Assembly: GCF_000317145.1 (NCBI RefSeq)
Contig: NC_019697.1
Location: 4,786,886-4,850,885, forward strand
Length of the DNA stretch: 64,000 nt
DNA from: Chamaesiphon minutus PCC 6605
Lineage (GTDB): Bacteria; Cyanobacteriota; Cyanobacteriia; Cyanobacteriales; Chamaesiphonaceae
Reading direction: 5' to 3'
This document shows, piece after piece, positions 1 through 64,000 of this stretch. The notes below the pieces were generated by a model that saw only the letters and a list, made by a program, of their open reading frames with translations, did no database searches and was not told the origin of the DNA. The stretch's first letter is position 1. Each line of letters starts with the position of its first letter. The position numbers and the translations under genes were made by a program.

Positions 1-339
1 AATTATTGGAGTTGGCTGCGGCTGGGGCTATTGATTTCGACATTCCATATCGTGCATCAAGTACTCCACGTTCCCGAAAGTAATCTCTCTTGGTTTTGGG
101 TATTTCCTTCGGTTATGAGTTCCTTTCAACTATTTGTGTTTGGGACATTTCTACCCCATCGCGAACCTGTAGATGGATATATCAATGAAGCTCATGCGAC
201 TAGTACGCCTTTTTCGGAGTTTTGGTCGTTTATTAGTTGTTATCACTTTGGCTATCATGAGGAGCATCATCAATTACCGCATCTCGGTTGGTGGCAATTA
301 CCAGCAGCAAGGAGACAGGGTTTGGGGACGAGTGAGTAG
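1..339 (+). CDS. crtW: Beta-carotene ketolase CrtW-type, C-terminal part (left edge partial)
   Basis: The gene runs in from the left edge with an open frame from base 1, so its start is missing. The visible 112 residues contain the segment FGTFLPHREP and the histidine box HFGYHEEHH followed by WWQLP, which are hallmarks of CrtW-type diiron ketolases in the membrane fatty acid hydroxylase superfamily. CrtW adds keto groups to beta-ionone rings, giving echinenone or canthaxanthin, at the membrane. Upstream membrane segments and the first histidine boxes lie outside the window. The family call rests on recalled motifs. Confidence 0.85.
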   Translation, partial: NYWSWLRLGLLISTFHIVHQVLHVPESNLSWFWVFPSVMSSFQLFVFGTFLPHREPVDGYINEAHATSTPFSEFWSFISCYHFGYHEEHHQLPHLGWWQLPAARRQGLGTSE

Positions 340-361
340 TAGATAATAGATAGCAATTTGT

Positions 362-472
362 GTAACTCGTACGGAGTGGCTACGCCAACGTCAGGTTTCC
401 CGACGGTGATGAGTGCGACGACAGCCGCCAAGGCGGCGCGCGAGCTTCGAGACAGTGGATAGTGAATAGTTC
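362..472 (+). repeat. Dispersed repeat, copy 1 (shared blocks with 38293-38353)
   Basis: Three blocks here recur in reverse complement downstream of the TPR gene near 38.3 kb: GGCTACGCCAACG (378-390), CCCGACGGTGATG (399-411) and GAGACAGTGGATAG (449-462). The order of the first two blocks is swapped between the copies. This looks like a modular, non-coding cyanobacterial repeat. The rest of the gap between 340 and 780 holds nothing I can identify. Confidence 0.5.
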
Positions 473-780
473 ATAGCGCACCATGTGACTAGGTAGTTAC
501 TTGGTGCGATTTTTCTATTTTCAGAGCGGGAAGTGAGTAATCATCAAAATTCGATCGCGCTGCTAATTTAGCAATTTTTTAGAACTTAAGTACTATTTTT
601 GAGCAATTCATGGTATACTTGTATTAGTAAGCGATTGAAGGCTAATCGCTCTACTTCACGGCTTGCAATCTCGATCGACATCTTCAGCACAATAAAAGCT
701 GCCGAGACAGCTAGCAATCCAGACAGGCATCGCTCGATCGATGCAACCAGAGAACTTTACCTTATCTCCAGAGCAGATCT

Positions 781-1740
781 ATGACTTACTCTAAAACCAG
801 AGCGACAAAAGACAATACTGCTGACTACTCCCACGATCCAGAGCGGCATCCCATTGCTGTAGCACCTGATCGCACCGACGTCGTTACACTTCACAACCCG
901 ATTCCAACTGGCACCGAACGCAGCCAAACTAGTACGCCGGAGGTACGCGATCGATTTGCCGCGCCAGAATACGTCAATCCCAATGCTCGTCTGCCCAGAA
1001 TTCAAGCATTACGCGGAGAAAATGGTGCCAGCGAATGCGGCTATTTCATCACCGAAACCGAAATGGCCAGAGCTGGCTGGGCAAATGTCGATGAAAGCGA
1101 ACTAATCGTCTATGAATATAATAGTGGCGGCAAAGAACGGGGCTTATTAATTCAATCGCCTCGGATGTTAGTAGTACCACGCAGTCCTTTATTTGCCTTC
1201 GACAGACAGGCTTCTCGCACCGAAGAAAGATTGGTTGTTGCCGGACAATACAGCAAACAACTTTATAGCAATCGCGAAAAATATGGTACCGCACAATGCT
1301 ACGAAGTCTTGTTGCTCGATGCCAACAATCAACCATTACATGAAATCGGTTTAGCTTATATCGCTAAAGGTGCCAATCAGGCCAGTTTTAGCTTTCACTG
1401 GCAACAATTAGTTAATGAAGTAACTAAGTGCCACGCGATCGCCAATGACATTCCTGCCAGAGCTAAAGATGCTCGCTTTAATAGTCTGTGTGTCTTCCAA
1501 TTTACCGTCAAACGCGAACTGGCTGGCAACAATGCCAAATCCCCTGCTTGTAAAGTTCACAGCCATGTCGCACCCACTCAAAGTAATTGGGAAGAGTTCT
1601 TTTTAGGTCGGCAAGACGAGATTGCCAATCGTTTTCTCAATCTCTTAGCTCCTACTACCGAATTAACTTTGCCACAATCTAATACATTGAGTTTAGCAGA
1701 AGCAAGTGGCGATGCGATCGGTCACGAATTTGCTACATAA
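781..1740 (+). CDS. Cyanobacterial conserved protein, possibly DUF5895 family
   Basis: A 319-residue soluble protein with no signal peptide or membrane span. The first 65 residues are polar and probably disordered. The core from about residue 70 to 280 is compact, with phrases such as GYFITETEMARAGW and IQSPRMLVV. From memory it resembles the DUF5895 family of cyanobacterial proteins with no established function. It is followed by a strong hairpin terminator, so it is probably transcribed alone. The function is unknown and the family assignment needs a profile search. Confidence 0.7.
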   Translation: MTYSKTRATKDNTADYSHDPERHPIAVAPDRTDVVTLHNPIPTGTERSQTSTPEVRDRFAAPEYVNPNARLPRIQALRGENGASECGYFITETEMARAGWANVDESELIVYEYNSGGKERGLLIQSPRMLVVPRSPLFAFDRQASRTEERLVVAGQYSKQLYSNREKYGTAQCYEVLLLDANNQPLHEIGLAYIAKGANQASFSFHWQQLVNEVTKCHAIANDIPARAKDARFNSLCVFQFTVKRELAGNNAKSPACKVHSHVAPTQSNWEEFFLGRQDEIANRFLNLLAPTTELTLPQSNTLSLAEASGDAIGHEFAT

Positions 1741-1787
1741 ATCTTTGTTAGTTTAGCACGCGATCGACAAATTCAATAATATTTATG

Positions 1788-1820
1788 ACTAGAGATATTA
1801 CTGATAATATCTCTAGTTTT
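1788..1820 (+). terminator. Intrinsic terminator after the 781-1740 gene
   Basis: A perfect 13-bp stem (ACTAGAGATATTA and its complement) closes a CTGA loop and is followed by TTTTG. It lies 47 bases after the stop codon. Confidence 0.75.
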
Positions 1821-1964
1821 GTGATATGCTTTTAGACAAACGATCGTGATAATAGTTTTTGTTTTTGACTACTTTGCACTATCGATCGACTAAAAAGGTT
1901 TTAAAAAGGAATCGAACGAGATGCTACTCGATCGTTATTTATCCTCTACCAGCAAACCGCGAAG

Positions 1965-2387
1965 ATGAGAGTTGCAGCATTAGGATTGGATGTCGGGAAT
2001 AAGCGGATCGGGGTAGCTGGCTGCGATGGCTTGGGATCGATCGCAACTGGGATTACAACAATTTGGCGTAGCTCGTTTCAAGAAGATATCGCCCAACTAG
2101 CTCAGATTATCGCCGAACGCGAAGTAGAAATTTTGGTAATTGGTTTGCCATATACGATGGATGGCCAAATCGGTTCGCAGGCAAAAAAAGTTCAAAAATT
2201 TGCGCGGCGGGTAGCAGCAGAAATCGCTCTACCGATCGAGTATGTAGACGAACGCTTGACGTCTTATGCAGCCGAACAAATTATGAAAGATGCCAATATC
2301 TCAATATCTCGAAACAAAGCGACGATCGATCGGATTGCGGCGGCAGTGATTTTACAGCAGTGGCTCGAAGAGAGGCATGTTAACTGA
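1965..2387 (+). CDS. ruvX: Putative pre-16S rRNA nuclease / Holliday junction resolvase-like protein YqgF (RuvX)
   Basis: A 140-residue protein of typical YqgF length. It begins with GLDVGNKRIGVA (the acidic residue of the RNase H-like fold), has VIGLP in the middle, and carries EYVDERLTS plus a C-terminal IDRIAAAVIL helix with the last conserved Asp. YqgF enzymes are RNase H-fold nucleases linked to maturation of the 16S rRNA 5' end; the name RuvX reflects the Holliday-resolvase resemblance. The stop overlaps the start of the next gene by 11 bases, so the two are probably translationally coupled. Confidence 0.92.
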   Translation: MRVAALGLDVGNKRIGVAGCDGLGSIATGITTIWRSSFQEDIAQLAQIIAEREVEILVIGLPYTMDGQIGSQAKKVQKFARRVAAEIALPIEYVDERLTSYAAEQIMKDANISISRNKATIDRIAAAVILQQWLEERHVN

Positions 2388-2970
2388 AGAGGGTAAAGTA
2401 GCATTAAGATCGTATGTGGCTGAAATTAGTAAGATTTCTGAGAACCCATTAGGATTAAAACCGATCCTATTATTTAAAAAGTATCAACTCGACGACTACT
2501 CAACCTTGCGCAGTGTCTCTAACACCATCAACTTATTAGAAGCTGAAGATTTATTAAATCTCGATGCTTTATTACTATTAGTGATGGTCAAGTACGATGT
2601 CTTCGAAAAATTAGGCCCGATCGTCGGTATTGCTGAGCAGTACAATCGACCGGAAACCTATAGTAAAATGTTGCAATATATTGGTCTAAAATCTCGTCAC
2701 GAAGTTTCTTATCAAAAATTTCAAGAATTTTTATTGTTACTCAAGCAATGGGAAACTCATTATAAGACGATCGTCAATGTACGCAATAAGTATTCAGAGA
2801 AAGATTATCAACTTCCTAAAGAATTTGGTACCGAACCACCAGGATTTGGACTATATCAAAAATACAAAGATAGTTTTCATCTAATTGCCGAGCCAGCCGT
2901 AACACGCGCCGTGACTGCTGAGGTAGCACAAAACGAATCAGAGTCACCGATATTAACTGGCGTTAGTTAA
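2377..2970 (+). CDS. Conserved hypothetical protein co-transcribed with ruvX
   Basis: A 197-residue protein, mostly alpha-helical by eye, with no signal peptide, membrane helix or motif I recognise. The ATG lies inside the last codons of ruvX, so the pair forms an operon. The stretch around residues 135-170 (QLPKEFGTEPPGFGLYQKY) is the most distinctive part. The C-terminal 30 residues look disordered. The context suggests a role near RNA processing, but that is inference only. Confidence 0.7.
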   Translation: MLTEEGKVALRSYVAEISKISENPLGLKPILLFKKYQLDDYSTLRSVSNTINLLEAEDLLNLDALLLLVMVKYDVFEKLGPIVGIAEQYNRPETYSKMLQYIGLKSRHEVSYQKFQEFLLLLKQWETHYKTIVNVRNKYSEKDYQLPKEFGTEPPGFGLYQKYKDSFHLIAEPAVTRAVTAEVAQNESESPILTGVS

Positions 2971-3047
2971 AACTGTTCGATAGCTAGAGCGCGCTCTGGC
3001 TCTAACGATCGGGCTAGCACGATCTATTCACCCGCAGCAGCCCGATC

Positions 3048-3977
3048 TCATCCCAACTGACAGTGCGCCTCGCCCCCTAGCTCGATCCAACCGCGAATCA
3101 ATCCAGAGGTGGACTGAGCCGCCGCACATCGCCCCGACGCATCGATGACGATCGCGCCACCCTCGCCATTGACCTTGGCTACCAAATAATCGATTCCCGC
3201 CTGCGCCGCAGCCTGGGCATCCAGCCCCCGAAACTGCACGAAATCAGAAATTGTTTTGGCAAACACCGTCCGCAAAAACTGCTCGCCATAGCCCGTTGCC
3301 GACACCGCACAAGTGTCATTATCGGCAAATACTCCCGCCCCGACGATCGGTGTGTCGCCCACCCGACCCCAGCGTTTATTTACCAATCCACCCGTAGACG
3401 TCGCCGCTGCCAGATTGCCGTGTAAGTCGCGCGCTACAGCCCCGATCGTACCTAGCTTTTGAGACGGCTTAATCCGCTCGTGGTCTAGCGTCATCCGTCC
3501 TGCTACTTGTGCCTCAGCTAATTGTTTAATCCGAGCTTCCGTGATGAAATAATCGTCAGGATAAGTTTCGATCGCGCAAAATTTGGCAAATTCCAACGCA
3601 CCATCGCCCATCAGCAGTACGTGTTCGCCATGCTCTAACACACGCCGCGCTAGAGAGATCGGATTTTTGATACTTCTGAGGCAAGCCACCGCTCCCGCTC
3701 GCAGATCGCGCCCATCCATCAGGGCGGCATCCATTTCCACTTTACCATCGGCATTAAGTACCGAGCCGCGTCCGGCGTTATAGAGTCGATCGTCTTCCAG
3801 CAGACTCGCGCAATATTCCACCACATCCAAGGCACTATCGCCGCTCTCTAACCGTTGGCGACCCCGTTCTAAAATTGCGGTAATACTCTCTCTAAATGTC
3901 GCTTCGCTGGCTTCATGTTTGAGATCTTCTAGGGCACCAGCACCGCCATGAATCATCAGGGAATAAGAGTTGGACAT
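3048..3977 (-). CDS. iaaA: Isoaspartyl peptidase / L-asparaginase (plant type, Ntn-hydrolase)
   Basis: A 309-residue type-2 asparaginase. The N-terminus has MIHGGAGA and NAGRGSVL, and the autocleavage site is GTIGAVARD with Thr177 as the new N-terminal nucleophile of the beta subunit, followed by ATSTGG. These enzymes hydrolyse isoaspartyl dipeptides. In cyanobacteria the key substrate is beta-Asp-Arg released from cyanophycin by CphB. With argZ, cphB and cphA within 11 kb, it completes the local route from cyanophycin to aspartate and arginine. It is convergent with the ruvX operon. Confidence 0.93.
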   Translation of the reverse strand: MSNSYSLMIHGGAGALEDLKHEASEATFRESITAILERGRQRLESGDSALDVVEYCASLLEDDRLYNAGRGSVLNADGKVEMDAALMDGRDLRAGAVACLRSIKNPISLARRVLEHGEHVLLMGDGALEFAKFCAIETYPDDYFITEARIKQLAEAQVAGRMTLDHERIKPSQKLGTIGAVARDLHGNLAAATSTGGLVNKRWGRVGDTPIVGAGVFADNDTCAVSATGYGEQFLRTVFAKTISDFVQFRGLDAQAAAQAGIDYLVAKVNGEGGAIVIDASGRCAAAQSTSGLIRGWIELGGEAHCQLG

Positions 3978-4076
3978 GGTTATCGTAGTTGCAAGTTAAG
4001 TTTTTTCAGTCGCAGCGCACTAATACTGTAGGCGATCGCGCGCTCGATTCGCCCACTCTAAGGTTAAAGTGCGTTT

Positions 4077-4526
4077 CTAGGTCAATTTCTCCATATAGAA
4101 AAACTCTGGCGTTGCTTCAGTCACACTAAATCCGAGTCGTTCGTAGAAACTTTTGGCTGTCAATCCAGCCATGACGTGTAGACGCACTGGCATCTTTGAC
4201 TGTGATGCCTCAGCAATTAGGTTTTCTAGTAAAGCCGTTCCAATCCCCATCCGTTGATATTCCGGCAAAAGATAAATTTGTGCTAGTTGAATGTGTGTCG
4301 GATGTCGATCGACTACAAACACGCCCACAGCAATGTCCGCAATTAGAACGATCTGCGCGTTGGGGTCGCTACTCTTTTCCACTGCTTCACGCCGAACTCG
4401 ATCTTCATCCCATCTACCCCAAGTATTAATAATAAACTCGCGCATGGTGAGATCGATAACGCTGTAGAAAAGTGGTGCATCATCAATACTCGATCGACGG
4501 AGCATGAAAGTTGGTGAGGTCTTCAT
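4077..4526 (-). CDS. GNAT-family N-acetyltransferase
   Basis: A small GNAT protein of about 149 residues from the chosen ATG (MKTSPTFML). The acetyl-CoA site is visible as YLLPEYQRMGIGTALLENLI, and the C-terminal strand-helix as SFYERLGFSVTE. The open frame extends upstream to 4631, but those 35 residues do not look GNAT-like, so I prefer this ATG or the one at 4505 (MLRRSSIDD). The substrate cannot be told from sequence. Confidence 0.82.
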   Translation of the reverse strand: MKTSPTFMLRRSSIDDAPLFYSVIDLTMREFIINTWGRWDEDRVRREAVEKSSDPNAQIVLIADIAVGVFVVDRHPTHIQLAQIYLLPEYQRMGIGTALLENLIAEASQSKMPVRLHVMAGLTAKSFYERLGFSVTEATPEFFYMEKLT

Positions 4527-4693
4527 CCACAATTTTAAAGATGAGATCGATTCAGCTATTGCAACAATACATCTGCGGGGATACCCCAGTGACGATGCAG
4601 CACGCAAATCATCGTGGTTGGCGTACTGCAATGACTTCGGCTACCAAAGAACTGCAATGAACCCGACTTCTTCAAAAACGTCAGGTTTGGATT

Positions 4694-6352
4694 CTAGCTG
4701 GGCATTAGCTCATCTAAGATCCGAAAGCAAATGTGATTGATCGCCAGATCGCCCATGGAGAGATGCTCTGGCTTGTCGATCGCTTTCATTTTTTCAAACG
4801 AGATTCCCTTACCGATTTCGGTGTGATACCAGGCTAGACCCATGAAAAAACGTTGGGGATAGGGGCCGCGTTCGATCGTGTCGTCCATATTCGATTCCAT
4901 TGGTAGCCAGCCAATTCCAGGGATATAGAACTCTAGCCAGACATGGTTAAAATCGGGTTGAAGCGGCACTTGGCGACGATCTGGGTAGGGGGGGCATTTA
5001 TACCGTCCGATCGTCCGACAGGCAATGCCATTGAGGCGCGCTAGGGCGAGTAAGACGCCGACATATTCGCCACAGGAGCCGACGCCTCTTGCTAGGGCGA
5101 TATCGGGAGTGTCGATCTTGGGCTGGATGCCATAGGATAGTCGATCGTAAACATAGTTCCGAATTTTGAGCATCTTGCGTAGCACATTTGTCTCTGTACC
5201 GACGGCTTCCTTGGCCGCCTGAATCATGGTATCGGTGTCCATGGCTAAATCGTCGTCATCGACTAAATAGAGCTGTGCTAGCTCGGCAGGGAGGGTGAGG
5301 CGATCGTCGATATCGTCGGGAGAGAGGGAATATTTCAGACCGTACATTTCGATGACTGCTTTCCAACCCAGCAAACCGCCTTGGTTGGGAGCGAGCTTAT
5401 CGAATTTAAAGACAGCGACTTTTTGACCGTCTTGTTCTTCGATCGTACATTCACAACCGATCGCTTCAACGTGGCGCACGCGTTGGCGTAAGGTATTTGA
5501 GGGCAAGGCAATCCGCCACTCAACCTGGTTTAGCGCGACAGCTTCGAGGGGCAATAGTTCTTCGACATAGGATAGTTCGATCGCGAAGCCATTGGAGAGG
5601 GTGTAGTGTGCCTCCGGCTCGTGGTGGAAATATAAAGGATGGATGAAGGTGCGATCGCGAAATGTCAACTGGTAAGGCGATTTAGCATTGGGATCGTCGC
5701 GAATATATGGTTCTTCGTCAGCGTACACCACATAGCAAATCGGCTCGGCTCCGTCGGTAGGATAATAAAAGGCGATGCCTGTCGGCGAGCTAAATGGGGT
5801 GAGCGCGCTAAATTTAAGATCGCCTGTCGTCCGATCTAAACAATAGACGGTTTGCTCGGCACGATCGGCAACCCACAGCGCATCGTTATGTAATACTAAC
5901 GTTTCGCAACCCACGCCGGGTTGAGGGATGCGTCCGGTAGATTCCCCTGTCGTGCGATCGAAAATATGAATATAGCCAGATTTCTGACAACTGACGTAAA
6001 CCAATAAGTCGCTGACTGCCACTCCAGTTACCGGATAGGGCAACCGCGTAAAGACTGTTGGAGTTAGGGTTTGACGATCGCACCAGATCGCCTCCTGTCC
6101 TTTGGCAAACCAAAATGTGTCTTCCCAAACGCTCAACCCGCTCACCCCAATCCATTCGCCAACATGATGCGGATTGAGAATCGTCGTGTTATTGGTGTGT
6201 GGATCGATCCTCACTAGATAGCCCCGGATTGCATCCACAGCCAGCAAATGGTTACCATCCGCAGCCAGTCCGGAGAGAGCATACACGCCAATCGGTCGAA
6301 TGGTAGAATGCGGTAGTGGAATCTGGGAGAACTCGCCTTCAGGATTAGGCAT
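4694..6352 (-). CDS. Beta-propeller plus transglutaminase-like protein
   Basis: A 552-residue protein with no signal peptide. Residues 1-220 look like repeated short beta-propeller blades (DGNHLLAVDAIRGYLVRIDP, NDALWVADRAEQTVYCLD). The C-terminal half carries a transglutaminase/protease-like core with the Cys in GVGSCGEYVG (about residue 426), the His in FNHVWLEFY and the Asp in ESNMDD. This is the papain-like triad order of the family. The substrate is unknown. The frame starts earlier with a TTG at 6379; the ATG at 6352 is preferred. Confidence 0.82.
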   Translation of the reverse strand: MPNPEGEFSQIPLPHSTIRPIGVYALSGLAADGNHLLAVDAIRGYLVRIDPHTNNTTILNPHHVGEWIGVSGLSVWEDTFWFAKGQEAIWCDRQTLTPTVFTRLPYPVTGVAVSDLLVYVSCQKSGYIHIFDRTTGESTGRIPQPGVGCETLVLHNDALWVADRAEQTVYCLDRTTGDLKFSALTPFSSPTGIAFYYPTDGAEPICYVVYADEEPYIRDDPNAKSPYQLTFRDRTFIHPLYFHHEPEAHYTLSNGFAIELSYVEELLPLEAVALNQVEWRIALPSNTLRQRVRHVEAIGCECTIEEQDGQKVAVFKFDKLAPNQGGLLGWKAVIEMYGLKYSLSPDDIDDRLTLPAELAQLYLVDDDDLAMDTDTMIQAAKEAVGTETNVLRKMLKIRNYVYDRLSYGIQPKIDTPDIALARGVGSCGEYVGVLLALARLNGIACRTIGRYKCPPYPDRRQVPLQPDFNHVWLEFYIPGIGWLPMESNMDDTIERGPYPQRFFMGLAWYHTEIGKGISFEKMKAIDKPEHLSMGDLAINHICFRILDELMPS

Positions 6353-6604
6353 AGATCGATAGGCTTGATAAAGTATCAACTAGTATATCTCTCTAACTCG
6401 AACCAGATCTGGATTGCTGCTGTGGCCAGCAAAGATGCTCGTTTCTGTCACTCGTGATACATTATAGCTGTCTGACCTATGGCTAGGATTGAGGTAGCGG
6501 ATTTTTGTTCGCGCTCTGGCTGCAAATCTGGCCGTTAGCCGACCCGATTTCTAAATAGCCCCGTCAGCCATCATCGTCATTGCCGCCAAGGATACAGCCG
6601 AATC

Positions 6605-6838
6605 ATGAAAGTTCTTTATGACCCAGACAAAGATATTTTGCAAATTAGTTTTGTCGATACGACCGTTGAGGAAACGGCTCAAATCGCACCCGGATTGGTC
6701 GTAGATTACGACGTAGATGGCCATACGATCGGATTGGAAATTACCAAAGCATCAACCAAAGTCGATAATCCTTACGCAATCTGCTACGTTGTGGGTACAG
6801 CTAATGTAGATAAGCCCAGACCCACAGAAAAGAATTAG
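6605..6838 (+). CDS. DUF2283 family small protein
   Basis: A 77-residue protein starting MKVLYDPDKDILQI, with the typical pattern ending in a DYDVDGHTIGLEI strand. This matches the DUF2283 family of small, all-beta proteins of unknown function that are common in cyanobacteria and sometimes sit next to toxin-like genes. No partner gene is seen here. The call is based on recalled family pattern. Confidence 0.8.
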   Translation: MKVLYDPDKDILQISFVDTTVEETAQIAPGLVVDYDVDGHTIGLEITKASTKVDNPYAICYVVGTANVDKPRPTEKN

Positions 6839-6950
6839 GCCAGTCAAAGCTAGCGCAACTCCCGCTTAGATCGAAATTGCAGGCAAGGATGGAAGATAAA
6901 CAATATCGGGGCTTTAAATAAACTTCAGCACTGAACTATTCAGCTAGTTC

Positions 6951-7172
6951 TCAATCATTCGTCCAGCACTCTGCGCCGACGAGATCGATAATCCGACCTC
7001 TTAACAAGTAGTCATATTCGTTCAATAGGTGTTCGACTTCTGGCCATTGACGATCGTCAAAAAATCGCTTGAGTTCGTAGATGCGTTGCTGACGACCGAC
7101 CGACCCGCGTGCTACCAGAGCACGAACTTCATCTTGAAAGTCACTGATGCAATATCGTTCTAAAACGGCCAT
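6951..7172 (-). CDS. Small conserved hypothetical protein
   Basis: A 73-residue, helix-rich acidic protein (MAVLERYCISDFQDEV at the start). A good ribosome binding site, AAGAGGAAA, lies just ahead of the ATG and supports real translation. It is divergent from argZ with a 310-base gap. I do not recognise the family. Confidence 0.65.
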   Translation of the reverse strand: MAVLERYCISDFQDEVRALVARGSVGRQQRIYELKRFFDDRQWPEVEHLLNEYDYLLRGRIIDLVGAECWTND

Positions 7173-7482
7173 GGGGGTTTCCTCTTATGAAATTTAATAA
7201 AAATAGTTAGAGCGAAAGCGATTAAATTTACCGAACAGTATTATTTGCTACAGTTATCTCTATTGGTATCTGCCGATCGGTATATCTTTATTAAACCTCA
7301 AATTTGAAGATCTGGCTTTCGATAAATATTATTTTTACAGGATTGTGCGATGCTAAGCGCGCAATTGCTACAATTGTCGCGAACTACCGCTCGTCAATGT
7401 CGGGACTACTTACGACTTAGTTAGCGCATCGCTGTAGCGATTTTTACCCACCCATCGAATTTAGTTCGCAATTAAACCAAAC
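7173..7482. other. Divergent intergenic region ahead of argZ
   Basis: This 310-base gap serves both the small gene on the minus strand and argZ on the plus strand. Apart from the NtcA-like palindrome listed separately, I see only AT-rich sequence and a HIP1-like GCGCATCGCTGTAGCG stretch near 7423-7438. Confidence 0.5.
7238..7251. promoter_or_regulatory. Candidate NtcA binding site (GTA-N8-TAC)
   Basis: GTA TTATTTGC TAC matches the consensus of the global nitrogen regulator NtcA exactly and sits 231 bases upstream of the argZ start. About 16 such matches are expected by chance in 64 kb, so the position ahead of a nitrogen gene is the main support. A well-spaced -10 box is not obvious. Confidence 0.35.
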
Positions 7483-9582
7483 ATGACTAATGCAGTAAGA
7501 ATCTTGATGTGCGCGCCCCATCATTACGAGGTCGATTATGTAATCAACCCGTGGATGGAAGGAAATATACATCGCTCATCGCGAGAGCAAGCCGAGGCGC
7601 AATGGCATCAACTTTATCAAGTATTGAAAGACTATGCAACGATCGATCTGGTCGAGCCACAGCCAGGATGGCCAGATATGGTATTTACCGCCAATGCTGG
7701 TTTGATCTTAGGTAATACCGTCGTCCTCAGTCGCTTTTTTCACCCCGAACGTCAAGGCGAGGAGCCTTATTTTCAGCAGTGGTTTGAAAGTCAAGGCTAC
7801 AAAGTGCATACCTTACCCAAAAGTTTGCCGTTTGAGGGAGCGGGAGATGCCCTGCTCGATCGCGGCGGACAGTGGTTGTGGGCGGGTTACGGCTTTCGAT
7901 CGGAACTAGACGCTCACGCTTATTTAGCGCAGTGGTTGGATGTAGAAGTATTATCCCTCCGATTGGTCGATCGACGGTTTTATCATCTCGATACCTGTTT
8001 TTGTCCCCTCAGCGATGGATATTTATTGTATTATCCACCCGCGTTCGATACCTATTCTAACCGACTGATCGAATTACGCGTACCTGCCGAGAAGCGGATC
8101 GCGATCGAGGAAGCGGATGCCGTGAATTTTGCTTGTAATTCGGTGAATGTCGAGCGGACGATTGTCGTTAATAAAGCTAGTGATAGCTTGAAGCAAATCT
8201 TACACGCTCGCGGCTTTAGCGTTATCGAAACGCCCTTGACTGAATTTCTCAAAGCAGGTGGCGCGGCTAAATGTTTGACGCTACGGACGACCGAAACGTA
8301 TCGCGAATCGCCCCAAGTTTCGACCATTCCCAGCCGGATCGTCCAACTTGAAGGTCATTTATTAGACTCCGGTTTAGTAAATCGCGTTCTCGATACGATC
8401 GTCGCAGGTGGTGGTAGCTTCCAAGTCATCAACTTCAGTCTTGGCGCGCAGCGGTTGGATACTTCCACCGCCGAAGTTAAAGTCTCAGCTCCCGATGCGG
8501 CGGTGATGGCCGATATCATGGGTCAATTGATCGACCTCGGTGCAGTCAGTCCCTCCGAGGACACTACCGACGCCAATCTCGCCCCAGTTACCCAGCCAGG
8601 AGTCGCGGCTGATGACTTCTATGCCACTACAATCTATCCGACCGAAGTCTCGATCGCGGGTAAGTGGATCGAGGTACAGGGACAGCGGATGGATGGCGCG
8701 ATCGCGGTAACTCAGACACCCGCTGGGGTTGTCGCCCGCTGTAAGCTGCTACGGGAGCTAAAAGTTGGGGAATCTGTCGTCGTCGGTAGCGAGGGCATTC
8801 GCACCAAACGCAACACCACGACACTCAAAAAGAACGCCACCGAAGAATTTAGCTTCATGGGTGCGGGCGTATCTAGCGAGCGACGGGTGGAATTAGTCGT
8901 CGAACAGATTGCCTGGGATCTGCGCCAAATCCGCGATCGCGGTGGCAAAGTGGCCGTCGTCGCGGGGCCAGTTGTAATTCATACAGGCGGCAGCGAACAC
9001 CTCAATCGACTGATTCGCGAAGGCTACGTTCACGCTCTACTCGGCGGTAATGCGATCGCGGTTCATGATATCGAGCAATCCTTAATGGGTACCTCCTTGG
9101 GTGTCGATATGAAGCGCGGCACCTCTGTCCATGGCGGTCACCGCCACCACCTCAAAGCGATCAATACCATTCGTCGCTGTGGCAGTATTGCCAAGGCGGT
9201 AGAACAAGGTGTATTACGCAGCGGGGTAATGTACGAATGCGTCAAAAATAACGTCCCGTTCTCGCTCGCCGGATCGATTCGCGATGATGGCCCCCTGCCA
9301 GATACCCAGATGGATTTAGTCGCAGCGCAGGCAGACTACGCTCGCTTAATTGAAGGTGCCGACCTAATTTTGATGCTGTCGAGTATGCTCCACTCAATCG
9401 GGGTGGGCAATATGACCCCCGCAGGCGTGAAAATGGTCTGTATCGATATCAATCCGGCAGTAGTGACTAAGTTAAGCGATCGCGGCTCGATCGAGTCAAT
9501 TGGCGTCGTTACCGATGTCGGGCTATTTTTGAGTTTACTGGTGCAACAACTTAATAAGCTTACTGGGCAATACGCTCGTTAG
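7483..9582 (+). CDS. argZ: Bifunctional arginine dihydrolase / ornithine-metabolising enzyme ArgZ (AgrE)
   Basis: A 699-residue cytosolic two-domain enzyme. Residues 1-275 form the guanidine-modifying (GME) domain with Asn71 in VFTANAG, His168 in YHLDTCF and Cys264 in GGAAKCLTLR, the expected catalytic positions. The C-terminal half (about 290-699) is the LOR/SDH-type domain with Rossmann-like glycine segments, linked in AgrE to ornithine conversion to proline. ArgZ turns arginine into ornithine, CO2 and two ammonia, feeding the cyanobacterial ornithine-ammonia cycle. Arginine comes from cyanophycin, whose enzymes flank this gene. The length equals that of known family members. Confidence 0.94.
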   Translation: MTNAVRILMCAPHHYEVDYVINPWMEGNIHRSSREQAEAQWHQLYQVLKDYATIDLVEPQPGWPDMVFTANAGLILGNTVVLSRFFHPERQGEEPYFQQWFESQGYKVHTLPKSLPFEGAGDALLDRGGQWLWAGYGFRSELDAHAYLAQWLDVEVLSLRLVDRRFYHLDTCFCPLSDGYLLYYPPAFDTYSNRLIELRVPAEKRIAIEEADAVNFACNSVNVERTIVVNKASDSLKQILHARGFSVIETPLTEFLKAGGAAKCLTLRTTETYRESPQVSTIPSRIVQLEGHLLDSGLVNRVLDTIVAGGGSFQVINFSLGAQRLDTSTAEVKVSAPDAAVMADIMGQLIDLGAVSPSEDTTDANLAPVTQPGVAADDFYATTIYPTEVSIAGKWIEVQGQRMDGAIAVTQTPAGVVARCKLLRELKVGESVVVGSEGIRTKRNTTTLKKNATEEFSFMGAGVSSERRVELVVEQIAWDLRQIRDRGGKVAVVAGPVVIHTGGSEHLNRLIREGYVHALLGGNAIAVHDIEQSLMGTSLGVDMKRGTSVHGGHRHHLKAINTIRRCGSIAKAVEQGVLRSGVMYECVKNNVPFSLAGSIRDDGPLPDTQMDLVAAQADYARLIEGADLILMLSSMLHSIGVGNMTPAGVKMVCIDINPAVVTKLSDRGSIESIGVVTDVGLFLSLLVQQLNKLTGQYAR

Positions 9583-9616
9583 GGGATAGGGGATAGGGGA
9601 TAGGGGATAGGGGATA
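9582..9616 (+). repeat. Short tandem repeat, five GGGGATA heptamers
   Basis: Five perfect GGGGATA units begin at the last base of the argZ stop codon. The same heptamer forms the inverted arrays near 37.6 kb. This is the cyanobacterial STRR class of heptanucleotide repeat. The rest of the gap to 10011 holds no gene that I can support. Confidence 0.9.
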
Positions 9617-10011
9617 GTGAATGAAGGTTAGAGGGTAGAAAGTATGCGGCAGGAGGTTTGAGGTGTTGTGGAACGGCGTTCCACTATCCATTACTCATTA
9701 CCGATCGCCCATCCACCCACTCTCCGCTGCCCGTACTGTCAAATTCAATACATCCATTCTTGCTGTTTATTGATAAGTTCAGATCGGCCTGCATCCTGTG
9801 TCTCGATCCCCATTGACGATCGCATCGGCGGTAAGTCTGTCTCGACCTAAAATTTAGATCGATCCAATTTAAAAAACAATCCTGACGACAGATAGATCGA
9901 TCGATTGACTCCAGATACAACCATGTATTCCCAATCCGCAATCCACAATCCACAATGGTATGAGATTTTGGTTCGCTCTGGTGATATGATGGAAGACTTG
10001 AAGTCTTTGTT

Positions 10012-10854
10012 ATGCTTAAAGTAACGCCTTTTCTAGACCATAAATCTATGTTAATTTCGACCCATTATCCAGTAATGGTGATTGGTGGAGCAGAAGACAA
10101 AGTCAATGGGTGCGGCATCTTAACCGCTTTCTTTAAAAGTGCTGGCGGCAAGATGGCGACAATCGGCATCATCCCCTGCGCCTCACAAGAACCCAGCGTT
10201 GTTGGCGATCGCTACTACCAAATATTTAAGGGGATGGGTGCCCAGCAAGTGCAAATACTCGATATTCGCCAGCCTAAAGAGTGCGACCAAGACCGTTGGC
10301 TAGATATTTTAGCTAATTGTACTGGCGTATTTGTCACTGGCGGAGATCAATTGCGCCTCCGCGATCTAATTGGCGGCAGTAGGTTTATGACCTCCATCAA
10401 AGAGCGCATCGCACAGGGAGAACTCGTCTTAGCCGGAACTAGTGCTGGTGCGGCGATCGTTGGCGAGCGGATGATTGCTGGCGGCAGCAGTGGCGAATCT
10501 CCCAATCAATCATTAGTCGATCTCACCACTGGCTTGGGCATTTTTCCAGAACTGCTGGTAGATCAACATTTCCACAACCGCAATCGCATGGCGCGATTGA
10601 TCAGCGCGATCGCTGCCCATCCCGACAAGTTAGGAATTGGGATCGATGAAGATACCTGTGCGGCATTTGAAAATGATGGTACTTTTGAAGTCCTCGGCCA
10701 AGGCACGATTACGATCGTCGATCCGGGTAAATTAACCCATACTAATTATCGCGCAGCCACTCAAAGTTCGCCCCTGAGCCTACACAATCTTACCGTTCAT
10801 GTCTTGAGTCCCGGCGATCGCTATGACTATCAAAACCGAGTAGTATTATCATAG
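10012..10854 (+). CDS. cphB: Cyanophycinase
   Basis: A 280-residue serine exopeptidase of the S51 family. The nucleophile is Ser144 in the elbow GTSAGAA, preceded by GVFVTGGDQ and followed by DQHFHNRNR, both conserved in cyanophycinases. It releases beta-Asp-Arg dipeptides from cyanophycin granules in the cytosol. It is slightly longer at the N-terminus than the roughly 270-residue family norm, so an internal start near Met13 is possible. cphA follows 276 bases later in the same direction, the usual cphB-cphA order. Confidence 0.95.
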   Translation: MLKVTPFLDHKSMLISTHYPVMVIGGAEDKVNGCGILTAFFKSAGGKMATIGIIPCASQEPSVVGDRYYQIFKGMGAQQVQILDIRQPKECDQDRWLDILANCTGVFVTGGDQLRLRDLIGGSRFMTSIKERIAQGELVLAGTSAGAAIVGERMIAGGSSGESPNQSLVDLTTGLGIFPELLVDQHFHNRNRMARLISAIAAHPDKLGIGIDEDTCAAFENDGTFEVLGQGTITIVDPGKLTHTNYRAATQSSPLSLHNLTVHVLSPGDRYDYQNRVVLS

Positions 10855-11130
10855 CCGCTAATGTAAAAGTATCGATCGACACTCGTTTTAAAGATCGCTG
10901 GCAAGTTTTGATGAATTTAGCCACTCGATCGCCACGATCTCGATCGTTGTGTATCCAGCAATACTGAATTAGACCCTCAACTTGAAATTAAGTAAGAGTG
11001 GCATATTAATTCGATCGAAAAGAGTTTGACTCTAGCAGCAGATTCCCAAACTCAGCGTTTCAAATTTTATTTAAAACTACAAAATTACACTCACATCAGG
11101 GTGTAGTAAGCTAAAGGTATCGATCTACAT

Positions 11131-13857
11131 ATGAAAATTCTCCAAACTCAAACGCTTCGAGGTCCGAACTACTGGAGCATTCGTCGCTCAAAGCTGATTC
11201 TCGTGCGGCTGGATTTGGAGGAGCTAGCCGATCGCCCATCTGATACCCTTGAGGGCTTTCACGATCGCCTAGTCTCAGTTTTACCCAGTTTAGAAGAACA
11301 TCATTGTTCGCCCGGTTGCAAGGGCGGCTTCCTAAGCCGGGTGCGCGAAGGTACCATGATGGGTCATATCCTGGAGCATGTGGCTTTAGAACTGCAAACT
11401 TTAGCCGGAATGCCAGTCGGCTTCGGACGTACCCGCGAGACAGCCACTCCTGGTGTCTATCAAGTTGTCATCGAATATCAGATCGAAGCTGCCGGACGAT
11501 ATGCCGCCAGAGCGGCTCTGCGGTTGTGTCAGAGCATTATCGAAATGGGCACATACCCCCCAGCCGAACTCGAACGCGATTTGGAAGACTTGATCGAGAT
11601 GCGTAATGATGCGGCTTTGGGTGCTAGTACCGACGCCTTGGTCAAAGAAGCCGAAGCGATGGGAATTCCCTGGATGCATTTAGAGACGTGCGATTTGTTC
11701 CAGCTTGGCTACGGCAAACATCAAAAACGCGTCCAAGCGGCACTGACATCTTACAGTAATATTCTGGGCGTCGAACTAGCCTGCGATAAAGAAAAAACCA
11801 AGAAGATCTTGGCAGGGATGGGCGTTCCCGTCCCGTTGGGAATGACGATTTACGCCTTTAACGAATTAGCTGCCGCGATCGATCGCTTGGGCGGTTATCC
11901 CATTGTAATTAAGCCCCTCAATGGCAATCACGGGCGCGGCATTACGATCGACATTCGGGACTGGGAGCACGCCGAAATCGGCTACGATCGGGCGCGGGAA
12001 GTCTCTAGCGGCGTAATTGTCGAACATTTTTATCAAGGACGCGATCATCGAATTTTGGTTGTCAACCACAAAGTCGTCGCAGTAGCCGAGCGGGTACCCG
12101 CCCATATAATCGGCGATGGCAAACTGACGATCCGCGAATTAGTCGATCGCGAAAACCAAGATGTCCGGCGCGGTACGGGTCACGACAACATGCTGACCAC
12201 GATCGAACTAGATGACTCCACCGATGAGATGCTGCGACTGCAAGGCGTCACGCTGACGACAGTACTCCCACCAGAGCGCGTCTGCTATCTGCGCGCGACG
12301 GCCAATCTGAGTACGGGCGGCATCGCAATCGATCGGACCGACGAGATCCACCCCGAAACCGTGTGGATGGCCGAGCGCGTCTCGCACATTATTGGTCTGG
12401 ATGTCGCTGGCATCGATGTAATTACCACAGATATTACCAAAACTCTACGCGAAGCTGACGGCACGATCGTCGAAGTCAATGCCGCACCCGGATTGCGGAT
12501 GCACATCTCGCCCAGTCAAGGCGTCGGTCGCAATGTTGCCGCGCCGATCCTCCAGATGCTATTTCCGCCCAATACTCCCACGCGGATTCCGATCGTCTCA
12601 ATTACGGGGACCAACGGTAAAACTACCACCACGCGCTTAATCGCCCACATCTTCAGTCAGATGTACGATTCGGTAGGTTATACCACCACCGACGGTATCT
12701 ATATTGGCGGGCGATTAGTCGAAAAAGGCGATACCACTGGGCCGCAAAGTGCCCAAATTATTCTCCAAGATCCGACGGTAGATATTGCGATCCTAGAAAC
12801 CGCACGCGGCGGTATTTTACGATCGGGTTTAGCTTTCCAGCATTGCGACGTCGGTGTCATTTTAAATGTCGCTGCCGATCATTTAGGCTTAGGCGATATT
12901 GAGACCATCGACCAATTAGCCCGCGTCAAAGGCGTCGTTGCCGAAGCCGTGCGCGCCGATGGTTATGCCGTCCTCAATGCCGATGACGAGCGCGTAGCCG
13001 CTATGGCCGACCAGGCACGCGGGAAGGTCGCCTATTTCTCAATGGATGCCAATAACCCATTAGTGCGATCGCACGTCCAACGTGGTGGCATTGCCGCAGT
13101 TTACACTAATAACTACATCACGATCTTGCAGCAAGATTGGGTACACCGGATTGAGAGTGTTGAGCGCGTACCGTTGACTCTGGGCGGACGGGTACCCTTT
13201 ATGATTGCCAATACGCTGGCAGCCAGCCTCGCCGCCTTCGTGCAGGGTGTCAGTATCGAGCACATTCGCACCGCCTTACGCAGCTTCCGCGCCTCTGCCC
13301 AGCAGACCCCAGGCCGGATGAATTTATTCGACCTCGGCAGCTATCACGTCTTGGTAGACTACGCTCATAACCCCGCCGGATATGAAGCCGTCGGTAGCTT
13401 CGTCAAAAACTGGACTGGCCCAGCAATTGGGGTCGTTGGGGGGCCTGGAGATCGGCGCGATGAAGATCTGATCGAACTAGGCAAACTTTCAGCCACATTC
13501 TTCGATCGCATTATCATCAAAGAAGATGATGATACCAGAGGGCGCGCTTGGGGCGAAGTTGCCGAACTAATCGTCCAAGGCATCGAGCAAGTCATCCCCG
13601 CTGCCGAATTGCCAGCCAGCCACTCAATTATGCTCAATGAGGCCGAGGCAATTGGCTGGGCATTAGATAACGCCCCCGAAAATGCTCTGGTGACCATCTT
13701 CCCCGATAACGTCACTCGCGCGATCGAGCTAATTATGGCGCGCAATCCGATTATTGACAAACCAGAAGCGATGTTTTCTGCCGAAGTCAAGCCAGACAAC
13801 GTGCCAGTCTTCGACACTATGAGTGCTGGCAGCAACGGCAGACACAGTAGCATTTAA
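11131..13857 (+). CDS. cphA: Cyanophycin synthetase
   Basis: A 908-residue synthetase with the three expected regions. There is an N-terminal domain (1-160), an ATP-grasp domain that activates the backbone and adds aspartate (about 200-485, with PIVIKPLNGNHGRG), and a Mur ligase-like domain that adds arginine to the side chain, with the P-loop GTNGKTTTTR at about residues 493-502 and DYAHNPAGYE near residue 748. It makes multi-L-arginyl-poly-L-aspartate, the cyanobacterial nitrogen store, without a ribosome. The length is normal (about 870-910). No terminator is evident directly downstream. Confidence 0.97.
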   Translation: MKILQTQTLRGPNYWSIRRSKLILVRLDLEELADRPSDTLEGFHDRLVSVLPSLEEHHCSPGCKGGFLSRVREGTMMGHILEHVALELQTLAGMPVGFGRTRETATPGVYQVVIEYQIEAAGRYAARAALRLCQSIIEMGTYPPAELERDLEDLIEMRNDAALGASTDALVKEAEAMGIPWMHLETCDLFQLGYGKHQKRVQAALTSYSNILGVELACDKEKTKKILAGMGVPVPLGMTIYAFNELAAAIDRLGGYPIVIKPLNGNHGRGITIDIRDWEHAEIGYDRAREVSSGVIVEHFYQGRDHRILVVNHKVVAVAERVPAHIIGDGKLTIRELVDRENQDVRRGTGHDNMLTTIELDDSTDEMLRLQGVTLTTVLPPERVCYLRATANLSTGGIAIDRTDEIHPETVWMAERVSHIIGLDVAGIDVITTDITKTLREADGTIVEVNAAPGLRMHISPSQGVGRNVAAPILQMLFPPNTPTRIPIVSITGTNGKTTTTRLIAHIFSQMYDSVGYTTTDGIYIGGRLVEKGDTTGPQSAQIILQDPTVDIAILETARGGILRSGLAFQHCDVGVILNVAADHLGLGDIETIDQLARVKGVVAEAVRADGYAVLNADDERVAAMADQARGKVAYFSMDANNPLVRSHVQRGGIAAVYTNNYITILQQDWVHRIESVERVPLTLGGRVPFMIANTLAASLAAFVQGVSIEHIRTALRSFRASAQQTPGRMNLFDLGSYHVLVDYAHNPAGYEAVGSFVKNWTGPAIGVVGGPGDRRDEDLIELGKLSATFFDRIIIKEDDDTRGRAWGEVAELIVQGIEQVIPAAELPASHSIMLNEAEAIGWALDNAPENALVTIFPDNVTRAIELIMARNPIIDKPEAMFSAEVKPDNVPVFDTMSAGSNGRHSSI

Positions 13858-14192
13858 ATCTGATGTTAGACCGAAAAGGCGATCGAGCTAGATGTATTTA
13901 GTTCGGTCGTCATCGATCGTGAAAGTCTTCGATTATGCAATTTAATCCATCGATCGATCTGGAGCGGTCGATAATCGCGATCGATGCCGCCCAAGTTCCG
14001 CCCGTACTAAGCCATATAGCTATCCCGAACCATTCGCATCGCGCATGACAGGACGCCAAAAGCGATCGCTTGGCAAAGACTTTAGCTCCTTGTCAGTAGT
14101 TTTGTTCTGACAAAATTGACTTGCTCCCGCTCGATCCTGACAGTCAGTAGTCGATCGATGTTGACGTCGAACGACCACTGACGAGATATTTA
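13858..14192. other. Intergenic region between convergent cphA and the ABC importer operon
   Basis: This 335-base gap lies between two 3' ends. Near 14138-14190 there is an imperfect inverted repeat that could end the minus-strand operon, but it has no T run. Short CGATCGAT-type repeats are frequent. No gene is seen. Confidence 0.4.
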
Positions 14193-15212
14193 CTACATTG
14201 ATTTGACGATGGAATCGTCATAGAGCGATTCGACTTTGAGGGGTTGAGTGACAAATTTAAATTCTTCAGCCGCTTTGGTAGTCAACTCTAAATTACCAAT
14301 CAAGCTTTTGGGGTTGCTTTTATCGAAAGCAATTGTCTTGTTCGCCGCCACGTCGAATAACTTCACCCCCGCCAATTGCTCTTTGACTTCAGCCGCAGTT
14401 ACGCCCATTTTGTCACCAGAAATTTTCAATGCTTCTGGGTCGCTAGCCATGACGAGCTTGACGGCTTTATCGACAGCTTTAAAGTATGATTGGAGGTCTT
14501 TCGAGCGAGTTTTGATGAGTTTGTCGCGGACGACCACCACATCGGCAATTAAGTTGGTATCTTTACTAGAAAAGATGATATTGCCACCACCTAGCTTGGC
14601 ATTTTTAGTTAAATAAGGCTCATAGGTAACAGCTAGATCTACTTGCTTTGAGCCAAAAGCCGCAGCTGCTGCACCAGCTTCCATATCTTTAATCTTCAGA
14701 TCGGCCTCAGTTAACCCACCCTGCTTTAAATAAGCTTGCAGCAATACTTTTTCAAAGAGCACGTTTTCCCTAGCGGCATTTTTACCCTTAGCATCTTTCG
14801 GTGTGGCAATATTCCTACCGATAATGCCATCGGCACCATTAGAATAATCGACTAAGTAGGCAATTTTTAATGATGGATCTTTAGCGATTGTTTGAATTGC
14901 ATCGCCCGATGTCAACCAAGCAATATCAGCCTTACCAGCTAATACCGCAGTGATTTCTTCACTAGCACTTTGGAAAAATAAATCTTGAACATTCAAGCCT
15001 TCTTGTGTAAACAGTCCCTTTTTGACTGATACATAATGCCCTGAATAACCTACCCAGTTGTAAGCTGCCGAAACTAGGGGTGCGGATGCGGCTGTTGGTG
15101 CAGAACTATTATCAGGGGCATTAGTCTTTGGTTGCTGCGTACAGGCAATGGTTAATACAAAAGCAGTTATTGCTAAGAAAGTGCAGCGCAACCAAGCAGA
15201 TAGTTTGAACAT
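14193..15212 (-). CDS. ABC transporter substrate-binding lipoprotein (SsuA/TauA/NMT1-like)
   Basis: A 339-residue periplasmic binding protein with a lipoprotein signal ending in the lipobox LTIAC (Cys24). The mature part matches the NMT1/SsuA-type fold, with a SAAYNWVGYSGHY start and a VLAGKADIAWLTSGDA segment typical of this class. It is the last gene of a minus-strand set with permease, hydrolase and ATPase. Transporters of this type are often annotated as urea carboxylase-related and go with guanidine or nitrogen-compound use, which fits the carboxylase and DUF1989 genes nearby. The ligand is inferred. Confidence 0.85.
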   Translation of the reverse strand: MFKLSAWLRCTFLAITAFVLTIACTQQPKTNAPDNSSAPTAASAPLVSAAYNWVGYSGHYVSVKKGLFTQEGLNVQDLFFQSASEEITAVLAGKADIAWLTSGDAIQTIAKDPSLKIAYLVDYSNGADGIIGRNIATPKDAKGKNAARENVLFEKVLLQAYLKQGGLTEADLKIKDMEAGAAAAAFGSKQVDLAVTYEPYLTKNAKLGGGNIIFSSKDTNLIADVVVVRDKLIKTRSKDLQSYFKAVDKAVKLVMASDPEALKISGDKMGVTAAEVKEQLAGVKLFDVAANKTIAFDKSNPKSLIGNLELTTKAAEEFKFVTQPLKVESLYDDSIVKSM

Positions 15213-15312
15213 GAAGTCGAAAAAATAAGAGAGTAGTTAAACAAATGAAATCGCCACTACACATTGGATATAGAGCGCGATAAATAATTTCTCTATCTAT
15301 TCCAACAGTAGA

Positions 15313-16170
15313 CTAATGACGGATCTGGTCTGCCCAAGGAGTGAGGCGGCGAGATACCCACTTCAATCCATAATCTATGGTAAGGCCGATCGTGCCAATT
15401 AATACAATACAAAATAGAACTTTATCGGTTTGCAAGAACCTTTGAGCTTGAATAATTTTAAAACCTAGACCATTTTGGGCAGCCAATAACTCGGCAATCA
15501 CCACAAAGTTCCAAGCTCCAGAAATATTTACCCGTAATGTATCGAGCACGCTAGGAAAAGTCGCAGGTACGATTACTTTCCATAGGACATCCCAGCGATT
15601 GGCACCCATAGTATATGCCACATTAATCATTTCATTGGGAATGAATTTGACGGCATCGGCTACCATGATGATGTTATATAATACAACCCCTAGGGTAATA
15701 ATCAAAATTTTCGAGGGTTCGCCCAAACCTACCCAGATAATAATCAGCGGGACAAAGCCAGTAATCGGCATATAGCGCACCGTACCGACGATCGGCGAAA
15801 ATAAGCTATCCATGCTGTAAAAAGTGCCGATTGCCAAGCCCACAGGGACGCCAATTATGGCCGCCAGCACAAAGCCAGCCAGTACTCGACCGCAACTAGC
15901 TAAGACATCTTCGCCCAGGCTGTTTTCTGCAAACATTGTCAATCCGGCTGATAGCACTGCCAGTGGGGTAGGCAAGAAAGTCGGCGGTACGAGCTGGAGC
16001 GAACTAACGATCGTCCACAGAGTCAACGGTAATGCCAATGACAAGGCCACTAACAACCACGATAACCGCTGCGGAAATCCCTGCCGAATACTCCAAAAGA
16101 TTGAAGGTGAAAGATAACGATGCTGGCGGGTCGGCGGTTTGGGACTGGGGACGGAAATGGATTCAAGCAC
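15313..16170 (-). CDS. ABC transporter permease (SsuC/TauC/NrtB-like)
   Basis: A 285-residue inner-membrane permease with about six hydrophobic segments after a 35-residue polar N-terminus. The cytoplasmic coupling loop is visible around AYTMGANRWDVLWKVIVPATFPS, the EAA-type motif that docks to the ATPase. The start appears to be a GTG at 16170. It lies 12 bases after the hydrolase gene and belongs to the same operon. The substrate is probably a small nitrogen compound, by context only. Confidence 0.88.
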   Translation of the reverse strand: MLESISVPSPKPPTRQHRYLSPSIFWSIRQGFPQRLSWLLVALSLALPLTLWTIVSSLQLVPPTFLPTPLAVLSAGLTMFAENSLGEDVLASCGRVLAGFVLAAIIGVPVGLAIGTFYSMDSLFSPIVGTVRYMPITGFVPLIIIWVGLGEPSKILIITLGVVLYNIIMVADAVKFIPNEMINVAYTMGANRWDVLWKVIVPATFPSVLDTLRVNISGAWNFVVIAELLAAQNGLGFKIIQAQRFLQTDKVLFCIVLIGTIGLTIDYGLKWVSRRLTPWADQIRH

Positions 16171-16182
16171 TGCGATATCCTT

Positions 16183-16983
16183 TTAAGATTGATGTTTGGT
16201 ATTAACTTCTTGCGGGCATCCCGGCTGGCGGCGGCGATCGAGATATTCCCCTAAAATGTGCTGATACTTGTCGCGCCCGAACGATCGATAATGTCCGGGG
16301 TAAACAGTTGAGATGGGTAGTTTTTGGAGCCGCTCGTAGGTACGAATATAGTCAGGAATATTACTGCAATGCAGCTCGTCTAGCAATTCGCCATCGTAAA
16401 TGACATCGCCAGAAAATAAGGCTTGCGATTGCGGGTCGTACAAGGCAATACATCCCGTCGAATGTCCGGGTAAATGCAAGACTTCCAACGCGCGATCGCC
16501 CAGATCTAGCACATCCCCATCCTGCAAAATTTGGGTGGGTTCGGCAGCATTAAAGGTGTACTCGTCTACTCTAAAACCCTGATGGGGTAACATCTCAAAA
16601 TGGTCTAGATGTATCCAGCCCGGTTGAGCGCACAAGGCTTCATAGGCATCTCCTGCCCGCAATGCTTGCGCCTCTGCCGCATGAATGGCACGGCGATCGA
16701 ATTCATGGATGCCTCCCGCATGGTCGAAATGAATATGAGACGCAACTGCCAGTAGTGGTTTGTCGATTAACTCAGCTAGATGCTGACGCAGGCTGGCTAC
16801 GCCCAATCCGGTATCGACCAATAAATCTCGATCGCGCCCTTTAATTAGCCACAGATTGGCCCGGTTGTACCAATAATAATGCGGCTCTGTAATCAGATAC
16901 AGTCCTTCTTCGATCCGCTCGGTAGCAAACCAGCGTTGGCAAAGCCTCTCGGAACGAGAATCGCAGACTTGTTTGGTTGCCAT
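16183..16983 (-). CDS. Metallo-beta-lactamase-fold hydrolase embedded in the ABC operon
   Basis: A 266-residue MBL-fold protein with the metal-binding motif HIHFDH (His83, His85, Asp87, His88), a further His in LPGHSTG, Asp in FSGDVIYDG and a last His in YPGHYRSF, so both metal sites look complete. It is cytosolic, with no signal peptide. Only 4 bases separate it from the ATPase gene and 12 from the permease gene. A hydrolase in this position may act on the imported compound or a product of it, but the family is too broad to name a substrate. Confidence 0.87.
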   Translation of the reverse strand: MATKQVCDSRSERLCQRWFATERIEEGLYLITEPHYYWYNRANLWLIKGRDRDLLVDTGLGVASLRQHLAELIDKPLLAVASHIHFDHAGGIHEFDRRAIHAAEAQALRAGDAYEALCAQPGWIHLDHFEMLPHQGFRVDEYTFNAAEPTQILQDGDVLDLGDRALEVLHLPGHSTGCIALYDPQSQALFSGDVIYDGELLDELHCSNIPDYIRTYERLQKLPISTVYPGHYRSFGRDKYQHILGEYLDRRRQPGCPQEVNTKHQS

Positions 16984-16987
16984 TACC

Positions 16988-17803
16988 TCACTCCTGACGC
17001 ATGAGCTGAAGTACTTGCCGTTTAATAGCTACGAACTCTGGCGCGAGCTTGATATCGAGTTCGCGATGTTCGGGTAGATCGACGAGAATCTCACTTTGCA
17101 CTCGACCCGGGCGACAACTCAGTACGTATACCCGTTGGGATAGATAAATAGCCTCTTCGACATCATGCGTAATCATCAATACCGTGACATGGGTTTTCGA
17201 CCACAGTTCGAGTAAAAATTCTTGCATTTGTTCTTTAGTTTGAGCATCTAAAGCACCAAACGGCTCATCCATCAATAGTACAGCAGGTTCGTTTGCTAAT
17301 GCTCTGGCGATCGCCACCCGCTGCTTCATTCCTCCAGATAACTGTTTGGGATAACTATTGGCAAATTTTTCTAGCCCTACCACATTCAGGAAGTAACCAA
17401 CTTTCTCGCGCTGTGCCGATTTAGACATCTGCTGAAATTGCAACCCAAAAGCGATATTTTGAGCTACGGTCAACCACGGATAGAGAGTATAACCTTGAAA
17501 CACCATCCCGCGATCCGAGCCAGGTTTACCCGTGACCGAGCGACCGTCTATCAATACCGCTCCGCTGGAAGGTGGGGTGAGTCCAGCGATAATATTCAGC
17601 AGAGTTGACTTGCCACAACCAGATGCGCCAACTAGACAAATAAATTCTCTGGGGAAGATTTCAAGATTGATATCTTGCAGTACGTTTAAGTGGCGATCGC
17701 CTCTGACAGGATAAGACTTGGAGAGGTGCTCGATCGACAGTTTCGGGGCTTGACGATCGAGCAATCTTACAGATGTCTGTTCTTGAAGCGTGCGGCTATT
17801 CAT
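16988..17803 (-). CDS. ABC transporter ATP-binding protein (SsuB/TauB/NrtD-like)
   Basis: A 271-residue ATPase with a complete nucleotide-binding set: Walker A GASGCGKST at residues 59-67, Q-loop in VFQGYTLYPW, signature LSGGMKQR, Walker B LLMDEPFGALD and a switch His in MITHDVEE. It belongs to the nitrate/sulfonate/taurine importer class, matching the neighbouring permease and binding protein. It is the first gene of the four-gene minus-strand operon. No guanidine riboswitch is visible in its own leader. Confidence 0.92.
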   Translation of the reverse strand: MNSRTLQEQTSVRLLDRQAPKLSIEHLSKSYPVRGDRHLNVLQDINLEIFPREFICLVGASGCGKSTLLNIIAGLTPPSSGAVLIDGRSVTGKPGSDRGMVFQGYTLYPWLTVAQNIAFGLQFQQMSKSAQREKVGYFLNVVGLEKFANSYPKQLSGGMKQRVAIARALANEPAVLLMDEPFGALDAQTKEQMQEFLLELWSKTHVTVLMITHDVEEAIYLSQRVYVLSCRPGRVQSEILVDLPEHRELDIKLAPEFVAIKRQVLQLMRQE

Positions 17804-18308
17804 ATATAGTGTGTTGATTGCCAGTAGTTAAAAAATAAATATAATTACCTCCAGAATATCCCTCACTCTGGGATTTTGACCTCAGCCAGATGAACTTACT
17901 TGCCCCAGCTACTCGACTCAAACCATTACTAATTAAATAACAAGATCGGGTTCGTAAAATGCTTGCAGAGAACATTTTATCAGCAAAGAGATCGGTAATT
18001 GAGGTGGGTGATGGTAAACTGAAACTATGGCTCGAATCTCAACAATTGTCTACTTCACGCTCGAACAATAAGACTTTTTGCGGAGATTATAACCCCCGAA
18101 TAATTGGTAGGATCTCACTAGCAGTGTTTGTAACAGAACAGGGTTTGTTTTGCCCCGATTATCTGGGCAAATTTTTAACCACATTACGCCGCTCCTGTCA
18201 AGAGAAAAAACTTAAGTAGCATTAGGAATGCCGATCGATTTAAAAGCCAGATAGTGGCTGTCAGCACAGATGCGGTACTTTATTAATAATTAAATCTATG
18301 CGATTCTG
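17804..18308. other. Divergent intergenic region
   Basis: This 505-base region must hold the promoters of the ABC importer operon (minus) and the desaturase-like gene (plus). An 86-codon open frame at 17959-18219 has no recognisable family and is not called. I find no riboswitch, and no clear NtcA site. Confidence 0.4.
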
Positions 18309-19283
18309 ATGATATCACCAAACTCCAAAAATATTGTGGCGATCGCTTACACTTTCATATCATATAGTCTCGGTATTCTGTTGATTCTTTCGTCACATTG
18401 GCAACTGAATATTCTAGGTATAATTGCGATCGTGCATAGTCTATCTATTGCCACGGCGTTGACTCATGAATTTATTCACGGCAACATTTTTAAGCAGCGC
18501 ACTACTAATGCCTGGTGGGGTCGAGTGATGACTCATCTGAATGGAGCTTGTTATGCCCCATGGGAAAATTTGGTAGAGCATCATTTCAATCATCATTTGC
18601 ATCATCTGGACGTAGTGCGATTTGATGTCGTCGAGTATCTCAACAAATTGCCTTCCTGGTGGCGATCGATTTATGTGGTGTTAGAGTGGCTATATTTTCC
18701 CGTCATGGAGTTTGAGATGCGCTGGCGGATTATTAGCGATCCGTTTCTCGATGCAAATAAACGATCGCTCAGAGGACGAACGCTAATTTTCATGCTTTAT
18801 CGCGCTACTGCTTTCGTAATTCTAGCTTGGTTGTCTTGGAAAGCCCTTTTACTCTATTCGATCGCTTATATTTCCTTTGTAAATGTGATGCGGTTTGTCG
18901 ATGCGTTTCATCACATTTATGATTATGCTATTGTTGGCTCGAATTTTATCCAACGCGATCGAGTCTACGAGCAAGCACGCACTTTTTCTAATTTAATATC
19001 TGTGCGATATCCTTGGCTAAATTTACTATTCCTCAATTTTGGCTACCACAATGCTCATCATCATAATATGAGTTGTCCGTGGCATGAGTTACCAGCACTG
19101 CATAATAAACTCTATGGCAATAGCGATCGTGGCTTGTTTCCTTTACCCCAATTGGTGTTTAACTATCATCGGTTTCGGATCGATCGGTTGTTTGCTGGGC
19201 AAGGTGAAATTAATCTAGACAGGGAGCTAAAGTTAGATGATTTTATCGGTGGTGTAGCTGTTTCTTTATTGACTCCGCCGTAA
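18309..19283 (+). CDS. Membrane fatty acid desaturase-family protein
   Basis: A 324-residue membrane protein with three histidine clusters that bind the diiron centre: HEFIHG near residue 54, the HHFNHHLHH stretch near residue 95 and HNAHHH near residue 250. Several hydrophobic segments lie between them. This is the FA_desaturase superfamily. The substrate, fatty acid or carotenoid, cannot be fixed. It ends convergently with the carboxylase gene, with a hairpin between them. Confidence 0.8.
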   Translation: MISPNSKNIVAIAYTFISYSLGILLILSSHWQLNILGIIAIVHSLSIATALTHEFIHGNIFKQRTTNAWWGRVMTHLNGACYAPWENLVEHHFNHHLHHLDVVRFDVVEYLNKLPSWWRSIYVVLEWLYFPVMEFEMRWRIISDPFLDANKRSLRGRTLIFMLYRATAFVILAWLSWKALLLYSIAYISFVNVMRFVDAFHHIYDYAIVGSNFIQRDRVYEQARTFSNLISVRYPWLNLLFLNFGYHNAHHHNMSCPWHELPALHNKLYGNSDRGLFPLPQLVFNYHRFRIDRLFAGQGEINLDRELKLDDFIGGVAVSLLTPP

Positions 19284-19359
19284 TTGTCAATTAACGCGAG
19301 TTGGGTTGAGGATATTTGTTTAGTTCTCGTACCGCAACCGATTACAATCGAAGTTAGTA

Positions 19360-19389
19360 GTACTCAGTCTGCATAGGCGGACTGAGTAC
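19360..19389. terminator. Hairpin between convergent genes, possible bidirectional terminator
   Basis: A perfect 10-bp inverted repeat (GTACTCAGTC and its complement) with a 10-base loop lies between the stops of the desaturase and carboxylase genes. It lacks a T run on either strand, so termination is inferred from position. Confidence 0.45.
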
Positions 19390-19417
19390 CTAGTAGTGCT
19401 ATACCTCTTAGAGCAAG

Positions 19418-19438
19418 TAGGGTGGGCACTGCCCACTA
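19418..19438. repeat. Short palindromic repeat, copy 1
   Basis: A near-perfect palindrome with arms TAGGGTGGGCA and TGCCCACTA. Related copies lie at 32187-32211 and 55538-55564, all between genes. It is probably a REP-like dispersed element. Confidence 0.6.
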
Positions 19439-19486
19439 CATAAGTTTCAGACTATTTGGATTTAGTAAATATTTGTACCCAGCTAC

Positions 19487-22400
19487 TTAATTAGTCTTTA
19501 GTGCGATTAATACTTGACCGCTAGAAACCATTTTTCCGGGATGACAATAAACAGCCTCGATCGATCCAGATTCTTCAGCTTCGATCGTCATTTCCATTTT
19601 CATCGCTTCGAGAATTATTAGTGTATCTCCTGGATTAACTAAATCTCCTGGCTTAACTAAAACCTGCCAAACATTGGCAGTTAAATAAGCAGAGATCGGC
19701 ACGCAGTTTGCTGGTAACTCTAGTGTTGACGGTGGAGCAAGTTCTGGTTCGGTCGATTGTCTGGTAAATTCTCCAGCGGCTTCCCAAGCAGATCGTTCGG
19801 CTTGAAAGGCAGCTTGTTGTTTGGTTCTAAATGTCGCGATCGATTCGGTGTTTTCGACGAGAAATTTTTGGTATTCTGACAGGCTAAAAGTTGTCGATTC
19901 GATCTTTAGTTTCACGCGTCCATAAATTAGATCTTCTCGATATTGCAGGAGTTCTGCTGGTGAAACTGGAAAATAGCGAATTTGGTCGAAAAAGCGCAAT
20001 AACCAAGGTTTAGTAAAATCTGCCGTTTGTCGATAACGATTCCAAATTGGCACGGTGCGCCCAACAAATTGATATCCACCAGGCCCTTCCATGCCATAAA
20101 TACACATATAAGCTCCGCCAATTCCGACTGCATTTTCTGGCGTCCAAGTGCGGGCGGGGTTGTATTTAGTCGTAACTAGACGGTGACGCGGATCGATCGG
20201 GGTAGCTACGGGCGCGCCCAAATAAACATCACCCAATCCCAATACTAAATAGCTGGCAGCAAAAACAATTTCGCGGACGGATTCGATCGAATCTAGGCCA
20301 TTAATCCGACGAATGAATTCGATATTACTCGGGCACCAGGGCGCATCATCCCGAACTGATTGAATATATTTATCGATCGCCAATTGTGTCGAATCATCAT
20401 TCCAAGATAGGGGTAAATGCACGATGCGAGTAGGAACGGTCAACCGATCGACACTGGGTAAATTGGCCCTAGCAATTCTTAACAGATCGAGCAATTCTCG
20501 TTCGGCTAAAATGCGGCTATCATAATGAATTTGTAGCGATCGAATGCCAGGAGTCAGATCGATAATGCCCTCGATTGGATTGGCTTGTAAGTATTCCATC
20601 AAAGCATAAATCTGGAAGCGTAGATTTAGATCGAGGACTAATTCGCCATATTCTATTAATAGATATTTATCGCCCGATCGCCGATAGGTAGTGAGGCTGT
20701 CGCTAGCAGGTAATTTATCTACTAATAATACTTGCTCTGGAGGATAGTCTCTGGCTTCGGGCGCGAGCGTTTCAATCTCGCGATCTTGGACTAATTCTAA
20801 AGCATGAGCGCGCTCGATCGACATCGGTTGAAACCGGACTTTATCCCCTGGTTTGAGTTGACCGATTTTCCATAATTCGGCCTGAACGATCGTCACCGGA
20901 CAGACAAAACCACCCAAACTAGGGCCATCATGAGCGAGAATAATCGGCATATCGCCAGTAAAATCGACAGTCCCGATCGCATAAGCATTGTCGTGAATAT
21001 TTGACGGGTGCAGTCCCGCTTCACCACCATCAGTCCTCGCCCACTCTGGTTTTGGCCCAATTAGTCTAATTCCCGTTCGGGCTGAATTGTGATGGATTTC
21101 CCAATCTGTCGCGAAAAACATCTCGATGTCCGCAGAGGTAAAGAAATCTGGCGCACCGTGGGGGCCATAAGTTACGCCGATTTCCCAGCGATCTGGATAG
21201 AGAGGAATCAGATCGGGAGCTAAACTTACCAAGGGACTATTTACAGGCGCATCGTTGAAATGTAGGACATCACCAGTCCGTAAAGTCCTGCCCCCATGGC
21301 CGCCAAATTGACCGAGAGTAAAGGTAGATTTGCTGCCGAGATAGTTGGGGACATCTAAGCCACCAGCGACCGTCAAATAGGTTCTATAGCCAGCTCCGTC
21401 AATGCTGCCTAGTTTTAATACGCTGCCCGTTTTGACCTGAATTACCGTCCACCATGGCATGGGCGCGCCATCGAGAGTGGCTTTCATCTGCGCTCCAGTC
21501 AAACAAATCGCTCGATCGCAATTGAAGCGGATTTTTGGCCCCGACACCGTACATTCCAATCCAGCGGCATCTGGGGCGTTATTTAGAAGTCGGTTCCCCA
21601 GCCTAAATGCTAAATGGTCGATCGGGCCAGATGGCGGTACGCCGACATCCCAGTAACCGATCCGCCCTGGATAATCTTGAATGGTAGTCTGGATACCAGG
21701 GTCGAGAATATCGATCGAGTGCGGCTGATAATTTAAGGTATTTAAAAACCGCGTATGGACGTTTCCGGCTTGATATTCAGGTTGAGAAATCGCGCAAATT
21801 AAGTAATCGAGATTGGTTTCAATTCCAGCTATCGTCGTATTATCTAGCGTAGTTTGAAGTTGGGAAATTGCCGCATCTCGATCTCGATCGTGTACCAAAA
21901 CTTTGGCTAATAATGGATCGTAATAAGGCGTAACTTCCGTACCTGCTTCAATCCAACCATCCACCCGCACATGCTCAGGGAAATTTACCGCCGTCAGCAA
22001 TCCAGCACTCGGTTGGAAATTATGATGCGGATCTTCGGCATAAATGCGGACTTGAATTGCGTGTCCTTGCGGCTGATATTGGTAATTAGCTAAATCGAGA
22101 TCTTCCCCCCCTGCTAGTCGCACCATCCATTCAACTAAATCGATATTACCCACTAATTCCGTCACGCCATGTTCGACTTGCAGGCGCGTATTTACCTCCA
22201 AAAAGTAGAACTCCTGACTGTCTGCATCGACGATAAATTCTACCGTACCAGCCGATCGATAGTTGACCGATTTACCTAATTTGACGGCGGCTGCATATAA
22301 TTGAGATCGCAAGCTATCATCGATACCTGGAGCGGGGGTTTCTTCGACTACTTTTTGATTGCGCCGTTGCAGCGAACAATCGCGCTCGCCCAAAGCAACA

Positions 22401-23059
22401 ACATTCCCCTTGCCATCGCCAAAGATTTGAACTTCAATATGTCTGGCGCGGGATAAATAACGCTCTAAAAAAATCCCCCCCTGACTAAAATTTTGCCTAC
22501 TCAATCGATCGACTCGATCGAATGCGGCTGCTAAACTACTACTATCTCGACATATTTCCATGCCAATACCGCCACCGCCAGCCGTACTTTTGAGCATGAC
22601 TGGATAACCAATCTGCGCCGCGATCGTTTCAGCTTGTGCTAGACTCTCCAGTAACTCACTACCAGTTAACATTGGAATGCCATTCTCAGCCGCGATCGAC
22701 CGAGCGGTATGTTTGAGTCCAAACTGGACTAATTGGGCTGGTGTCGGGCCGATAAAAGCGATTTGAGCGGTTTCGCAAGCTGTCGCAAAGTCCGCATTCT
22801 CACTCAAAAACCCATAACCAGGATGGATCGCTCGAACGCGATTTTCTCGCGCGATTTGCAATATTCGATCGGCCTGTAAATAACTCTCGGCGGCGGTGGC
22901 TTTACCAATGCAGAATGATTCGGTTGCCGTGCTGACATGGGGTGCATGTCGATCGATCTCGGAATATAATGCGATCGATTGGATGTTTAATCGATCGAGG
23001 GTGCGGATGATTCTACAGGCGATTTCGCCGCGATTGGCAATCAGGATTCGATCGATCAT
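19487..23059 (-). CDS. Biotin-dependent urea carboxylase-family enzyme, probable guanidine carboxylase
   Basis: A 1190-residue cytosolic carboxylase. Residues 1-450 are a biotin carboxylase domain ([12 protein letters not shown]-binding [10 protein letters not shown]). About 455-770 is the AHS2/KipA-like and 800-1060 the AHS1/KipI-like part of the carboxyltransferase. The C-terminal biotinyl domain has Lys1154 in EAMKMEM. Sequence alone does not separate urea from guanidine as substrate. The nearby DUF1989 pair under a guanidine-I riboswitch makes ATP-dependent carboxylation of guanidine to carboxyguanidine the better inference. The gene is now cut off from that pair by a toxin-antitoxin locus and an insertion sequence. 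Confidence 0.9.
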
Positions 23060-23263
23060 AATGTGTGAATTTTTATGTATGGTTTATCGATTGTTACAAT
23101 CTATATAATGAATGTTTCGTTGTGATGGAGGGCTTGCGGGTGGGGATGCCAAAGAAAGGAACACGGAGTATTTGCGTGGATCGCGTGCCCGTTGTGCCAT
23201 GATAATTTCTTCACTCCAATTAATGATTGCGTTAAAATGTAGGACATATTCCCCACAAGACTT

Positions 23264-23548
23264 ATGACACTAACTCTGGATCTCCCAGTTGAAATAGAGC
23301 AATATCTGTTACAGGAAGCAAAACAGCAAGGGCTGTCGATCGAGTCTGTGACGCTGCAACTTTTGACCAGCTCGATTATGCTTAAGCAAAAGCAAATTGA
23401 TCCAGTTAACCTGCTTCAGTCTTGGATCGATGATGAAGATAGTGAAGAACAACAAGAAACAGGAGAATATTTGATCCGTGCATTAGATGAGGATCGTCTC
23501 TCCGATCGTAAATTGTTCCCCATCGAGAAGAAGGGAATAACTTGGTGA
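23264..23548 (+). CDS. VapB-like antitoxin
   Basis: A 94-residue acidic protein. Its N-terminus (TLTLDLPVEIEQYLLQEAK) has the ribbon-helix-helix look of CopG-like antitoxins, and the C-terminal half is acidic and probably wraps the toxin. The stop overlaps the GTG of the PIN-domain gene by 4 bases, the usual antitoxin-toxin coupling. The partner toxin is disrupted by an insertion sequence, so the antitoxin is now orphaned. Confidence 0.75.
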   Translation: MTLTLDLPVEIEQYLLQEAKQQGLSIESVTLQLLTSSIMLKQKQIDPVNLLQSWIDDEDSEEQQETGEYLIRALDEDRLSDRKLFPIEKKGITW

Positions 23549-23856
23549 ACCGAGTCATCATATTGGATGCAGGGCCACTTGGTCTCATCACCAATCCCAA
23601 GCTATCTTCCGAAAGTGTTGCTTGTGCCCAATGGCTCCAAGCGCATATCATAGCTGGAAGTCGCGCGATCGTTCCAGAGATTGCCGACTATGAGGTTCGT
23701 CGTGAGCTGTTGAGAGCAAACAAGACAAAAGGCATTTCTCGTCTAGATGATTTGGCCAAATCGATCGAATATTTGCCCATTACAACGACAGCAATGCGCC
23801 AAGCTGCAAAACTGTGGGCACAAGCTCGCCAGCAAGGTCAACCGACAGCAGGAGAT

Positions 23857-25281
23857 CAGCAATTCCAAATTCAAAAATCTAGGAAGAGTTGGCGACCAGA
23901 GTGGAAGCCGAGCCGTAAAGCATGAAATCAATCAAAGAAGGCCAACTCTCAAAGAGTAAATATTTGGTAAGACTGAGGATATCTTGAAAAAAGCCTTTAC
24001 GAGTAACACGCTTGAGACGAATCTGTCCATATGCAAGATCTGTTAAATGCAAAACAGTGTGAAAAAGGAATGCCAACAGGTTCAGCGTCAATAAACAAGC
24101 AGCTAAATGCTGCTGACCATGCCCAAAGTTATGCTCCAGATGATATCCCTTTGTTTTGAGCACATTATGATTTTCATTTTCGGTCTTCCAACGACATCGA
24201 CCAGCCGCAGCAACCAGAGGTACGCTCTGTTCGTTTAATTCATGGCGGGTAATAAATGAATTTTCATATAATATTTCTCCATCTGATTGGCGGGTATGGA
24301 TTAGTTTACACCAATTGACCTTCATTGCTGGCTGGGAGTCCCTTAGAGGAATTCCATTCACATATTGATAGCTATATAATTCGCTTGAATTGCTGTTCCA
24401 CTGTTTCACTTCTAGCTTTTTCACCTCGCCAATACCATCCAAGTATTTCAACCAATCATAAACAGCAGTATGAGACGTTTCTAAACAGGTAAAGATAAAG
24501 TTCATTCCCGACGCTATCACCTGTTCACACATTGGTTGGTGACTGTAGAGGTCATCTCCGAGTAGAGTGATTGCTTGTCCTTGGAATTCTGGGGCATGAG
24601 TTTTGAGCCATCGTTTAGCTGCTGCCACTTCGCAGTCCTGCTTCTGGTGACCATCTTGAGGTGTGATGAATTCCGGAGCTAAGGAAATTACTTGAGATTG
24701 CCCAGGCGCAACTATTACAGGCAAAATGGCACTGTGGAAGTAAGTTACTGTGCCATTTTTGTGGGTACGGCTCGAACAGCATTTACAGTTGAGTTTGTGC
24801 GAGTCAAAATACTGAGTTCCATCCAGCGCAACTAGTAATCCACCGAGATATTCAAACGGTTTCAAGTGACCTTCTCGTCTTAAAGACTGATAGACGTGAT
24901 TGAATACTCCAAATAGTGCTGTGGCTGAAATTTCATCCAGGATATTCCGAATTTGCGGCACTGTTGGGATTTTAATCATGCCAAACAGTGTCTGAGCATT
25001 GCTTTTGCCCTGATTGCTATTCATGTGCCGCTGATGTTCTAAAAAGGATTCGCTTTGCATGAAAAACATCGAAAATGCTCCCAACACAGCATCTCTGATG
25101 GTGTATTTAGTGCCATTGCTGGCAAGGCGCGGATCTTTCATCTGAAGAATTGCTCGGTTCAGATAGACTATCAATACCCCAAAACTCAGCTTCATTGGCT
25201 CCATTCTGCTTCTCTTTTTGAAGTCTCTCTATTCTCCTGCTCACCCTACCAAGTTGTCAAAATCTGAATTTGGAATTGCTG
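23857..25281. mobile_element. Insertion sequence, 1425 bp, IS4-like
   Basis: The ends carry 17-bp perfect terminal inverted repeats (CAGCAATTCCAAATTCA). They are flanked by 9-bp direct duplications GCAGGAGAT at 23848-23856 and 25282-25290. One transposase gene fills the element on the minus strand. Identical ends and target duplications indicate a recent insertion. Confidence 0.95.
23879..25204 (-). CDS. DDE transposase of the insertion sequence (IS4-like)
   Basis: A 441-residue transposase. The DDE residues are probably the Asp in VALDGTQYF, the Asp in LLGDDLYS and the Glu in WKTENENHNVLKTKGY, the last resembling the R-x3-E-x6-K pattern of IS4-type enzymes. It contains four clustered cysteines/histidines around residues 135-147 (NCKCCSSRTHKNG). 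It spans nearly the whole element and appears intact. Confidence 0.88.
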   Translation of the reverse strand: MEPMKLSFGVLIVYLNRAILQMKDPRLASNGTKYTIRDAVLGAFSMFFMQSESFLEHQRHMNSNQGKSNAQTLFGMIKIPTVPQIRNILDEISATALFGVFNHVYQSLRREGHLKPFEYLGGLLVALDGTQYFDSHKLNCKCCSSRTHKNGTVTYFHSAILPVIVAPGQSQVISLAPEFITPQDGHQKQDCEVAAAKRWLKTHAPEFQGQAITLLGDDLYSHQPMCEQVIASGMNFIFTCLETSHTAVYDWLKYLDGIGEVKKLEVKQWNSNSSELYSYQYVNGIPLRDSQPAMKVNWCKLIHTRQSDGEILYENSFITRHELNEQSVPLVAAAGRCRWKTENENHNVLKTKGYHLEHNFGHGQQHLAACLLTLNLLAFLFHTVLHLTDLAYGQIRLKRVTRKGFFQDILSLTKYLLFESWPSLIDFMLYGSASTLVANSS

Positions 25282-25473
25282 GCAGGAGATAAAACTATCG
25301 ATGCTGATATGATTTTGGTGGCTCAAGCCATGACTCTTGAAATTCCAGATCTTGTAATTGCGACAACCAATCTAGGACATCTGTCGAGATTTATTACCGC
25401 CGAGTTATGGCAAGACATCATTCCAAGTTGACCCATGCTCGGAGCCAAACTATAACGAGCTAAAGTTTACCTG

Positions 25474-26118
25474 TTATTGTTTATCCCAAATTACCAACCG
25501 AATTGGCGTAGGATTGTAGGCATTACAGGGATTATTTACCTGGGGACAATTAGATATTAATACCATCACATCCATCTCCGCTTGTAGCTCCACAATCTTC
25601 CCTGCTTCAGAAATACCATCGACAATTTCCAAACTGCCATCGGCACTGACTGGCACATTCATATAGAAGTTAATATTACTCACCAAATCTCGCTTATTCA
25701 TTTCATACTTACTCAATTCTAGTAAGTAGTTTTCTACACAGGCGTGGAGATGTTTTTTGTGCAATCCATAACGAACCGAATTACTTTCCATACTGCACGC
25801 ACCGCCGACGGTATCGTGACGACCGCAGGTATCATTAATAACTGTCATCATTACATTCCCTTCATTGGAAATAATCTTGGTACCAGTAGTAATAAAGATA
25901 TTCCCTTGACGAACGATCGTATCGGGCGCACTATAACGCTCGGATGGATCGTGAGCATTATAAAATATGGTATCGACTGCTTGATTGCCCTGGAGGTCGA
26001 TAATGCGCAGAGTCTGACCGGACTTGACTACTCGCGACCAAGGTTGACGGGCTGGAATTTCCTCATCATAAATAGCATCAGCCGGATCGAGTGTGGGATT
26101 AAAAATTGTAGAAATCAT
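25474..26118 (-). CDS. cgdB: DUF1989 protein, UAAP2-type, carboxyguanidine deiminase subunit
   Basis: A 214-residue protein of the DUF1989 family, historically named urea carboxylase-associated protein. Conserved features include GNQAVDTIFYNA, DTCGRHDTVGGACS with the Cys/His residues, NINFYMNVP and ISNCPQVNNPCN. In characterised systems the two DUF1989 subunits convert carboxyguanidine to allophanate plus ammonia. It follows the UAAP1-type gene by 144 bases in the same orientation and probably shares its riboswitch-controlled transcript. Assigning it as UAAP2 rather than UAAP1 rests on recalled patterns. Confidence 0.85.
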   Translation of the reverse strand: MISTIFNPTLDPADAIYDEEIPARQPWSRVVKSGQTLRIIDLQGNQAVDTIFYNAHDPSERYSAPDTIVRQGNIFITTGTKIISNEGNVMMTVINDTCGRHDTVGGACSMESNSVRYGLHKKHLHACVENYLLELSKYEMNKRDLVSNINFYMNVPVSADGSLEIVDGISEAGKIVELQAEMDVMVLISNCPQVNNPCNAYNPTPIRLVIWDKQ

Positions 26119-26262
26119 GTTGAGTTTATTGGGTTAATAATGTTACTAAATATGGGCGCGATCGATTGTAAAAATCTGTAGGGGCGGGTTTATGCCATTA
26201 ATTACGCTTACACCAAAAATTTAATTCAAACCCGCCCACCCCACAAATTAATTAACGATCGA

Positions 26263-26991
26263 TTAATCCTGGGCAAATAGCGCGTCAGTATTGATAAATC
26301 CGCGCACGACTTCAGGATTTGCCGTCCGACAAACGTCATCAGCCGTCGGTGCTGGCGATTTCCAGATTGTTAATTGAATTGGCTGCGGCTTGTACTCGGT
26401 ACTCGGATGCAAAACATGGGGACAATTTGACACGATCGCGAGGACATTCATCTCAGCTCGCAAATCAATATAATTACCCGCTTGCTCGCAAGATCGATCG
26501 TATTGCAAATTGCCATCGGGCAAGACATGAACGCGACTGAATAAATTGATATTTGGCATCAAATCTTTACGGCTTAAGCCCCGTTTTCCCAATGCTTTGA
26601 GAAAGTTGTTGCGCGAGTTGTTAAAGTCGCCGTCGCCATATTTAGCGGTATTACTTGCCGCATTACTACAGCCGCAAATCAAGTCATGACAGCCAGATGT
26701 ATCGCTAGTAATCGAGCATAAAATTCTGCCCATATCCGAATACATTACCATCCCTTGTTTGAGGAAGGCATTAAACTGGATTTTGGCAGTGTCGGCGACA
26801 TTCAGCCGTTCGATCGGATTGTCGGCATTGTATAAAACTAGGGAAACACCGTGCGATCCGGCTGAGTCAGTAATGCGGAGCGTATTACCTCGCTTAATGA
26901 TGCCATGCCAATAGTCGCCTCCTGGCAACTTTTCATTGAGTAGCACTAGATTGGCATCGATTTCTTGCTGTGAAGCTATAGTTGTAGTCAT
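26263..26991 (-). CDS. cgdA: DUF1989 protein, UAAP1-type, carboxyguanidine deiminase subunit
   Basis: A 242-residue DUF1989 protein, paralogous to the next gene. It carries LPGGDYWHGIIKRGNTLR, YSDMGRILCSI, DTSGCHDLICG, NINLFSRVHV and VSNCPHVLHP. It is expected to pair with its neighbour to deiminate carboxyguanidine made by the carboxylase. It is the first gene after the guanidine-I riboswitch, whose aptamer ends about 86 bases before the ATG. No strong Shine-Dalgarno precedes the ATG, consistent with a controlled leader. Confidence 0.85.
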   Translation of the reverse strand: MTTTIASQQEIDANLVLLNEKLPGGDYWHGIIKRGNTLRITDSAGSHGVSLVLYNADNPIERLNVADTAKIQFNAFLKQGMVMYSDMGRILCSITSDTSGCHDLICGCSNAASNTAKYGDGDFNNSRNNFLKALGKRGLSRKDLMPNINLFSRVHVLPDGNLQYDRSCEQAGNYIDLRAEMNVLAIVSNCPHVLHPSTEYKPQPIQLTIWKSPAPTADDVCRTANPEVVRGFINTDALFAQD

Positions 26992-27077
26992 TGCAGGTTA
27001 TCCAGATCGAGCGTGTAATTGGGTCACAGTTGGAGCTTATATCGATCGCCGAGGAGTTCCACAGCTTGAGCTGAAGT

Positions 27078-27195
27078 GGTTCTCCCGGGCTTTTATCCCG
27101 CCGTGTGACCGAATTAGTGGTATCTATACACCCCAATCGGCGGCTTCTCTCGGACCAGTCATCGACAATAATGCGATCGGAACCCTAGAAGCAAT
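27078..27195 (-). promoter_or_regulatory. Guanidine-I riboswitch (ykkC class)
   Basis: Read on the minus strand, the leader contains the diagnostic aptamer blocks in order: CTAGGGTTCCG (27188-27178), GACTGGTCCGAGAG (27160-27147), ACACGGCGGGA (about 27106-27096) and the closing AAAAGCCCGGGAGA (about 27094-27081). These match the ykkC subtype 1 consensus, which binds free guanidinium and turns genes on. It lies directly upstream of the two DUF1989 genes. The expression platform is not clear; a small CAGCTCAAGCTG hairpin follows. Confidence 0.95.
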
Positions 27196-27339
27196 CCTAA
27201 ATCAATCTTTAATTTTAGTATGAAGATCTTAGCAACCCGTTCTTCAATAAAAAAGTATCGACAGATACATTTATTCGATCGAAATGAGCGCACCCGTTCG
27301 CCCCTAACTTTGAGAACGGTAACTTTTGCGCTGGTGGCT

Positions 27340-27744
27340 TTATGACTCGCTCGAGATATTTCCCTTGGATATAAGATAATTACGCCAACCACCAAATTTA
27401 GTAATTTCCTGTTGTCCCTCACATAAAAATGGCTCGCCCAGAACGCCCAAAACCTCGCGATTGTCGGCTAATTTAATTTTGCCAATACACAATCCTGCTG
27501 GCTCCTGTTGTAGGATTCGTACTAGTTCCACCACAGGGACAGACCAGATTTCTAAAGCGATCGATTGTCCCCTGGCACTCACTCTCATCATAGCCGGATG
27601 GCGATCTGCGATCGACCACAAACGATAAATCGGAGCGGTAGTGGTTTCTTCAAAAAATAGTGCGCCCACCTGTTGTAAATTGTCATTTAGCTCCAATCCG
27701 CGCATCAAAGTTCCATTCACAGCTAACTTGCAAGTATCTGACAT
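27340..27744 (-). CDS. Stand-alone allophanate hydrolase C-terminal-like protein
   Basis: A 134-residue protein with LMRGLELNDNLQQVGALF, TTAPIYRLWSI, GEPFLCEG and FGGWRNYL. These match, from memory, the C-terminal domain of allophanate hydrolase (AtzF), a gamma-glutamylcyclotransferase-like fold that helps decarboxylate the intermediate. The amidase half is absent in this window. It lies upstream of the riboswitch on the same strand, so it is part of the guanidine cluster but outside the riboswitch transcript. Confidence 0.72.
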   Translation of the reverse strand: MSDTCKLAVNGTLMRGLELNDNLQQVGALFFEETTTAPIYRLWSIADRHPAMMRVSARGQSIALEIWSVPVVELVRILQQEPAGLCIGKIKLADNREVLGVLGEPFLCEGQQEITKFGGWRNYLISKGNISSES

Positions 27745-28228
27745 ATTTTAAAGTAATGATTTTTGGTTGTTGATGAATACAATCGGAATTCAAGTTTCAA
27801 AGTTTCTTGCAAGAAATTCAATAAATTCATCATCGATCGATCCTAATTACGATCTTGTCCATACTAAACTAAATCAAAATCATTCAACACTATTCTCGTT
27901 TTCTAATCAGAAACCCGCCCTCATTGCGACGCTCCGGTTATTTTTCCCGAAGATGGAAGTGAGACAGCGGACTTCGCACCACAAGCGGCGATTTGACTCG
28001 TCAGCGGTTGTTAGTCAAGAAGTATTGCCCGTACTCTCTTTTCTGCCATCTGTAGCCTTACTAAAGTGAATGGGTATAACTGGCTCCCAATGGCATTTAT
28101 GCTCTCCGTCGCACACACGCCGAGCAAGACAAGTTTATCTACATCTTGCGCCGATCGGCGATCGGGGTTTGGGTTTTTGATGAAAGAAGTTAGAATTGTT
28201 AAACTTATGATTTTTTTAAGATTCATTT
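27745..28228. other. Intergenic region upstream of crtISO
   Basis: This 484-base gap has only short overlapping open frames without family features. It must contain the divergent promoters for the allophanate hydrolase-like gene and the carotenoid isomerase gene. No site can be named. Confidence 0.4.
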
Positions 28229-29767
28229 ATGACTGTGAGTGCTATTGCTGAAACTGGTGCGTCGTTTGACGACCGAACTACTTTTGATGCGATTATTATT
28301 GGTTCGGGAATTGGCGGATTGGTAACGGCGACTCAGTTGGCTGCTAAAGGTGCGAAAGTATTGGTGTTGGAACGATACCTGATCCCCGGTGGCAGTGCGG
28401 GTTATTTCGATCGTCAGGGGTATCGATTCGATGTTGGTGCTTCGATGATTTTTGGATTTGGGAAGCAAGGGACTACTAATTTATTGACGCGCGCGCTCGC
28501 CGCCGTGGGTGAAAGTATCGAAACGGTGGCAGATGCGGTACAGGTACAATATCATTTGCCTAAAGACTTAGATATTAAAGTTCACCGAGACTACGAACAG
28601 TTTTTGCAAGAATTAGCGACCAAATTTCCACAGTCGGCTAGCGGCATTCGCAAATTTTATGATGAGTGTTGGCAAGTATTCAACTGTCTGAATGCGATGG
28701 ATTTACTGTCGCTGGAGGAGTTGCGGTATCTCACTCGGGTATTCTTCCAGCATCCGGCTTCTTGCCTAGGTTTAGTTAAGTATTTACCATTAAATGTCGG
28801 CGACATCGCTCGTAAGTATATTCGCGATCCCGAGGTTTTGAAGTTTATCGATATCGAATGCTATATTTGGTCGGTGGTACCTGCGGAAATGACCCCAATG
28901 ATTAATGCAGGAATGGTATTTTCCGATCGACATTATGGTGGTATTAATTATCCTAAAGGTGGGGTCGGTCAAATTGCCCAAAAGTTAGTTTCGGGACTAG
29001 AAAAAGCTGGTGGCAAAATTCAATACCAATCGCGAGTGACAAAAATTGTCACTGAAGGGGGTCGCGCTGTTGGTGTCGAATTAGCAAATGGCAAAACTTT
29101 GCGTGCCAAGAAAATTGTCTCCAATGCCACTCGCTGGGATACTTTCGAGCAATTATTACCGCCAGCAGAGATGCCCAGCAAAGAACGCAAATGGCAAGAA
29201 CGCTATCAAAAATCGCCAGCTTTTTTGAGTCTGCATTTGGGGGTAGAGGCGCGGGTATTGCCCGAAGGCACCGAGTGTCACCACGTCCTGCTAGAAGATT
29301 GGACGCAGATGGAGCAGCCAGAGGGGACGATTTTTGTGTCGATTCCCACTTTACTCGATCCGAGTTTGGCACCAGAGGGGCATCATATCATTCATGCGTT
29401 TACACCCAGTTGGATGAGCGATTGGCAAGGTTTGAGTCCGACGGAATATCAAGCCAAAAAAGAAGAACGTGCGGGAGTCGTAATCGATCGATTAGAGCGC
29501 ATTTTTCCTGGTTTAAACGCTGGTTTGGATTTTATGGAAATCGGTACTCCCCGCACTCACCGTCGCTTTTTGGGTCGTGCTGATGGTAGTTACGGGCCGA
29601 TCCCGCGCCGCAAGTTACCAGGATTATTAAACATGCCCTTCAATCGCACCGCAGTACCGGGACTCTATTGTGTGGGCGATAGCACTTTTCCGGGACAAGG
29701 ATTGAATGCCGTGGCATTTTCGGGATTTGCGTGCGCGCACCGAATCGCCGCCGATTTGGGCATGTAG
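28229..29767 (+). CDS. crtH: Carotenoid cis-trans isomerase (prolycopene isomerase)
   Basis: A 512-residue flavoprotein with an N-terminal dinucleotide motif GSGIGG (residues 25-30) and [14 protein letters not shown]. The C-terminal FAD signature is [12 protein letters not shown] near residue 485. Length and motifs match cyanobacterial CrtISO, which isomerises poly-cis lycopene to the all-trans form in the dark. A strong terminator follows, so the gene is probably a single transcription unit. Confidence 0.94.
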
Positions 29768-29799
29768 AGCGGTACTACAGTGCAATAGTGGAAACTGTC

Positions 29800-29826
29800 G
29801 GGGCAATTCCGGAATTGCCCCATTTT
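29800..29826 (+). terminator. Intrinsic terminator of crtISO
   Basis: An 11-bp perfect stem (GGGGCAATTCC and its complement) with almost no loop is followed by ATTTTT, 33 bases after the crtISO stop. Confidence 0.85.
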
Positions 29827-29977
29827 TAGCTGTATGAGTTGGTAGGTTTTTAGAATGCTATAAAATGCGGATTTTCTTCGCTTACTTTATACCTAAAATT
29901 CAACTGCTCTTGATTACAATATGGATATCGGGGCAACTTGCCGCCGACCGTCACATTATCGACTTGTCACAAACCCC

Positions 29978-30544
29978 ATGAAAGCTCCGCTTGTGTTGCT
30001 CGCGCTCCTCTTGTCCGCTCTCTCAATGCCAACCGCTGTTGCTGCCTCGCCTAGCTTGCCTGTAAATACGACCAAGCCTGCTGAATCCCATAATTATCAA
30101 GGTACTACTAAATTTCAACAAGGAGACCCGCGCGGGGCAATATTAGAATTCGATCGGGCGATCTCGATCGATCCAAAATATGCTGAAGCCTACATCAATC
30201 GCGCCGTTGCCAAGCTGGGGTTGGGCGACAAACAGGGGGCAATTTCTGACTACAGTCGCGCGATCGAGATCGATCCTCAAGATGCTCTCAATTACTACAA
30301 TCGTGGTGTAGCCAAATTTGATGCAGGAGATAAGCAGGGCGCGCTATCTGACTTCAATCGCGCGATCGCCATCAAGCCTGATGATGCGGAAAGTTACTGC
30401 AATCGTGGTGCCGTGAAGTTGTCTCTAGGAAACAAGAAAGGCGGGATTGCCGATTTGAATGCAGGTGCTAAATTATTTCGCCAGCAGGGGCAGATGAGCG
30501 ACTATCAAAAAACGATCGAGCTAATTCGACAAGCTAAAAAATAG
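29978..30544 (+). CDS. Exported TPR-repeat protein
   Basis: From the ATG at 29978 the protein is 188 residues, with a clear Sec signal peptide (MKAPLVLLALLLSALS, ending AVAA). About four tetratricopeptide repeats follow, marked by AEAYINRAVAKLGLGD, NYYNRGVAKFDAGD and AESYCNRGAVKLSLGN. TPRs bind other proteins, and the location is probably periplasm or thylakoid lumen. The open frame reaches back to 29921, but starting there would bury the signal sequence. Confidence 0.82.
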   Translation: MKAPLVLLALLLSALSMPTAVAASPSLPVNTTKPAESHNYQGTTKFQQGDPRGAILEFDRAISIDPKYAEAYINRAVAKLGLGDKQGAISDYSRAIEIDPQDALNYYNRGVAKFDAGDKQGALSDFNRAIAIKPDDAESYCNRGAVKLSLGNKKGGIADLNAGAKLFRQQGQMSDYQKTIELIRQAKK

Positions 30545-30974
30545 CTGGCGAGCGGGGGAAAATAGGAAACTAGGAGCGATCGCTCTTATGATAATTAAGA
30601 GCTACTGAGATCTTTTAACTTGTACTAACAGTTGTCAAGATCTGTCAAAAGTCGATCGCTTCTCGATTTGGGAATGATAATTTAATAAATAGACACCGAA
30701 GAACTATATTTATTGAGTTAGGAAGGATAAAAGTTTCCCTGGGCAAAGTAGATGTGGTGTCTCCGATCTATTTACCCAACACAGCAAAGAATTGAGCTTA
30801 TCGTCAATTCGTTCTTGCTTTTCCCACCACTAAAATGCAAGTCCTAAATTATAGATAGCTGTGTCGATGTTAACCCTTAGTTAATCCCTATTTTCACCTA
30901 TCTTGTATTTGAAGACAGCCCAGTCACCATTGACTGGGCTAAACTGTTTTTGGGTTCAAATCGTGAGATCGACC
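30545..30974. other. Gap between convergent genes
   Basis: This 430-base region between two 3' ends has no supported gene. A terminator-like hairpin lies at its right end and is listed separately. An unannotated small RNA ending at that hairpin is possible but not shown. Confidence 0.35.
30917..30953 (+). terminator. Terminator-like hairpin before the AAA ATPase 3' end
   Basis: A perfect 9-bp stem AGCCCAGTC/GACTGGGCT with a 6-base loop is followed within 5 bases by GTTTTTGGG. It points rightward, nearly 400 bases from the upstream TPR stop. Confidence 0.65.
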
Positions 30975-32144
30975 TCAATCTGCAACTTGCAGCTCGGCAA
31001 AATCACAATTTTTCGCCGCTAACTCGGCACTATCTTGGGATTGGAGATAGTTTTGCCATGCCGCCGGAGAAACTCGATAACTACCCAATTGCGCGGTGAT
31101 GTTTGCGACTAAGGGCGAATCGGGAAAGAAACAACCAAACATCTTGGCGCAACTTTCAGGCGTGAGATAACCTAACTCAAATTCGCGATCGCATCTACCG
31201 GGACGAATCAGGGCGGGATCGAGCTGCGAGCGATGATTGGTAGTGAGGATGGTAATGCTGCCTTCGACGGCTCCTGCGCCGTCTAGGGTATTGAGGAGCG
31301 CGCTAAATGATAGTTCGCCCAAGGGTTTGCGCCCAGAAAATACACTATCGATATCTTCTAAGGCGACGAGCGAAGTGGCCGTGATTTCCGACCAAGCACG
31401 GAGCAGCGCACTATCGTCCATATCGGTCAGGGAAAGCGAGACAAGTTGCCTGTCGTAGTGACTAGCGATCGCTTGAATTAGGGAGCTTTTACCAGTCCCT
31501 GGGGGGCCGTAGAGAAGATATCCGCGCCGCCAGGGAATGCCACGTTGTCGATACAGATCGCGACTTTGGAGAAAGCGATCGAGATCGCTAAATAGTTCGG
31601 TTTCAGTCTGGGCATCGATGGCTAGAGTCTCGATGCGGCGTTTGGTTTGAGTCCGGACGATCGAAATCGTCCCGCCAATTAGACGTACGATTAACGGAGC
31701 TTCGAGATTGTAATTAGTTTCGATTTTTGTCAACCAGGTAAGCATTTGCGGCTGCCACCATCGCAATGTTGCGAGTGTCAAAAGCTGGGTATTCTGGAGA
31801 TCGGTGACTTTAAAGTCGTGACGGCGGATGCCGATATAGGCACCTTGATAACCGACACCAATCCATCCCGATCGCGGTTGGAGTCTGGTTTTGAGCGTGG
31901 GTGATTCGACTGCTGGCGGGACTAGTGGCGTGGCGGTGTAGATTAATTCGCTAAAGTCATAAACTTTGCCCGTGCGTTCTAGCTCCCAACAAATCGCGCT
32001 ATAAATTGGGTTGGTTTCGGCGATCGTAATTTGACACGCCAATCGCTGAAGCCCAAATTCAATGATGATTTTGAGCAAATCACCACCATAACGGATGACT
32101 AAGCCGCCCAGAAACAACCAAATCGGATCGAGACTATTAAACAT
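30975..32144 (-). CDS. BCS1-like AAA ATPase
   Basis: A 389-residue AAA protein. Residues 1-30 are hydrophobic and may anchor it in a membrane. A BCS1-type middle region comes before Walker A GPPGTGKSS (residues 213-221), Walker B VALEDIDSVF (about 256-265), sensor 1 ILTTNHRSQLDPALIRPGR and arginine finger residues. BCS1 in mitochondria translocates folded Rieske protein; bacterial homologues are uncharacterised. The gene is monocistronic by spacing. Confidence 0.85.
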   Translation of the reverse strand: MFNSLDPIWLFLGGLVIRYGGDLLKIIIEFGLQRLACQITIAETNPIYSAICWELERTGKVYDFSELIYTATPLVPPAVESPTLKTRLQPRSGWIGVGYQGAYIGIRRHDFKVTDLQNTQLLTLATLRWWQPQMLTWLTKIETNYNLEAPLIVRLIGGTISIVRTQTKRRIETLAIDAQTETELFSDLDRFLQSRDLYRQRGIPWRRGYLLYGPPGTGKSSLIQAIASHYDRQLVSLSLTDMDDSALLRAWSEITATSLVALEDIDSVFSGRKPLGELSFSALLNTLDGAGAVEGSITILTTNHRSQLDPALIRPGRCDREFELGYLTPESCAKMFGCFFPDSPLVANITAQLGSYRVSPAAWQNYLQSQDSAELAAKNCDFAELQVAD

Positions 32145-32186
32145 CTAGGAGTTGGGAATTGGGAGTTGCGGCTCGCGCGAAGCTTT

Positions 32187-32211
32187 GTAGAGCGAGCACT
32201 GCCCGCCCTAC
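32187..32211. repeat. Short palindromic repeat, copy 2 (imperfect)
   Basis: The right arm GCCCGCCCTAC is intact and the left arm carries two changes. It is related to the palindromes near 19.4 and 55.5 kb. Confidence 0.45.
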
Positions 32212-32302
32212 TAATCTAATCTGTTAGTTATTTAATTTACCAATCTTCTCTGTGCTCCTCGCCATCAAGAAATCTAAGAGGCGATCGACAAAAGCGATAA
32301 TT

Positions 32303-34576
32303 CTAACCCAACTTCGCGCGAACTATCAGTGCGGTAATATTATCATGACCGTTATATTCATTGGCAAAATCAATCAATCGATCGACTCCTGCTTGCAGAT
32401 TAGAGTCAGTCGATAATAGTGGTGCCACATTTGTCAACCAGTAATTTTCGAGTAATTGATTATCGGTCAAACCATCTGAAGCCAAGACAATTAAAGTATC
32501 TTCTTGCAATTCAAAAAATCTAATATCGGGCGCGATATAATTGCGATCTCTAGGCCCGATCGCCTGAGTTAATTGATAAGAATCGGGACGACCGTAAGCA
32601 ATATCGGGATCGACGCCGCGCAAAATTTGTTGTTGTCCGACTTCATGATCCAAAGTGAGCTGGATCAATCCTTGAGTGGGTGTAATGCCATAACAGCGGG
32701 AATCACCGACGTGGGCGACGGCAATATTTCGATCTTGTACCAGCACCAGTACCAGTGTCGTCCCCATTCTGCCACTGCCCTGGGCGGCATTTTTTTGATT
32801 GATATCAAATACAGCTTCATTTGCGGCTACGATTCCTTCCCGAATCGTAAGCTCGTCGGGCAGAGTATCCTCATGCCAGCAGGTTGCAAAATAATCGCGT
32901 AAGATATCGACGGTCATGGAGCTGGCGATTTCGCCGCCAGCATGTCCCCCCATGCCGTCGCAGAGAATATACAAACCTCTAGCGGTGATGCTTCTGCCTT
33001 TAGGGGTATCTTGTCGATCGATCCGGCTGACGATCCCGTAACAATCTTCATTATGGTCGCGTTTTTTGCCTGTATGGGTTGCCGCCGCTTGTTCTAAATC
33101 GAGTAAGTTCAGAGCCAGAGCCATAGTCGGCGCATCTTGCGGAGAACTCAAATCTGCGGAACTAGGAGGCTGGAGCGGCGCGCTGAGTTGCTTGGGTTCT
33201 AGTTCGTAAGCAATTTGCCCAAGTCTGGCTCTAACTTCTTCAACGCGCTCTATTTCACCGCTGTGAATGGCTTGTAACAAATTCACCAATGACAATGAGT
33301 GTAACTGATTCGCGTCAGCCAGATTGAATCGATCGAATAAAACTTTCCACATCTGTGCCAGATCCGCAAGCTGGAGTTGGCGATCTGTCGGCTCTGGGTA
33401 CAGCCGCCCAAAGCAAATCCTACCATCTTCATCCAGCAGCAGATTGGCAACTTCTAATAAACTCTGGCGCATTTGCCACGGTTCTAGAGCTACCCACAAT
33501 TTGAGTGTAGAGTCTAGCCAATAAATCCGCTGCGAGGAGGGAATATGCGGCTCGTTCCAATTATCGATCAACTGCGGCCAAGTACTGCGATCTTCGACGA
33601 TTGTCACTGTTTTGCCATCGTTTTTCCAACTATCTCGGATCGTGGGGATCGTACCGGGCAAGCTGACTTGCAGCGCGATGTATGCTTGGGCGACCTTGGG
33701 AATGCCATGGCTATTCCAAAATTGCCATTGGCGGTATATTTCTGGCGAACGCGTGGCAATTGGGGCAATCGCTACACCGTCTACAGCTTGGTTGGCAGCA
33801 TCAGCAGTCATACTATCTATGGTGACGGGTTCTTGCTCCATCAATATCTCCAACAGGGAATTACAGAAAGGTTGACGATCGATTACACGGACTTGGCTGG
33901 AATCATTCGGTTTTAAAAGCTGAATAACTACCGGATCGAGTAATCTATATTGACATTGAGGACCGAGATATGTCGTCGGTACCAGCGGCTGACTGTTGAT
34001 GAGGGCTGGGTCGTTGGGACCGTCCCCTGGAGACGGGATCGCTGGCGACACGCCATTATTGTTGCTGGGATCTGGCGGTGAATCGGTCGTATCCCAAGGA
34101 CTAATCGTTAAATCGTCGTTAATGGATAGCGGCACAGATAAGCTATCTGCAAGATCGTTTGCAGGTCCAGCGGAACCCGTTGGCTGAACGAGCGTTGCGG
34201 TGGGGGGTGTGGGGGAATCCCACGGATTGGGGTATTGTTCGCTGTCTAGATAGTCAGTGCTCGATTCTCTAGCTACAGAGAGCGGGTATAACTCTTCAGT
34301 ATTACTACAAACTGCATCTGCTGTGTCATTGGCTCTAACTTCTGCTACAGCCGGAGCCGGAGTTTGTGGTGGCTCGATGTTCTCATCCGCCGTCGGCTCG
34401 ATAATCGCCCACCAGTAGGTACCGCTGGTTGCTTGACATTGAGAGCAACTTTCTGCATCAAATTCTACATTGTTGCCACAACTTTTACACGCATAGTGCT
34501 TGAGCGATCGACCACAATCTTGACAAAAATTGTGGTGCTGCGGATTTACTGAATGACAGTAGGGACAGATAAGCAT
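32303..34576 (-). CDS. Zinc-ribbon PP2C-type protein serine/threonine phosphatase
   Basis: A 757-residue protein. The first 50 residues hold paired zinc ribbons (CPYC, CQDCG, CKSCG, CSQC). A long low-complexity, proline-rich linker covers about 60-190, followed by an alpha/beta region. The C-terminal PPM phosphatase domain (about 500-757) shows RDHNEDCYG, LCDGMGGHAGGE, HVGDSRCYG, ASDGLTDN and HDNITALIV, so all metal-binding Asp residues are present. It should dephosphorylate Ser/Thr phosphoproteins. The ATG at 34576 is preferred over the TTG at 34591. Confidence 0.9.
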   Translation of the reverse strand: MLICPYCHSVNPQHHNFCQDCGRSLKHYACKSCGNNVEFDAESCSQCQATSGTYWWAIIEPTADENIEPPQTPAPAVAEVRANDTADAVCSNTEELYPLSVARESSTDYLDSEQYPNPWDSPTPPTATLVQPTGSAGPANDLADSLSVPLSINDDLTISPWDTTDSPPDPSNNNGVSPAIPSPGDGPNDPALINSQPLVPTTYLGPQCQYRLLDPVVIQLLKPNDSSQVRVIDRQPFCNSLLEILMEQEPVTIDSMTADAANQAVDGVAIAPIATRSPEIYRQWQFWNSHGIPKVAQAYIALQVSLPGTIPTIRDSWKNDGKTVTIVEDRSTWPQLIDNWNEPHIPSSQRIYWLDSTLKLWVALEPWQMRQSLLEVANLLLDEDGRICFGRLYPEPTDRQLQLADLAQMWKVLFDRFNLADANQLHSLSLVNLLQAIHSGEIERVEEVRARLGQIAYELEPKQLSAPLQPPSSADLSSPQDAPTMALALNLLDLEQAAATHTGKKRDHNEDCYGIVSRIDRQDTPKGRSITARGLYILCDGMGGHAGGEIASSMTVDILRDYFATCWHEDTLPDELTIREGIVAANEAVFDINQKNAAQGSGRMGTTLVLVLVQDRNIAVAHVGDSRCYGITPTQGLIQLTLDHEVGQQQILRGVDPDIAYGRPDSYQLTQAIGPRDRNYIAPDIRFFELQEDTLIVLASDGLTDNQLLENYWLTNVAPLLSTDSNLQAGVDRLIDFANEYNGHDNITALIVRAKLG

Positions 34577-35210
34577 AGAGATAGATGACAACAGAGCGAT
34601 TCAGGTAGATGGGGTAGCAGCCTCGTAGGTGCGGTTTGAGTCGAAGATACTTTGGAACGAGCGGTTTTCACAGGGTTGGATCTAAGCACTTCCATAACTA
34701 TGAAGAGTTTCCCACATCCCAACAATTCCTAAACTTGCTACAGTCGTGACAAACCCAAATCTACCTGGGATTAAATATAGTTTGCCATGTGTCAGTCGCG
34801 GATTGATGTCATCCAAATAAAATAAATGCTCTAATATCTATACTTCCCATTTAAGTCCATCGAATTCACAACCTGTTGGTTATTATATCGATCGTTGTCG
34901 GCGATCGCGCTGTTAAATGTAGACAGCTTGACGCACCCCATCAGACAGATTGTCTCTACAGCAGACATTGTCGGCATCTATGAGCCGTAGATCCGAAATC
35001 CGATCGAAATCTTAAGTTTATTTAATTTTGTACGAGCACCCGCTCGCCGATGGCAATAGCCCCAAAACTCACTCTTAACCCAAGTTGCCACTTAAGAGGT
35101 ATCGGTGAAGTTAGTAAGGTGGCGAATCGATTGTTATCGGGCTTTTTATACCCCGCTTCCCGCTCTAGCTTGTGATACGTGAATTTAGCACCGCTGCGAA
35201 TCGCTACCCT
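34577..35210. other. Intergenic region, 634 bases
   Basis: No gene, RNA or clear terminator is recognised here. The part near 34591-34700 should contain the phosphatase promoter. The rest is AT-rich with scattered HIP1-like sites. Confidence 0.4.
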
Positions 35211-36836
35211 CTACTCAAAATGAGGTGTCAACTGTAGCGTTCCTAACCCCAGGTCGTCATTAGATAGAGACTTAGTCTCCAGAAAAGCGATCGTTTCCCG
35301 AATGCCCGGATTGCCGCGCGCTTTACCCGTCAAGCCTTGAGCGACGAGCAGTCCGCAATAACCCTTTGTTGTTTTGCTGCGTTGATTCCACTTTTTCCGC
35401 GCTTCGATATGCACCGCACTTTCGTTATAAAATTCGCCAAATAGCTGCATTTCACCATCTGCTAGTTGGAGAATCCCCAAGTCAAAACTATCGCCAGAGA
35501 TCGGATCTTCGCCAGGATTGAAACAAATACCCTGTAAGCCGCCAGCTTGTTGAATCCGTTCGATAATCTCGCGGGCTTTGGGGCGTGTCGTTTGGATCGA
35601 AATAATTGGTAATCCTTCTCCGGCTGGCTTGACTTCACTCGTCTGATGATAGCTAGCCGAGCGGCGGATGGTTTCGACTCGATCCCAAGGCATCATGCCC
35701 AAACTAATAAATGAGTTGTCAGGAATTAAATCTTCGCGAATTTGTAGCTCTAGAGGATCGAACTCATCGCCTTCATCCATCGCTAGATGCATTTTGAGCA
35801 ATTCTTGAGATAATTCTGGCAAAGTCTCGATCGTCACCGGGATTGATTGTCCCCGAATCGGTAGTATTGCTGGTGCGAGATCGGGCAGTGGTACCTGGAT
35901 TGTCTCGCTCAGCCTAGGCAGATCGTCAGCTTGGAGCTGCTGTCTAAATGCCGCTACAAACTGCCCCAGTGCGACTAGAGCTATATATGTAGCGATCGCT
36001 TCTTCCTCGTACAAGAAGGGGCGCATACCCTCCATGGGATGAATATTTCCAAAGTTTGGCTCGATCTCTGTGGCTGATAGTTCGCCCAGATCGATCGTCG
36101 CATCTGGGGTAACGGCATCAAAAGTCACAAAAATACAATCTTGCGATAGAAAAGCCGACTCCATTTGATTGGATTCATCTTCGCTCAGTGCCATTGCCCG
36201 AAACCGTTGCAGTGACTCGACCGAGCGATAGAGCAATACTCCATATTCCATGCCCAGCATTCCCATCACCGAGACATAAAATTTCTCGATATCCCACTGA
36301 TTTAATTCGATCGAGATTGCTTCATAGTCGGCTAACATCGACCAGGGAGCCAAATCCCAGAGTTCGCGAGCGGTGGCTTTGAGCAGATCGAGATATTTAC
36401 GAGGTAACTTGGACGCGCGCGCCCCTGCCATATTGCTAAAGCGATTGAATAACTCATCGACAATCGGCAATTCGTGCACATACTCGACGATAATATCTAA
36501 GTCTTGCAGTACTCCCCGTAAGTAAAATTGCAACTGGCGATCGCGCACGATAATTTTTTGGGGACGTCCTGGTTGCGAAGGCGCCTGTGGTGCTTCCATT
36601 GCTTCGATCAGTGCCCTGACGACTGCTTCGGTACCCATTGTCGAATTGACAACTTTCATCGATCGCACTACGCATTCGACCCCATCAACCCACACGATCA
36701 GTTCGCGTCTGTCGTTATCTTCTAACTCCGCATCTTCAACCAACTGTGCCACATATCGTCGGTCTCCCTCCCACACGCTAGGAAGTTGAGGGAGTTGTTG
36801 GAGTCGTCGTTGAGTGGAAGGACTAATCGCCGTCAT
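35211..36836 (-). CDS. Cyanobacterial conserved protein, DUF6930/DUF7309-like
   Basis: A 541-residue soluble protein from the ATG at 36836 (a TTG two codons upstream is less likely). The start RRLQQLPQLPSVWEGDRR and the later QKIIVRDRQLQFYLRGVL recall cyanobacterial proteins with DUF6930 and DUF7309 domains, of unknown function. No membrane helix or catalytic motif is seen. It appears to be a single-gene unit. The family naming is from memory. Confidence 0.7.
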   Translation of the reverse strand: MTAISPSTQRRLQQLPQLPSVWEGDRRYVAQLVEDAELEDNDRRELIVWVDGVECVVRSMKVVNSTMGTEAVVRALIEAMEAPQAPSQPGRPQKIIVRDRQLQFYLRGVLQDLDIIVEYVHELPIVDELFNRFSNMAGARASKLPRKYLDLLKATARELWDLAPWSMLADYEAISIELNQWDIEKFYVSVMGMLGMEYGVLLYRSVESLQRFRAMALSEDESNQMESAFLSQDCIFVTFDAVTPDATIDLGELSATEIEPNFGNIHPMEGMRPFLYEEEAIATYIALVALGQFVAAFRQQLQADDLPRLSETIQVPLPDLAPAILPIRGQSIPVTIETLPELSQELLKMHLAMDEGDEFDPLELQIREDLIPDNSFISLGMMPWDRVETIRRSASYHQTSEVKPAGEGLPIISIQTTRPKAREIIERIQQAGGLQGICFNPGEDPISGDSFDLGILQLADGEMQLFGEFYNESAVHIEARKKWNQRSKTTKGYCGLLVAQGLTGKARGNPGIRETIAFLETKSLSNDDLGLGTLQLTPHFE

Positions 36837-37187
36837 AATCAAATTGCACCTGAGAATCGAGCGTAAGCAAAATAACGATCGCGCGAGCCTGGTCTAAAGG
36901 CGACTCATTGACAGAGCCTCAAACAGTCAGGGGATCGCGGTTCGAGCGAGCCAGCGAATGCCACCCGTGCAATTCACAACTGACTATTGGTGTCATACCC
37001 TGGAAAATTTGGAATACTATACTTAGATTAGCTAGTCTAATTTTAGAACATCCGTCATTCCGATTTTATTCGCTAATTTACAGTCGGCACCGATCGGGTC
37101 AGAGAAGTTAACATAGATTTAGGTTTAAGTTTGTTTGGATTTTAAAATTTCGCGATCGCACGTTTGTTAAGGAGTTTATCAAAAGCC
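36837..37187. other. Divergent intergenic region upstream of the SufA/IscA gene
   Basis: This 351-base gap separates divergent genes. AT-rich segments near 37020-37060 and 37120-37150 could hold promoters. Nothing more specific is visible. Confidence 0.4.
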
Positions 37188-37544
37188 ATGACTGAAGTAA
37201 TCACACCCAAAAAGCCCAGCATCCAAATGACCGATAATGCACTCCACCACGTACTAGCACTGCGCGAAAAACAAGGTAAAGATCTGTGTCTGCGCGTTGG
37301 CGTCCGCCAAGGTGGCTGTTCGGGCATGTCCTACGTGATGGATTTTGAAGATCCCAGCCAAATTCGGGAAGATGATGAAATTTGTGACTATGGTGGTTTT
37401 AAACTAGTCTGCGATCGCAAGAGTATGTTATATGTCTATGGACTCGTCCTCGACTACAGCGACGCGATGATCGGCGGTGGTTTTCAATTCACTAACCCCA
37501 ATGCGGCGCAGAGTTGTGGTTGTGGGAAGTCTTTTGCAGTATAA
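37188..37544 (+). CDS. sufA: A-type iron-sulfur carrier (SufA/IscA/HesB family)
   Basis: A 118-residue protein from the ATG at 37188. The three conserved cysteines are present: Cys44 in QGGCSGMSY, and Cys110 and Cys112 in the C-terminal CGCGKSF. A-type carriers receive Fe-S clusters from scaffolds and pass them to target proteins. The upstream frame extension to 37164 (MLRSLSKA) is not conserved in the family. The gene ends next to GGGGATA repeats. Confidence 0.93.
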   Translation: MTEVITPKKPSIQMTDNALHHVLALREKQGKDLCLRVGVRQGGCSGMSYVMDFEDPSQIREDDEICDYGGFKLVCDRKSMLYVYGLVLDYSDAMIGGGFQFTNPNAAQSCGCGKSFAV

Positions 37545-37548
37545 GCTA

Positions 37549-37576
37549 GGGGATAGGGGATAGGGGATAGGGAATA
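37549..37576 (+). repeat. GGGGATA heptamer array (left arm of an inverted pair)
   Basis: Three GGGGATA units and one GGGAATA variant start 5 bases after the sufA stop. The complementary array lies at 37624-37679, so the transcript could fold into a long hairpin. Confidence 0.9.
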
Positions 37577-37623
37577 GCAATTTTCTCCAGAATACAGGCT
37601 ATTTCAACGATATGAATTTGCTA

Positions 37624-37679
37624 TATCCCCTATCCCCTATCCCCTATCCCCTATCCCCTATTCCCTATTCCCTATTCCC
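37624..37679 (+). repeat. TATCCCC/TATTCCC heptamer array abutting a start codon
   Basis: Five TATCCCC and three TATTCCC units run without a break into the ATG of the TPR gene at 37680. No purine-rich ribosome binding site remains. Confidence 0.92.
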
Positions 37680-38108
37680 ATGGCTGAAACATTAGCTCCT
37701 GCCGAATTATTCGATAAGGCAATTCAAGATTATCAAGCTGGCGAAAGTCCAGCTAAACTAATTCCAGTATTTGTCGATATTTGCAATCGATCGCCAAAAC
37801 TAGATAGTGCTTGGACTTGTTTAGCTTGGTTGTACTTACTCGAAAATAAGCCGCAACTAGCACTCAAAGCTGCCCAAAAATCGATGAAAATCGATCCCTT
37901 CGATGCCCAAACCAGGATCAACCTTGCCGCCGCTATGCTCGAAGTCAAGCAGTCTGGCGTCCGCGAACATATTGAAATGGCCAAAAGCCTTGTCGAAGCC
38001 GCCCCAGAAGTCCGCGAACAAGTGGTGACAAATTTCCAAGATGGATTTAGTCGCAAACCCGATTGGGCGAGTCTCAAGCGCATCGAAAAGTTGATATTTG
38101 AAGATTAA
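37680..38108 (+). CDS. TPR-like cyanobacterial protein
   Basis: A 142-residue soluble helical protein. One or two TPR-like repeats are visible in SAWTCLAWLYLLENKPQLALKAAQKS and the following AQTRINLAAAMLEV. It has no signal peptide. The start codon directly follows a heptamer repeat array, so translation initiation lacks a normal Shine-Dalgarno. It is downstream of sufA, but the inverted repeats between them may uncouple transcription. Function unknown. Confidence 0.8.
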   Translation: MAETLAPAELFDKAIQDYQAGESPAKLIPVFVDICNRSPKLDSAWTCLAWLYLLENKPQLALKAAQKSMKIDPFDAQTRINLAAAMLEVKQSGVREHIEMAKSLVEAAPEVREQVVTNFQDGFSRKPDWASLKRIEKLIFED

Positions 38109-38510
38109 AGTTCGATGCAACTCTGAGGTATAGCTGTAAGCTTTGGCAACTGGCGTGCGATGCGATTTGCATCGCACGCAGCCAGAATATATTTCGGACT
38201 CTGTTCCCATTCGTGGTTTTGTTGATGTTTGGTGCCGTCTTATTCCCTTTTGACTCAATAAATATACAATCTCGAGCTGTGATGTCGGTTACCTATCCAC
38301 TGTCTCGTTGGCGTAGCCTCTTTGTCAACAGAATCGCCCGCATCACCGTCGGGGAACACAGGCACAGCTTAAAATCGCTATCTACTATTCACTGACTACT
38401 CTAGATGTCTAAATTGACACTGGCAAGGGAATAGTTTGCTTTGACGCTCGGTTTAGCGATCGCATTATCTTCTGCTCGATTTTTCAGACCACCACTCAGC
38501 AAACCACAAC
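38109..38510. other. Intergenic region with dispersed repeat copy
   Basis: It contains a hairpin-like pair TGCGATGC/GCATCGCA near 38157-38178, possibly a weak terminator, and the second copy of the dispersed repeat. No gene is supported. Confidence 0.45.
38293..38353 (-). repeat. Dispersed repeat, copy 2
   Basis: Reverse-complement matches to the blocks near 378-462: CTATCCACTGTCTC (38293-38306), CGTTGGCGTAGCC (38306-38318) and CATCACCGTCGGG (38341-38353). Confidence 0.5.
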
Positions 38511-39392
38511 ATGTTACCTACTAAAACTCAATTAATCGGTCTCAAAGCTGACAGATTCCGTCATCCCCTAGACTTAGAAGCAACTATTAACCTCCGCCGA
38601 CTCCCTGGATTGGATCTGCTAGTGCGGAACTTATTAGGTGGAGTAAGCGAAGACTTTTTATATCTGAATAATATTGCCGCCAGCGTCCTCATCGGCGAAA
38701 AACAACTCCCAGATATACATAAATTACTCGTCGAAGCTTGTCAGATCCTCGACTTAGAAGTCCCACAACTTTATCTCAAACAAAATCCCGCACCTAATGC
38801 TTATACGATGGCGATGCGGGGCAAGAAACCCTTCATTGTCGTCCATACCTCTTTAGTCGATTTACTGACCCCCGCCGAGCTGCAAGCAGTGATCGCGCAC
38901 GAATTGGGGCATCTCAAATGCGAACACGGCGTCTACCTGACGCTGGCAAATATCATCGTCCTGGCTACCAGTGGTTTAATGCCAGCAGGCATTGGTAACG
39001 CGATCGCCCAAAACCTGCAAGCGCAAATGCTACAATGGTTGCGCTGTGCCGAGTTTAGTTGCGACAGAGCGGCTCTCCTCGTCAGCCAAGATCCCAAAAC
39101 GGTAATTTCAGTCTTGATGAAACTCTCCGGCGGTTCGCCAATCCTAGCACCAATGCTCAACGTCGATGCCTTTCTCGATCAGGCTCGCGCCTACGAAGCG
39201 ATCGGGACGACTAATTTTGGCAAAATGCTCGCCGCCGCTCAAACCGAACAGCTCTCTCACCCAGTTCCCGTCTTGCGCGCCAAAGAAATCGATCTGTGGT
39301 CGCAAACTGATAATTATCAGTCCTTGCTAAATAACCCAACTATGCGTTATGATAAGCAAGCTATAAATTCGGGCGGCTGGCGGAATTGGTAG
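38511..39392 (+). CDS. M48-family membrane metallopeptidase (HtpX-like)
   Basis: A 293-residue protein with the zinc motif HELGHLKCEH at about residues 130-139 and a downstream EFSCDRAALL segment that supplies the third zinc ligand. A hydrophobic stretch follows the HELGH motif. Such enzymes degrade or process membrane proteins. The last 22 bases of the gene, including the stop, overlap the 5' end of tRNA-Leu, so the C-terminal residues GGWRNW are encoded by tRNA sequence. Confidence 0.87.
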   Translation: MLPTKTQLIGLKADRFRHPLDLEATINLRRLPGLDLLVRNLLGGVSEDFLYLNNIAASVLIGEKQLPDIHKLLVEACQILDLEVPQLYLKQNPAPNAYTMAMRGKKPFIVVHTSLVDLLTPAELQAVIAHELGHLKCEHGVYLTLANIIVLATSGLMPAGIGNAIAQNLQAQMLQWLRCAEFSCDRAALLVSQDPKTVISVLMKLSGGSPILAPMLNVDAFLDQARAYEAIGTTNFGKMLAAAQTEQLSHPVPVLRAKEIDLWSQTDNYQSLLNNPTMRYDKQAINSGGWRNW

Positions 39393-39450
39393 ACGCAGTT
39401 GACTCAAAATCATCCGCGAAAGCGTGTCGGTTCGAGTCCGACGCTGCCCA
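39371..39450 (+). tRNA. tRNA-Leu (CAA)
   Basis: An 80-base class II tRNA with acceptor GGGCGGC/GCTGCCC, loop CTCAAAA giving anticodon CAA, a long variable arm, a T arm with GGTTCGAGTCC and discriminator A. The anticodon stem has one U-U mismatch. Its first 22 bases are also the end of the M48 peptidase gene. Confidence 0.93.
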
Positions 39451-39944
39451 TAGCATAAAGCTTGATTTAATTCCCATCGAGCATTACAGAAACCCGACTT
39501 CTTTAAAGAAGTCGGGTTTCTTTGTGTGAGTAGAATTAGATGTTAAGGAATTATTAGATCCCCGTCCCACCATCTGGGGATCGCATATAGTATCAAAGAG
39601 GTGTGGTTGATAACGTCCAACAGCTATAGGCAAAGCGTCACAGTAGCTACTAGCTTTAGATTCGACCGATTGCCATCGGAATTGTTAGCGCGATTATTTA
39701 CTCGATGCTCATTAGGAAAGACTGCCTTAGCGATCGCCTTATGCTAGCAAATTGCGAATTATCCTTCAGATTTTAGACCCGTTCGAGCAAGCCGCTCTTT
39801 GATGGTTGTCTCTGTGCCATAGCGATTATCCACTGACGTAGTTGCTAATCGAGAACGCTTGCCTATCTCATCCGACAGAGGTTATGCCAACCCCATCAGT
39901 CGCAAAATATATTAACTAATCTATTGGGCACATCCCGATTTTAA
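39451..39944. other. Region between tRNA-Leu and ndhD
   Basis: Apart from the tRNA terminator, this 494-base region has no supported gene. The ndhD promoter should lie in its right half. Confidence 0.4.
39489..39523 (+). terminator. Intrinsic terminator after tRNA-Leu
   Basis: A perfect 16-bp palindrome (GAAACCCGACTTCTTT and its complement, no loop bases) is followed by TTTG. Confidence 0.88.
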
Positions 39945-41540
39945 ATGCCTATGACTAGCTTTCCTTGGCTGACAACACTTATTATCTTCCCGATTCTTGC
40001 TTCGTTAGTAGTACCCATCCTCCCAGATAAAGATGGACGAACGGTGCGCTGGTATGCGCTCATCGTTGGGCTGATCGATTTCGCGCTGATGGTTTATACC
40101 TTTGCCAATAACTATGACATCCATAGCGATCGATTACAATTAGTCGAGAGTTATACCTGGATTCCTCAAATCGACTTGCGATGGTCGGTTGGGGTCGATG
40201 GTCTCTCCATGCCCTTGGTAATACTGACGGGTTTTATTACGACGCTGGCCATTTTAGCAGCTTGGCCTGTGACCTTCAAACCCAAACTTTTTTACTTTTT
40301 GATTTTGCTCATGTACGGCGGACAGATTGCGGTCTTTGCCGTTCAGGATATGCTGCTATTTTTCCTAGTTTGGGAACTTGAATTGATTCCCGTGTACCTA
40401 TTCCTTGCAATTTGGGGCGGGAAGAAGCGATTGTATGCTTCGACCAAGTTTATCCTTTACACGGCTGGAGGCTCCTTATTTATCCTGGTCGCGGCTTTAG
40501 CGATGGGTTTTTACGGCGATACCATCAGCTTTGATATGCGGACGTTGGCTGCCAAGGATTACACGCTCAATTTCCAGCTATTTATGTATGCGGGGTTATT
40601 GATTGCCTATGGAGTGAAACTACCCATCATTCCCCTACATACTTGGCTCCCTGACGCTCATGGCGAAGCAACTGCACCCGTCCACATGTTACTGGCCGGA
40701 ATTTTGCTCAAGATGGGTGGCTATGCCCTGATTCGGATGAATGCGGGTATGTTACCCGACGCCCATGCTACTTTTGCACCTGTCTTAATCGTGCTAGGGG
40801 TAGTAAATATCGTCTATGCCGCACTGACATCATTCGCCCAACGAAATCTCAAACGGAAGATTGCCTACTCGTCAATTTCGCACATGGGATTTGTCTTAAT
40901 TGGGATTGCTTCTTTTACCGACTTAGGTTTGAGTGGCGCACTCTTGCAAATGGTCTCCCACGGCTTGATTGGGGCGAGCTTATTCTTCCTTGTGGGTTCG
41001 ACATACGATCGCACTCATACTTTGATGCTCGATGAGATGGGTGGTGTCGGTCAAAAGATGAAGAAAATTTTTGCCATGTTCGTCGCCTGTTCGATGGCTT
41101 CGCTAGCCTTGCCAGGTATGAGCGGCTTCGTTGCCGAACTAATGGTGTTTGTCGGGTTTGCTACCAGCGATGCCTACAATCTCCAGTTCAAAGTTATTAT
41201 GACGCTGATTGCTGCCGTCGGTGTGATCCTCACCCCGATTTATCTCCTCTCCATGCTCCGGGAAATCTTCTATGGTGCCGAGAATAAAGAGTTAGTCGAA
41301 CATGAGGAGTTAGTCGATGCCGAACCCAGAGAGGTGTTTATTATCGCCTGTCTGTTAGTACCGATTATCGGTGTGGGTTTCTACCCCAAACTCTTAACTC
41401 AAATTTATGATTCGACTACTACTTCAATGACGGCACATCTGCGAGACTCCGTACCCACGATCGCTCACAAACAGTCTAACCCAGTCGCGATCGGCAAGTT
41501 TCAACAAGCTCCAAAAATTGTTAAGACCGTTAACAGTTAA
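39945..41540 (+). CDS. ndhD: NAD(P)H-quinone oxidoreductase subunit 4 (NdhD1-type)
   Basis: A 531-residue proton-pumping antiporter-like subunit of the thylakoid NDH-1 complex. It has about 14 membrane segments and conserved family stretches such as [30 protein letters not shown] and the Lys/Glu residues in the membrane ([15 protein letters not shown]). NDH-1 drives cyclic electron flow and respiration. No ndhF lies next to it. An internal ATG at 39951 is an alternative start. Confidence 0.95.
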
Positions 41541-41580
41541 GAGATCTATCCGCTCAAAGTCTCAGCGGTATCTGTAACTA

Positions 41581-41612
41581 AAAGCTCCCAGATAACGGGA
41601 GCTTTTTTATTG
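41581..41612 (+). terminator. Intrinsic terminator of ndhD
   Basis: AAAGCTCCC pairs with GGGAGCTTT around a 7-base loop and runs into TTTTTTATT. Confidence 0.9.
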
Positions 41613-41779
41613 TAATAATACTAGGCAGCATAAGTTATGTTAAGATCTCATACTCCCAACGCCCTGTCTCGCTTCCATTGTCGGTTTCCCCGACCGGAGT
41701 GAGCCGCTCCCCGCCCAAATAGTAACTAGATTTATGCCGTAAACTACTACTGTAACAATTTAGTAACGAAAAGCGGCTG

Positions 41780-42994
41780 ATGAAAGTATATCCAAGACTC
41801 GCATTAGATATTACATTTAAGGACTTGAGTTTTAATCTACTTTCTCCCTGCCTGTTTGCAGATCGACAGACGATAATTGGCTCGATTCATTCTTATTGGC
41901 AGACATCCAAAGAAATTCTGGTTTCACTGTGTGTGAGAACGTCTTTCGACTTATTGCTAAAATCGCTAGAATTACCTGCTGGCTCGGAGATTCTGATGAG
42001 TGCAGTCAATATTATGCACATGGAAGAGATTGTCAAACAGCATGATTGCATTCCCATACCCATCGATCTCGACCTCGCGACACTCGCACCCTCAATCGAA
42101 GTGCTGGAGCGATCTATTTCTCCCCAAAGTCGGATTCTGGTAATAGCACATTTATTTGGCGCGATTATCGATCTCGATCCATATGTAGACTTATGCAAAA
42201 GTAACAATATTCTGCTGGTGGAAGATTGCGCTCAATCTTTCGATGGTTGGCGATATCTCGGACATCCAGAAGCCGATCTCAGTTTGTTTAGCTTCGGCCC
42301 GATTAAATCTTGTACCGCATTAGGTGGTGCTATTACCTTAGTGCGGGATAAAGATTTAGCTGAAAAAATGCAGATTATTGAGAGTCACTATCCCCTCAAA
42401 AGCGAACTATGGTTCACGAAAAGAACGCTTAAATATCTTTGTTTGAAGTTTCTTTCGATTCCACAAATATTTGGAATTTTGCTTGCTTGTCTAAAGCGTC
42501 TCAATATAGATTTAGATCGATCGATCGGTTCTTTGACACGAGGCTTTAGTTCGGGAGATATTCAGTCCCAACTGCAATATCGTCCGCCGATAGGAATGCT
42601 CCGACTTTTGCAACGAAGATTTGAAAATCTCGATCTTTCGCGATTCGATCGACGACAACAAGCAGCTCGTAACTTTTTGACTTTATGGGAGCGATCGAAT
42701 TTTTATCCTGGTTACAAAGCCACCCGACATTCATACTGGGTAATGCCGATTATGACTAAAGACCCACAATTGTTGATGCACAGACTCAGAGCGGCAGGCT
42801 TCGACCCCACCACAGGAGCGACCAGTTTAAAAGCGATCGGATCTGGAGCGATTCAAGCCGAGCGATTGATAAATAGCATACTGTATTTACCGATTTCTGC
42901 CTCACTCCCAGCAACAGAGATCGATCGTCTGGTTCGATCGATTTCACTAGCAAAAATTGGCAGCCTTGAGGATGCTTCAAAGGATGTAGCTTAA
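41780..42994 (+). CDS. DegT/DnrJ/EryC1-family PLP aminotransferase
   Basis: A 404-residue sugar-aminotransferase-like protein. The PLP Lys is Lys176 in SFGPIKSCTALGG, and the conserved Asp/Ala/Gln is in LLVEDCAQSFDGW (residues 145-157). The family usually makes amino sugars for surface polysaccharide or natural products. No glycosyltransferase cluster is adjacent, so the substrate is open. It ends just before tRNA-Pro. Confidence 0.85.
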   Translation: MKVYPRLALDITFKDLSFNLLSPCLFADRQTIIGSIHSYWQTSKEILVSLCVRTSFDLLLKSLELPAGSEILMSAVNIMHMEEIVKQHDCIPIPIDLDLATLAPSIEVLERSISPQSRILVIAHLFGAIIDLDPYVDLCKSNNILLVEDCAQSFDGWRYLGHPEADLSLFSFGPIKSCTALGGAITLVRDKDLAEKMQIIESHYPLKSELWFTKRTLKYLCLKFLSIPQIFGILLACLKRLNIDLDRSIGSLTRGFSSGDIQSQLQYRPPIGMLRLLQRRFENLDLSRFDRRQQAARNFLTLWERSNFYPGYKATRHSYWVMPIMTKDPQLLMHRLRAAGFDPTTGATSLKAIGSGAIQAERLINSILYLPISASLPATEIDRLVRSISLAKIGSLEDASKDVA

Positions 42995-43070
42995 ATGCTC
43001 GTGATTTTTGATATTTCGATCTAATTACCATATTTTCATGCTATAATGCTAGACCTATGCGATTAATTAT

Positions 43071-43144
43071 CGGGATGTAGCGCAGCTTGGTAGCGCACTG
43101 CTTTCGGGAAGCAGGGGTCGGAGGTTCAAATCCTCTCATCCCGA
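43071..43144 (+). tRNA. tRNA-Pro (CGG)
   Basis: A 74-base tRNA with acceptor CGGGATG/CATCCCG, D arm GCGC, anticodon loop TTCGGGA (anticodon CGG), T arm GGAGGTTCAAATCCTC and discriminator A. Its 3' half is copied imperfectly at 43766-43811, marking an old integration site. Confidence 0.95.
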
Positions 43145-43273
43145 CTAGGGTAAAAATGGTAGAAATAACACGATAAAAGGATTTCGGGCTTTGGCTGGAA
43201 TCCTTTTATTTTTTGGTAAAGGGTGTTCAGGGGTGTTAAGACGAGACGTTTTTATCACCAAAATTACCATCTA

Positions 43274-43645
43274 ATGAAAGTCACCATCGAAGCTAAAAAA
43301 ACCTGACACCTACTCAGATGGGTTTGTCCCCAGACGGGGAAGCGCGTAGCTATTTCTGTTAATGAAGCTTCTGAGGGGCGAAAACCAACGAAGTTAAAAG
43401 ATCGCATCGAGAGCGACATCAAACACGGCGAATACGATCGAACCCTGGTAAAGTACCGCCCTAAAACCATTGGGATGAACAAGACCGAATTAACCACAGT
43501 AGAGCTATTCGATCGGTTCACCCAGTGGCAGCAGAAGCACCAAGGATTGAGCAAAGCCTCGATCGATACTCGCGATAAGTGTCTGACGGTGATGCTAGAC
43601 AAGCATCTGAATTGCACTGATACCATTCGTTACCAGATATTTAAC
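43274..43645 (+). pseudogene. Truncated tyrosine integrase remnant behind tRNA-Pro
   Basis: Codon-by-codon reading gives MKVTIEAKKT, a stop, then an integrase arm-binding style segment: GKRVAISVNEASEGRK, IKHGEYDRTLVKYRPK and VELFDRFTQWQQKHQG. It has the same layout as the first 110 residues of the intact integrase downstream (IAYGNFDTSLLRYKPR, AVELVQKYIAHR). The catalytic C-terminal domain is missing. It is a decayed element integrated into tRNA-Pro. Confidence 0.82.
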
Positions 43646-43765
43646 TTCGTCTTTACCAGAAATTTTCCAACCTTAGCTAACTTTGCCCGAAACCACCTTT
43701 TACCCCTCTCACTTATTGCGAACGGCTGAGATGATTGCCCAATAAGTAGTTGAGAGATTCTTGCT

Positions 43766-43811
43766 ACTGCTTTTGGGGCGCAGGGGTCGGAGGTTCAAAT
43801 TCTCTCATCCC
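43766..43811 (+). repeat. Degenerate attR copy of the tRNA-Pro 3' half
   Basis: A 46-base segment identical at 42 positions to tRNA-Pro bases 43097-43142. Changes fall in the anticodon stem-loop and the T arm. With the integrase remnant it delimits a roughly 670-bp relic. Confidence 0.85.
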
Positions 43812-44016
43812 AATTAAAGCGAAAACAATACTATAAAAGGGTTTTGACAAGGTGCGAACGACTTTATTGAAGCTCTTTTCTTTATCTTATTACCATCGGT
43901 GATGAAATGTTGGAGAAATAGCTTGGCTTTTTAAATCATCTATGTTAGGATTAATAATCGTGAAACAAAGTGTCAAACGAATTGGAAAAAATCTCCAAAT
44001 CTAAGGCGCAAACCGT

Positions 44017-44097
44017 GGGTCGATGGCCGAGTGGTTAATGGCGGCAGACTGTAAATCTGCTGGGAGACCTACGCTGGTTCAAATCCAGCTCGGCCCA
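44017..44097 (+). tRNA. tRNA-Tyr (GTA)
   Basis: An 81-base class II tRNA with acceptor GGGTCGA/TCGGCCC, anticodon loop CTGTAAA (anticodon GTA), a variable arm GGGAGACCTACG, T loop GGTTCAAATCC and discriminator A. It lies 11 bases before tRNA-Thr. Confidence 0.96.
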
Positions 44098-44108
44098 CTT
44101 TCACCAAC

Positions 44109-44180
44109 GCCCTCATAGCTCAGTGGTAGAGCACTTCATTGGTAATGAAGAGGTCATGAGTTCAAGCCTCATTGAGGGCT
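44109..44180 (+). tRNA. tRNA-Thr (GGT), integration site of the 10.4-kb element
   Basis: A 72-base tRNA with acceptor GCCCTCA/TGAGGGC, anticodon loop TTGGTAA (anticodon GGT), a T arm ATGAGTTCAAGCCTCAT and discriminator T. From base 44134 onward its sequence is repeated perfectly at the far end of the element. Confidence 0.96.
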
Positions 44181-44183
44181 TCG
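44134..44183 (+). repeat. attL, 50-bp direct repeat inside tRNA-Thr
   Basis: It starts at the anticodon stem (CTTCATTGG) and ends three bases past the tRNA (GGGCTTCG). It is identical to 54508-54557. Confidence 0.95.
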
Positions 44184-44323
44184 GGTTGTAACGTATTACT
44201 GGTAAGGCTTTTAGGAAACAAATCAGTCCTAACGGCCTCATTTTTGTGTCTATTCACAGTTAATAATGTGCTGTTTTGGCTGTTTTGGTTGGCCTATCAC
44301 CCACCATTTCACCCACTGTTTTT

Positions 44324-45433
44324 ATGCACATCGAAAAGCGCGGGAATAGCCTCCTTATCAGGTTTTCGCACGAGGGTAAGCCCTACAGCTTCAGCTTGCC
44401 CAAACACAATAATCCCGTTGGGATATCTAACGCCAAGCTGAAGATCGCTCAGATCGAGAAAGATATAGCTTATGGGAATTTCGACACTTCTCTACTCAGA
44501 TATAAGCCGCGCAAACTGGGTAAAAATCCAACGGCGATAACTGCTGTAGAACTAGTTCAAAAGTATATCGCTCATCGTCGAGACTCTCTATCTAATGGCT
44601 CGATCGTCAGACTTCAGGCGATGGCTTCCAAGCTTACCCAATTATTAGGGGACAAGCCCGCTGAGAAAGTTACTGAGTCAGTGGCTAAGGACGCGATCGC
44701 GCGGTGGTCGGAGTCAGCCTCTACCCAATCTATTAAAACCTATCTATTTTTGCTCAAAGCCTGCTGGGAGTGGGCTAAGGGTAAGTATCATATCGCCGAA
44801 ACTAACCCATGGTCGGAATGTCTCGATCGGGTGCGTTCTAGTGGCAATAATGGGCAGTCCAAGCAGCTCAAGCCCTTTACTATTGCTGAGTTACAAGCTA
44901 TTATCGCCGCATTTAGAGCGCATCCCAAATACTGTCATTACACAGACTTTGTAGTTTTCTTATCACACAGTGCTTGTAGATTGGGAGAAGTCGCGGGACT
45001 GAGATGGAAGCACATCGGCGCGGACTTTGCCACAGCTTGGATCGGGGAATCTATCAGCCGTGGACATCAGAATAAGAAGGGGACTAAGACGGGGAAAACT
45101 CGCACGATTCAACTATCTCCCACGGTGACGTCGATGCTGGCAGACAGACGCGCTCGCCTGAACCCACAGCCTGAAGATCTAGTATTTCCCAGCCCTTTGG
45201 GTTTAGCCATTGACGATCATCGGTTTAGGGCGCGAGCTTGGAAGACGATTCTAGAAAATTGCCGGATTGAATACCGATCGCCATACAAAATAAGACATTC
45301 AGCCATCTCTCACGCCCTCAACAATGGGGCTAACTTTATCGCACTGGCAGAACAGACGGGGCACGATAAGCGGGTGATGTTGTCTACCTATGCACACGCG
45401 ATCGATCGGGAATGTTTGTTTGTCGATTTCTAA
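44324..45433 (+). CDS. int: Tyrosine site-specific integrase
   Basis: A 369-residue recombinase from the ATG at 44324 (MHIEKRG); the longer frame from 44276 is not conserved. The N-terminal part resembles arm-binding and SAM-like core domains. The catalytic domain shows Arg in SACRLGEVAGLRW, Lys in GKTRTIQL, Arg-His in YKIRHSAISHAL, TGH and the nucleophile Tyr in MLSTYAHAID. It lies 141 bases from the tRNA-Thr end and should catalyse integration at the 50-bp core. It appears intact. Confidence 0.94.
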   Translation: MHIEKRGNSLLIRFSHEGKPYSFSLPKHNNPVGISNAKLKIAQIEKDIAYGNFDTSLLRYKPRKLGKNPTAITAVELVQKYIAHRRDSLSNGSIVRLQAMASKLTQLLGDKPAEKVTESVAKDAIARWSESASTQSIKTYLFLLKACWEWAKGKYHIAETNPWSECLDRVRSSGNNGQSKQLKPFTIAELQAIIAAFRAHPKYCHYTDFVVFLSHSACRLGEVAGLRWKHIGADFATAWIGESISRGHQNKKGTKTGKTRTIQLSPTVTSMLADRRARLNPQPEDLVFPSPLGLAIDDHRFRARAWKTILENCRIEYRSPYKIRHSAISHALNNGANFIALAEQTGHDKRVMLSTYAHAIDRECLFVDF

Positions 45434-45909
45434 CTGGGGTGGGGACATCTTTCACTTACTACAGTTGGAATGTATCTCTCGTCTCTCTAATGAAAACTCA
45501 AATTTTCTAACTGAGTGAGATTACTATACATGCTATACACTATTGGCTCTGAGAAAGGATTTCAGGTATACATCTGGGTATACACAAGTATGCACAGGTA
45601 TACACAAAACTTGGAGAAAAGAAGCGATCTCAATGTTTTTGTTTGCAAATTTTGAAAATGTAAAGATTTATGAAAATCTTGTCTCACTAATATCGAAACT
45701 AGCCGATTTTATACTTAATTACCCAATATTACACCCCAAACCTTCTCAGGGAGCGGGATTGACAGATCGAAGCAAAACTTATAAATTGAAAACAAGCTTT
45801 ACCAGTAATAAAGTCGCACAGCTCACTTACAGTTCAACCAAACAAAAACACCCGACACCCCCGAAAGGATGTCGAGTGACATCTAAAAAACCTATCCTCA
45901 TTATCCCCC
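45434..45909. other. Control region of the element
   Basis: This 476-base AT-rich gap contains the GTATACA repeats. A 124-codon open frame at 45543 is judged spurious. The promoter for the 45910 gene and the replication operon probably lies here. Confidence 0.45.
45566..45604 (+). repeat. Iteron-like GTATACA direct repeats
   Basis: Three GTATACA and one GTATGCA start at 45566, 45578, 45588 and 45598, spaced 12, 10 and 10 bases, close to one helical turn. Such phased repeats bind replication initiators or repressors. Confidence 0.7.
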
Positions 45910-46176
45910 ATGCCTAAGAAGCTACAAACTCCTGACAAGTTCAAATTCATGACTGAGCGATCGATCGTGCAGGAAAAATATGAGCTGACGCGCTGGCAAT
46001 CCGCCCAACTCCGAGCCAAATTGCCCAAGGGTATCTATTGGCTCCAAATCGAGAAAGGCGGACTCATACAGTGGAATTGGACGCTGTTGCAAAGTTATTT
46101 GCTTAGTGGTGCTGATTGTCCCCAGCATCGCGCTCTCGTAGAAGAGTACATCGCTACTCTTCCCCAATCAGCATAA
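45910..46176 (+). CDS. Small element protein, possible DNA-binding/excisionase-like
   Basis: An 88-residue protein with YELTRWQSAQLRAKL and GGLIQWNWTLLQSYLLSG, helix-rich and slightly basic at the N-terminus. Position between the integrase and the replication gene is where satellites and prophages keep excisionase or AlpA-type regulators. The sequence alone does not prove this. It is followed by a strong terminator. Confidence 0.65.
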   Translation: MPKKLQTPDKFKFMTERSIVQEKYELTRWQSAQLRAKLPKGIYWLQIEKGGLIQWNWTLLQSYLLSGADCPQHRALVEEYIATLPQSA

Positions 46177-46180
46177 AAAC

Positions 46181-46217
46181 AACACCCCTCAGATGCCTGA
46201 ATTTCTGAGGGGTGTTT
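46181..46217 (+). terminator. Intrinsic terminator between the small gene and the primase gene
   Basis: A 13-bp perfect stem (AACACCCCTCAGA and complement) with a 10-base loop, ending GTGTTT. It separates the small gene from the replication operon. Confidence 0.78.
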
Positions 46218-46321
46218 CCAGCATCCGAAGGCGGTGCTAGAGCGGGTTTTCTTAAAATTTGTTGACTCGATCTTAACACCTTTCGGATGCTCTGTCACCC
46301 TACAACACAGCGGCACCAACC

Positions 46322-48943
46322 ATGAACGATACCCAAGGGCAACTTCAACTACTAGGCTACAAGGACGGTGAATCTGTTTTCTACCGCGCCATTGCTGATA
46401 ACAATCCGCGCAAGTTATCGGCTAAATTCCCCGCCACTCCATGCGAACTAGATACGTTAAATAATGAGGGATTTAACATCTATGTTGTCGTAAATGGCGG
46501 CGGTGACAAGGATGCGGACGTCGTTGCCTGCAAGGCGATATTTTACGAGCATGACGATCTTCCTAAAGAAGATCAGCTAACCTTCTGGCAGTCACTTGGA
46601 TTACCAACGCCAACATTTCAGGTAGATACAGGTGGTAAGTCGATTCACTCCTACTGGGTATTTAATGCTGCGATCTCAGTCGATTTGTGGAAGGTACTCC
46701 AGAAAGATTTGCTGAACTACTCCGAGGCCGATCGCACGATTAAAAACCCGTCGCGAGTTATGCGGCTAGCTGGATTCAAACACCAGAAGACGGGTGTAGT
46801 TGCATCGATCGTCAGTAAGTCTGGGACAAAATATTCCTACGACGAGCTTCGATCGTTAGTCCCTCCGACTCCAGTAGCGGTAAAGGAGAAGAAGCAAAAG
46901 CAGGAACCAGCAGCGGGGAAAGTCGCCAGCACCAAACGCGCCAAAAGTTTCGACAGCACCCCTACAGGCATCCCGATCGAGCGTTTACTTACCAAAGCCC
47001 ACCGCGAAGCATTAGGCGGAGTGTTTGAGGGTAGCCGTGACAATATGGGCTTAGAAATTGCCTGTGACTTAATTGGAGTTGAATCGCTGGGTTCGATCGA
47101 GTGCGACTACAAAGGTAAAAATTACACCCTAGAGATCGAGCAGAATGCGCGGGAATTATTCACCGATTACTGCCGTGGTTGCAACCCACCCCTAGACGAG
47201 CGGGATGAGGAACGGATTTGGAACAGTGCGAGCCAAAGAGACGGAGAACCATCGAATCGTGATGAAGATGCGATGAAAAATTGCGCTCGAAGCTACCTGA
47301 AGGAATTAATCAGTACCACGCGCTCGACTGGCAGTAAACACCAAGCATCAGCACCCGTAAAGAACGAGAGCGGTTGTGATTACCCCGCTCTAGCTAAAAG
47401 GTTGGGAATTACACTAATCCAAGACGATCGTGGGAATGTCAAATCGAAATTAGTTGAGTTGACACTAAACCTGTTTAATCTGCTTGGCGAAAAATTGAGA
47501 CTCAATCAGATGACGAATGATTATGAGTTCGAGGGAAAACCACTAGACCTCAACCACATCAAGAGTTTTATTTCTCAAAATTTGGGTTGTGACAGCAGTA
47601 CAGAGAATTGCATTCAAGCGGTTCACGCAATCGCCAGTCGATTCGCATTTCATCCGGTTCGAGACTACCTCGAATCGCTGAAAGATTCCCCCCTTGTGGA
47701 TTTTGAAGTGTTCGATAATCTGGCTACCTTGTTTTTGGGTAACTCCGATCCATTGGCTAATCGAATGTTAGCGAAAACACTCATCGGAGCCGTTGCCCGG
47801 GTTAAGAAACCAGGTACCAAGGTAGACACCTTGACTGTCCTTCAAGGCGGACAAGGGTTCTTAAAATCGACTTTTCTAAAAGTTCTGGCTGGCGATTCTT
47901 GGTTCTGTGATGATATTCGAGATCTAGAGAGCAAAGATGAGATCGCCAAACTTGCGCGTTACTGGCTCATAGAATTGGCAGAGGTCGATTACTTAATGGG
48001 ACGAAAGGAAGTGGAGGCATTCAAGCGATTTCTATCGACGACTGCTGATACATATCGCCCACCTTATGGCCGATCGAATATCCGGAATGAGAGAACGTGC
48101 GCTCTGTTTGCCACTACCAATAAATCTGAATTCCTGAAAGATCCCACGGGAAGCCGCCGATATTGGGTAATAAAGGTGGGGACGAAAATTGATTGCGATC
48201 TCGTATCCAAGTATCGAGACATTATCTGGGCTACTGCATTAGCAGCTTACGATCGCGGTGATACATGGTGGCTGGATGACAATGAGGAATCACAACGTGA
48301 GGCGGCGGCGGTAGATTTCCAGGAGATCGACCCATGGCAAGACGTTTTAGAGAACAAGTGGGCTGTTGTCCCAGTGATTGAAAAGGACAATTTGGAAATC
48401 GTCCAGATTGATTCAATTTTCCAGATTCTAGAGGTGCCGATCGAACGCCGTACCCAAGCATCCAGGAACCGGATCGGTGCAATATTGCGGAACCTAGGCT
48501 TTGAGAATAAGCCCATTTGGTATGACGGCAAAACTAGAAAGCTCTATGTTCGTTTTACAAGTTTAATAGAAGAGACAGGTAAGGCAGGTAAGGAAGTAGC
48601 CAAGAACCATCCACAGCATGGGATACACGCCTTACCTGTCTCCGATGACAAACAGGTAAGGACAGGTAAGGAATTTGAGACATCTGAAGCTGAAAACAAT
48701 ACAACACATGGGATACGCGCCTTGCCCGTCTCTGAGAACAAACAGGTAAGGAAAACAGGTAAGGAATTTGAGAAACACAGCCTATCCGAACGCGATCGAG
48801 TCTACATTCCAGCCTGTGCAAAATATGGTGTAATCTCACGAATTGCCCCCAAGCAGGGTAAAGACGGTCTGTACGCTCGCGTAAAACTAGAGGAGGATGG
48901 CAGCGAACGCGATCTACTTCTTGAATATTTGGAGGTCGCCTAA
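46322..48943 (+). CDS. RepB-type primase / VapE-family helicase replication protein
   Basis: An 873-residue protein. The N-terminal 200 residues look like a RepB/AEP-type primase (KAIFYEHDDLPKEDQ, VDTGGKSIHSYW). The middle to C-terminal part (about 440-690) is a VapE-type P-loop ATPase with GGQGFLKST (about 510-518), WLIELAEVDYL and FATTNKSEFLKD. VapE-type proteins drive satellite and phage replication. Residues about 760-820 contain a 30-codon duplication. It starts an operon; the helicase ATG follows its stop directly. Confidence 0.85.
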   Translation: MNDTQGQLQLLGYKDGESVFYRAIADNNPRKLSAKFPATPCELDTLNNEGFNIYVVVNGGGDKDADVVACKAIFYEHDDLPKEDQLTFWQSLGLPTPTFQVDTGGKSIHSYWVFNAAISVDLWKVLQKDLLNYSEADRTIKNPSRVMRLAGFKHQKTGVVASIVSKSGTKYSYDELRSLVPPTPVAVKEKKQKQEPAAGKVASTKRAKSFDSTPTGIPIERLLTKAHREALGGVFEGSRDNMGLEIACDLIGVESLGSIECDYKGKNYTLEIEQNARELFTDYCRGCNPPLDERDEERIWNSASQRDGEPSNRDEDAMKNCARSYLKELISTTRSTGSKHQASAPVKNESGCDYPALAKRLGITLIQDDRGNVKSKLVELTLNLFNLLGEKLRLNQMTNDYEFEGKPLDLNHIKSFISQNLGCDSSTENCIQAVHAIASRFAFHPVRDYLESLKDSPLVDFEVFDNLATLFLGNSDPLANRMLAKTLIGAVARVKKPGTKVDTLTVLQGGQGFLKSTFLKVLAGDSWFCDDIRDLESKDEIAKLARYWLIELAEVDYLMGRKEVEAFKRFLSTTADTYRPPYGRSNIRNERTCALFATTNKSEFLKDPTGSRRYWVIKVGTKIDCDLVSKYRDIIWATALAAYDRGDTWWLDDNEESQREAAAVDFQEIDPWQDVLENKWAVVPVIEKDNLEIVQIDSIFQILEVPIERRTQASRNRIGAILRNLGFENKPIWYDGKTRKLYVRFTSLIEETGKAGKEVAKNHPQHGIHALPVSDDKQVRTGKEFETSEAENNTTHGIRALPVSENKQVRKTGKEFEKHSLSERDRVYIPACAKYGVISRIAPKQGKDGLYARVKLEEDGSERDLLLEYLEVA
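48617..48776 (+). repeat. 90-bp period duplication carrying CCTTACC(C/T)G and CAGGTAAGG motifs
   Basis: CATGGGATAC is repeated at 48617 and 48707, and the following 60 or so bases are similar (ALPVSDDKQVR and ALPVSENKQVR). The same motifs cluster at 53783-53906. Confidence 0.8.
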
Positions 48944-50371
48944 ATGACTTACCAACTCCGAGATTACCAAACCGATTTGCTCGATCGCATCAATAAAGCC
49001 TGGTTCAGTGGACATCGATCGCTACTTTGCCAACTTCCAACAGGCGGCGGCAAAACGATCGTATTTTCCACAGTCGTACACCAAGCCAGCAAAAGCGGCT
49101 TAAAGTGCTTGGTGTTAGCCCACCGGGAGGAGTTAATTAAACAGGCGGCGGACAAGATAGAAATCATCACTAACGAGCCTGTGGGCATCATTAAGGCGGG
49201 GTATCCTGCTAACTACGATCGAGATATTCAAGTGGCCTCAGTTCAGTCTCTTGTCCGTCGTCTCGATCGCTGCCCCCAGTTCGATCTCATCGTCGTCGAT
49301 GAAGCCCACCACTCCACATCTCGCACTTACCGAACCATCCTCGATCGCTACCCCAACGCGCGGGTATTGGGCGTAACGGCAACCCCGATCAGGCTGGATG
49401 CCAAAGGCTTTCGCGGGATATTCGACGAGCTAATTTGTGGCGTTACTGTTTCCGAACTAATCGCCTCTGGTAGCCTATGCCAGTACAAATACTTCGCCAG
49501 CGAACGATCGATGTCAGTCGAGAATGTTGGCAAACGTCAGGGTGATTTTAAAACTGAAGATGTCGCCAGAGCTAACCCCGTCGCAGGTTTGGCGGGGGAT
49601 GTAGTCAAATCTTATCGGGATTATCTACCAGGGAAACAGGCTGTAATATTCTGCATCAACGTGGAACACTCGATCGCGATCGCCGAACATTTTAAAGCTG
49701 CTGGCATCATCGCCCATCATCTGGACGGGAACAGTAGCAGCGGGGAACGAGCCGATGTGATGACACAATTCACAGATAAACAGATTCAAGTCCTAACCAA
49801 CTGTGCGCTATTTGACGAGGGGCTGGACATCCCCTCGCTCGATGGGGTGATACTGGCACGTCCGACTCAATCCCTCAGCCGATTCCTGCAAATGGTGGGA
49901 CGCGCTCTTAGAGTCTGTGAGGGGAAAGAACACGCGATAATCATCGATCTAGCGGGCAATTACGAGCGGTTGGGAATGCCGGATGATGTTCGAGCCTGGA
50001 CTCTAGACGGGTTAGAGAAGAAACAGCGGGAACGATCGAAGCTGGTGCGGAATAAGGAGACAGGTGAGGTAGAGGAAATTGTTATCGACCTGACCCCAAC
50101 CGGAACCAAGTTCATTGAGATTGTTGGCCGCTCGATCGAACTAACTCCAGAGCTATCGTTTTGGATCGACAAGTGTAACCGGATATTGTTCGAGCGCGAG
50201 TTGAACGATCGTAAAGCCGCCTGGTGCATGTACCGACTAATGGAGTCTGAAACTAAGCCCCCGCTTGAAGCTTGGCAATATCTAGGTAAGAAGCTTGGGT
50301 ATCATCACGGTTGGGCAAAATACAAGTTTGCTGAGTGGCAGTCAATATCCGAGCGCGAGGTGTCAGCGTGA
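48944..50371 (+). CDS. DEAD/DEAH-box superfamily 2 helicase
   Basis: A 475-residue SF2 helicase with Q-like start QLRDYQTDLL, motif I LPTGGGKT (31-38), DEAH-box VVDEAHHS, motif III GVTATPIRLDA and C-terminal motif VI QMVGRALRVCEG. It resembles RadD/YejH-type helicases. The ATG directly follows the primase stop, and its own stop overlaps the nuclease start by 4 bases. It may process replication forks of the element or act on competing DNA. Confidence 0.9.
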   Translation: MTYQLRDYQTDLLDRINKAWFSGHRSLLCQLPTGGGKTIVFSTVVHQASKSGLKCLVLAHREELIKQAADKIEIITNEPVGIIKAGYPANYDRDIQVASVQSLVRRLDRCPQFDLIVVDEAHHSTSRTYRTILDRYPNARVLGVTATPIRLDAKGFRGIFDELICGVTVSELIASGSLCQYKYFASERSMSVENVGKRQGDFKTEDVARANPVAGLAGDVVKSYRDYLPGKQAVIFCINVEHSIAIAEHFKAAGIIAHHLDGNSSSGERADVMTQFTDKQIQVLTNCALFDEGLDIPSLDGVILARPTQSLSRFLQMVGRALRVCEGKEHAIIIDLAGNYERLGMPDDVRAWTLDGLEKKQRERSKLVRNKETGEVEEIVIDLTPTGTKFIEIVGRSIELTPELSFWIDKCNRILFERELNDRKAAWCMYRLMESETKPPLEAWQYLGKKLGYHHGWAKYKFAEWQSISEREVSA

Positions 50372-50721
50372 GCCATTTAGAGCAACAATTCGCGGATTTG
50401 TGGCTGTCCCTCTACCCTGATATCGATCTGCATTCCGAATACCGCTTCATCCCCCCGCGCCGCTACCGTTGGGACTTCTGCCACCTTAAATCTAAAGTAG
50501 CGATCGAGATTCAGGGTGGAGTGTGGATGCAGCGGAGCGGACACAGCGGGGGTACTGGACTGGTGAAAGACTACGAGAAACTGTGTTTGGCAGCGGCTCT
50601 TGGCTGGCGGGTGTTTCTTTTAGCAGACTCAATGATTAATGATGAGTATTTAAAGCTGATTGCTGAAGCGATCGAGCATTCCCCCAGACAACCACCAGGC
50701 GCAAACATCGAGTTAATTTGA
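50368..50721 (+). CDS. Short PD-(D/E)XK endonuclease-like protein
   Basis: A 117-residue protein from the GTG at 50368, which overlaps the helicase stop (GTGA). The likely active site is Asp36 in YRWDFCH with Glu47 and Gln49 in AIEIQGG, followed by a GTGLVKDYEK segment. This layout is common in short Vsr-like or phage nucleases. Fused expression with an SF2 helicase suggests a joint DNA-processing activity. The fold assignment is by eye. Confidence 0.75.
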   Translation: MSHLEQQFADLWLSLYPDIDLHSEYRFIPPRRYRWDFCHLKSKVAIEIQGGVWMQRSGHSGGTGLVKDYEKLCLAAALGWRVFLLADSMINDEYLKLIAEAIEHSPRQPPGANIELI

Positions 50722-50748
50722 CCGAAGAACCAACAATTACTAAATCCA

Positions 50749-51006
50749 ATGCAACTAACTAACATGGAAATCACCGCTGATATGGTAGCCAAACAAATCG
50801 CCGTCCAACTTCTCACCACCATTAACGGTGTGGCTAATGGGGAAGTCATCATCAGCAATGCGAAGGAACTAACCGAAGATCAATGGACGCGAGTCGAATC
50901 TATCTACCAGAATGCTGATGGGACTATAACTGTGGTTCTGAACGACAACACAGCTCTTTTAGAGTGGCTCAATGAGCAGTTCCAAACAGCCGATTGCAAC
51001 CAGTAA
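50749..51006 (+). CDS. Hypothetical element protein
   Basis: An 85-residue acidic protein (MQLTNMEITADMVAKQ; a second ATG five codons on also fits). It appears mixed alpha/beta. It lies between the nuclease and the terminase gene in the same operon. The stop codon is inside a 22-bp tandem duplication. No family recognised. Confidence 0.6.
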   Translation: MQLTNMEITADMVAKQIAVQLLTTINGVANGEVIISNAKELTEDQWTRVESIYQNADGTITVVLNDNTALLEWLNEQFQTADCNQ

Positions 51007-51037
51007 AAACCTCTATTGCAACCAGTAAAAACCTCTA
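50994..51037 (+). repeat. 22-bp tandem duplication over a stop codon
   Basis: A unit beginning TTGCAACCAGTAAAAACC occurs twice back to back (50994-51015 and 51016-51037). The first copy holds the TAA of the 85-residue gene. Confidence 0.92.
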
Positions 51038-51052
51038 TTGACTCAAATCGTT

Positions 51053-51571
51053 ATGTCACAGCCCTTATTAACCCCCAAACAAGAGAGATTCTGTCAGGAA
51101 TACATAATAGATCTCAACGCCACTCAAGCGGCAACTAGAGCGGGATATAGCGTCAAAACAGCAAATCAGCAAGCGGCTAGGATGTTGACGAATGTTAACA
51201 TTCAAGCCAGAATTGCTCAATTACAGGAGCAGAGACAAGAGCGTACCCAACTGACTCAAGATGAGGTAATCGATGAACTGGGGTTAATCGCACGGGCTAA
51301 TATCGAGGACTTTTTGACTATAGAAAACGAACAAGTCAAGCTTCAAGATTTCTCCAAAATTGACAGAAAGAAGTTAGGAGTCATTCAGAGTATTAAGAAA
51401 GGGCGCGATGGAAGTATCACACTGAGCCTACACAGCAAGATGTCAGCACTTGGAGAATTAGCTCAAATCATGGGACTGAAAACAGATCTTAATTTGGCGA
51501 TCGCTAGCTTTGCTAAATATGGAATCGATGTCAAACGGACGGAGGATGGTAAGTGGTTTATCCCAGATTAG
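51053..51571 (+). CDS. terS: Terminase small subunit (TerS)
   Basis: A 172-residue protein from the ATG at 51053. It begins LTPKQERFCQEYIIDLNAT and continues AATRAGYSVKTANQQAARML, the HTH of the Terminase_2 small-subunit family that recognises pac DNA. A coiled-coil or oligomerisation region follows. No large terminase or portal is present in the element. In SaPI-like satellites such a lone TerS redirects the helper phage packaging motor to satellite DNA. That role is inferred. Confidence 0.88.
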   Translation: MSQPLLTPKQERFCQEYIIDLNATQAATRAGYSVKTANQQAARMLTNVNIQARIAQLQEQRQERTQLTQDEVIDELGLIARANIEDFLTIENEQVKLQDFSKIDRKKLGVIQSIKKGRDGSITLSLHSKMSALGELAQIMGLKTDLNLAIASFAKYGIDVKRTEDGKWFIPD

Positions 51572-51661
51572 GGAGAAAGTCTGAAGCGATCGGACATTCC
51601 CCAGACAGCACCAGGTAATTAGTAATTATTCGTAACTTAGAGAGAGAAAATATCTTCCAAT

Positions 51662-52105
51662 TCAACTCAATTGCGTAGTCTCTGGATTTAACCACTGCCA
51701 AAAACATTCAGGGATATCGATATCCTTGATGGCTGAGACGTTCACTTCGGTTTGCTTAACACTCCAGTCTTTCTCGATTAGTAGTTCGGTTAGTTGCTGC
51801 CAATACTGGGGTTGTACCTTGGATATGTGGGAAAGGTGATTGGCTTTGTCTAAAAGTGCGTGGATATCCACGCACTTTATTATGTCTAAAATCTTTGCAG
51901 CTTCCTTGTATGGACGCAAGGTGCCTTCGCTTCGCCCTAATTCTCTGGCGTATTCTCTCAGTCCCCCTTTCTTCCCCCGTCCACCCTCTGACAGCTCCAC
52001 ATACTTAAGGGCGTGAATCCCAATTTCTAGGGGTGATAACTCGCCCTGAGAATTGGCTTTCACTAATTCTAGGAATGCTGCGTCGTTGTCTTGAGTCAGT
52101 GTCAT
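51662..52105 (-). CDS. ParB-like helix-turn-helix protein
   Basis: A 147-residue protein on the opposite strand. The segment GGLREYARELGRSEGTLRPYKEA is a good HTH, followed by helices as in KorB/ParB central domains (LDKANHLSHISK, EKDWSVKQTEVNV). The N-terminal CTPase part of ParB is absent. It may be a repressor or a segregation factor of the element. It is the last gene of a three-gene minus-strand set. Confidence 0.72.
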   Translation of the reverse strand: MTLTQDNDAAFLELVKANSQGELSPLEIGIHALKYVELSEGGRGKKGGLREYARELGRSEGTLRPYKEAAKILDIIKCVDIHALLDKANHLSHISKVQPQYWQQLTELLIEKDWSVKQTEVNVSAIKDIDIPECFWQWLNPETTQLS

Positions 52106-52111
52106 AGGGAG

Positions 52112-52306
52112 CTAAGGCTTAGAGGGTGGAATCATCGCGAATCGTTTACGGCGTTGTAGCCCTTGGATCGAAAGATGAATCATTTGGGCTAGTTCATTGT
52201 TACCAGCCATGACAGCGGCGTTATAGTCGTCGATGGCGTCGATTATTTCCGCTTCGATGTTGGCTAGGGCTGTGGCGTGAATGTCGTCGATCTCGAATGG
52301 TTTCAT
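52112..52306 (-). CDS. Small hypothetical element protein
   Basis: A 64-residue acidic helical protein (MKPFEIDDIHATALAN). Only 6 bases separate its stop from the ParB-like gene, so they are co-translated. No family recognised. Confidence 0.6.
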   Translation of the reverse strand: MKPFEIDDIHATALANIEAEIIDAIDDYNAAVMAGNNELAQMIHLSIQGLQRRKRFAMIPPSKP

Positions 52307-52371
52307 AGGTTCTATGGAGATGTTGAGTAGGTGGCTGTCCCGATTTGATTTCGGGACATCGCTAGTAGGGT

Positions 52372-52641
52372 TTACATGTAGTCAGGAATCTCGATCCGAC
52401 CGTGAGCCAAGTACTCAGCAGTAACGGCGGCTACAGCTTGCTCTAGAAGGCGGTAGGGTTGGTTATTGGTAACGAACACCTCGTCAGTCTCACCAACGCC
52501 AGCGGGGAGAATATCTAACCCCCAAGATGGGAAGATTTCGATGGTACCCATGAGTTGGTCACTCAAGAAGGCTTGAATACCCATGTGTGAGTGTTCGAGG
52601 CGGATAGCGGTTGAAATGGCGGCGTGATTTTGAGTTAGCAT
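52372..52641 (-). CDS. Small hypothetical element protein
   Basis: An 89-residue protein (MLTQNHAAISTAIRLEH), beta-rich in the middle (MGTIEIFPSWGLDIL). It is the first gene of the minus-strand set and faces the palindrome-rich region shared with the RHH regulator. No family recognised. Confidence 0.6.
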   Translation of the reverse strand: MLTQNHAAISTAIRLEHSHMGIQAFLSDQLMGTIEIFPSWGLDILPAGVGETDEVFVTNNQPYRLLEQAVAAVTAEYLAHGRIEIPDYM

Positions 52642-52789
52642 GATTGAACCTATTTACTTATTGGTTTATGGGTTGAGGGGCGATCGCTTACTTTTTGCGG
52701 AGGAGGCGATCGCTTTCTCATGTCTGTCAGTTGCGATTTGTCTAACTTTTGGCTTGTGGGTCGCATCCCGTTTCCATATACCTAATATA

Positions 52790-52933
52790 TCATTACCTGT
52801 AATTATTTGTCAATATGCATCATGCTCTATATTGATACACCATGCTTATGTATTTACATGATATTGACAGATAATTATCAAATTTAATTATGTGTTAATA
52901 CTTGTCATTATTTGATGTCATAATAGGTAATGA
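52790..52933. promoter_or_regulatory. Palindrome-rich divergent control region
   Basis: Nested inverted repeats: TCATTACCT (52790-52798) with AGGTAATGA (52925-52933), and a 17-bp pair with one mismatch, TAATTATTTGTCAATAT (52800-52816) with ATATTGACAGATAATTA (52861-52877). The last arm covers the ATG of the RHH gene. Very AT-rich, it fits an operator or an origin. Confidence 0.65.
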
Positions 52934-53364
52934 CCCGTACTTATATATTTATGACTGACGACTCAATGCGGATGGCATCGTTCAGAATCGATCGCGAAAT
53001 GTGGGCTAAGTTCTCAGCCATAGCCAAACGAGAGCGGTTAACTGCTACTGATGCCCTGACTGGATACATACAGAGATGTATCGATAATGATAAAACTGAG
53101 TATGGGGTAAATACCAGTAATGATGAAGCTGTAAGTACTGGTATTGACAGTAATGATAAACTCACTGAAACCATCATTACAGCGATGGGTACGATGTCAT
53201 TACCAACTAGAGAGGATGTAATGACGATGGTAAAGACAGCTATTGACACGTCAGTATCGGGGGAATTTGAAACCTTCAGGGCGGAACTGTTGGAAGTGTC
53301 AGAGTTTGCCCGCAATTTACAGGGGGAGATTGTGAAGGTAAAAAAGCCATTTGCGATCGTGTAA
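52930..53364 (+). CDS. Ribbon-helix-helix (CopG-like) regulator
   Basis: A 144-residue protein. Residues 14-50 (RMASFRIDREMWAKFSAIAK, then TATDALTGYIQRCID) have the beta strand plus two helices of a ribbon-helix-helix DNA-binding domain. The rest is helical and may oligomerise. The start codon is within an inverted repeat, suggesting autoregulation. It diverges from the small minus-strand operon and is a candidate master regulator of the element. Confidence 0.72.
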   Translation: MTRTYIFMTDDSMRMASFRIDREMWAKFSAIAKRERLTATDALTGYIQRCIDNDKTEYGVNTSNDEAVSTGIDSNDKLTETIITAMGTMSLPTREDVMTMVKTAIDTSVSGEFETFRAELLEVSEFARNLQGEIVKVKKPFAIV

Positions 53365-53382
53365 CTCCAGACACGATCGCAA
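53351..53382 (+). terminator. HIP1-containing hairpin at the RHH gene 3' end
   Basis: A perfect 12-bp stem (TTGCGATCGTGT and complement) with an 8-base loop, spanning the stop codon. It has no T run, so it may protect the RNA end rather than terminate. Confidence 0.45.
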
Positions 53383-53399
53383 AACCCGCTCAGGTTGAA

Positions 53400-53663
53400 A
53401 TGAATTTACCCGCTGCCAAGTCCAAACACGATAGCGAACCCGATTGGGTGACTAACGAGACTAGACCCATCTATAACAAGCTGAAAGATGCCCCTGAGCT
53501 ATTGGGCAAAGTACAGATAGCGATCGCGCAACATCCCGATAATAATTTGGAGTTAGCAGCGGCACTCCTCCCCATTGGGTTTCACAAAGCAGACGGGACG
53601 GCGTTGGGGAGTGATAAAATGCCTCGAATCAAGAAAGTAGCCAAAACCCTTTCCCAGAGCTAA
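53400..53663 (+). CDS. Small hypothetical element protein
   Basis: An 87-residue polar protein (MNLPAAKSKHDSEPDW) directly downstream of the RHH gene. The C-terminus is basic (MPRIKKVAKTLSQS). No family recognised. Confidence 0.55.
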   Translation: MNLPAAKSKHDSEPDWVTNETRPIYNKLKDAPELLGKVQIAIAQHPDNNLELAAALLPIGFHKADGTALGSDKMPRIKKVAKTLSQS

Positions 53664-54093
53664 TCATGAAAGTTTGTAGTCTTGTAACGGGACTGGATTC
53701 CTTGCTGTGGGCAATTTACCCGTAGGGGTAAGGTGCTTTGTAGTGTCTCCAGCACCAGAGGAAACCGATCGGTTGAATTGAACCCTTACCCGTCTCCTTA
53801 CCTAACCTTACCCGTCTATTCTGGCAAACGGGTAAGGTATCAAGCCAGACACCGAGCGGTTTTCAGTAATTTCTAACCCGCCTTACCCGCCTTACCCGTT
53901 TTTTTCCCAAAACTCTAGGCAGAAATAAAAGTGTCAAATCGATCGAGCATCGAACAAGGGTCAAATCTGAGATATGGACTACTTACCCCATATAATCGAA
54001 ATAGCCCCCACCAGTGAAGGCGAGGGCTAAATCGATCGAACGGACTGTTTGCAGCAGCGCGATCGATAGTAAACAAAGTACTTACTAAATATT
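53664..54093. other. Non-coding region with TTACCCG repeats
   Basis: This 430-base region of the element holds no supported gene. Its main content is the CCTTACCCG cluster listed next, plus a small TTACCCGTAGGGGTAA hairpin near 53717-53732. Confidence 0.55.
53783..53906. repeat. Cluster of CCTTACCCG motifs with hairpins
   Basis: The motif CTTACC(C/T) occurs at about 53785, 53797, 53807, 53882 and 53891 and inverted at 53829-53837. AAACGGGTAAGG (53826-53837) and CCTTACCCGTTT (53890-53901) are a perfect 12-bp inverted pair followed by a T run. A nearer partner at 53806-53815 gives a compact stem. Confidence 0.78.
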
Positions 54094-54387
54094 ATGACAG
54101 CAGCGACCGACACAGACATCAGGGAAATTAAAGATTTAATCACTGCTCTGGACAAAAAGATCGAGGGTTTAGATAAAAGGATCGAGGTAGGGTTCGCCAA
54201 GGTAGAGGGACAGATTAATACAGTCGAAGCCAAATTAGAGGGCAAGATCGACAAGCTAGAAGAGAGGACTAAGTTAGGTTTTTGGGGCTTTATTTTCCGA
54301 GGTACAGCATTAGCCGCGCTAGCCGCAATGACCGCCATCTTTGTTAAGTACCTGTTCCCAATTTTGCCACCAGTACCCCTAGGTTAA
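54094..54387 (+). CDS. Coiled-coil protein with C-terminal membrane anchor
   Basis: A 97-residue protein. Residues 5-65 are heptad-like (DIREIKDLITALDKKIEGLD and onward) and predict a coiled coil. Residues 70-92 form one membrane segment (FIFRGTALAALAAMTAIFVKY). The layout resembles the phage XhlA-like group and similar cyanobacterial proteins. It is the last gene before attR. Function unknown. Confidence 0.7.
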   Translation: MTAATDTDIREIKDLITALDKKIEGLDKRIEVGFAKVEGQINTVEAKLEGKIDKLEERTKLGFWGFIFRGTALAALAAMTAIFVKYLFPILPPVPLG

Positions 54388-54507
54388 TATTTTGGTAGTC
54401 GGTCTAAAAGTGGCTTGAAATTGGGTACTTCCCACTGTTTCACCCACTGTCTATTGGTGCTAACCCCTAAAAGCCTTTCCCCGTAACTATTTCACGCCTT
54501 GATGATG

Positions 54508-54557
54508 CTTCATTGGTAATGAAGAGGTCATGAGTTCAAGCCTCATTGAGGGCTTCG
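54508..54557 (+). repeat. attR, 50-bp direct repeat of the tRNA-Thr 3' part
   Basis: Identical to 44134-44183. The base before it differs (G versus A) as does the base after it (T versus G), so the repeat is exactly 50 bp. Confidence 0.95.
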
Positions 54558-54585
54558 TATTAAAAAATATTACGTTGAGGCTCTT

Positions 54586-54795
54586 GTGGATAACATTGTT
54601 CCTGAGAGCTATGTTTCGCTTCGTAATTTACCAATTGCTGTATCCACGATCGAAACTACGGTGCTGGGTAGGTTTGACACGGTTAACGCCAAAATCACCA
54701 AGCTTGAATCGAGTACGAACAATCTTTATCCCCAATCTTCTGAGTTAATAGTTATCAAGCCCCAGGATCGCGAGCAGGAAGTCAAGTTATCATAG
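54586..54795 (+). CDS. Short hypothetical protein outside attR
   Basis: A 69-residue frame starting GTG (MDNIVPESYVSLRNL), with a helical stretch STIETTVLGRFDTVNAKITK. It lies just outside the element, so it is either host sequence or a relic of an older one. Weak support. Confidence 0.35.
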   Translation: MDNIVPESYVSLRNLPIAVSTIETTVLGRFDTVNAKITKLESSTNNLYPQSSELIVIKPQDREQEVKLS

Positions 54796-54879
54796 ATAGC
54801 TAGGTATCGCACCTAGTGAATCCGGTGATGGGTTAATGACCCCAGCTAATGTTCGCTAACCAATAGCCACTGCTTAACA

Positions 54880-55416
54880 ATGGACTTTTCAGATAATAAT
54901 CTACTCATCATTTACCTAGCTGCATTCTTATCGATCTTAAGTGTTGCAGCATTCTTTGTGCTCAGACAAATTCTGAAGACTCGAAAAATTGAAAGTACTC
55001 TCACGAGATTAGAGAAGAAACTCAAAAACGAGCGCGGGACTATTCCTGAATATTACGAGCTAGGCAGTATTTATTTAGAAAAGAGAATGTTTGCCCAAGC
55101 ACTGATTGTCTTCAAAAAAGCCATTAAGCTTGAAGATGCCAATGTACCAGAAATGGCTCCTGTCTATAATGCTTTAGGATATGCATATTTCGGCCAAGAA
55201 CAGTACGATTTGGCCATCCGAAATTATAAAGAGGCAATCAAACTCGAACCAGAATATGTGATGGCTATGAATAATCTCGGCCATGCCTACGAGCAGAAAA
55301 AACTCACATCTCAAGCTTTAGATGTTTACGAACAGGCTCTAAAATTAGAGCCAAAAAATGAGACTGCAAAATATCGGAGTGAGTCATTACGTCGTCGTTT
55401 AGTCACTAGCAATTAA
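54880..55416 (+). CDS. ycf37: Ycf37-like TPR protein
   Basis: A 178-residue protein with one N-terminal membrane helix (LLIIYLAAFLSILSVAAFFV), a charged linker and three TPRs (PEYYELGSIYLEKRMF, APVYNALGYAYFGQEQ, AMNNLGHAYEQKKL). Length and layout match cyanobacterial Ycf37, which associates with photosystem I trimers and assists assembly at the thylakoid membrane. It is the first host gene to the right of the element. Confidence 0.8.
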   Translation: MDFSDNNLLIIYLAAFLSILSVAAFFVLRQILKTRKIESTLTRLEKKLKNERGTIPEYYELGSIYLEKRMFAQALIVFKKAIKLEDANVPEMAPVYNALGYAYFGQEQYDLAIRNYKEAIKLEPEYVMAMNNLGHAYEQKKLTSQALDVYEQALKLEPKNETAKYRSESLRRRLVTSN

Positions 55417-55537
55417 TTGATAATTAATAGTATTAGCGGAAAGATTAGGCTAAAAATGTGGGTGAAGAGATCGCCGAAGTATTACTAATTGTTGCTTTCT
55501 TGTCTTAAATGCTCGCAGTTTTAGTCCGATCGCGCCA

Positions 55538-55564
55538 TTAGGGTGGGCAATGCCCCACCAACTA
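55538..55564. repeat. Short palindromic repeat, copy 3
   Basis: TTAGGGTGGGCA and TGCCCCACCAACTA arms, related to copies near 19.4 and 32.2 kb. Confidence 0.55.
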
Positions 55565-55641
55565 GGTTTAGAATATTTTATGTTCGAGAATTATCTGTAC
55601 CTATTTAACTATCTACCGATTGAATATTAATGATTAAATAG

Positions 55642-56421
<780 letters not shown>

Positions 56422-56432
56422 CCAGCACTCCG

Positions 56433-56457
56433 CGCTCCCACATTGGGAGCGTCTTTT
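56433..56457 (+). terminator. Intrinsic terminator of fabG
   Basis: An 8-bp stem CGCTCCCA/TGGGAGCG with a 3-base loop and a GTCTTTT tail, 11 bases after the stop. Confidence 0.82.
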
Positions 56458-56631
56458 ACCTAGATAAACGGGAATGCCACTTTCAAGCAGCGCACTCGCT
56501 TGGCAGTGGCTCTATTTAATAGCTCGGTGGTTCCCAGCAATTTACAATTAAACTCTCCGACGGTTAGATCGGCGATCGGATAACCATTTATACAGGATAT
56601 TGTATATTAATTGCACCCACCAACTTAACCA

Positions 56632-57744
56632 GTGTATTTGAATCGTCTCCACCTCCGGCATTTTCGTAATTATCGGGAACAGGAAATCATTTTTTCTGCG
56701 CCCAAAACTATCTTATTAGGAGATAATGCTCAAGGGAAATCGAATCTCTTAGAGGCTGTAGAATTATTATCGACACTCAAAAGTCATCGCGTATCTTGCG
56801 ATCGAGATTTAGTATTAGCAGGGGAATCTGAGAGCAAAATTACCGCCCAATTAACGCGCAAACATGGCTCGATCGATTTGGCTTTATTATTGCGAGATAA
56901 AGGTAGGCGCACTGCGACAGTCAATCGCGAAAATCTCAAGCGACAATTAGACTTTTTGGGTGTCTTAAACGCAGTCGAATTTTCGGCATTAGATTTAGAT
57001 TTAGTTCGGGGCAATCCCGAAACTCGCCGACATTGGATCGATTCCTTACTATTTCAGATCGAACCAGTATACGCCCATATTTTACATGAATATCAGCGGA
57101 TCTTAAAACAACGAAATAGTTTGCTTAAACAGGCAGAACATCGTAGCCTCGATCCAGCAGAATTAGAATCTTGGAATCATCAATTAATTATTACGGGTAC
57201 TAAAGTTATCCGCCGCCGGATGCGGATTATCGACAGGTTAGCCCCAATTGCAAGAACCTGGCATACTAAAATTAGTAAAAATACCGAGATTTTGACAATT
57301 ACTTATGCCCCCAATGTCGCGGCGATCGAAAACACACCCGAAGCAATTTATCAAGGATTTCTCGATCGATTAGCCCTCCGTAGTATTGCCGAACAAAGTT
57401 TGGGTAATACTTTAGTCGGCCCGCATCGAGATGAAATAGAATTAACTATTAATGATACCCCTGCCAAAGCTTATGGCTCGCAAGGGCAGCAACGGACGCT
57501 AGTTTTAGCCCTCAAATTAGCCGAACTAGAACTAATAGAACAAATTGTCGGCGAACCGCCATTACTACTCCTCGATGATGTTTTGGCAGAACTCGATCTG
57601 ACTCGTCAAAATCAACTTTTGAGTGTCATCGAAGATCGCTTTCAAACTTTAATTACAACTACCCATCTAGGTGCCTTCGATGCCAAATGGTTGGACTCAT
57701 CACAGATTTTGCAGGTTCGTTCGGGTGAGATTTTTCAGGCTTGA
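56632..57744 (+). CDS. recF: DNA replication and repair protein RecF
   Basis: A 370-residue SMC-like ATPase starting at GTG 56632 (MYLNRLHLRHFRNY). Walker A is GDNAQGKS (30-37), the signature region is YGSQGQQRTLVLALKLAE, and Walker B is LLLLDDVLAELD. RecF loads RecA on gapped DNA with RecO and RecR. The length is normal. It is not next to dnaN or gyrB, as is usual in cyanobacteria. Confidence 0.95.
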   Translation: MYLNRLHLRHFRNYREQEIIFSAPKTILLGDNAQGKSNLLEAVELLSTLKSHRVSCDRDLVLAGESESKITAQLTRKHGSIDLALLLRDKGRRTATVNRENLKRQLDFLGVLNAVEFSALDLDLVRGNPETRRHWIDSLLFQIEPVYAHILHEYQRILKQRNSLLKQAEHRSLDPAELESWNHQLIITGTKVIRRRMRIIDRLAPIARTWHTKISKNTEILTITYAPNVAAIENTPEAIYQGFLDRLALRSIAEQSLGNTLVGPHRDEIELTINDTPAKAYGSQGQQRTLVLALKLAELELIEQIVGEPPLLLLDDVLAELDLTRQNQLLSVIEDRFQTLITTTHLGAFDAKWLDSSQILQVRSGEIFQA

Positions 57745-57811
57745 AATGTGGATAGAGCGTAGAGTATACGAGACAGAAGTTCGCGTAACTCCTGTTTAGG
57801 TGGCAGATAGC

Positions 57812-58624
57812 TTAGTATCTGGGTAAGTCACAAGGTACTAAAATTCCCTCCTCGTCAAATCTTTTTTTTACTGCTTCTTGGATTTCAAAATAAACATCCT
57901 CATAGTCGGCTGCTTGTACCCAAGGACGAACCGCGAAGCGAATGCCGAGGCTACCCCAATCCAAAACGCCAACTAATGTCTTCGGCTCTGTCAAAATTCG
58001 CCGATCTCGTTCGACAACATCCCAGATAATTTGCTTGACTCGATCGATATCATTTTCATAGCCAGTCCCAAATACCAGATCGATCCGGCGGTGGGGTTGT
58101 GCGGAATGATTGGTAAGACAATCATCGAATAACTTTCGGTTGGGTGCGACGATCGTGCGATTATCTGGTGTTATTAGAGTTGTATTGAGTGGATGAATTC
58201 GGGTAACAGTACCACCGATATTCAAACATTCGATATAGTCGCCAACTTTAAATGGTCTGAGGACGATAATTAAAATCCCAGCAGCGAAGTTTGATAACGA
58301 ACCTTGCAATGCTAACCCGATCGCGACCCCAATCGAACCTAAAATTGCAATAAACGATGCAGTCTGTACGCCTAATTGACCCATCGCCACAATTACCGTC
58401 ATCGCTACTACCGCAATATAAACCAAATTGCTGGCAAACGATCCTAGTGTGGCATCGATTCTGGCTTTTTGCAGCGAGTTACCAACCAGCGTTTGGAGAA
58501 ACCGAGCGAGCTGAATCCCGATGAGCACGAGCATAAAAGCAGAGATCGCTTTAACACCAAAATCGGCAATCCAAATCTGGATTTTAGCTAAAAGTTCTGT
58601 CTTATTGTCCATAGAAGATTCCAT
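57812..58624 (-). CDS. Small-conductance mechanosensitive channel (MscS family)
   Basis: A 270-residue inner-membrane protein with three hydrophobic segments. The pore helix and beta domain are seen as LGSIGVAIGLALQGSLSNFAAGILI and RPFKVGDYIE. The channel releases solutes upon hypo-osmotic shock. Met5 is an alternative start. It is convergent with recF. Confidence 0.93.
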   Translation of the reverse strand: MESSMDNKTELLAKIQIWIADFGVKAISAFMLVLIGIQLARFLQTLVGNSLQKARIDATLGSFASNLVYIAVVAMTVIVAMGQLGVQTASFIAILGSIGVAIGLALQGSLSNFAAGILIIVLRPFKVGDYIECLNIGGTVTRIHPLNTTLITPDNRTIVAPNRKLFDDCLTNHSAQPHRRIDLVFGTGYENDIDRVKQIIWDVVERDRRILTEPKTLVGVLDWGSLGIRFAVRPWVQAADYEDVYFEIQEAVKKRFDEEGILVPCDLPRY

Positions 58625-58860
58625 CCAAGGGCAGAGGGCAGATATGTCTACTCTACCCCATTGAAGGTGACTCGATCGACACTATTAGCTAAAAAACGAG
58701 TCTCAGCATGGACTTGAAGATGATAGTGAGAGCTGCGCTTAAATAATCGAACGAGCATCCACGAGATTCCATGTAACAATAGATCGGGTTGTTGCGCTAA
58801 TTTTTCTTACTTTGCAATAATTATTCTCAAACTGAGTGCGACACTCTCTCGATCGCACCA

Positions 58861-59217
58861 CTACTTATTAAAATCTTTTGCAGGAATAACGTAAATCTTG
58901 ACAACATTTTCTGTCAGAATATTAATAAGCTGCGGATCGTCAGGTGATAGTTTGACGATCGTTTTTTCCCCATCCTTTGCCTGTACTAATGCTTGAGTTC
59001 GATCGTTACTAATGCTGATTTTTTCGATTTTTTTCTGTTTTACCTTGGCGATAAACTCAGGATATGTCAATGTATTTGCTACCGAGTCAGATTTTTCAAA
59101 AAATGTAGTCACACAAGCAGATGTGCCGATCGCGATCGTCCAAATCGATACCCATTGCAGATAAGATCTAATGTTTAGGTTTCGGTTCGCTCTATCCAAG
59201 TTTTTTTCTGAATGCAT
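58861..59217 (-). CDS. Orphan FtsH extracellular domain-like protein
   Basis: A 118-residue protein with one N-terminal membrane helix (LQWVSIWTIAIGTSACVTTF). The rest (LTYPEFIAKVKQKKIEKISI, DPQLINILTENVVKIYVIP) resembles the periplasmic or lumenal domain of FtsH proteases. The AAA and zinc peptidase parts are absent. It could be a regulator of FtsH, or a gene fragment under selection. No frame disruption is visible. Confidence 0.72.
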   Translation of the reverse strand: MHSEKNLDRANRNLNIRSYLQWVSIWTIAIGTSACVTTFFEKSDSVANTLTYPEFIAKVKQKKIEKISISNDRTQALVQAKDGEKTIVKLSPDDPQLINILTENVVKIYVIPAKDFNK

Positions 59218-59366
59218 GTTGTTAGGTTAATGCCAAGTAAACTCCGATTGTAGTATCTTAACTCGATCGAATGGATATCGAACATCTCTTTTACCACTGC
59301 CACCGCGAGTGAGATCGGTGTGCTGTGGATGGGGGCGGCAGCACCTAATTTTCGAGACACTAAACT

Positions 59367-60593
59367 TTAGGCAAAATCTAACATCTGCCCCGTATATTTA
59401 GGAAACACCTGCTGTAATTTACTTTCCTCTACTCTCAATCTCCGAGCTATCACCGTGCTCAATACATCGCGAAAATCTGTCGTCACGGCTAAATCTCGCC
59501 CTTGGTAAAGTTGCGCCGACCCCAACCCAGCCCACTTGCCATACACCTTCCCGCCGCGAATGCCGCCACCGAGCAGCCACATCACGTTCCCATGCCCGTG
59601 ATCTGTCCCACCGTTGCCATTTTCTCTCACCGTGCGCCCAAATTCGGACATCACCACGATCGTGGTATGTTGATATGCTGCTCCCAATCCTTCCTGAAGT
59701 GCGACGATACCCTTGCCTAATCGCTCTAGATTGCGGGATAAATAGCCTTGGCTGGCACCTTGATTGATGTGAGTATCCCAACCGCCAACTGCCAGAAACG
59801 CTACCTGAATGCGCGAATCTCGTGCCATCAGCCGCGCCAATCTCTGCGCATCGCTAGGGAAACCGTTAGGCAATGTCGCACCATTATTTGCCATCTGCAT
59901 CTCGGCTTGGAGATCTTTGAGCAGTTCGGTACGGGCAACTCTGCCCTCGCGATACGTGCGGCTGAGGGCGTCGTTATTACCATACAATCGATCGAATGCT
60001 GTGGCGACTTGGGGTTTATCGATTTGCATTCGACTACCCGCACTGCGCCCTGCGGCAAGATTGGCTACGGCTCTTTTGCCAATGAGGATGCGGGGTGTAG
60101 TCGCGCCGACGCTGACTGCTTGGATCGGATTTTTATCAGACATTACACCCAGGAGTCGATTCATCCAACCATCGCGGGTAGATTTGATACCCGGAGTGCC
60201 GCTTTCGAGATAGTCTTGGGCGTCAAAATGCGATCGCGTCTCGTCTTTGGAGCCGCACGCATGAACGAAGGCGAGGCTTTTTTGCTGCCAAAGTGGGAGC
60301 AAAGGGGCAAGAGCAGGGTGCAAGCCGAATTGCCCGTCGAGATCGAGTGCGCCGTTAGTTTGTCCTGGTTGGGGAATGGCAATTCGCGGTCGATCGGTAT
60401 AATATGTGGGTTCGCGATAGGGCACGACGACGCTCAATCCATCGATGGCACCTCTAAGGAAGACGACAATCAATCGCTGTGGATTGGGATTTGTGGCAGC
60501 AGTACTTCTTGCCGCCCAACCATGAGTGCCGATACTAATTAGAGATGAAGCCGAACATAAACTAGAGCGAACGATAAATTGACGACGATTCAT
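59367..60593 (-). CDS. DUF1501 family Tat-exported protein
   Basis: A 408-residue protein with a twin-arginine signal start (MNRRQFIVRSS). The family block VVFLRGAIDGLSVVVPY and the C-terminal MSEFGRTVRENGNGGTDHGH match DUF1501, related to sulfatase/alkaline phosphatase folds. DUF1501 proteins are nearly always paired with DUF1800 proteins, as here. Its substrate is unknown. It is the last gene of the minus-strand operon beginning with the ECF sigma factor. Confidence 0.92.
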   Translation of the reverse strand: MNRRQFIVRSSLCSASSLISIGTHGWAARSTAATNPNPQRLIVVFLRGAIDGLSVVVPYREPTYYTDRPRIAIPQPGQTNGALDLDGQFGLHPALAPLLPLWQQKSLAFVHACGSKDETRSHFDAQDYLESGTPGIKSTRDGWMNRLLGVMSDKNPIQAVSVGATTPRILIGKRAVANLAAGRSAGSRMQIDKPQVATAFDRLYGNNDALSRTYREGRVARTELLKDLQAEMQMANNGATLPNGFPSDAQRLARLMARDSRIQVAFLAVGGWDTHINQGASQGYLSRNLERLGKGIVALQEGLGAAYQHTTIVVMSEFGRTVRENGNGGTDHGHGNVMWLLGGGIRGGKVYGKWAGLGSAQLYQGRDLAVTTDFRDVLSTVIARRLRVEESKLQQVFPKYTGQMLDFA

Positions 60594-60724
60594 AAGTTTG
60601 GGCGGTTAATAATCTGCTCGCATGTCTGATATAGTTTAGACTGCTGCTCGATCGAAAAGGTTCGCAACTTTATCGACACTTGTATGCTTATCGTCGAAAT
60701 TAATAACTTAGATCGACCATCTTG

Positions 60725-62230
60725 TTACTTTTTCATAAATTCAGGACTACCGAGGATTAATGCTGCACGAATTTCTGGACTGCTGGTAGCAATCGCTTGT
60801 TGAGTGCGAGTAGAAAAGTTATTACCTAAAGTAGCTGCTAATTTCAGCGGATCGATCGCGAATATTTGGCTAGTTGGTAAAGTATTAGCGGCAGTAGTTG
60901 TCGATGCCGAAATTGGGAGTTTGCCATTAGCCAAATTCGTCGCATAATTAATCCGCCGCGTCATACTATCGGGATTCAACCAGGCTTCTTGAGTATTCTT
61001 ATAACCATTTGGTGTCGGACAACCATAGATGGGCATTCCTTGTTGCTTGAGGAAGTCATTTAATGGTTTGACATTATTTAACTCTACACCAGTCGATCGA
61101 ATGGAGGAGATGGCATATTGATAGGGCGTTTTAAATTTGGTGCCATAGTATTTGCTATTCCAAAACTCAGGACTCTGGAATAGGGTATTCAATACTAATT
61201 TAATATCGCCATCGGTAGCTAGAAAGCGTTTGGCTAGTCGATCGACTAAACTTTTGGGTGGATTGTCATTGACAAAATATTGAGCCAGTTTAAAGCCAAT
61301 CTGACGGGCAGTACTGGGATGTCGGGAGAGAATATCTAGAGCCTGTTCGCCTTCTTCTATACCGCTGCCGACGATTTGGCGATCGAGAAATACTTTATTA
61401 CTAAAATCATGTCGATCGCGATTAAATTGAAAACTATAACCATCGGGAATCTTTTGTCCTGGCTGCTTGAATCCCCAACCTGTAAAAATCTTAGCTAATG
61501 TAACAACATCTGCTTGTTTGTAGCCGCCATCGACGCCTAATGTATGGAGTTCCATTAGTTCGCGTGCATAGTTCTCATTTAAGCCGCGATTGGGACCTTT
61601 TTTATTAGTATTCGGCGCGCTATTTCGCCAATTATCTAAATAAAATAATATCGCTGGATGTCGAGCCGTCGCACCCAATAAGTCTCTAAACTTACCAAAA
61701 GCATAAGGACGAATGGCTTGTCGTTCGTATGCACCTACCCACAGTCTATCTATCCCTTTATCTGCATAAACATTGAAATGATTGTACCAAAAGTCCACCA
61801 TCACTTCTTGAAGTTGTCGTTCGCTGTAGATCGATCGCCAAAGCCTAGCTTCGATCGCCTGGTTAGTGACTTGTCTAGCTTGTTGCTGCTGAATCTTTTT
61901 GACTTCTAATACTGGTTTTTGGCCATCTACTTGGCGATTGGGATTATACCGCTGAAATAACTCTGTTGGTGTGAGATCGATCGTATCTAACTTAGCCAAT
62001 CGTTCTACTAAACTTGGCGATTCAGCGATCGTATCGGGATTGAGTTGTTGCTGGATATATTTATCGACTCCCAGCTTTTGAACACGATCGATATCGTCTG
62101 GACGAATCCCCAGTGTCAGCCGATTTAAAAGATGAATAACTTTGGGGTTGACAGGTGCAGCTTGCGCAACATTTGCCAAGCCCACCCAAATGCAGCTAGT
62201 AATAATGAGTAGGTATTTGCGAGTATTCAC
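60725..62230 (-). CDS. DUF1800 family exported protein
   Basis: A protein of about 501 residues from the GTG at 62230, which gives a proper Sec signal (NTRKYLLIITSCIWVGLANV, ending AQA). Landmarks are HLLNRLTLGIRPDDIDRV, NENYARELMELHTLGVDGGY and FKLAQYFVNDNPP, all typical of DUF1800. The longer frame to a TTG at 62287 would overlap the upstream gene and bury the signal peptide. It works with the DUF1501 partner in an unknown surface process. Confidence 0.85.
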   Translation of the reverse strand: MNTRKYLLIITSCIWVGLANVAQAAPVNPKVIHLLNRLTLGIRPDDIDRVQKLGVDKYIQQQLNPDTIAESPSLVERLAKLDTIDLTPTELFQRYNPNRQVDGQKPVLEVKKIQQQQARQVTNQAIEARLWRSIYSERQLQEVMVDFWYNHFNVYADKGIDRLWVGAYERQAIRPYAFGKFRDLLGATARHPAILFYLDNWRNSAPNTNKKGPNRGLNENYARELMELHTLGVDGGYKQADVVTLAKIFTGWGFKQPGQKIPDGYSFQFNRDRHDFSNKVFLDRQIVGSGIEEGEQALDILSRHPSTARQIGFKLAQYFVNDNPPKSLVDRLAKRFLATDGDIKLVLNTLFQSPEFWNSKYYGTKFKTPYQYAISSIRSTGVELNNVKPLNDFLKQQGMPIYGCPTPNGYKNTQEAWLNPDSMTRRINYATNLANGKLPISASTTTAANTLPTSQIFAIDPLKLAATLGNNFSTRTQQAIATSSPEIRAALILGSPEFMKK

Positions 62231-62258
62231 GGTTATCAATGATCGATTATTAATTAAT

Positions 62259-62645
62259 TTAACTGTCTTCAGGTTCGTTATCGGCAAAAATATTTACATC
62301 TAGATCGGGACTTTCTACATTAGCATCTGGGCTAAAGATCGAGTCGCGAGCGTGAGCTTCTAGAAAAAGATTGAGTTGCTGTATTTCAGCCATACTCGGT
62401 TCGGGTGGACTAATTATCTGTTGGATCGATACACCAACAATACCAGTCGCAATAATTCCAATTCCTCCAGCAATATATCGCCACCAAGATCTAGTAACAA
62501 ATTGTTGTCTTGTTACTATGGGTAATCGATCGATTTCTGACATCAGTCGATCTTCTAATTCGGGTGAAGATGGTGGTGATATCGATCGATTTTGTCGTAA
62601 GAAGTTAGTTAATTGAGGATCTTCATCTGGTAAGTTATTCATCAT
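62259..62645 (-). CDS. Putative anti-sigma factor, single-pass membrane protein
   Basis: A 128-residue protein. Residues 1-45 are cytosolic, followed by one membrane span (WRYIAGGIGIIATGIVGVSI) and an acidic outer tail. It directly follows the ECF sigma gene, the usual place for its anti-sigma partner, although no zinc-binding HxxxCxxC motif is seen. The call is by context. Confidence 0.65.
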   Translation of the reverse strand: MMNNLPDEDPQLTNFLRQNRSISPPSSPELEDRLMSEIDRLPIVTRQQFVTRSWWRYIAGGIGIIATGIVGVSIQQIISPPEPSMAEIQQLNLFLEAHARDSIFSPDANVESPDLDVNIFADNEPEDS

Positions 62646-62699
62646 CTGTTTGCCTTTGTTATATTACTATCCCTCGATCGAGATCGATCTGAGTGGTGA

Positions 62700-63302
62700 T
62701 TAAATCTGAACTCCCGATTCTTCGAGAAATTTTCGCATTCCACTGCGGGCGTGAAACAATCGCGATTTGACAGTACCGACGGGAATTTCGAGAATTTCAG
62801 CTACTTCTTTTTGGGGGAGTTCTTCGAGATCGTGTAATACCAAAACCGCTCGATGTTCCTCACTCAAACAACTCAATCCTTTGCGTACCAAATCTCGATA
62901 GTGGAGCTGCATAATATCGGGATCGTCATGTTGAGTAGCGACACTTTGCGCGATCGCGTGCAGTCGCGATCGATCTTGTGCTAAAGTTTGACGACGCTCG
63001 GAAGCCACATTCCAGGCAATTCGATACAACCAAGTCGAAAATTGCGAACTTTGGCGAAATTTTGGCAATCCTTTCCACGCACGTAAAAATACTTCTTGTG
63101 TCAAGTCATCCAACATGGTGAGATCGCAAAGCTGATAGAGAATTTGGCGCACGCGTTGTTGATGGCGACGATACAACAGCCGAAAGCTCTGACGATCTCC
63201 CTCGACACAACGTTTGACTAACAAATCGTCAGCTACCAATTCAGCCCGCTCTTCCACTCTCAGCACCACCTCGCATTCCCGATACATCGAGCCATACATC
63301 AT
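62700..63302 (-). CDS. RNA polymerase ECF-type sigma factor
   Basis: A 200-residue group 4 sigma factor. Region 2 shows FRLLYRRHQQRVRQILY and LTQEVFLRAWKGLPKF with RQSSQFSTWLYRIAWN. Region 4 is EEHRAVLVLHDLEELPQKEVA with the HTH IPVGTVKSRLFHAR. It probably controls the downstream putative anti-sigma, DUF1800 and DUF1501 genes and itself. A GAGAGG ribosome site precedes the ATG. Confidence 0.93.
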   Translation of the reverse strand: MMYGSMYRECEVVLRVEERAELVADDLLVKRCVEGDRQSFRLLYRRHQQRVRQILYQLCDLTMLDDLTQEVFLRAWKGLPKFRQSSQFSTWLYRIAWNVASERRQTLAQDRSRLHAIAQSVATQHDDPDIMQLHYRDLVRKGLSCLSEEHRAVLVLHDLEELPQKEVAEILEIPVGTVKSRLFHARSGMRKFLEESGVQI

Positions 63303-63454
63303 CCTCTCGTACTCCGTTCTACATTAGCTTAGACCGGAGATCGATCTAAAAGGTTCAAGCATCATCAAAATTAGATTAGCGGCTGTCTTTAGCTTTGTTA
63401 ATTTTATTATTGACTTCCCGATCTACTCAATTTGTAAAATAGTATGCTCGATTT

Positions 63455-63595
63455 ATGATGAATGATTCAGAGACGTTATTTAGAGATGTTAGACGTCAAA
63501 TTTTAGAGCTAAAGTCTATTCATACTGAAGCAGCCTTGCGTGAAATAGATGTGACTATCGATCGAGTCATAGAAAACATTCAAATTAATGGCTAA
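63455..63595 (+). CDS. Possible small hypothetical protein (46 residues)
   Basis: An open frame MMNDSETLFRDVRRQILELK and onward to TAA, all helical and charged. Tandem ATGs at 63455 and 63458. No clear ribosome site. It lies between the sigma gene and cynS. Confidence 0.4.
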   Translation: MMNDSETLFRDVRRQILELKSIHTEAALREIDVTIDRVIENIQING

Positions 63596-63752
63596 ATAAA
63601 ACGCTCTACTACAAGTATTGTCGGACACAAGCAATGCAGTGGTGCGATCTTTCTACATACCCATCCATTCAAAGCTGTTCGTAGCTAACTATTTCGATCG
63701 CCGATCTGGCCTATATTTAGAGCTAAATAGCAATACAGGATACAAAATCAAC

Positions 63753-64000
63753 ATGGAACTGCCAGAGATCGTCAGCCACTTATTTGCCGCCAAGAAAGCC
63801 AAAGGGTTGAGTTTTGCCGACTTGGAAAAGATCTTAAACCGCGATGAGGTCTGGATTGCGGCGGCATTTTATCGACAAGCCGCGATGTCTGAAGAGGAAG
63901 CTAAATTATTGGTTGAAGCTCTAGGGATAGCTCCAATTTATATCGATACGCTGACTGATTATCCTACCAAAGGTTTAGGCCCTGTAGTGCCTACAGATCC
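63753..64000 (+). CDS. cynS: Cyanate hydratase (cyanase), N-terminal part (right edge partial)
   Basis: The first 82 residues are visible (MELPEIVSHLFAAKKAKGLS). They form the helical N-terminal domain of cyanase with LNRDEVWIAAAFYRQAAMS and GLGPVVPTDP. Cyanase converts cyanate and bicarbonate to ammonia and CO2 in the cytosol. The catalytic C-terminal domain lies beyond the window. It adds a further small nitrogen source to the region. Confidence 0.93.
   Translation, partial: MELPEIVSHLFAAKKAKGLSFADLEKILNRDEVWIAAAFYRQAAMSEEEAKLLVEALGIAPIYIDTLTDYPTKGLGPVVPTD

Follow-up and report, generated by a model that had tools for sequence, protein, structure and literature searches.

The window, a 64,000-nucleotide stretch of the Chamaesiphon minutus PCC 6605 contig NC_019697.1, carries a 10.4-kb island inserted in a tRNA-Thr(GGT) gene, which is adjoined by a tRNA-Tyr gene (44017-44098). 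The island is bounded by two identical 50-bp repeats with a start-to-start spacing of 10,374, and its gene set comprises an integrase, a PrimPol-VapE replication protein, an SF2 helicase, a nuclease-like ORF and a terminase small subunit (TerS) without a large one (TerL) (Table 1). The main ORFs are all intact and tightly packed, the att repeats are perfect, and in the ORF list no lesion is visible in the integrase, o88, PrimPol-VapE or terS genes. An earlier note, made from the sequence alone, had described the perfect ends, the tyrosine integrase, the primase/VapE and the lone TerS, all of which are borne out here; the helicase, the nuclease-like ORF, o88 and the iteron arrays are absent from it.

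Table 1. Features of the island and its integration site (positions in the window).
Feature	Position	Strand	Remarks
tRNA-Thr(GGT)	44109..44180	+	integration target, kept intact; ARAGORN
attL, 50-bp perfect repeat	44134..44183	+	overlaps intact tRNA-Thr(GGT)
Tyrosine integrase	44276..45433	+	PF00589 1.1e-17; Arm-DNA-bind_2 2.6e-5
o88, small integrase-associated protein in xis/alpA position	45910..46176	+	family A6, 11 aligned members
PrimPol (AEP)-VapE helicase replication protein	46322..48943	+	PF05272 4.3e-67
Iteron array 1, 7 x CAGGTAAGG (6 forward, 1 inverted)	48576..48764	.	within 3′ end of PrimPol-VapE gene
SF2 (RadD-like) helicase	48944..50371	+	phrog_16 1.1e-98; 41% to S-LBS1 helicase
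Small nuclease-like protein	50335..50721	+	phrog_503 1.7e-19, an entry with no function assigned
85-aa ORF	50749..51006	+	noise-level scores only
22-bp perfect tandem duplication	50993..51036	+	just 5′ of terS
Terminase small subunit, without large subunit	51038..51571	+	PF03592 8.8e-40; phrog_51 1.9e-41
147-aa putative DNA-binding protein	51662..52105	-	sub-threshold scores only; no PDB sequence match
64-aa ORF	52112..52306	-	
89-aa ORF	52372..52641	-	partial homologue at right end of congeneric G004 island
CopG-like regulator	52930..53364	+	phrog_7325 4.5e-5
87-aa ORF	53400..53663	+	
Iteron array 2, 5 x CGGGTAAGG (1 forward, 4 inverted)	53784..53898	.	near right end; one base off array 1
97-aa ORF (coiled-coil/TM by eye)	54094..54387	+	noise-level scores only; similar ORFs in L206 and L208
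attR, 50-bp perfect repeat	54508..54557	+	

The ORFs were scanned against PHROGs (all 13 named ORFs), Pfam (11) and NCBIfam (10), and in agreement with the earlier note nothing above noise pointed to structural, lysis, large-terminase or conjugation genes. Nor did these three collections give any relaxase or mobilisation family, by which an ICE or IME would be recognized. Noise-level scores to such families fell on the 85-aa ORF (phrog_3803, RIIB lysis inhibitor, E 0.06; phrog_27119, virion structural protein, E 0.062) and the 97-aa ORF (phrog_937, hemolysin, E 0.006; phrog_689, holin, E 0.036). The 89-aa ORF has a counterpart (56% over 43 aa) in L239, in the G004 island, and the ORF preceding the 85-aa one may encode a nuclease, judging by a sequence motif.

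The integrase ORF is listed from a TTG, although the in-frame ATG at 44324 is the likelier start; the ORF of the congener L235 begins there. The o88 protein is found beside the integrases of this family (part of that evidence being circular) and is probably a recombination directionality factor; read by eye, its sequence may resemble a wHTH/AlpA protein. It has no significant family in Pfam or PHROG, its predicted structure is poor (pLDDT 61), and a fold search returned no match at E<=0.001. The island gave no match to an AlpA, Stl or capsid-redirecting family, and neither o88 nor the 147-aa protein has a significant Pfam/PHROG match that would mark it as a PICI master regulator (Stl/Rpr divergent, or AlpA/MerR). 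A gene beside the integrase in many islands was considered as a counterpart of the PICMI iolg and rejected, most of its members being unlike by BLAST. In IMG/VR, single-protein scans with the integrase and a profile scan with o88 gave no relative, and the integrase profile retrieved only four distant integrases (22-30%).

The structure matches of the replication protein are to a PrimPol AEP domain (6zp9, 1.6e-36) and to the chain named 'Similar to D. nodosus vapE' (7pds, 2.6e-29), which we take to come from a staphylococcal island. DUF5906 scored among the island ORFs only below its cut-off, and a scan of IMG/VR with VapE found no relative. Array 1, inside the 3′ end of the gene, packs seven copies into 189 bp, whereas 300 block shuffles never yielded more than one in 250 bp, and is a candidate replication origin; it splits into two groups, with an A+T of 0.52-0.56 in and beside the array. 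The motif C[AG]GGTAAGG occurs 12 times in the window, every time inside the island.

As for TerS, residues 6-87 match the structures of a terminase small subunit (3zqp, 1.5e-11) and of the Pam5 small terminase (21di, 3.3e-9). In a tree built on 60 of the 75 collected rows (the 15 dropped being rows of family f47), the island TerS pairs with that of Fischerella plasmid4 (97/74, unstarred). A clade uniting it with the Aphanocapsa TerS is neither established nor rejected (p-AU 0.32), and therefore an independent capture of TerS is not claimed. A search of IMG/VR with TerS led to 36 loci, six of which (L096, L097, L111, L112, L114, L124) are matched by TerL probes from S-2L and Mae-JY24; the probe set is thus weak and says little on the other loci or on an absence of structural genes elsewhere.

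The tRNA-Thr site is polymorphic within the genus, and one congener holds a different island there. PICI att sites are not known to be occupied by prophages; what was observed in tRNA-Thr are islands or pieces of them, of which only a few are complete. When compared with congeners, the joined flanks match through the tRNA-Tyr/tRNA-Thr pair and break off about 15 bases from the join, and no exact empty site was obtained. Less than 1 kb away, behind tRNA-Pro(CGG), lies the remnant of another integrase of this family.

We compared 12 islands having both the integrase and o88 in common, leaving out two at contig ends (L204, L207) and those with no o88 by BLAST (L210, L213, L216-L222), although in several of the latter genomes more distant versions of o88 subsequently turned up next to integrases. 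The far end is unfixed in five of the 12 (L148, L203, L206, L208, L209); islands with measured ends, of 9.1-13.5 kb, occur in cyanobacterial families other than that of the host. The replication genes vary among the 12, the proteins being of the VapE, DUF927, DUF3854 or DUF3987 kind. An array of at least four identical 9-mers accompanies the replication gene end in nine of the 12 (from 367 nt before it to 260 nt after it), close to the place of PICI origins, which the accessible part of PMC6092414 puts directly 3′ of the initiator gene. A terminase gene is recognized in four islands, always after the replication gene and 6.4-8.1 kb from the tRNA end, and the parts in this slot are a lone TerS, a twin TerS or a TerL, the small subunits being of the PF03592 or the Sf6 type. 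An example is the Aphanocapsa sister island (L148/L163), in the same tRNA-Thr, with an integrase 47% identical, an o88 at 38% and a TerS at 42% in the same slot, and with a DUF927 replication protein in place of VapE. In the other eight islands, one of which is the congeneric G001 island in this same tRNA, tblastn probes and HMMs on part of the ORFs detected no terminase gene.

Altogether, we consider it rather probable that the island is a phage satellite working like a PICI or PICMI, with a TerS that redirects the terminase of a cyanophage, its packaging being inferred from the lone TerS. The integrase places the island in tRNA-Thr(GGT) and, as is visible in the sequence, the tRNA stays whole; upon induction the integrase would excise the island with the help of o88, acting as directionality factor. 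PrimPol-VapE, aided by the SF2 helicase, would then start replication of the circular form at the iteron array in its own gene, with array 2 perhaps as an accessory site, presumably comparable to the crr of P4. In turn, the island TerS would attach to the DNA of the island and bring in the TerL and the empty heads of a cyanophage infecting the cell. The helper probably arrives from outside as an infecting phage, because the host genome has no match to two common head families, the only ones tried (PF05065 capsid and PF04860 portal). The TerL model phrog_2 gives two weak scores near 23 bits in that genome, as it also scores in 11 of 14 control genomes, and phage TerL, portal and capsid probes match nothing in the 20-kb surroundings.

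It is possible, at somewhat short of an even chance, that the island is one member of a modular and so far undescribed group of satellites and related integrating replicons, present in four or more cyanobacterial families. One integrase lineage with its o88 would hold this group together, along with a cognate iteron origin in the rep gene end, while replication and terminase parts would be swapped, the latter in one fixed slot, each lineage thereby parasitising a different cyanophage.

The absence of a recognized terminase in eight of the 12 islands speaks for another explanation, namely a non-viral, plasmid-like integrating replicon with another route of spread, whose TerS was acquired and would now be a DNA-binding regulator or neutral cargo; indeed, TerS might have been retained as such a regulator, which counts against the satellite reading, as do those eight islands, the lack of AlpA, Stl and capsid-redirecting families, and the IMG/VR scans with VapE, integrase and o88 that gave no relative. 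The ParA-like protein of L212, the type I specificity subunit of L209 and the occurrence of PrimPol-VapE relatives on 136 plasmid records, several of them cyanobacterial, point the same way. However, dissimilar terminase genes recur in the same slot in four islands and the island of the window has no relaxase or mobilisation family, and we hold this explanation to be unlikely. Less probable still is a decayed prophage from which the structural genes are gone while the early region and terS remain. Its replication and nuclease set does resemble that of the cyanosiphophages S-2L and S-LBS1, TerS is a phage-type protein, and L209, with the same integrase type, also has TerL. Nevertheless, the intact and packed genes with perfect att repeats argue against decay, as do the islands of similar size with the same integrase and o88, differing replication genes and no recognized structural gene, found beyond the family of the host. 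The earlier note had named phage structural genes in close relatives as the sign of such a prophage; no capsid, portal or tail gene was recognized in the relatives by tblastn with a few phage proteins and by HMMs run on selected ORFs, and the stretches examined, of up to 20 kb, contained no complete prophage having this integrase, beyond which the five islands with unfixed far ends could hold more genes. Finally, a once-active satellite now immobile in this strain is very improbable: the remnant behind tRNA-Pro(CGG) means that such islands do decay here, but int, o88, PrimPol-VapE and terS are free of visible lesions.

Both resistance to phages and gene transfer are shaped by phage satellites. 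The interchangeable terminase slot, if true, would allow the switching of helpers by satellites to be studied directly, and the replicon family, if true, would provide candidates for gene transfer driven by phages, as well as new replicons, in cyanobacteria with larger genomes.

Among known systems, the Gram-negative PICIs (EcCI type), as described in the accessible part of PMC6092414, share with the island the order integrase, small regulator position, primase/rep, origin and terS, the rightward transcription of this block, iterons at the rep 3′ end, no recognized structural genes and a size below about 15 kb. The island indeed has an integrase, a specific site marked by perfect att repeats, a length of 10.4 kb against about 15 kb or less, no structural or lytic gene above noise, and a pri/rep gene with an iteron array in its 3′ end as the putative origin. 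It differs in that o88 is not AlpA by Pfam, three leftward genes follow terS and the host belongs to another phylum. PICI origins are two iteron sets around an AT-rich stretch; array 1 has two groups at the A+T given above. Of the PICI/SaPI-like satellite proposed in the earlier note, a self-contained satellite-type island is well supported. The likeness to PICIs is one of working, and descent from them is not supported, with no AlpA/Stl family match. With SaPIs the island shares a VapE domain matching 7pds and a lone TerS, although its VapE is fused to an S-2L-like PrimPol domain and Stl was not found. The cfPICIs have their own capsid and packaging set, whereas by Pfam and PHROGs the island has TerS only. 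The cyanosiphophages S-2L and S-LBS1 share the PrimPol-VapE, SF2 helicase and VRR-NUC genes, but unlike the island they are full phages of 34-45 kb with structural genes; S-LBS1 has eight copies of a 9-mer beginning 90 nt beyond its PrimPol gene, and S-2L no such array.

The PICMIs, in the accessible text of PMC10803314, share the order integrase, alpA position and primase and a small gene set, and their helper may be virulent. They are defined by an integrase, an AlpA (PF05930/PF12728), a primase (DUF3987/DUF5906) and a site downstream of fis; the island lies in a tRNA, has TerS, gives no PF05930/PF12728 match and has no clear gene between integrase and o88. Tycheposons and VEIMEs are integrative elements with satellite traits linked to Cyanobacteria, as far as the consulted parts of PMC11389934, PMC10803314 and PMC10187409 go, and a search of the 20-kb surroundings of VapE relatives in two 1.7-Mb genomes (L052, L053) gave no match to the window integrase at E<=1e-3. 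The view that satellites are little described in cyanobacteria must accordingly be tempered, such elements having already been proposed there, though mainly from marine settings. What is added here are the iteron arrays, the comparison of a family of 12 islands, and the different island that a congener holds at the same tRNA-Thr.

The reading of the tRNA-Thr(GGT) island as a bounded element, first made from sequence, is borne out, since identical 50-bp repeats with a start spacing of 10,374 bp delimit it; the left one takes in the 3′ portion of a tRNA-Thr(GGT), which is intact and has a tRNA-Tyr beside it. A rightward block encodes the integrase, the small ORF o88, a PrimPol-VapE protein, an SF2 helicase, a nuclease-like ORF, an 85-aa ORF and TerS, beyond which three small leftward ORFs are followed by three small rightward ones. 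The earlier note had also described a gene set devoid of structural genes, and this too held: the integrase, VapE, helicase and TerS families were matched in PHROGs, Pfam and NCBIfam, and no structural, large-terminase or conjugative family rose above noise in the island (13 of 13 ORFs for PHROGs, 11 for Pfam, 10 for NCBIfam). With PADLOC, applied to 10 ORFs, the helicase gave the sole above-noise match, to restriction and helicase models. What stands at this site is an intact island with defined ends, which carries an integrase and a replication gene, together with iteron arrays and a lone TerS.

Coordinates of features in the window and in other loci
Locus	Position	Feature
Window	43071-43145	tRNA-Pro(CGG)
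Window	43274-43615 (+)	Integrase N-terminal fragment, 3′ of tRNA-Pro(CGG)
Window	44134-54557	tRNA-Thr(GGT) island
Window	48576-48764	Array 1, 7x 9-mer CAGGTAAGG, one inverted
Window	50993-51036	22-bp perfect tandem duplication directly 5′ of terS, candidate TerS or regulator site
Window	53784-53898	Array 2, 5x CGGGTAAGG
L203 (G000:C1:1424501-1444500)	1236-14221	Second family island of C. minutus, tRNA-Val
L209 (G526:C107)	7480-9389	HTH protein (phrog_645) overlapping TerL gene
L233 (G001 island)	8911-9536 from tRNA end	Two TATCCGATA arrays, 6 + 5 copies
L165, L167, L169	near 14.9-15.2 kb	7x CGGTAGACA, common to the three

Array 1 lies inside the PrimPol-VapE gene, within 370 nt of the end of that gene, and its inverted copy within coding sequence argues for selection on DNA, not on peptide repeats. 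Across 300 two-base block shuffles of the island, the 8-base core of its repeat reached at most one copy per 250 bp; furthermore, the 64 kb of the window contain 12 matches to C[AG]GGTAAGG, every one of them inside the two arrays. Clusters of at least four identical 9-mers within 300 bp also occur elsewhere in the C. minutus genome, with a base rate of 5 over some 92 kb sampled outside the island, or about 1 per 18 kb (the left 43 kb of the window contributes two and its right 9 kb none; the stretch L128 contributes three and L129 none).

One domain of the replication protein matches the solved PrimPol AEP domain 6zp9 (E 1.6e-36), which we take to be a protein of cyanosiphophage S-2L, and another matches 7pds ('Similar to D. 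nodosus vapE', 2.6e-29), presumably a chain from a staphylococcal island; a GGQG-x2-KST nucleotide-binding loop is present in the aligned part. Its best place among phage records is S-2L (35% identity, 55% covered), and SF2 helicase, VRR-NUC and PrimPol genes are present in both S-2L and cyanosiphophage S-LBS1. Residues 6-87 of TerS match solved small terminases, including the 'Pam5 small terminase'. The host genome gave no match to the capsid PF05065 or the portal PF04860, the two head families searched, whose models were each positive in 4 of 14 control genomes.

VapE-type relatives were found in 59 of 386 sampled phylum genomes, with at most 49% identity outside the C. minutus genome, and a single-protein search with TerS hit one of 60 relatives, namely its own genome. 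PF03592 occurs in 14 of 388 class genomes and in 101 of the 386 of the phylum sample, 99 of which belong to one family, f47; among the class loci fetched, a TerL match adjoins TerS in L149, L150, L152, L156 and L157, a prophage-like arrangement. A sister island, L148 (the same place as L163), was encountered in Aphanocapsa sp. GSE-SYN-MK-11-07L (JAHHGS010000116.1) at the matching site, tRNA-Tyr/tRNA-Thr(GGT), with integrase 47% and o88 38% identical. There, a DUF927 protein stands where VapE would be, and an Sf6-type TerS (phrog_4102, 7.7e-33) accompanies a PF03592 TerS 42% identical to that of C. minutus. The contig stops 1.07 kb past TerS. The att sequence recurs, with one mismatch, on contig C105, 1.2 kb short of the end of that contig, and since no overlap of at least 15 bases between the two contig ends was found, a length of 10.3 kb holds only if both adjoin.

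Occupation of the tRNA-Thr site is polymorphic among congeners. In G001 it holds a different island, some 12 kb long (integrase 68%, o88, DUF927), then another integrase piece; in G004, an integrase (64%), with an att copy and a partial homologue of the 89-aa ORF o89 on another contig; in G006, an integrase fragment. The G002 contig stops at the tRNA, and in G003 the 9.4 kb past it matched none of the probes used. The integrase fragment near tRNA-Pro(CGG), 55% identical to the integrase of the C. minutus tRNA-Pro(GGG) locus (L222), is what remains of a further island whose integrase belonged to this family, less than 1 kb from the intact one.

The o88 profile found 83 places in 63 of 338 class genomes, at least 38 of them within 5 kb of an integrase among the integrase matches listed. 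For the best 13, the distance to a listed integrase never exceeds 2.4 kb; 10 of these are rows of the profile, originally picked beside integrases, and the other three are already known family-locus cases, so that the independent association amounts to at least 25 of the remaining 70. The product of o88 would be the directionality partner of the integrase.

The integrase itself is matched in 220 of 388 class genomes. Twelve islands with a close integrase relative and o88, spanning four family codes (f1, f40, f44, f62), were compared; both ends are repeat-defined in seven. The plan of the window island recurs in them with parts exchanged.

The twelve islands: lengths between repeat-defined ends, replication genes and clusters of at least four identical 9-mers
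Island	Length (kb)	Replication gene	Array relative to replication gene (copies)
Window island	10.4	VapE	inside (7)
L148		DUF927	inside (7)
L203		DUF3854	inside (5)
L205	9.7	without Pfam family	1.9 kb further on (11)
L206		without Pfam family	inside (12)
L208			inside (4)
L209		without Pfam family	inside (4)
L211	13.5	DUF5906/D5_N	none found
L212	13.0	DUF3987	sole cluster, distant (4)
L214	10.3		spanning end (9)
L215	9.1	relative of L148 DUF927	just past (5)
L233	~12.0	relative of L148 DUF927	spanning end (4)

Nine of the twelve thus carry an array at the 3′ end of the replication gene, its sequence particular to each island; ten shuffles per island gave zero clusters. The array counted for L233 is the weakest there, the strongest (6 and 5 copies) sitting away from the replication gene and recalling array 2 of the window island. 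The CGGTAGACA array belongs to loci of Nodosilinea and Tildeniella with distant integrase relatives, which suggests that the array type extends beyond the core family; it was not found in L164.

Besides further integrase matches, the C. minutus genome holds L203 (integrase 61%, with o88), whose far end was not found; past the primase it encodes an SNF2/PLD-like protein of 1408 aa and an M78 peptidase, which may be defence cargo.

Terminase genes were recognised in four of the twelve (the window island, L148, L215, L209), always 3′ of the replication gene and 6.4-8.1 kb from the tRNA end. That of L215 is Sf6-type (30% over 141 aa), its frame broken by a stop; that of L209 is a TerL (phrog_38, 1.2e-103). 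Downstream of this TerL come a DUF433 protein and a type I restriction specificity subunit instead of portal or capsid genes, the later ORFs being scanned in part. A phrog_645 protein also lies 3′ of the replication gene in L206, and the HTH protein of L209 may therefore be an unrecognised TerS. In the remaining eight, no terminase emerged from tblastn searches with a small set of terminase proteins or from HMM searches of selected ORFs (tblastn alone for L233); the family as a whole may hence be broader than satellites, which is the main doubt.

TerS also occurs on plasmid-like molecules, L154 (G507:C17; probably a 19.9-kb circle, given its identical 70-bp ends), L153 (G537:C25) and L057 (Fischerella sp. 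NIES-4106 plasmid4), which also encode large replication-type proteins, with ParA on some of them. The matches listed for 46 of their ORFs (25 of 28 PHROG families) include endolysin-type and minor-tail-lysin families but none for TerL, portal or capsid; the molecules are possible plasmid satellites.

On balance, the window island rather probably works as a phage satellite, as the earlier note had proposed: the integrase and o88 would excise it, replication would start from the iteron arrays, and an incoming cyanophage would package it via TerS. Among the papers listed in searches of the open-access literature, judged mostly by title, none was devoted to a satellite of PICI type in cyanobacteria with larger genomes. 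A preprint sets picocyanobacterial integrases apart from known satellite groups (PMC10187409), and tycheposons are mentioned in passing in PMC11481560. The traits used for comparison were those of PICIs and PICMIs, as presented in PMC6092414 and PMC10803314, respectively. As for the cyanosiphophages, S-2L has no such array past its PrimPol gene, whereas S-LBS1 carries 8 copies of a different 9-mer starting 90 nt past its own.
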